IMG/VR virus record: IMGVR_UViG_3300005582_000149
Location: 1 to 20,596 of that record
Direction: 5' to 3' (one strand)
From: a virus
Length of the DNA stretch: 20,596 nucleotides
Shown here: one piece after another, positions 1 to 20,596 of the stretch
Layout of the letters: every line of letters begins with the position of its first letter
Numbering within the stretch: position 1 is the stretch's first letter
Program-made: the position numbers and the translations under genes
Notes under the pieces: generated by a model
Told to the model about the DNA's origin: nothing
Database searches by the model: none
The model's input: the letters and a program-made list of their open reading frames with translations, nothing else

Positions 1-1640
1 TCCTGCTCTAACGCTGCTTGCTCTTTGAGCAAGGAATCTTCTTCAGTGGTTAAGGCGCGATAGGGGACAGTGACTGGGGTCCCATCGGGAGTAAAGGTTG
101 TCTGATCGCGTGGGCCAAACATGGCGGCAAGTGCTTCAAGCCTTTGCTGAATTTCAACGTCTCTGGCAACAGGGGCGACCTCAACAGGAGCAGGAGGAGC
201 CGAAGCCACTTCAACAGCCGTCTGCACCAACGCCTCCTGCGTCTGGGAGGCAACGCCTGTCAAAGCAGCAGCAATGTTTGCAATCTCTTCAGCCTTGGCT
301 TTCTGGGCTTTGACGTATTGATCTTTGGCAAGACCAACCAAGCCAGCACCGCCGCCCATAAGGGCGGAACCGAACAGCGTAGCGGGAGCAACCTCCTCAA
401 ACCCTCGGGCGATGCCAGCGGCTCCGGCATAGGGGTTGGCAACTTCATCAGGGTTCTTGCCCGCAAGGATAGCTTCCATCTTGGCTTGATCCCAGCCTTG
501 CCCACCGACCTGAGTAGCGGTTTCTCCTGCGAGTTCTACGCCAACGTCGGCGGCAACCAAACCTACTTTGTTGAGTAGCTTTCTGGTTGCAGAAATTGGA
601 GCCTTTTCCGCCACAGCCGTCCCCGTAGCGAGAGCGCGAGCAGCTAGATCAGTTCCAGCTTTTTTGAGAGCTTCCTTACCAATGCCTTTGAACAGGTATT
701 TGCCAACACCCATCGTGAAGACGTTGCCGATAGCTTCCGGTCCTGCTTCCCAAAGGGCAGTGTTCTGAGCGATGGGGAGAATCTGATCGTGGAGGGCTTT
801 TTCTTCCTCCTTATTGAGCGGGCGACCTTTCTCTTCGACCGACTGCTTGTTAGCCATGTCGAAAGCGTCATCCAAGAAGGAAGCTCCCGCCATACGGTAA
901 GCAGCGGCTCCAGAGGAAAGAAGTCCTCCGATAGCCCCGACGGCGGCTCCTGCGGTGGCTCCCAAAGCCGCACCGGGAGCAGCACCCACACCGCCCGCAG
1001 GAAGGGTAGCTCCGCCACCAATAGCAGTACCAATAGGAGTTCCGAGGGCTGCGCCTGCTTGACCACCCGCTAAGGCAGCGCCCATTGCAACACCAGAGAA
1101 ACCGGAACTGTTGCTGAACTCGCGTCCAGCACTGCCCACAGAAGTAGCCAAGCCTTGAGCTTCGCGTTGAGCTTGATCCGCTTGAACGGCTTCGTCAGCC
1201 GCCTTCTTCTCCGCCATAGCATCTCGGTAGCCTTGGGAACGCTCGCTGGGCATAGCCAAGCCTTCCTTGAGTTGGTAGGCAGCAGCCTTGACATTGGTGG
1301 GCAGGTTGCTGGCAATGGTGCCAAGAGCGTTGAGAGTATCCCCAAACCCAAAGAAGGGACGGTCTGCCTTCTCCTTAGCTTGGGCATCAACTTCCTGTTG
1401 AGTTTTCTGCTGGGCATACGTCTTGACGTAATCGCCCATGTTTTCAGGCATCGGAGCACCTGCAAAATACTTGTGCTTTGCATCGGTGACGGCTTCAACG
1501 GCAAGCCTTTCTTCCGGTGTTTTGATACCTTTGAGGGTCTGTGTTGACCAATCGGTGAGAACCGCTGACTTCTGTTCTGGGCTGTATCCTTGGAAAGTAG
1601 GATTTGCTTCAATTTCTGACCAAAGAGGTAGGGTAGCCAT
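1..1640 (-). CDS. Large internal-virion / polyvalent-type protein with Gly/Ala zipper (3' end outside window)
   Basis: The minus-strand frame from ATG 1638-1640 (MATLPLWSEIEANPTFQGYS) is open to the left edge: 546 complete codons with no stop and no end in the window. Residues ~185-260 form a long Gly/Ala-rich stretch (GVAMGAALAGGQAGAALGTP, GTAIGGGATLPAGGVGAAPG, AGAAVGAIGGLL), which looks like membrane-inserting glycine-zipper helices. Helical segments with WEAGPEAIGNVFTMGVGKYL and VGVELAGETATQVGGQ follow, a pattern common in phage ejected proteins and large polyvalent proteins. A membrane-channel role during DNA entry is plausible. The domain that would decide (transglycosylase, protease, LPD modules) probably lies beyond the window. 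Shorter open frames inside this span, e.g. 1070-1612, are shadows of it. Confidence 0.8.
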   Translation of the reverse strand, partial: MATLPLWSEIEANPTFQGYSPEQKSAVLTDWSTQTLKGIKTPEERLAVEAVTDAKHKYFAGAPMPENMGDYVKTYAQQKTQQEVDAQAKEKADRPFFGFGDTLNALGTIASNLPTNVKAAAYQLKEGLAMPSERSQGYRDAMAEKKAADEAVQADQAQREAQGLATSVGSAGREFSNSSGFSGVAMGAALAGGQAGAALGTPIGTAIGGGATLPAGGVGAAPGAALGATAGAAVGAIGGLLSSGAAAYRMAGASFLDDAFDMANKQSVEEKGRPLNKEEEKALHDQILPIAQNTALWEAGPEAIGNVFTMGVGKYLFKGIGKEALKKAGTDLAARALATGTAVAEKAPISATRKLLNKVGLVAADVGVELAGETATQVGGQGWDQAKMEAILAGKNPDEVANPYAGAAGIARGFEEVAPATLFGSALMGGGAGLVGLAKDQYVKAQKAKAEEIANIAAALTGVASQTQEALVQTAVEVASAPPAPVEVAPVARDVEIQQRLEALAAMFGPRDQTTFTPDGTPVTVPYRALTTEEDSLLKEQAALEQ

Positions 1641-1673
1641 ATCTGGCTACAATGCTCGAAAATACCTAGTTGG

Positions 1674-2624
1674 TCAAGGTTTCACCACAGTTCCTAGATA
1701 GTCATTGACGTGATCGACTGGGCCTTGGAAGTGTTTATCCGCAGCCCGTAGAGCGCGGATGGTTGCCTCAGAGGCTTCCTTGCCATCGGTCTTGCCTAAC
1801 AACGCATGTATGTCAGCAGCAATGGCAGGGGCTTTCTGTGGGATGTCTGCAAGCTCACGCTTGCTCTTGCCCTTGATGGCTTCTGCATCCTGCTGGGTGG
1901 CGAGTTCCCATTCCTTAGCCAAATCAACGATCTCCCGCTGGGCATCCAAAGACTGAATCTTGGCGAGAGCCGGAGGGAGTTGGCTGCGGAACTTATTGAG
2001 TTCAGCTTTTGCCTTGTAGGCTGGAGCAGCTTCCAAACCTTTGCGGAGATGTTCTGGCATCTGCATCGCATAGTCGGCGGCTTCAGACTGGCTCCTTTGG
2101 GCAGCTTGTGCCGTATCCCGCAGCTTGTAGGAGGTAGGGGAACCGGAGGCTTGGAAGGCGGCAATCTGCTCAGGAGTAGCGGTCTGGAGGGCGGCATTGG
2201 CCTGCGCCAGTTGCTGTTCTTCCATTGCCGTCTGCATGAGCTTCTGCTGTGCCGTCTGTTCTCGACGCTGTTGCTCTCCTATAGCCAAAGTCTGCTGCAC
2301 CTGTCCTGTGGCGAAGGCTTGGGGGTCGCGCATCGCCAAGGACTGCACCTTCTTGGTGTAGTCGGGATCGAGAGGATTGATTGCCGCAGCGGCACGGGCA
2401 ACGTCCGCTACCCTCGCCAATTCCCGCTGCTTCTCCTGCTCGCGGGCAATCTGCTCAATGAACTGCCCCGAAGAACCGAGCATCCCAGCCGCAGCCATTG
2501 CCCTAGTTTTGGGGTCAATTCCACTTGGTTGGGGTTGCGCGGTTTGGAACATGGCAGGAGGAGGCGCATAGAGAGCCTGCTGCACTGCTTGCTGTTCTTC
2601 GGGAGTGAGTTCGTTGTATGCCAT
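1674..2624 (-). CDS. Helical virion-internal-type protein, 316 aa
   Basis: This 316-aa protein is almost entirely helical and dominated by Ala, Gln, Glu and Lys: residues 8-18 (PEEQQAVQQAL), 53-90 (GQFIEQIAREQEKQRELARV), 115-150 (IGEQQRREQTAQQKLMQTAM) and 205-245 (AELNKFRSQLPPALAKIQSL). There is no membrane segment and no catalytic motif. The Gln/Ala-rich helices resemble internal virion/ejection proteins such as those between the tail tube and the transglycosylase protein of T7-like phages; the resemblance is compositional and positional. It starts 2 bases after the 340-aa stop (TAAGTATG) and is followed after 33 bases by the large Gly/Ala-zipper protein. Confidence 0.62.
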   Translation of the reverse strand: MAYNELTPEEQQAVQQALYAPPPAMFQTAQPQPSGIDPKTRAMAAAGMLGSSGQFIEQIAREQEKQRELARVADVARAAAAINPLDPDYTKKVQSLAMRDPQAFATGQVQQTLAIGEQQRREQTAQQKLMQTAMEEQQLAQANAALQTATPEQIAAFQASGSPTSYKLRDTAQAAQRSQSEAADYAMQMPEHLRKGLEAAPAYKAKAELNKFRSQLPPALAKIQSLDAQREIVDLAKEWELATQQDAEAIKGKSKRELADIPQKAPAIAADIHALLGKTDGKEASEATIRALRAADKHFQGPVDHVNDYLGTVVKP

Positions 2625-2626
2625 AC

Positions 2627-3649
2627 TTATTTCTTAGGGGCTTCAAACCACTTAGCGATTTCAGCATCCGTGTAACCTTTGAGCTTTAACCATTTGCTCA
2701 TATCCTCAATTGTTGGCTGGGGCATTTCAGAAGGAGTGGCTCCAAGGGACTTAATCTTTTCTCGAACTTTTTGAAGTTGCTTGGCTACATTTGATTTATG
2801 CTCCGTGTCGAGTGAAATAGTTTTTGGAGCAAAGGGACCTCCACTACTTACCCAAGAGTCGGTATTGCCCCCAAGAGACGTTTGGCCCGTTGTGAGTTGA
2901 GATTCCAAGTCTTGCTTATCCTTATAGAGTTGCGCTCTTTGTTTCGCGGCTTCCGCTTGAAATGGGGACTGTATTCCGGCAGAGCCAAACAAAGACTCTG
3001 TTTCCAATAGTTGGCTGGCTTGTTGAGGAACCGTTGGGGGGTTGTTAGGTGGTGCTCCCGAGGGTTCTTTCTGAGCTTGTAATTCTGCAATTCTTTTTCT
3101 CAAAGTATCCGTGGATGCACCTCCTTGGCGAGCTTCCTCCGCTGCTTTCTCCATAGCAATATTTTGTTCGTTATACGCAGCAGCTTCCTGAGCAGCCGTC
3201 AAAGGGGCTTTTTTTGCATACTCTCTTAAAAAAGCATCCCGAATGTTAGGACCGAGTACGGCTTGTTCGACACTAGTTCCTTGTCCTTGATTGATTGCTT
3301 TGGCCCCTAGAGGGGCCGGAGAAACCGGAATATTGGTTCCAACGATATTTCCCTGAGCATCCAAAACAGCCTTAGCTCCGGTGTCCGAAGTCACTACTCG
3401 GCTGGACGGAAGTCCGGAAATAGTGGCTGGATTTGCGGCTTGCTGCTCTTTTAGAGAAGCGACTGCTTGACGACCCTCGGCCATGCCCTGCTGCATTTGC
3501 ATAGCTCGCTGCTGGGAGAGTTCCCAAGCTCGCTGGGCGGCGGGAGAACTCGGCAGCGTTTGTCCTCCAGTGGCTTTGAGAAAAGCTTCTGAAACTTTAG
3601 GATCAGCGGACGAAAGCCTGCCGGATTGGTCGAACATGGAGGTAGCCAT
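2627..3649 (-). CDS. Helical virion-internal-type protein, 340 aa
   Basis: This 340-aa protein is not recognised at family level. It is rich in Ala, Gln, Lys and Glu with long predicted helices: residues ~38-70 (AQRAWELSQQRAMQMQQGMA), ~130-195 (YAKKAPLTAAQEAAAYNEQN, then TLRKRIAELQAQKE) and ~235-250 (AEAAKQRAQLYKDKQDLESQ). The C-terminal 30 residues (EDMSKWLKLKGYTDAEIAKW) look like a small helical domain. The coiled-coil-like composition and the place after a tail-tube-like gene suit podovirus internal (ejection) proteins, but also scaffold-like proteins. It starts TAATTATGGCTACC behind the preceding stop and ends TAAGTATG on the next. Confidence 0.6.
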   Translation of the reverse strand: MATSMFDQSGRLSSADPKVSEAFLKATGGQTLPSSPAAQRAWELSQQRAMQMQQGMAEGRQAVASLKEQQAANPATISGLPSSRVVTSDTGAKAVLDAQGNIVGTNIPVSPAPLGAKAINQGQGTSVEQAVLGPNIRDAFLREYAKKAPLTAAQEAAAYNEQNIAMEKAAEEARQGGASTDTLRKRIAELQAQKEPSGAPPNNPPTVPQQASQLLETESLFGSAGIQSPFQAEAAKQRAQLYKDKQDLESQLTTGQTSLGGNTDSWVSSGGPFAPKTISLDTEHKSNVAKQLQKVREKIKSLGATPSEMPQPTIEDMSKWLKLKGYTDAEIAKWFEAPKK

Positions 3650-3651
3650 AA

Positions 3652-4191
3652 TTAAGAAGCTGGGAACATAGGTTGAACGCCCATCGTATATGCCGACCCC
3701 ATCAAGGCGTTGAGCGTATTGGGCTTTTTAGGAGCCATAGGATTTATAGTTCCCACGGTGGGAGTCAGGTTGTTTGGAGTACCCGTTGGGTTCGTCCCAA
3801 TTACGGGAGGAGCCGATAAGTTGGTGGATGCTGGGGCTGGAGGAGGAAGCGGGGTGGGGGGCGCAGGGGTAGCCACTCCCATAGCTCCAGCGGCGGTAGC
3901 TAACGGATTCTGAGGCTGATTCTTGTAGTGGTTCTCCAAAGCGGCAACGCCACGTTCCTGATTCGCTGCTTGCGGCATCATTTGGGCTGCTTGAACTTGC
4001 CCCGGCCTTGCCGTTCCCCGCGACACCATCCCAGCGACTCGACCAATGTCAGTTGTGGGGCGACCAACAGCCGTGGCTCTTGTGTTACCAAGACCTCCAG
4101 AAGCCGCAATGTTGCCACTGAGTCCCGCAGAGAGGGACTGTGCTCCAAAATCGTTGCTGGTGCGGTCTGGGCCGGATGCTGACATTTTCAT
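3652..4191 (-). CDS. Low-complexity Pro/Ala/Thr-rich virion-associated protein, 179 aa
   Basis: This 179-aa protein is not recognised. The first half is Gly/Ala/Ser-rich with many Arg and no membrane helix (GLSGNIAASGGLGNTRATAV). The second half is a Pro/Thr/Asn-rich disordered tail (ATPAPPTPLPPPAPASTNL), ending in a small hydrophobic patch (NALMGSAYTMGVQPMFPAS). No enzyme motif is present. Such disordered proteins between tail-tube and internal proteins are often packaged or act in assembly; that is inference from position. It starts 2 bases after the 315-aa stop (TAATTATG) and shares that junction with the next gene. A second ATG two codons downstream (MSASG) is an alternative start. Confidence 0.55.
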   Translation of the reverse strand: MKMSASGPDRTSNDFGAQSLSAGLSGNIAASGGLGNTRATAVGRPTTDIGRVAGMVSRGTARPGQVQAAQMMPQAANQERGVAALENHYKNQPQNPLATAAGAMGVATPAPPTPLPPPAPASTNLSAPPVIGTNPTGTPNNLTPTVGTINPMAPKKPNTLNALMGSAYTMGVQPMFPAS

Positions 4192-4193
4192 AA

Positions 4194-5141
4194 TTAGAAT
4201 ACGGTTGGAATTGAGCGTCCGCGAACGCCAAAGAAGTGTAGGTTAGGGATGCCTGCGGCTCCACCTCTGGATGCCTTAGCTTCTTGGTTCAAGTAGGTCA
4301 TCGCCGTTGTGAACGATGGGCCTGCCATATCGAGTTGACCCGCACGCTCAAAAGCGAGGGCTTTTAGCCCGTAGCGGAGCGCACTCAAGTTGCCCGGCCT
4401 CACATAATCCGTCTCTGCCACCAACGGAATGAACCTCAAGTTGCAGAGAGTTTGGATGGGATCAGAGGTCTTTCCTGTCTGATAGCGGTGGTAAGAGGGG
4501 CGAGCCTCGCCGGGGTAATAGCGACCAATTTGCGTCACGGTAGCCCCATCCACAACACTCAGTGTCCAAGGAAGCGTCATGTTCGCTGGAGCTTGGATGC
4601 CTGTCACACGGGAGAAAACCACACTAGTTGTAACGCTGGGATTGACGGTAGTGACGTTGATCCCTTGATTCCCCGAGGTGTCGTAGATAGTGTTTCCGTC
4701 AGCGTCCTCCCCAAATAGGCGAATCACTTTGGAAGCATCTCCGGCTCCCGTAATCGTGACTCGCAGCGTTCCCGCAGTGGTGATGTCTGACTGAGTGCAG
4801 AAACCGTCACCAAGGTCGATCAATACGCCGGGGAAGTGGTAGGTGTCGGAAATCTCGCCGGGGCCGTTATCCGAGAACTCATAAAATGGCGAGAAGATTG
4901 GGAAGGGAGCCTTCTGGTATCGCATCACCAAGACCGACTGATACCACCGTGGGAGGGTGACAAAACCCGTGGATACGGGAAGCGTTACTTTGGACACGGT
5001 GCCTTTCCACTTGCCCGAGTTGATGAAACGCTCACAAACCTCGTTCAAACGGGGGATAAAAGCCGCCGAGTTGATGTCGGTAGCGTCCACCTCCTCATAG
5101 AGGGCGGTGCGGCAATCGGCAACAGTGAGGCGGGTGTCCAT
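4194..5141 (-). CDS. Virion structural protein, possible tail-tube/adaptor (T7 gp11-like layout)
   Basis: This is a 315-aa protein. The N-terminal 60 residues are helical and resemble the start of head-tail connector/tail tubular A proteins (CRTALYEEVDATDINSAAFI, then RLNEVCERFINSGKW). A beta-rich insertion follows (residues ~110-215, with VTITGAGDASKVIRLFGEDA). The C-terminal part returns to a helical region with LSALRYGLKALAFERAGQLD and FTTAMTYLNQEAKAS, a pattern I associate with tail tubular A-like proteins, where the helices pack around the tail tube. The match is by pattern only. It is the first gene behind the promoter at 5152-5180 and is followed 2 bases later (TAATTATG) by the internal-virion-like genes, as in podovirus gene order. 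Confidence 0.5.
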   Translation of the reverse strand: MDTRLTVADCRTALYEEVDATDINSAAFIPRLNEVCERFINSGKWKGTVSKVTLPVSTGFVTLPRWYQSVLVMRYQKAPFPIFSPFYEFSDNGPGEISDTYHFPGVLIDLGDGFCTQSDITTAGTLRVTITGAGDASKVIRLFGEDADGNTIYDTSGNQGINVTTVNPSVTTSVVFSRVTGIQAPANMTLPWTLSVVDGATVTQIGRYYPGEARPSYHRYQTGKTSDPIQTLCNLRFIPLVAETDYVRPGNLSALRYGLKALAFERAGQLDMAGPSFTTAMTYLNQEAKASRGGAAGIPNLHFFGVRGRSIPTVF

Positions 5142-5151
5142 AAGCAGTTTG

Positions 5152-5180
5152 ATTTTACTTGACGATGGGCCTTATGTCAA
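5152..5180 (-). promoter_or_regulatory. Sigma70-type promoter for the left-hand structural genes
   Basis: On the minus strand a perfect -35 TTGACA (5175-5180) is followed by exactly 17 bases and a -10 TAAAAT (5152-5157, 5 of 6). It lies in the 43-base gap between the 187-aa stop and the 315-aa ATG. Only 10 bases separate the -10 from the ATG, so the transcript would start about 3-4 bases before the start codon, i.e. nearly leaderless. A 5-bp inverted repeat TTGAC/GTCAA (5159-5163 and 5176-5180, 12 bases apart) overlaps the promoter and could be an operator half-site pair. Confidence 0.65.
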
Positions 5181-5184
5181 AGGT

Positions 5185-5748
5185 TCATGCTGTGCGCTCG
5201 ATGCTCTTAATTCTCAATCCGTAGATGATGTCTGGAGCGGGGGCAACAAAAGCACGGGAGTCTCCATCGTAGCCTACATAAAAAGCGTATTCTGCCACGG
5301 GGTCGAGGGGCAACCCATTCTCGTCCGTAGGGTAGAGTTCCAGAACCACTTTGGTAGGAAACTTGAACTCTCCTTCGCTGCTGTCTGCATTGACCGAGGC
5401 AGAGGTTAAAAATAGCGTGTAACTGCGGGAATACGTCTCACTTTGTTCCAGTTGTGTCTCCTGCCAAAAGGAGGTGCTGGAAACAAAACCGTCTCTAAAG
5501 ACAACTGCGGCGTTATCCGGCCCGACATCAAAAGCTCCACCGATAGTCGTGCTCCCCACAACTCTTCCAAGCAGGACATATCGCCAAGTATCCTCCGCAG
5601 CAGCTTCTTCGGCTCGACCCACTTCAATGGAAATCCCGCCCCCATCGACACTAGCATTGTTGCCCGCTCTAGGCTGGAGCTTGCTGACCCGATCTGCGAT
5701 CTGGGCCTTTGCTGCGTTGTAAATTTGCTGGTATTGCTCGTAGTTCAT
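5185..5748 (-). CDS. Hypothetical virion protein, 187 aa, beta-rich
   Basis: This 187-aa protein is not recognised. A helical N-terminus (MNYEQYQQIYNAAKAQIADR) is followed by a long beta-rich region with alternating hydrophobic residues (TWRYVLLGRVVGSTTIGGAF, YTLFLTSASV, KFPTKVVLELYPTDENGLPL) and a last strand IIYGLRIKSIERTA. No membrane segment or enzyme motif is visible. The helix-plus-beta arrangement, size and place before a tail-tube-like gene suit a head-tail or tail structural protein. It is ATGA-coupled to the gene before it, while 43 bases holding a promoter separate it from the next gene, so it is the last member of its transcription unit. Confidence 0.6.
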   Translation of the reverse strand: MNYEQYQQIYNAAKAQIADRVSKLQPRAGNNASVDGGGISIEVGRAEEAAAEDTWRYVLLGRVVGSTTIGGAFDVGPDNAAVVFRDGFVSSTSFWQETQLEQSETYSRSYTLFLTSASVNADSSEGEFKFPTKVVLELYPTDENGLPLDPVAEYAFYVGYDGDSRAFVAPAPDIIYGLRIKSIERTA

Positions 5749-5930
5749 GGGGTAACGGCAACACGGGTTCCAACCACGAAAGTCAGGCCAGAGAGAACGA
5801 TGGTGTCCTCATTATCCGCCTGATACGAGACATCATCCAAAGCAGTAGTGAGCATCCCGTCCAGTTCGGCCCACCAAGCTCCGGCTTGTTGCTCAGGGGA
5901 CATGGCTTCCCAAGTTTCTTGCGGGATCAT
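5745..5930 (-). CDS. Hypothetical protein, 61 aa
   Basis: This 61-residue protein is not recognised. It starts MIPQETWEAMSPEQQAGAWW and has a helical, Trp/Glu-rich first half and a beta-like second half (TIVLSGLTFVVGTRVAV). Both ends are ATGA overlaps with the 65-aa and 187-aa genes. The bases upstream of its start read CTCCTCC, the complement of a Shine-Dalgarno sequence, so initiation must depend on coupling. A small virion or assembly protein is likely from context. Confidence 0.6.
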   Translation of the reverse strand: MIPQETWEAMSPEQQAGAWWAELDGMLTTALDDVSYQADNEDTIVLSGLTFVVGTRVAVTP

Positions 5931-6124
5931 TCGGAGGAGGAGATCAGGGATTCTTGGCAGTTGTGAACGGTTGCCCCTTCGCCTGAGATGAAGCGATACA
6001 GATCAAACCGCTGATCAACGATTTCCTTCGTTCGATCTCGCGTAGCCAAGAACTGTGCGTCATCGCCATTTTCTCCTTGGAGAGTGGCAACTCGGTCTTC
6101 GGCTTCAGGATCGACATCGGGCAT
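5927..6124 (-). CDS. Hypothetical acidic protein, 65 aa
   Basis: This 65-residue protein is not recognised. It is acidic and soluble (MPDVDPEAEDRVATLQGENG), with a helical middle (RTKEIVDQRFDLYRF) and a Ser-rich end. It begins 6 bases after the stop of the 1032-aa appendage gene (TAACCCACTATG) and ends in an ATGA overlap with the next gene, so its place in a coupled run supports expression. An overlapping 103-codon frame at 5944-6255 is rejected because it lies largely inside the neighbour and has a shadow-like composition. It could be a small chaperone or connector for the appendage, by position only. Confidence 0.6.
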   Translation of the reverse strand: MPDVDPEAEDRVATLQGENGDDAQFLATRDRTKEIVDQRFDLYRFISGEGATVHNCQESLISSSE

Positions 6125-6130
6125 AGTGGG

Positions 6131-9100
6131 TTAAGCGGTGAAGGCAACGACTGCCCCAATCCAAGGGTCGGTGCTCGTCGTGCCAGTAGTAGGGATGGAC
6201 GTGATCGTGTTGATGGAGTTGTACACAACTGCGCGGAAGTGGTAACTCTGCCCAACAGTAAGTCCTGAGACGACTTTCGTTGAAGCTGTCGGGCTGAATC
6301 CTGCTACGGTGTTCGTGCTGGATGTGAGCCATGTGGAGGAAGCCACCAGCTTGTATTGGAAATAGCAGGTAGCCGCGATGTGATTCGGCGTAAAGGTTCC
6401 CGCCAGTGTCGCGGAGCCTCCACCAATTGCGCTTGCGACTCCGGTGGTTGCAGCAGGCACCGCTACGGCAGCAGTATTAACCTGAATCGTGTAGGTGCTC
6501 TTGGTGCCGGGGTTATTGGACGCAATGTTGAGCGTTGTGCTCCGGTAGCCCTTTGCTCCAGTGGCAGGAGAGAAACGAACAACCATCGTGTCGGAGTTGC
6601 CTGCCGAGATGCTAGTGGGTGGAGTGCTCGTAATAGAGTGCTCGGCCAACCATCCGGTAAGGGTTGCGGCAATGCTTGAGAGGGTAGCAGTCCCAGCGTT
6701 GATGAGCTTCACGGGGATGTCGATGAACGCCCCACCGATGGCAGTAGAATAGCCTGTTGCCCCGTCGTCGGGGATAGTCGTGCCGTCTGGCACCTGCACC
6801 ACCAAGTCTGGAGCAAGCACACCTGAGAAGGAGAGTTGATCCTCCTGAATAGATACCGAGCCGCTGAAATATCCGCACTGGATATAGGCTCTTGCTCGCA
6901 GGATTCCGTTTGTCGGAAGAGAGATGCCTGTCAGCGTCCATCCTCCTGAAATGCGGGTGCCTTGCCCAAGGCGTGTCCAAGTCGTGCCTCCGTCTTGGCT
7001 AAGGTCGAACACGGTTATCTGCGTCTCAGGCAGCGTGCCGCTACGAAGCCACTGCACGGCTGTTTGACCGACGACAGACAAGGTGCTAGACCCTGTTCCA
7101 TTGATGAGTTTGGCGGCATAAGTCGCAGACCCACCTGCTAGCTGGAATAGACCCCCCGTTAAAAGTGCTCCATCTTCTTGGACGCACAGTGAGTACACGT
7201 TTCCCGTTGCAGCGGCAACGAATGTGGTGTCGTTTGCGCCTGTTGAAGTCACACGTTCGACCCGCGAAGTGCTGGCTGGGTAACTCGTAGATGACCCGAT
7301 TAGTAGAGTTCCATCCGTTTGCGGCACAAGGGAAAGAGCCGATGAAGGAACTAAGGTGAAGCTCGTATCCTTGACCCCTAACGGAGTTAGCCGGATGACT
7401 CCACGATTATCCACTCCTGAGATATAGGTATTTTTTCCACCAAGTAGGACATTGCCTGATGCGTCCAAATTGATTACTCCAGACTCCGTTCCTCCTGCCG
7501 TCAGATTCGCGGCAAAAGTGCTATCAATAGACCCGTCCGAGTTGAGTCTTGCTACGCACTTTTGGGGGGAGCCAGCAATAGAATAGAAATTCCCGCATAC
7601 CATGATCTTCCCATCCGATTGAGGGATAATGGAGTAGATAGATGAATCACAAGGACAGGAAAAGGCGTTCAACGAAGGGACTCCAGCAGATGAGAAATCA
7701 ATTTTGGCGATACTCTTTCGAGTGCTCGTAGCCCCAAGAGTAACGGTTGTGAAGCCGCCAGCAATCAAAACGGATCCACTTGGTAGTAGTGCAATACAGT
7801 ATACGACTCCATCTGTAGATAAGAGGAAAGTTCCATCTATTGACCCGTCTGAGTTGACCCTGCGAATGCGTTGGGGGGTGAAATTACCCCCGATCAATGC
7901 CTTTCCATCGGGCAACTGAGCCATGCAGTACACGGTGTTATTTACCCCTGCACCCGACTGCGCTTGCACAGTTCCCGAGGAATCGACAAAAGCATAACGA
8001 TTGCGCGTCTGTGTACCAACAGAGGTGAAGCCCCCTCCTAATCCGGTGATCCCTGTCGTGCGCTGGGATATAGCCAGAACAGAGTCTGAAGGAGAGGGTT
8101 GCCACGACGAGTCTTGAGAACCGGGGCCGGGAGTGGCTGCGCCTGAGAAAGCAACCGTGAAGCTTGCTTCGTCTCCGTCATCGGAGTGAATCGTCATCGT
8201 GGTTGTCTTTGTCCCTGCGGATGTTGGGGTTAGGTCAACAGTGAACGTCACGGACTGCCCCGGCAGCACGGGTGAAGAAGGCTGGGTTACGACAGCATAT
8301 TGCCCTGTCGGAGAAAAAGTCACAGGCGTTGCATCAAGAGTCAGATCATCAAGGCCAATGTTCCTAATAGTCACCACCTTGGGCGAACTGGAGCCTACCT
8401 GAGTGCTCGGGAAGTAAACTGTTCCGGCTCCTGAAGTCAGAATAACTCCGTCAATCTCTACCTCAATTTCAGGGTCAATCGGTGCGGAGACTGTCGCTTG
8501 CTGGATGCCTTCGCTGTGGGAGTCAGAAGGAAAAGCCGTTGCTCGGATGTCGTTCGTTGAACCTGAAAGAGAAGACGTCGGAACGATCTGCCACCCTGAA
8601 GGTGTGCGTGATATAGTTCCAAGTAGCTGACTGTACGGACCTCCGGTGCTTAATTCAAACTCGACTCGCTGCGTCTCTTCACTTGTTCCTGTCCTGTCCC
8701 ACTTGATGAGGTCTGCGTTCACGACATACAGGCTGTTGGCTGCTGTGCCGTTGTAGAGTCGGGCAACACGGTTACGGGTTGTGCTGCCAACTGAGGTGAA
8801 AGAGCCCCCTGCGAGAATCTTCCCATCGGTTTGCAAAGCAAGCGCATTCACACTGCCATTTACGTTCGGGTTGAACGCTGCCTCAAGAGTCAGGTCGGGG
8901 AGGAGTCTGGCAAGTCGGTTGCGGTTGGTGCTGCCAACTGTGGTGAAATCACCGCCAAAGATGACGCTTCCATCAGTCTGAAGAGCCAGCGTGTTGACGG
9001 CTGCGGATGGTGTCGGGATGCTCGGAACGAGGGTGCCGTCTGCATTGAGGACGGCTAGGCGTGCTTGGATATGGCTTCCGACATATAAAAATTCTCCCCC

Positions 9101-9229
9101 TACGATGATCTCCCCCGTGGGTAGTGCTGTGATGCTATATCCAGTGTTGTCGAGTCCAGCGCCCACGGCGAAAGATGTGTCAGTGGTTCCGTCCGAGTTG
9201 AGGATTGCGATGCGGTCAGGGATGCTCAT
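6131..9229 (-). CDS. Giant virion appendage protein: half propeller, linker, ASH, complete 7-repeat delta-60 propeller, linker, ASH, FN3
   Basis: This is a 1032-aa protein. It starts abruptly in the last strand of a propeller blade (MSIPDRIAIL), then has three delta-60/DUF5122 repeats to residue ~160 (EIIVGGEF, SVIFGGDF, KILAGGSF). A ~85-residue linker domain (161-248) and an ASH/choice-of-anchor-D domain (251-365) follow. A second propeller at ~371-710 has seven repeats by my count. A second linker (711-795), a second ASH domain (803-920) and an FN3-like domain (~927-1020) complete it. The two linkers are clearly related (EETQ/PETQ after WDRTGT/WLRSGT), so the propeller-linker-ASH cassette is duplicated. 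There is no N-terminal virion-attachment region or signal peptide, unlike the 1095-aa protein, whose broken propeller this start would complete. It probably forms part of a host-recognition appendage; the start has no Shine-Dalgarno sequence. Confidence 0.85.
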   Translation of the reverse strand: MSIPDRIAILNSDGTTDTSFAVGAGLDNTGYSITALPTGEIIVGGEFLYVGSHIQARLAVLNADGTLVPSIPTPSAAVNTLALQTDGSVIFGGDFTTVGSTNRNRLARLLPDLTLEAAFNPNVNGSVNALALQTDGKILAGGSFTSVGSTTRNRVARLYNGTAANSLYVVNADLIKWDRTGTSEETQRVEFELSTGGPYSQLLGTISRTPSGWQIVPTSSLSGSTNDIRATAFPSDSHSEGIQQATVSAPIDPEIEVEIDGVILTSGAGTVYFPSTQVGSSSPKVVTIRNIGLDDLTLDATPVTFSPTGQYAVVTQPSSPVLPGQSVTFTVDLTPTSAGTKTTTMTIHSDDGDEASFTVAFSGAATPGPGSQDSSWQPSPSDSVLAISQRTTGITGLGGGFTSVGTQTRNRYAFVDSSGTVQAQSGAGVNNTVYCMAQLPDGKALIGGNFTPQRIRRVNSDGSIDGTFLLSTDGVVYCIALLPSGSVLIAGGFTTVTLGATSTRKSIAKIDFSSAGVPSLNAFSCPCDSSIYSIIPQSDGKIMVCGNFYSIAGSPQKCVARLNSDGSIDSTFAANLTAGGTESGVINLDASGNVLLGGKNTYISGVDNRGVIRLTPLGVKDTSFTLVPSSALSLVPQTDGTLLIGSSTSYPASTSRVERVTSTGANDTTFVAAATGNVYSLCVQEDGALLTGGLFQLAGGSATYAAKLINGTGSSTLSVVGQTAVQWLRSGTLPETQITVFDLSQDGGTTWTRLGQGTRISGGWTLTGISLPTNGILRARAYIQCGYFSGSVSIQEDQLSFSGVLAPDLVVQVPDGTTIPDDGATGYSTAIGGAFIDIPVKLINAGTATLSSIAATLTGWLAEHSITSTPPTSISAGNSDTMVVRFSPATGAKGYRSTTLNIASNNPGTKSTYTIQVNTAAVAVPAATTGVASAIGGGSATLAGTFTPNHIAATCYFQYKLVASSTWLTSSTNTVAGFSPTASTKVVSGLTVGQSYHFRAVVYNSINTITSIPTTGTTSTDPWIGAVVAFTA

Positions 9230-9293
9230 AGAAATACGCTTGCGTTTACAGCCGACTTATACTACCACTAAGGTCAACCACACTCACCATAAC

Positions 9294-9839
9294 ATGAATG
9301 CTTTCAACGCACAAATACCAATAGTACCCGTTAGTGTCAAGATAAGCCACCAACTCATGCGCTTGTTTTGGTCAAGAAATAGAATTGGTTATCGACCAGA
9401 CCAAGGTGTCCCACAATATCAAGGGCTGTTGTCATGCTGGTCTTGGATTGGAAGTTTAAACGCAGGAGGGTACGGCAAAACAAAGGCCAATGGTCAGACC
9501 GTTCTTGCCCACAGGCTATCTTGGCTCATACACTTTGGCCCAATACCGGATGGTGTGGATGTGCTGCACAAATGTGATTGCAGGAGTTGCGTCAATCCAG
9601 ACCATTTATTTCTTGGAGATGTCCAAACGAACTGCGCTGACAGAATTTCCAAAGGCCGAAGTAATACGGCTCGCGGGACAAGGCTTCCGCAGTCTCGTCT
9701 GACAGAGCATAAAGTTGCCCAGATACGAAAACTTTTACACCAAGGCGTAGTGCAGACAAAGATAGCTCGCGACTTCAACACTACGCAAAAGAACGTAAGT
9801 AAAATCGCTCTGTACAAGTCGTGGAAGCATGTGCGCTAG
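9294..9839 (+). CDS. HNH homing-type endonuclease (free-standing)
   Basis: This is the only supported plus-strand gene, 181 aa from ATG 9294. It has the HNH_3-type core of phage homing endonucleases: CWSWIGSLNAGGYGK (48-62), AHRLSW (72-77), then LHKCDCRSCVNPDHLFLGD (91-109), in which H92, N101 and H104 form the H-N-H triad and the Cys residues may bind a structural zinc. Residues ~133-178 form a helix-turn-helix DNA-binding tail (TEHKVAQIRKLLHQG, TKIARDFNTT). The open frame runs further upstream, but only by antisense extension through the 1032-aa gene; ATG 9294 or 9357 are the plausible starts, neither with a Shine-Dalgarno sequence. A TATACT hexamer at 9258-9263 could be a -10 element. It lies exactly between two halves of an apparently split propeller gene, which fits an invasive element. 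Confidence 0.88.
   Translation: MNAFNAQIPIVPVSVKISHQLMRLFWSRNRIGYRPDQGVPQYQGLLSCWSWIGSLNAGGYGKTKANGQTVLAHRLSWLIHFGPIPDGVDVLHKCDCRSCVNPDHLFLGDVQTNCADRISKGRSNTARGTRLPQSRLTEHKVAQIRKLLHQGVVQTKIARDFNTTQKNVSKIALYKSWKHVR
9312..9340 (-). promoter_or_regulatory. Weak promoter candidate antisense to the HNH gene
   Basis: On the minus strand there is a perfect -35 TTGACA (9335-9340), a 17-base spacer and TATTTG (9312-9317) as a poor -10 lacking the final T. It would transcribe towards the 1032-aa gene, which has otherwise lost the upstream context. Only the -35 is convincing. Confidence 0.2.
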
Positions 9840-9841
9840 CT

Positions 9842-10951
9842 TCAAATATATTCGACTTTCCCTAGCTTTGCGAGATAAGCAAACATCGCTGCCTCAACCT
9901 CCCCACTATGCTCTGACGGCTTCTTAAAAGGGCGTGTATCCCAGTAGTGGTGCTGCTTGCTGCGGTCTTTTCTAAAGTGGTCAAAACCCACCAAGCTTAT
10001 TTTACTGATGCCAATTATTTGGAGGAACCACGCAGCGACCATCAATCCGCTAGTTGGTATCAGTTTTGGGGCCTCAATATCAAATCCGCACTCCCATTTT
10101 GCGAAAGCACGCAGATCACGGGTAGTCTCAGCCCAAAACCAGTGAGGGATAGCATAAAGGTGTTCGGGGGTATACGCAGGGCCACCCCCGGATTCACCGT
10201 GAGTGTATATGACACGGGAGGGGCGCTCATCTACGGTCAAGGGCAAACGCCCCCTTCCATAGGTGCTCCACAAAGTTGTACGAGTCCCTATTTTGTTCTC
10301 ATACCCTTTCAAAATATAGCGATTAAACCGAACAATCTCATTGAAAGCATCGATCTGCTCCCCTCTGTCTTTATCCAGTAGCGAAGGGCCGTTCCCTACG
10401 AGCACGCAGGTAGTTTCTGGGGTGACTTGAAAAAGTGTCTGCCACTCGCCAATAATGTACCCACCTTTCACTTTGACTCCGATGCCTCCAGCTTGGATTA
10501 TCTTCCGAATCCACCAATTTTCAGGACGGACTGTAGGGTGTAAATTCTGCCCTTCCCAAAGTCTCTTGCTAGGAACATAAGAAACAGAGAAGATGAAGCG
10601 CTTGGAAACACGGGACATTTCTTTAAGCACTGGATCAATCTGTTCGGGGGTCAGATGCTCCAGCATATCGAACGAAGTTATCACGTCGTACTCTTTATTT
10701 CCGGCTGGGATACTTGCTACGTCACCTAGAATATCCGCAAAAGGGGATGCAAAGTCCATTCCTACTGCCTTAGCAGAGGGGCATAACTCCAGAAAACTTT
10801 TGATAAACTCATTTCCACCACACCCAACGTCTAAAACGGATGCCGGGTTCCATTTGACTAGCAAAGGTATTGCTCTGCTGCCGTGGTTAAGATGGCCGTA
10901 ATTAGCACTACTAGCGTAAAGACCTTGATATTTAGCTGTCTCTGGGTTCAT
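9842..10951 (-). CDS. Fusion: class I SAM methyltransferase + GT29 (sialyltransferase)-like domain
   Basis: This is a 369-aa protein. Residues ~25-175 form a class I methyltransferase: SAM-binding motif I VLDVGCGGNEF (39-49), an acidic D66 in VGMDFASP, and the SFDMLEHL motif (93-100) typical of methyltransferase domain families 11/23. Residues ~180-360 carry GT29-like sialyltransferase motifs: an L-like motif CVLVGNGPSL (182-191) running to EIVRFNRY (205-212), an S-like motif IPTSGLMVAA (298-307) running to ISLVGFDHF (318-326), and a VS-like HHYWD (334-338). GT29 enzymes transfer sialic acid or related sugars from CMP donors. One protein could thus methylate and glycosylate the same glycan. 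DUF115-type proteins share the GNGPSL element and are the alternative. It starts ATGA-coupled to the GT8-like gene and converges with the HNH gene, 2 bases apart. Confidence 0.8.
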   Translation of the reverse strand: MNPETAKYQGLYASSANYGHLNHGSRAIPLLVKWNPASVLDVGCGGNEFIKSFLELCPSAKAVGMDFASPFADILGDVASIPAGNKEYDVITSFDMLEHLTPEQIDPVLKEMSRVSKRFIFSVSYVPSKRLWEGQNLHPTVRPENWWIRKIIQAGGIGVKVKGGYIIGEWQTLFQVTPETTCVLVGNGPSLLDKDRGEQIDAFNEIVRFNRYILKGYENKIGTRTTLWSTYGRGRLPLTVDERPSRVIYTHGESGGGPAYTPEHLYAIPHWFWAETTRDLRAFAKWECGFDIEAPKLIPTSGLMVAAWFLQIIGISKISLVGFDHFRKDRSKQHHYWDTRPFKKPSEHSGEVEAAMFAYLAKLGKVEYI

Positions 10952-11628
10952 AAGTTAGTAGCGTGGGACATTCTCGCAAGTTCGTCTATCCAAAGACTTG
11001 AATAACCACAATCTTGAGTCGGGATGAACCAAGGCCCACCATCTGTATAGTGGATGATTGAAAGTTCGTTGATGGGTTTTTTCTCGTCATAATCGACGAG
11101 GTGGTTCCACCTTGATGGTAGTTCGCCAACTAAATCTTCTGAGGCTAACCAGTTGAATCTATGAAGGTCTAAACCGCTCGCCGTATTCACGTACTCAGGA
11201 GTCAGAGCTTTGCATTTAGCGCAGTTCATAAGCATCACACTACTCCAGTTCTTTTTGGGGTAACGAGTCTGCGGCTGATTGAGAAATTTTGTTGTCTCTG
11301 ATGGTTGATGATCGTGCTTAACGACATGCACGGCAAACGCTTCGTCTCTAAGCGCCCAAAGTTTAGCAATGTCGTCAACTACGATAACGTCTGAATCCAT
11401 AAAAATAGCCCAGCCGTCAAAGTCGCACAGAAAAGGTACCAAGAAACGAGAGAATGAGAAATCAGTTGCTTGTGTTGGTGTTCGCTCCCGATTGAAGAAA
11501 GACTTCAACTGAGGGAGCGCCAGCGGTGCTATTGAGATCGGCTCAGAAGCATGGCGGATCAAACTATGCGCTGCCGCATGGTAGGCGACTGTTTCATGCT
11601 GGTCATAACCAATAAATACTTTAATCAT
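10948..11628 (-). CDS. GT8-like glycosyltransferase
   Basis: This is a 226-aa protein. It starts MIKVFIGYDQHETVAYHAA, the usual opening of a GT-A/GT8-like enzyme, and has TDFSFSRFLVPFLCDF before the metal-binding D-S-D at residues 78-80 (IFMDSDVIVVDD). An acceptor-side region with SVMLMNCAKC follows, and a late HYTDGGPWF motif shared by many phage and bacterial members. These features indicate a retaining-type transferase that uses a nucleotide-sugar; donor and acceptor are unknown. Its start is embedded in the stop of the 1095-aa appendage gene (ATGA) and its end is embedded in the start of the methyltransferase/GT29 gene, so all three are likely to be made together. That makes the Thr/Ser-rich PTPDVS tail encoded just upstream an attractive acceptor, as inference only. 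Confidence 0.85.
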   Translation of the reverse strand: MIKVFIGYDQHETVAYHAAAHSLIRHASEPISIAPLALPQLKSFFNRERTPTQATDFSFSRFLVPFLCDFDGWAIFMDSDVIVVDDIAKLWALRDEAFAVHVVKHDHQPSETTKFLNQPQTRYPKKNWSSVMLMNCAKCKALTPEYVNTASGLDLHRFNWLASEDLVGELPSRWNHLVDYDEKKPINELSIIHYTDGGPWFIPTQDCGYSSLWIDELARMSHATNL

Positions 11629-14600
11629 GGTGAAGGAGTAGGGCTAACGTCAGGGGTAGGGCTGACATCCGGTGTAGGGCTAACGTCAGGGGTAGGGCTG
11701 ACATCCGGTGTAGGACTGACATCCGGGGTAGGGCTAACGTCAGGGGTAGGACTGACATCCGGGGTAGGGCTAACGTCAGGGGTAGGACTGACATCCGGGG
11801 TAGGGCTAACGTCAGGGGTAGGGCTAACGTCAGGGGTAGGACTGACATCCGGTGTAGGACTGACATCCGGTGTAGGACTGACATCCGGTGTAGGACTGAC
11901 ATCCGGTGTAGGGCTAACGTCAGGGGTAGGGCTGACATCCGGTGTAGGAGTCGTTGATGGGGAAGGAGTTGGGAATATACCGTCACTCCACGCCCCAACA
12001 ACGGCTACCCGTCCATCCTCAAGCAGTGTCACGCCATAAACGGCTGCGGGGTTAGATACCGTGTCAATTTCACTTGTGAACGAGGTGTCGAGAACTCCAG
12101 AAGAGTCGATGCGGGCGAGCCATGCTTTTACTCCTCCTCCAATGTTGGCGAAGTCTCCACCTACGATGATGCTGCCGTCGTCTTGGAGGGCCATGCAGCG
12201 CACGACACCATCTGCATCTGGGTCGAACCCTGCGTCAATAGCTCCAGTTGAGTCTAGGCGGGCGATATTGTTCCTAGCTGATGCTGCAACTGATGTGAAG
12301 TCTCCCCCTATGATGATCTTGCCGTCAGGCTGTATGAGGACGCAGTGGACGTTTCCGTTTGCTCCCGGGTCTGTGTCAAAAGTCCCATCAACTGAACCAT
12401 CGGCGGTGTTGATACGAGCAATTCGATAACAATCTGTTCCGCCTATGCTGTTAAAGATGCCGACAAGAATGGCTTTTCCATCGGGTTGGTGGGCAATCCC
12501 GTAAATAGCTCCATTTGCGTCTGCATCCCAAGTCAGATCGACTGCCCCCGGCGCTGATGGGTTCTGTGAAACTCCGGTCAGACTGACGGTAAACGGGCTT
12601 TCGTCGGCATCTGTGCTGGTGAGGGAAAGTGTAGCCGTGCGAGTGCTGGAGGATGTCTCCTCGTCAACTGGGTAAAACGTGACCGTGAACGTCGTGAACG
12701 TGCCGCTTGCTAACTCCGTAACGGATAGGGCCGAGGGTATGTAGTCAGAGGCATTTGCCCCGTTTACAGCAACAGCTAGACTACGTAAGGGAACTGAGTC
12801 GTTGCCGACGTTCTTGATAACAAAAGTCTCAGTGGCTGAACCACCTGTCACGATGCCAAAATCTACCGTGTTTCCACCATTGGTTAAGACTAGGTTACTG
12901 GGGAGTTGCACTAACTCGACTTGGATGTCAGCGGCTACCCCTGTCCCTGCGACATTGATAACGTAAGTCGTCGAAGCGTTGCTTGTGATTATGATGGTGG
13001 CACTCTTGTAGCCGGGAGAGGTTGGCTTGAAGTAGATGCTCCATGCCGCCGAATTAGAAGGGGCAATGGAAGCAGGAAATTGCTGCACCGTGAACATGGC
13101 GGCATCCTCCGCTACACCTGATGTCTTAGTCGTGGAGAACCCAGATAAGGACTCAAGGCCGATGTTCGTCAGCGTGAGCGCCAAAGTGGACTGGCCCCCA
13201 ACCGAAACAGCATCTGCTGTGCTGGCCCCCGTCGCAGGGGCTTCACTCACAAGATTATCGCCCCCTGTAGTAGAGACTAGGAGTTCAGGCTGCGGGTCAG
13301 TGAATGCTATGCAGAGATTGCTTGTCACGCCTGCACAGACAAGTTTGGCGTAGTAGGTGACTCCGCGAGTCGCCCCCGTGACAACAGTTGTCGTCAAGCT
13401 AGCGGTATTCAGGGTATGACTACCAATCGACAAAGCGTTGTAGCTCCCCAAGAAGCCTCCGCCGAAGTTCGGGTCAGTCGCGATGGAAAGGTACATCGTT
13501 CCTGTCGGAACCGTCTTGGCTACGTTGCCAGAAAGCGTGAAGCCAGTTGCCGTCTCTGCGGTGAGACTGAGAGAAATGTCTGTCGGGTTCCCTGCGGTGC
13601 TCGGAGACTTGACGTAGAACATCCGAGTCAGGTATCCGCCTTGGTCTGGGGAAACAGTTACACGGGCAAGCACCGTTGCAGGCCAGCGGGTCGGGTTGGT
13701 TGCTGGGTATGTCTGTGAGAACTGGGTGTCCCAAAGGCTGTAGCGATCATGCAAACAGGCAGGGATATTGATTTTCAAATCCCTTCCATTGAAAACAATC
13801 TCGGAGCGCAACATTGGCGTTTCCTGCGGGATCAGGGGAGAAACCTGAGTCCAATAGGCGGCATTAAACGTCGAACCAGATGTGTGTGCTGTAGTGCATT
13901 TGTAGTAGGTTGGGGAACTACCTACTACACGGGTGATGTAGGCATCCACGGCATACACGGTGGATGCCGCCCAGACAGTCCCTGTGTTCCACCCCGAATC
14001 CCCATTGAAGATCGGTTTCGCGAGTGTCCACCGCTCCACAAGAGTGTAGTCGCACGGCCCATCAAAGGCATCCGCAAGCCAGACTGGCGACCAAGAGAAA
14101 GAAGAAATCGGGGAATAGATGTTTCGTGGGTCGCTCTGGATTGCCTGAATATTGATGTAGTTCAGGACTCTGGGCCAAGTGTAGTTATCTCGGTAGTAGA
14201 GAATGCGAGTCGCAACTCCATTGTTGGACGTTCCTGCCAGTCCTGCTGCCTTCTGGGTCGTTTTGGTAGACCAAAGGGAGTTGATCACGGACACGTTGCT
14301 ATACGTTCCGTCTGCTGCCACTCCAGAGGCTTGTGTGCCTGCGGCTACTTTCTGGGTTTGAGTAGCTTTGACAGTGTTAGTGTCCAAATCTACCTCATAC
14401 GCAGTATTGACGACGCTTGTCTTCTCCCGAGTCACTTGGACGGAGACATACAGACTGTCCAACTTCGGTTCCCCAATGCGCTGCTCCTGCGTTGCCGTGA
14501 TCTCGTAGTCCGTTGTGTCGAGAGGCGGATTCGGTGGAGCAGGGTAGGTCGTTGACGGTGTTGCCGGAAGGGTGCGGTAATCCGCACGGGGGATGACAAA

Positions 14601-14912
14601 CGTCTGGTTGATGGCAGGCCAAGGACCAGAATCGCTGATTTCCCAGTTGTATAGGTTTTGGGAAACTTGGTCCGCTACGTACCACCTCTGATAATTTCCC
14701 TTCTCGTCCGGCTGAGTCTGAAGGCAGAACTTGTGGTCAGGCCAAGACTTGAGCTTGGAGATGTCGTTGTGCGGAGTCCCGTAGGCAGGGATCGAGTCGT
14801 TGGGCGACTGAACAACATTGAAGTTCTCCACCACAAACACATCGGTGCTCGTAGGGTTAAAAGGAATCCGCTGCGAGGGCAGCAGTTTTGAGGCGGAGTT
14901 CGCAGTAGCCAT
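11625..14912 (-). CDS. Giant virion appendage protein: N-terminal virion-specific region, CBM-like, two ASH/Ig-like domains, partial delta-60 propeller, 17 x PTPDVS tail
   Basis: This is a 1095-aa protein. Residues 1-300 are a unique, aromatic-rich region probably used for attachment to the virion. Residues ~308-357 look like a small carbohydrate-binding module (VWAASTVYAVDAYITR, then TAHTSGSTFNAAYW). Residues ~437-540 are Ig/FN3-like. Two choice-of-anchor-D (ASH-like) domains follow at ~541-660 and 661-783. Delta-60/DUF5122 propeller repeats run from 790 to 980 (DGKAILVGIF, DGKIIIGGDF, DGSIIVGGDF, DGRVAVVGAW). The fourth repeat breaks off after GAWSDGIF and is replaced by 115 residues of Pro/Thr/Ser-rich tail with 17 PTPDVS units. 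The propeller therefore has only three and a half blades and cannot close alone; see the 1032-aa gene. The stop overlaps the next gene as ATGA. A virion surface or host-adhesion role is inferred from the domains. Confidence 0.85.
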   Translation of the reverse strand: MATANSASKLLPSQRIPFNPTSTDVFVVENFNVVQSPNDSIPAYGTPHNDISKLKSWPDHKFCLQTQPDEKGNYQRWYVADQVSQNLYNWEISDSGPWPAINQTFVIPRADYRTLPATPSTTYPAPPNPPLDTTDYEITATQEQRIGEPKLDSLYVSVQVTREKTSVVNTAYEVDLDTNTVKATQTQKVAAGTQASGVAADGTYSNVSVINSLWSTKTTQKAAGLAGTSNNGVATRILYYRDNYTWPRVLNYINIQAIQSDPRNIYSPISSFSWSPVWLADAFDGPCDYTLVERWTLAKPIFNGDSGWNTGTVWAASTVYAVDAYITRVVGSSPTYYKCTTAHTSGSTFNAAYWTQVSPLIPQETPMLRSEIVFNGRDLKINIPACLHDRYSLWDTQFSQTYPATNPTRWPATVLARVTVSPDQGGYLTRMFYVKSPSTAGNPTDISLSLTAETATGFTLSGNVAKTVPTGTMYLSIATDPNFGGGFLGSYNALSIGSHTLNTASLTTTVVTGATRGVTYYAKLVCAGVTSNLCIAFTDPQPELLVSTTGGDNLVSEAPATGASTADAVSVGGQSTLALTLTNIGLESLSGFSTTKTSGVAEDAAMFTVQQFPASIAPSNSAAWSIYFKPTSPGYKSATIIITSNASTTYVINVAGTGVAADIQVELVQLPSNLVLTNGGNTVDFGIVTGGSATETFVIKNVGNDSVPLRSLAVAVNGANASDYIPSALSVTELASGTFTTFTVTFYPVDEETSSSTRTATLSLTSTDADESPFTVSLTGVSQNPSAPGAVDLTWDADANGAIYGIAHQPDGKAILVGIFNSIGGTDCYRIARINTADGSVDGTFDTDPGANGNVHCVLIQPDGKIIIGGDFTSVAASARNNIARLDSTGAIDAGFDPDADGVVRCMALQDDGSIIVGGDFANIGGGVKAWLARIDSSGVLDTSFTSEIDTVSNPAAVYGVTLLEDGRVAVVGAWSDGIFPTPSPSTTPTPDVSPTPDVSPTPDVSPTPDVSPTPDVSPTPDVSPTPDVSPTPDVSPTPDVSPTPDVSPTPDVSPTPDVSPTPDVSPTPDVSPTPDVSPTPDVSPTPDVSPTPSP
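11638..11943 (-). repeat. 17 tandem 18-bp units encoding (PTPDVS)17
   Basis: Seventeen consecutive 18-base units run without interruption. On the plus strand there are two main versions: GTAGGGCTAACGTCAGGG (7 units, numbers 1, 3, 6, 8, 10, 11 and 16 from the left) and GTAGG(G/A)CTGACATCCGG(T/G) (10 units). All differences between units are synonymous in the minus-strand frame (Pro CCT/CCG, Thr ACC/ACA, Asp GAC/GAT, Val GTT/GTC, Ser AGC/AGT), so every unit encodes the same six residues. The opposite strand is open too (GVGLTS repeats), as a by-product of the 18-base periodicity. Confidence 0.97.
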
Positions 14913-14946
14913 GTTAAAAATACACTACTCTTTTTTCAACAGACAA
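14913..14946 (-). promoter_or_regulatory. AT-rich leader before the 1095-aa appendage gene (weak promoter candidate)
   Basis: This 34-base gap is one of the few real intergenic spaces and is AT-rich (a TTGAAAAAAGAG stretch, then TATTTTTAAC before ATG). A TTGTCT / TATTTT pair with an 18-base spacer can be drawn, 4 of 6 consensus bases each, which is weak. No Shine-Dalgarno sequence is present. Confidence 0.2.
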
Positions 14947-15492
14947 TCAAGGCGCACCGTAGTAGAGCTTGCCCAAGACTTGGCACTTCAGGCTGTCGAT
15001 GTCCGTGTGGTTGGGGAAACTGTGATCAATCAGGTGACGGGAGACTCCCGCTTCAGATGCGTGATCCATCTGAACTGAGTTTGGACGGGTAATCTCAATC
15101 ACTGTTCCACCCATGTTACGGATTAGCTCCGCTTCGTTGTCAAAGCGGATGTCGTCAATCACGACTCCACGGATGACTCCACTCAAGACATCACTGAGCA
15201 AAGTCTCAATCCGAAAACGTCCTGCGCGAATCCAGATGTCTCCGCCAACCATATTGCGGCCCCAATCGGTTCCGAGGGACTGGTAGACTTCTCGGATAGA
15301 CTTACCACAAAGTTCAGGGGGTCTTGCCAGCTTGTCCGTGACTGGGGTCAGGCACCGGATCATCGCCTTGATTGGGTCGGCAAATGACATGCGATCATAG
15401 CCTAGGGACAAAAAGGCTTGGGCGGCTGTGGTTTTGCCTGCTTGAGCAAGGCCCGTAAAAGCTACCAGAATGGGTTTAGAGTTTGTCGTCAT
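14947..15492 (-). CDS. Deoxynucleoside monophosphate kinase (dNMP kinase-like P-loop protein)
   Basis: From ATG 15492 the product is 181 aa. It has a Walker A loop GLAQAGKTT at residues 14-22, the SFADPIK motif at 36-42, LGTDWGRN at 73-80, and VVIDDIRFDNEAELI at 110-124. These are the landmarks of the phage T4 gp1-type deoxynucleoside monophosphate kinase family, which phosphorylates dNMPs (including modified ones) to dNDPs for phage DNA synthesis. I chose the ATG that starts just before the P-loop strand; an ATG at 15525 would add 11 residues (MGRFGNTSLPK) and extend the overlap with the glycosyltransferase gene. Being next to a glycosyltransferase, it could serve modified-base metabolism, but ordinary dNTP supply is the simpler reading. 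Confidence 0.87.
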   Translation of the reverse strand: MTTNSKPILVAFTGLAQAGKTTAAQAFLSLGYDRMSFADPIKAMIRCLTPVTDKLARPPELCGKSIREVYQSLGTDWGRNMVGGDIWIRAGRFRIETLLSDVLSGVIRGVVIDDIRFDNEAELIRNMGGTVIEITRPNSVQMDHASEAGVSRHLIDHSFPNHTDIDSLKCQVLGKLYYGAP

Positions 15493-16339
15493 TTTTGGAA
15501 GTGAAGTATTGCCGAACCTCCCCAATGATTTTGGGGTTTGCAGATTCTGTCCACGCCAATAATCCGTTGGAGGCTATTTGTAAATCTTTTTCAGAATCAA
15601 TTTTGGCAACCCGTTCTCTCCGGCCAATGTAGTCGCGATCTTCCATCGTTCCATGCCATTCATGGTAACAAGTCCCTTGGATATGCCCCAATATGCAGGG
15701 ATAAAGATTGCTCTTCCATGCGTCATAGCGAGCCGGATTAGCCCCCACATTCTGCTGGAAAGTAGGTGGCAGCTTGGAGCCTTGAAAAGCCATAGCCATC
15801 ACGGTGTCCCCCGCCCCTGATGCCGCAAAGGGGAATAACCCTCCAATACGCCCCCAGACATCTCGGCGCATCGCCCATGCGAAACCGGGATGGCTCCGCC
15901 ACTGCATATCCAGTTGCGTCTCTGCCACCGAGCATTTGCTCAAGGATGCCTTTCCATCTGGCCCAGTCCAAACGGCTCGATCAAACATCTGCACTACCTC
16001 GCAGGTTTCTAATGCCCGCTCCGTATCCTTTACCCAGTTGGGGTTGTCAAACCAAACATCGGCATCAATCCACGCCAAGTTGGTGAACTCGGCTGGAATA
16101 ACCTTAGCCGCAAGATTGATGGCGGCTTCCTTCTGCCACAACATTTGGTTATGCGACTCGATAGGAATCTGCTGCCAGTTGGCAATGCCCTTGGTGGTAG
16201 TATTTGCCCCTTTAAGATGGGCTTCAACCCCAAAGACCTTAACCCCGTCGCGTTTCATCTGCCGGAGAAACCGATGCAGATTGGCCTGTGGTCGCTTGAA
16301 ATTGCCAAAGTTGAAGAAGCAGGTGACGACTGCGAGCAT
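15476..16339 (-). CDS. GT-A fold glycosyltransferase (galactosyltransferase-C/GT2-like)
   Basis: This is a 287-aa protein. The start VVTCFFNFGN, the QMLWQKEAAINLAAK helix, the metal-binding D-A-D at residues 92-94 (LAWIDADVWFDNP), and the acceptor-side motif HPGFAWAMRRDVW followed by a GAGD segment are characteristic of GT-A glycosyltransferases that transfer a sugar from a nucleotide donor. The late YHEWHG...DRDYIGRR motif is also common in phage members. Donor and acceptor are unknown: virion protein, DNA base, or host surface glycan are all possible. It lies 5 bases after the endolysin and overlaps the dNMP kinase gene by 17 bases, so it is probably co-expressed with it. No membrane segment is visible, so the enzyme is cytosolic. 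Confidence 0.85.
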   Translation of the reverse strand: MLAVVTCFFNFGNFKRPQANLHRFLRQMKRDGVKVFGVEAHLKGANTTTKGIANWQQIPIESHNQMLWQKEAAINLAAKVIPAEFTNLAWIDADVWFDNPNWVKDTERALETCEVVQMFDRAVWTGPDGKASLSKCSVAETQLDMQWRSHPGFAWAMRRDVWGRIGGLFPFAASGAGDTVMAMAFQGSKLPPTFQQNVGANPARYDAWKSNLYPCILGHIQGTCYHEWHGTMEDRDYIGRRERVAKIDSEKDLQIASNGLLAWTESANPKIIGEVRQYFTSKNDDKL

Positions 16340-16344
16340 AGAGG

Positions 16345-16953
16345 TTAGAAGACATCTTTGCCCGAAGCCTTACGCGCACGCATCTCGGCAAGCATCTCAC
16401 TCTCCTTCATACCTCTCGCCCACACAGGACGAAGCTGGAAGTGGGGTTGATCCTGAATGCTAGACCAGTCGCCGCCCCACTCAAACCCAAGATTCTTGCC
16501 AAGCTGTCCAACGGTCTTGTAGGCGGGGGACTCATCAATATAAGCCCCATGCACAAACACGCCGACATCAAAGGCGACCCCAAAGTTGTGGTTAGAATAT
16601 CCTCCGCGAGCGTTGGTCACGACCTTGCCAGAAGAAGAGCGTCCTTGGGCATACAACGAGTTTTGCTCGTCGTAGGTGCGAAGACCGGAGATCAGCTTGA
16701 TAGTGATGCCGCTTGTGGCTGCTTTACGCACTAGCTCACGGGCTTTTTCCCGTAGGTTAGGGTGGAGAGTCGCGATGACTTTCTCGCTGCGCTCATCGAC
16801 CTTTTCCCCTGTCAGGAGAACAGTCGGAGGCTCAGGAGTAGCTTTGAGAGGCAGGGCTTTGTCAAGCGCAGCCAAGGTCTGTGTCCCCGGCTGACCGTCC
16901 GCATCCACTCCCAAACGTGTCTGAACTGTCTTTGTAAATTCTAGTGGCGACAT
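16345..16953 (-). CDS. Endolysin: M15-family (VanY/CwlK-like) peptidoglycan peptidase with N-terminal PG-binding motif
   Basis: From ATG 16953 the product is 202 aa. Residues ~5-33 resemble a short peptidoglycan-binding repeat (VQTRLGVDADGQPGTQTLAA). Residues ~60-175 carry the M15 peptidase signature: LISGLRTYDEQ (88-96), SLYAQGR (99-105), S-x-H-x-x-G-x-A-x-D at 120-129 (ligands H122 and D129), and the third zinc ligand H171 in HFQL. Relatives such as the phage T5 endolysin and Bacillus CwlK cleave L-Ala-D-Glu or D-Ala bonds in cell-wall peptides. I chose the ATG one base after the phosphoesterase stop (TGATATG); in-frame ATGs at 16971 and 17037 would overlap the upstream gene and add residues with no domain. 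No signal peptide is seen, so release should depend on the holin-like proteins upstream. Confidence 0.9.
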   Translation of the reverse strand: MSPLEFTKTVQTRLGVDADGQPGTQTLAALDKALPLKATPEPPTVLLTGEKVDERSEKVIATLHPNLREKARELVRKAATSGITIKLISGLRTYDEQNSLYAQGRSSSGKVVTNARGGYSNHNFGVAFDVGVFVHGAYIDESPAYKTVGQLGKNLGFEWGGDWSSIQDQPHFQLRPVWARGMKESEMLAEMRARKASGKDVF

Positions 16954-16954
16954 A

Positions 16955-17923
16955 TCAATAAACTCGACCATTGATGATTTTGTGATTCGTGACTTCGTAG
17001 TTGCCGTCTGCCTGTGTGTCAACCATAACAAATCCATGATTCCAGCGGTTTACGATGGCATAGTCGGGACTCAAATCACAGAGACAACCTGTTGACCAGC
17101 ACGACGAAAGTTTCTTGTTCAGTCCAGTGCTTTCGGTGTGCTCAGAGGTGCGGTGCCAATGCCCACAGATGAGGGACTCTTGAACGCGCATCCAAATGCC
17201 TCTGGCGGGGTTCACGGGGGAGGACATACCTTGAGGTAGTTCATGCCCGTGATAGATAGGCAAATCCCCCAGACGAATCAGGGTCAGCGATGGCACCAAT
17301 TCGATGCCAAGCTCGTCAAACTTGAGAAGAACAGGGAGTTCAAAATCACTCACACCAAGAAGGACGGGGGCGTTCTTGACGAGGAACATCTCCATTCTTG
17401 CTTCGTGGTTCCCAATTTTATAGAGGATTCGGGCCTTGGGAAACTGCTGGCGGAGGAAGAAGAGGAACTGGCGGAGGGCATCGAGTTCATCTGCGAGTGA
17501 TCGCCTTGGGTCTTTGTCGTGTCGGCTTACTCCGTAGAAATCACCAATGTCTCCATTGAGAATGATAACGTCGGGCTTCTTTTTCTTCCCATAAGCTATG
17601 GCTGCTGCCAAGGCTACTTCATCGTGGTACGGGATGTGGATGTCAGACAAGATCAACGTCCGCAAAGCTCCGCTAAGAACTATCGGCTCCCGCTTAACTG
17701 AGTGCGTTTTTGGGAGTATATTCTTCTGCCATCCGAGAGGTCTGAATCCGCTCTTATCGGCTACGGGGCTATTCGCTCCACGTATAGTCCTGACGACACT
17801 GCGAGCCTCGTCCACGGTCTTGAAGACCTTTGGCATCTCTTTGTTCATTACCCGCGCTATCGTTCGATTTTCCGTGTCAGGAAAGAGAGCAATATACTCG
17901 CGGGCAATTTGGGTCTTGTTCAT
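16955..17923 (-). CDS. Calcineurin-like metallophosphoesterase
   Basis: This 322-aa protein has the full set of metal-binding motifs of the calcineurin-like phosphoesterase fold: D-I-H at residues 94-96 (ILSDIHIPYHD), GD at 124-125 (LNGDIGDFYG), GNHE at 171-174, H-G-H at 225-227, and GHWH at 254-257. These ligands coordinate a two-metal centre that hydrolyses phosphomono- or diesters; the substrate is not deducible (nucleotide, 2',3'-cyclic phosphate or nucleic acid end are all possible). Residues 1-50 form a helical, HTH-like N-terminal extension (TQIAREYIALFPDTENRTIA), which recalls DNA-binding regions of other phage phosphoesterases. The ATG overlaps the 29-aa gene (ATGA) and the stop lies one base before the endolysin start, so it is embedded in the lysis run, an unusual place for a nucleotide or nucleic-acid enzyme. 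Confidence 0.88.
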   Translation of the reverse strand: MNKTQIAREYIALFPDTENRTIARVMNKEMPKVFKTVDEARSVVRTIRGANSPVADKSGFRPLGWQKNILPKTHSVKREPIVLSGALRTLILSDIHIPYHDEVALAAAIAYGKKKKPDVIILNGDIGDFYGVSRHDKDPRRSLADELDALRQFLFFLRQQFPKARILYKIGNHEARMEMFLVKNAPVLLGVSDFELPVLLKFDELGIELVPSLTLIRLGDLPIYHGHELPQGMSSPVNPARGIWMRVQESLICGHWHRTSEHTESTGLNKKLSSCWSTGCLCDLSPDYAIVNRWNHGFVMVDTQADGNYEVTNHKIINGRVY

Positions 17924-18009
17924 AGATTACGGGGTATTGACAGAATCGCGAAGATCACAACGGCAATTGCCAATGACCCCCAACCTAAAAAATCTGCGAT
18001 GAGATTCAT
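17920..18009 (-). CDS. 29-aa single-TM micro-protein
   Basis: ATG at 18007-18009 and TGA at 17920-17922 give 29 residues: MNLIADFLGWGSLAIAVVIF followed by AILSIPRNL. One hydrophobic helix covers about residues 7-25, with a short basic tail (PRNL). Both ends are ATGA overlaps, with the 32-aa gene upstream and the phosphoesterase gene downstream. The tail after the helix suggests N-out/C-in orientation by the positive-inside rule. It is not recognised; it is likely to act in the membrane alongside the other small proteins of this lysis block. Confidence 0.65.
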   Translation of the reverse strand: MNLIADFLGWGSLAIAVVIFAILSIPRNL

Positions 18010-18104
18010 TTGAACTGCTGGTAATAGGAGACGACTCCGATTAGGAAAAGAGCAAGTGCGACCCCACTAAGTCCAGCAAGGCTAAACAGCAGAAGATTTT
18101 TCAT
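18006..18104 (-). CDS. 32-aa single-TM micro-protein
   Basis: ATG at 18102-18104 and TGA at 18006-18008 give a 32-residue product: MKNLLLFSLAGLSGVALALF followed by LIGVVSYYQQFK. This is one complete hydrophobic helix of about 22 residues with a Lys-Asn N-terminus and a polar Tyr-Tyr-Gln-Gln end, i.e. a stand-alone membrane micro-protein. It begins in a possible ATGA overlap with the 25-aa frame and ends in an ATGA overlap with the 29-aa gene. The chained start/stop junctions and the clean TM composition make it unlikely to be random. Possible roles are pinholin, antiholin or spanin-like accessory, but no homology is recognised and the function is unknown. Confidence 0.65.
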   Translation of the reverse strand: MKNLLLFSLAGLSGVALALFLIGVVSYYQQFK

Positions 18105-18178
18105 GCCAAAGGGGGTGTGGCGGCAAAGGCTTGCACTATGCTGCGGGCTAACGGGAAGACGCCCGCCCCACTCGCCAC
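18101..18178 (-). CDS. Possible 25-aa ORF with GTG start bridging two small genes
   Basis: Between the 57-aa gene and the 32-aa gene there are 81 bases. A GTG at 18176-18178 opens a 25-codon frame (VASGAGVFPLARSIVQAFAA, then TPPLA) whose TGA at 18101-18103 overlaps the ATG of the next gene as ATGA, the same junction used repeatedly nearby. That junction is the only support: there is no ribosome-binding site, the start is GTG, and the ORF contains a GC-rich inverted repeat. The alternative is that this stretch is an untranslated spacer, or part of a read-through extension of the 57-aa gene (the other frame is open here too). Confidence 0.35.
   Translation of the reverse strand: MASGAGVFPLARSIVQAFAATPPLA
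18143..18166 (-). other. GC-rich inverted repeat (RNA hairpin candidate) in the gap between small lysis-region genes
   Basis: The 6-base arms GCGGGC (18143-18148) and GCCCGC (18161-18166) are perfect reverse complements around a 12-base loop. They lie in the only sizeable gap of the lysis region. No T-run follows in the direction of transcription, so an intrinsic terminator is unlikely; an RNA structure that tunes translation or mRNA processing between the 57-aa and 32-aa genes is possible. Confidence 0.4.
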
Positions 18179-18185
18179 GTTTTTG

Positions 18186-18359
18186 TTAAAGACCTGTCTT
18201 GTCCCCGTCTTTGGCTACGATCAGACCAAGGCTAACCGCAAGCGCAGTGACTTGGTGAGCGATTGTAGCATATTGTGGGGCGACAACAGGGACCACAACA
18301 GAAGCAACACCAAACAATCCGGCAAGCGTAGTTTTCCAGTTTTTGAAGAAGTTTTTCAT
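18186..18359 (-). CDS. Small membrane protein, 57 aa, holin-like
   Basis: Reading the minus strand directly gives ATG at 18357-18359 and TAA at 18186-18188. The 57-aa product begins MKNFFKNWKTTLAGLFGVAS and ends LGLIVAKDGDKTGL. A Lys/Trp-rich amphipathic start, a hydrophobic segment at about residues 12-30 and a second weakly hydrophobic segment at 37-50 are typical of the short holin-like proteins next to phage endolysins, which often end in a KD-rich tail. The ATG is embedded in the stop of the 131-aa gene (ATGA), which supports real expression by translational coupling. It could be the actual holin, with the 131-aa protein as partner or antiholin; sequence alone cannot say. Confidence 0.75.
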   Translation of the reverse strand: MKNFFKNWKTTLAGLFGVASVVVPVVAPQYATIAHQVTALAVSLGLIVAKDGDKTGL

Positions 18360-18751
18360 GGTTTTGAGTTATGCTGGGTTAGTGATTGCCTGATGGCATC
18401 TTTTCCAATGGAGTCGAAGAAGGCAGATTGTTTCTCCAACGCTTCTTTTACACTCTCGTTGCTAGTGCTCAACACTGCAACTGCTTCTTTTACTGAGGCT
18501 ATTGCCCCTACTCCAGTAGTCATCATCCATCTAATCACGTAGGCCAACGAGCAAAAGAGGGTGATGACTGCTACGATCAGAACTCCGTAGAAAGGCCACA
18601 TCCCGGCTTCTGTTGGCGTTGGGACTTGACCTAACATTGCCATCACTCCGCTTCCTATCAGCGTGCAAGTGGATACCGCTGCGGACACCATGCTTGCCAA
18701 AACTAAGTTAGGCGTGTCATCACATAGGGTTGAAAGGCGTTCGATAATCAT
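18356..18751 (-). CDS. Two-TM membrane protein, holin-like candidate
   Basis: This is a 131-aa protein with two clear hydrophobic helices, about residues 17-40 (NLVLASMVSAAVSTCTLIGS onwards) and 51-75 (MWPFYGVLIVAVITLFCSLA onwards). They are separated by a short Pro-containing loop, and a charged, probably coiled C-terminal third follows (SVKEAVAVLSTSNESVKEAL). Two TM helices plus a polar tail at the head of a run ending in an M15-type endolysin fit a class II-like holin or another lysis membrane protein. No family-specific holin motif is recognised, so the function is inferred from topology and position. Both ends are 4-base ATGA overlaps with the neighbours. Confidence 0.7.
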   Translation of the reverse strand: MIIERLSTLCDDTPNLVLASMVSAAVSTCTLIGSGVMAMLGQVPTPTEAGMWPFYGVLIVAVITLFCSLAYVIRWMMTTGVGAIASVKEAVAVLSTSNESVKEALEKQSAFFDSIGKDAIRQSLTQHNSKP

Positions 18752-19230
18752 GGTAGATCGAGAAGCTTAGCGGCTGAGAAAATCTGGTCAATCTCAATTT
18801 CTGATTTTCCTAAGACAGCGCCGATATTGACTACATATGGGTTATCCCGAAAAACAACGGGTGAGGCATCCCACCATATCTGCGCCTTGAGCTTTTCAGT
18901 CTCGTCAGAGACACCATTGATCGCAGCGACAACAGACTGGTAGAGTCCTGCGTCGATCAAAGCCAAACGGAGGGAGCGCATGGAGACCGCAACAGGCATC
19001 GCGATTGGCTCAGGCTTTGGTGCAATCGTCCATCCGTTAGTCACCGTTTTCGTGGTGGTGTCGATGGACTGGGCTGGTACAAGCATCTCTGTCCCTGCGT
19101 CGAATGTTGGTTGGGCAGCATTGACCACCTGCATAGTGAGGTATTCAGGCGACAGTCCAACCACATCCTCGTCATCATCACGGGGATAGGGTTGCAGTCG
19201 TTCGGTGAGTGTGTTGTAGAGTAGTCTCAT
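18748..19230 (-). CDS. Hypothetical phage protein, 160 aa, between fibre and lysis genes
   Basis: This 160-aa protein is not recognised. It is acidic near the N-terminus (DDDEDVVGLSPEYL), has a central beta-rich part with a TKTVTNGWTIAPKPEP stretch, and a helical C-terminal half (MRSLRLALIDAGLYQSVVAA, then FSAAKLLDLP). No signal peptide or membrane segment is visible. The C-terminal half resembles the helical tails of small proteins that often follow fibre genes (fibre accessory or assembly factors), but that is position-based inference only. Its start ATG overlaps the stop of the LamG gene by one base (TAATG), and its end overlaps the holin-like gene by ATGA. It is therefore a middle member of one translationally coupled run. 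Confidence 0.7.
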   Translation of the reverse strand: MRLLYNTLTERLQPYPRDDDEDVVGLSPEYLTMQVVNAAQPTFDAGTEMLVPAQSIDTTTKTVTNGWTIAPKPEPIAMPVAVSMRSLRLALIDAGLYQSVVAAINGVSDETEKLKAQIWWDASPVVFRDNPYVVNIGAVLGKSEIEIDQIFSAAKLLDLP

Positions 19231-19961
19231 TATGAATCGGGGAAAGCAGCGGTTGGGACGGCATTGGATCGGGCAACTCCATTAGTTATGCGGAGATCAT
19301 CAATGTCCCCTTTGCCAAAGGAACCACTGACCGCAGCATAGTTCATTCTTAGCTCTTGATTGGCACCAATGGTTACTGATGAACCATAAGTCCCTTGCGA
19401 TACGCCGTTGATGAATAGCTCACAAGTGCTGCCGCTACGTCGAGCCATGACAAACTGCCATGCGTTATTCAGTCCTGCCCATGAGGCAACCACCATGTTC
19501 ACGCCACCGTTGCCAAAGTATAAAGAGCCACTGATTAGGGTCACATAAAACGTATTTCCTTGCAGCGCGACACCGCATCCGTCGGGGTCTGTTGAGTCGC
19601 TTTTCAACCAAAACTCGACAGTGAAGTCTGTGCCTGTGCCGAATGAAAAGTCAGTCGAGGCAGCACATGACCCGTAATCATCCGTGCCATCAGTCAGAAG
19701 AGATGCCGTGCCAAATTTAGGCGACGTGGTGCTGAGTGCTGCGCCGCTATTCAGCGTGATCGTGCGGGCGTAACTTGATGAATCCGTTGTCGTCGTGGCT
19801 CCATTTGTGCCATCGAAATGGGCAAGCAAAACAACGCTGGCAAAATCAGGATCACTGCCGCCACCCGCGACGACAAATAAATATGGGTTGATGATGAATC
19901 CAAACGCTGGACAAGAAGCAGCAAGCCAAACGATCGCGATGATGTGTGAAAGTGTTTTCAT
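19230..19961 (-). CDS. LamG / concanavalin A-like lectin domain protein with signal-like N-terminus
   Basis: This is a 243-aa protein. Residues 1-22 form a short basic-hydrophobic segment (MKTLSHIIAIVWLAASCPAF) resembling a signal peptide or membrane anchor, which is odd for a virion gene. Residues ~38-243 match a LamG/ConA-like jelly roll: LLAHFDGTNG at the start, FGTASLLTDGTDDYG, then FTVEFWLKSD, a middle WQFVMARR strand, ELFINGVSQGT and the closing IDDLRITNGVAR. Such domains bind glycans or protein ligands and are common in phage fibres and in surface proteins of Verrucomicrobiota-like bacteria. It starts inside the stop of the fibre gene (ATGA) and ends TAATG on the next start, so translation is probably coupled. 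Its place next to the fibre suggests an adhesion or decoration role; whether it is secreted or packaged is open. Confidence 0.8.
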   Translation of the reverse strand: MKTLSHIIAIVWLAASCPAFGFIINPYLFVVAGGGSDPDFASVVLLAHFDGTNGATTTTDSSSYARTITLNSGAALSTTSPKFGTASLLTDGTDDYGSCAASTDFSFGTGTDFTVEFWLKSDSTDPDGCGVALQGNTFYVTLISGSLYFGNGGVNMVVASWAGLNNAWQFVMARRSGSTCELFINGVSQGTYGSSVTIGANQELRMNYAAVSGSFGKGDIDDLRITNGVARSNAVPTAAFPDS

Positions 19962-20596
19962 CGTGTGCCAATGATCCAGACTTTAACGCCCTCGCCGGTG
20001 TTGTCCGTCGTCGTGCCAACCTGGTCAATGAATAGCTCGATCAGCGCGTCGTCTGCCAGAGCAGTGTCAGTGAGTGTGTGAGCCGTGGCAGCAGTGGTGC
20101 TGGTTGTTTCGCTCGCGTCCACGCTGAGTTTGTTAGTCGTCATCACCGTCGTTCCAGCTTCGTGCATGTCCACAATCAGGATCGCGCCAGTCGAGGCTTT
20201 GGTCAGGCTGCATCGCAGGCTGGTGATCGTCATCGCAAAGGGCATGCGGAAGGTAACTTTCGGAACCGTGCTGCTCGCGGTGTTGTCGCTGGTTTCGTCG
20301 GAGAGTGCGATGCCGATCTCCACCTTGGTGGCGCTAACCAAACGTGTGTCATTTCCCTGCACCGCAACACTGGCAGCCGTCTCGCCATCCGTGGCCAGCT
20401 CAACACTACCGCGTGCGGATGTCGTGGCTGCTGCGACGGTGGTGCCGGTGAGCGATCCATCCGCGAGGTCGGTGAGGTCAGCGTCGAGCAGTTGGTAGCT
20501 ACTGGCTGCAGTGGCGCTGAGCAGGTAGTCAGTGATGGTGGCGCTTTGGGTGGCAAGGGTGCCAAGTCCTAGGGTGGTGCGCTGCGCTGCGGCATC
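19958..20596 (-). CDS. Tail fibre / receptor-binding protein, C-terminal part (5' end outside window)
   Basis: The frame is open from the right edge to a TGA at 19958-19960, giving 212 residues of a longer protein; no start is chosen because it lies outside the window. The N-terminal visible part has the collagen-free linker pattern seen in many environmental phage tail fibres: a GLGTLATQSA stretch, a YQLLDADLTDLA stretch and SARGSVELATDGETAASVAV followed by QGNDTRL. The last ~125 residues form a beta-rich domain (KVTFRMPFAMTITSLRCSL, then TTVMTTNKLSVDASETTSTT) of a kind that often ends phage fibre proteins. This suggests a distal virion fibre or receptor-binding subunit; the receptor cannot be told. 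It overlaps the next gene by 4 bases (ATGA). A shorter GTG start at 20362 is possible in principle, but the frame continues upstream with the same composition, so I regard it as internal. Confidence 0.75.
   Translation of the reverse strand, partial: DAAAQRTTLGLGTLATQSATITDYLLSATAASSYQLLDADLTDLADGSLTGTTVAAATTSARGSVELATDGETAASVAVQGNDTRLVSATKVEIGIALSDETSDNTASSTVPKVTFRMPFAMTITSLRCSLTKASTGAILIVDMHEAGTTVMTTNKLSVDASETTSTTAATAHTLTDTALADDALIELFIDQVGTTTDNTGEGVKVWIIGTR

Follow-up and report, generated by a model that had tools for sequence, protein, structure and literature searches.

Two neighbouring genes on the minus strand of a viral DNA, here called A and B, raise the question of why one beta propeller should be encoded in two pieces, and of what lies between them. 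The DNA, a window of 20,596 nt from the record IMGVR_UViG_3300005582_000149, is the whole stretch analysed. A sequence-only reading had proposed that the two proteins carry four and three blades of a single seven-bladed propeller, that one ancestral gene was interrupted by a block of ~2.7 kb, and that the halves may assemble in trans. In Table 1, we give the features of the locus.

Table 1. Features of genes A and B and of the cassette between them, in window coordinates.
Feature	Residues	Position	Strand	Description
Gene A	1-1095	11625..14912	-	1095 aa; N-terminal part, Ig/ASH-type domains, half propeller, Thr/Ser/Pro-rich tail
Gene A, Ig domains	541-788	12549..13292	-	Two ASH/HYDIN-type Ig domains before the half propeller; boundaries approximate
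Gene A, half propeller	789-977	11982..12548	-	Blades 1-3 and strands a-b of blade 4
Gene A, orphan half-blade	957-977	11982..12044	-	Strands a-b of blade 4
Gene A, tail	978-1095	11628..11981	-	Mucin-like, PTPDVS repeats; Thr+Ser+Pro 69%
Cassette gene 1		10948..11628	-	GT8-family glycosyltransferase, 226 aa; start overlaps the A stop by 4 nt
Cassette gene 2		9842..10951	-	Methyltransf_25 methyltransferase fused to a GT29 (sialyltransferase-family) domain, 369 aa
HNH_3 endonuclease		9294..9839	+	~181 aa from the ATG at 9294; strand opposite to A and B
Gene B	1-1032	6131..9229	-	1032 aa; half propeller, linker, ASH domain, complete seven-bladed propeller, second linker, C-terminal beta domains
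Gene B, orphan half-blade	3-21	9167..9223	-	Strands c-d of blade 4
Gene B, half propeller	3-161	8747..9223	-	Strands c-d of blade 4 and blades 5-7
Gene B, linker 1	161-235	8525..8749	-	Homologous to linker 2 and to the linkers of bacterial Delta-60 proteins
Gene B, second propeller	371-715	7085..8119	-	Intact, seven blades

Both proteins match the Pfam family DUF5122 (Delta-60), with E-values of 1.5e-51 in B and 5.8e-29 in A and whole-protein scores for the two genes of 172.8 and 100.5 bits against a cut-off of 27. There are nine DUF5122 blade matches in the window, seven of them above the curated cut-off. Pfam also finds ASH/HYDIN-type Ig domains in both A and B. The sequence-only reading was right in its coordinates and frames, in placing an ASH-type domain before and a homologous linker after each propeller, and in its account of the 1032-aa protein, which opens with the missing strands c-d of a blade (MSIPDRIAILNSDG...) and goes on to three blades and the linker. 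When the two halves are joined, their alignment with B's intact second propeller runs from one end to the other over 411 columns (E 8e-68). Aligned separately to that propeller plus its linker, the A half fits best in columns 1-180 and the B half in columns 189-427, so that the halves are complementary and all that is absent is a piece of the b-c loop, about 8 residues long. The register of the A half alone is weakly preferred (E 1.4e-36 versus 1.6e-35 for the next register), as expected for repeats. This exact fit supports, at the level of sequence, the reading that the two fragments complement each other to make up a single seven-bladed propeller. The proposed total of seven blades stands, but the cut falls inside blade 4, and the division is 3.5 + 3.5 instead of 4 + 3. 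The boundaries shift as well: the break had been set after VVGAWSDGIF, while by alignment the tail of A starts after VVGAWSD, at GIF, and the distance from the A stop to the B start is 2,395 bases instead of ~2.7 kb.

The cut recurs among relatives. In all 12 distinct records that reach it, the propeller part of A ends in the same b-c loop and a Thr/Ser/Pro-rich tail follows, and the records sharing the split reach down to about 44-54% identity. Ten of them contain both the A stop and the B start (L021 and L023 end within the tail), and in each of the ten B starts with the same half-blade. Unsplit seven-blade units are the rule in bacterial relatives, which agrees with the sequence-only reading; a recent interruption private to this virus does not agree with the 12/12 recurrence.

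The two halves could be relics: an insertion would have broken the ring, and the halves would fold alone or with another copy, the shared propeller never being restored. A model of B alone would suit such relics, since residues 1-30 have low confidence (block pLDDT 57-69) and no strands of at least 3 residues; in the model of A, the blade-4 a-b region has strands at E955-963 and E969-975. Pairwise identities of the A half and the B half are also just moderately correlated (Spearman 0.52 over 45 pairs), for which reason we dropped joint evolution of the halves as support; correlations are stronger between the A half and the B linker (0.80) and between the B half and propeller 2 (0.78). What speaks against relics is the conservation of the c-d half-blade of B, kept in 10/10 records. 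Residues 3-21 have a mean identity of 0.87, with 13/19 positions invariant, the highest of 28 half-blades (the other 27 have at most 0.74), and they show an amino-acid difference of 0.13 versus 0.58 at four-fold sites. With silent sites so diverged, the conservation indicates selection on the protein of this half-blade and not recent copying. The orphan half-blade of A is no more conserved than A's other blades (0.65 versus 0.60-0.74). We regard relics as improbable, and the strong purifying selection on B's orphan half-blade makes it plausible that A and B join in trans into one ring.

The structure models add the following. The model of A has a mean pLDDT of 51, and we therefore leave its N-terminal part without interpretation; in its tail, 10-residue blocks from residue 981 onward have mean pLDDT of 37-49. 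In a fold search, residues 368-711 of B match 4yvd (Z 27.0, rmsd 2.7, 277 aligned), and searches with the whole B model return Ig/HYDIN-type and propeller matches, none of them a close relative. A sequence search of solved structures gives just weak matches to beta-trefoil repeats.

We looked for an uninterrupted phage homologue of ~2000 aa, and among the viral relatives from scans with A, B or the neighbouring gene, many of which are fragments, there is no unsplit orthologue. Nor is there a B or an unsplit orthologue in 19 further viral records, which include one N-terminal A fragment (G003) on the same contig as L027. A tblastn search of B against named phages returns two Stenotrophomonas phage records (31% over 14%), and the N-terminal 671 aa of A have no match among named phages. 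Several distant Delta-60 phage proteins (L012, L035, L059-L072) have propellers in one ORF and were set aside as not being A/B orthologues. Genome contigs hold no relative of gene A and many Delta-60 relatives of B, from which we took the best 80 of 194. An HMM of the joined halves fragments on the repeats and is uninformative for bacteria, and we counted blades instead. Related bacterial proteins carry unsplit seven-blade units before a linker: of the 48 bacterial linkers that no contig start truncates, 42 are preceded by 7, 14 or 28 blades, and the rest by 8, 13, 19 or 27. With no such phage homologue found, we infer an unsplit phage ancestor from the bacterial proteins only.

Complementary ends, and nothing further, would fit a case in which A and B are joined after all, through an intron, an intein or programmed DNA excision. 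No Rfam family reaches its gathering score in the window, the Pfam matches of A and B at E-values up to 1 include no intein family, direct repeats across the block are 6-8 nt long versus shuffle means of 6.2-6.8 (10/10), and no record has the block missing. We give such joining practically no credence.

The block between A and B is not passive. It consists of glycosyltransferase-like and/or methyltransferase-like genes, head to tail with A and B, that are exchangeable and headed by the Thr/Ser/Pro-rich tail fused to A. Across records, the cassette families are GT8, GT29-methyltransferase, GT2, FkbM-type and other methyltransferases, GT9-like and Capsule_synth-like. GT8 and GT29 exceed the Pfam cut-off in the window, and GT2, GT9 and Capsule_synth genes occur in relatives. 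A recurrent 276-aa GT2-like protein scores under the Pfam GT2 cut-off (20.5 versus 23.3 bits), and in five records (L015, L018, L019, L020 and L029) the glycosyltransferase call rests on this protein. A 195-aa cassette gene in L019 has no Pfam match. The genes are tightly packed: the first cassette gene lies within 4 nt of the A stop in 10/10 records, the last one overlaps the ATG of B by 4 nt in 7/10, and in the window the start of cassette gene 2 overlaps the stop of cassette gene 1.

An HNH endonuclease may have invaded and split the gene, as for nrdA of phage Aeh1. An HNH_3 gene is indeed inside the block in the window and in L014, and split phage genes with reassembling products are known (PMC2988022). 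It occurs in just 2/10 records, however, and the other eight leave no room for it before B (in seven, the last gene overlaps the B start; in L034, it ends 20 nt before). With this distribution, the HNH gene is not the cause of the split, and an origin by HNH invasion is very unlikely; the split predates the HNH gene, which is a late arrival.

In the tail of A in the window, an 18-nt unit encoding PTPDVS is repeated 17.3 times (11638-11948). The ten complete tails are 89-148 aa long with a Thr+Ser+Pro fraction of 0.68-0.99, and they are of four kinds (PTPDVS, TnAPP, TnEEP and SP). Thr codons are mixed in most of them, which argues that the composition is not merely recent DNA slippage. Slippage does shape tails, as in L014, where 25/26 Thr codons are ACA.

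In a pair of relatives, tail and cassette change as one unit, and the break falls on the first codon of the tail. Identity between L014 and L017 is 90% as far as L014 base 3679; the L014 tail begins at 3680, and similarity returns at 6529, next to the start codon of B at 6523. Different cassettes are found at the same place also in records without the HNH nuclease. The tail type goes with the enzymes: the gene for the 276-aa protein is present in the cassette of 7/7 records with a Thr-rich tail that reach B and in 0/3 with other tails. For relatives of this enzyme in other phages, a nearby protein contains a Thr/Ser/Pro-rich stretch in 16/73 loci, with 8 different stretches among them. Five of these 16 stretches (L160-L164) are at or near a protein C terminus, upstream of the enzymes, and the rest are internal to other proteins. 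As a control, a distant metallophosphoesterase has such a stretch nearby in 0/51 loci; the control gene tends to lie in another genome region than glycosyltransferases, and so 16 versus 0 is suggestive only. Across all new metallophosphoesterase loci, 1/76 has a stretch, which is gene A's own tail.

The halves might pair and the tail be a mere spacer, perhaps unmodified, with the enzymes acting elsewhere: on phage DNA, on virion proteins other than A or, for superinfection exclusion, on the surface sugars of the host. Phage glycosyltransferases that act on DNA or the host surface are known, and a candidate glycosyltransferase-like gene sits outside the cassette. The matching of tail type to enzyme set and their change as one block run counter to a spacer, as does the occurrence of the 276-aa enzyme near other Thr-rich proteins in unrelated phages. 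We judge a spacer tail unlikely, yet the strongest of the alternatives. The outside gene, at 15476-16339, has the look of a glycosyltransferase, with no Pfam match above cut-off and no PHROG match.

We consider it probable that A and B complete a single ring in trans, and that a mucin-like stalk, which the cassette enzymes glycosylate, is displayed from the loop at the cut. A would supply blades 1-3 and strands a-b of blade 4, and B would supply strands c-d and blades 5-7, closing the ring. Since it is precisely the b-c loop of blade 4 that is cut, the tail of A would emerge from the ring at this point as a flexible stalk. The cassette glycosyltransferases and methyltransferases would O-glycosylate this stalk into a mucin-like bristle on the virion, with A and B as putative appendage subunits; the bristle may serve for masking or for receptor or mucus binding. 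Tail and enzymes are neighbours with a conserved half-ring on either side, so that recombination in these flanks could replace both as one module. The wider idea that the split propeller is a socket for an exchangeable glycan module of stalk plus enzymes, translated together, and that similar modules sit on other phage proteins, is more tentative, at a little under even odds.

Split phage proteins are mainly known as accidents of endonuclease insertion in enzymes. The cut between A and B looks kept by selection in a putative structural protein and used as the site of a swappable surface-glycan module. If this is true, the cut lets phages exchange a whole sugar-bristle as one unit with the ring untouched, and mucin-like glycoproteins would have a counterpart in bacterial viruses, in which a single operon holds the scaffold, the enzymes and the site of exchange. 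The surface glycans of phages, and how diverse they are, would become directly testable by genetics and mass spectrometry. The titles and abstract openings returned by literature searches hold no description of a phage split propeller, or of a phage mucin-like tail with its own enzymes. The primary paper on mycobacteriophage virion glycosylation is reportedly Freeman 2023.

Among known systems, the phage glycosyltransferases of mycobacteriophages Che8, Corndog and Myrna modify the phages' own structural proteins; the targets named are capsid and tail tube proteins, and the passages on them describe no split propeller or mucin-like repeat tail (PMC12363180). The split phage enzymes, that is, Aeh1 nrdA with mobE, T4 genes 39/60 with mobA, and gene 43 of phages 25 and 44RR, resemble A and B in that one protein is encoded as two genes with others between and that trans assembly is proposed or shown (PMC2988022). 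There, a homing endonuclease or untranslated sequence cuts an enzyme (PMC2988022), whereas here a propeller, probably structural, is cut in a surface loop that holds glycan genes and a stalk, and the HNH gene is optional. HEG islands, in which nuclease genes lie at the borders of exchange between phages, resemble this locus (PMC10448857), where the block that is exchanged has a nuclease gene at its edge; here cassettes are exchanged also without a nuclease. The bacterial Delta-60 (DUF5122) proteins, many from Verrucomicrobiota, have the same blades and linker in seven-blade units, which, unlike A/B, are unsplit and without an enzyme cassette inside; from these homologues one may guess that hosts of the phages are to be sought in Verrucomicrobiota. 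In the pairs of Sec13 with Sec31 or Nup145C, a propeller ring is closed by another chain that donates one blade; A and B would differ from this type in that each gives 3.5 blades and the cut is inside a blade.

In gene A the propeller breaks off once blade 4 has its strands a and b, giving way to a tail of PTPDVS repeats, and the N-terminal start of gene B supplies strands c and d of the same blade; ASH/HYDIN-type Ig domains are present in both products. B also carries a second, complete propeller; structure comparison pairs its model with WD40 proteins of seven blades (Z 27.0, rmsd 2.7, 277 aligned residues). In profile comparisons with this second propeller and its linker, the A half alone has its best fit in columns 1-180 and the B half alone in columns 189-427, and the joined halves align over 411 columns (E 8e-68). 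For the A half alone, the best register has only a small advantage over the runner-up; what carries the case is therefore the anchored ends together with the joined alignment. The same linker occurs in bacterial Delta-60 proteins: among the 80 best of 194 loci (L073-L152; 29 of these 80 name Verrucomicrobiota in their titles), we find 50 copies in 28 ORFs. Two are cut by the contig start; the other 48 are preceded by 7 blades (31 cases), 14 (9 cases), 28 (2 cases), or 8, 13, 19 or 27 (the remaining 6). By the same counting, the first linker of B has four blades before it, the partial one included. The bacterial counts therefore make the seven-blade unit the norm, with A providing the blades missing from B.

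Features of the window (virus record, 20,596 bases) and of four related viral loci
Record	Feature	Position	Strand	Remarks
Window	Gene B, 1032 aa	6131-9229	-	
Window	HNH_3 endonuclease	about 9294-9839	opposite (+)	between cassette and B
Window	Methyltransferase-GT29 fusion	9842-10951	-	after GT8 gene
Window	GT8-family glycosyltransferase	10948-11628	-	after A
Window	Gene A, 1095 aa	11625-14912	-	
Window	dNMP-kinase-like ORF	14947-15525		overlapped by 287-aa gene
Window	287-aa gene	15476-16339		reads like a glycosyltransferase; no Pfam match over cut-off, no PHROG match
Window	M15/VanY-type peptidase	16345-17037		possible endolysin
L069	Different Delta-60 phage protein, 761 aa	7803-10088		C-terminal PTPTATPTP tail
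L160	Region with a small protein that has a Thr/Ser-rich C-terminal tail, and the genes after it	1582-4346		tailed protein immediately precedes methyltransferase-like genes and a 276-aa-enzyme relative
L161	As in L160	1822-4352		as in L160
L162	As in L160	2462-4322		as in L160

Viral contigs were scanned for relatives with A, B and the neighbouring 315-aa gene, and further with a cassette enzyme and a control gene. Twelve distinct records cover the cut: the window, L014-L021, L023, L029 and L034 (L013, with A and B identical to the window's, is counted with it). L022 and L024-L028 end short of the cut, and L039/L056, L040 and L044 begin downstream of the B start. All twelve begin the tail at one and the same position, two residues beyond VGxW. 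The lowest identities to the window are 49% (A) and 44% (B). Both the A stop and the B start are present in ten; L021 and L023 end within the tail.

Across ten records, B residues 3-21 have a mean identity of 0.87 with 13 of 19 positions invariant, and 0.74 is the highest value among the 27 other half-blades; the orphan half-blade of A (0.65) is unremarkable within the A range of 0.60-0.74. The amino-acid difference in B 3-21 is 0.13 against 0.58 at four-fold silent sites, the latter like the rest of the gene. We infer that a lone half-blade so constrained needs a partner, for which strands a-b of A are the obvious candidate. The model of B alone is without a strand of at least 3 residues in residues 1-30 (block pLDDT 57-69), and that of A has strands at 955-963 and 969-975 (block pLDDT 53-66).

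The ten complete tails are 89-148 residues long, with a Thr+Ser+Pro fraction of 0.68-0.99, and are of four kinds (PTPDVS, TnAPP, TnEEP and SP); repeat copy numbers may be compressed because the records are metagenome assemblies. Nine of the ten use all four Thr codons, the L014 tail almost one codon only, and composition has therefore been kept during unit amplification. Mucin repeats likewise keep their composition while units amplify.

The cassette between A and B holds GT8 and methyltransferase-GT29 genes plus HNH in the window and L014; GT2 and a 276-aa GT2-like gene in L017; GT2, FtsJ-like and 276-aa genes in L016; a 423-aa gene with an FkbM methyltransferase end and the 276-aa gene in L015, with two genes of the same sizes in L029; a 204-aa methyltransferase and the 276-aa gene in L018 and likewise L020; genes of 195 and 277 aa in L019; and GT9-like and Capsule_synth-like genes in L034. 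Genes of L014, L020 and L029 were assigned by likeness, and the other cassettes were Pfam-scanned. The GT2 score of the 276-aa protein is under the Pfam cut-off, and the 195-aa gene of L019 has no Pfam match and a visible likeness to a 191-aa gene of L016. The first cassette gene lies at most 4 nt from the A stop in 10 of 10 records, and in 7 of the 10 the last has a 4-nt overlap with the B ATG; the gap to B is 20 nt in L034 and 612-613 nt in the window and L014, where it holds HNH. Such tight packing suggests a single, translationally coupled operon made up of A, the cassette and B.

L014 and L017 share 90% DNA identity as far as L014 base 3679, the tail starting at 3680, and similarity is back at base 6529, six bases inside B. 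L014 groups with L017 in the last 320 residues of A; its cassette matches that of the window at 85% identity, and in the first 100 residues of B it is closer to the window (57 vs 29 informative sites), with mixed signal beyond. Mosaicism of L014 also extends outside the cassette region. Among the ten records, the HNH_3 gene is common to the window and L014 only, and it borders the exchanged block.

The 276-aa enzyme has common relatives, 258 of them in viral contigs. From the 80 of these that were analysed, 16 of 73 loci outside the A/B family show, in an ORF on the plus strand and within 3.5 kb, a stretch of 40 residues rich in Thr, Ser and Pro (8 different stretches once repeats are removed). 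In control metallophosphoesterase loci, such a stretch occurs in 0 of 51 distant loci and in 1 of all 76, namely the tail of A itself. In L160-L164, small proteins unrelated to A carry the stretch as a C-terminal tail, and methyltransferase-like and glycosyltransferase-like genes lie downstream of them. From these occurrences, the tail-plus-enzyme module seems older and more widespread than the split propeller. A likeness of the 315-aa gene lies downstream in L160 and L161. Internal Thr-rich stretches are seen in unrelated phage proteins adjoining 276-aa-enzyme relatives (L166-L170, L173, L195, L196, L214, L229 and L230). The fragments L236-L257 have a metallophosphoesterase that in most cases shares 81-85% identity with the one in the window. 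Searching them gave no A and no B apart from the start of A in G003/L238 (1 of 19 searched records).

We propose that A and B would close one propeller ring in trans, with the tail of A exiting at the blade 4 loop and the cassette enzymes decorating it; a decorated tail might serve in particle masking, adhesion or receptor binding. The open-access literature searched gave no example of this combination, a split structural ring enclosing glycan genes; its relatives in kind are virion glycosylation, as in mycobacteriophages (PMC12363180), and phage enzymes encoded in split form (PMC2988022).
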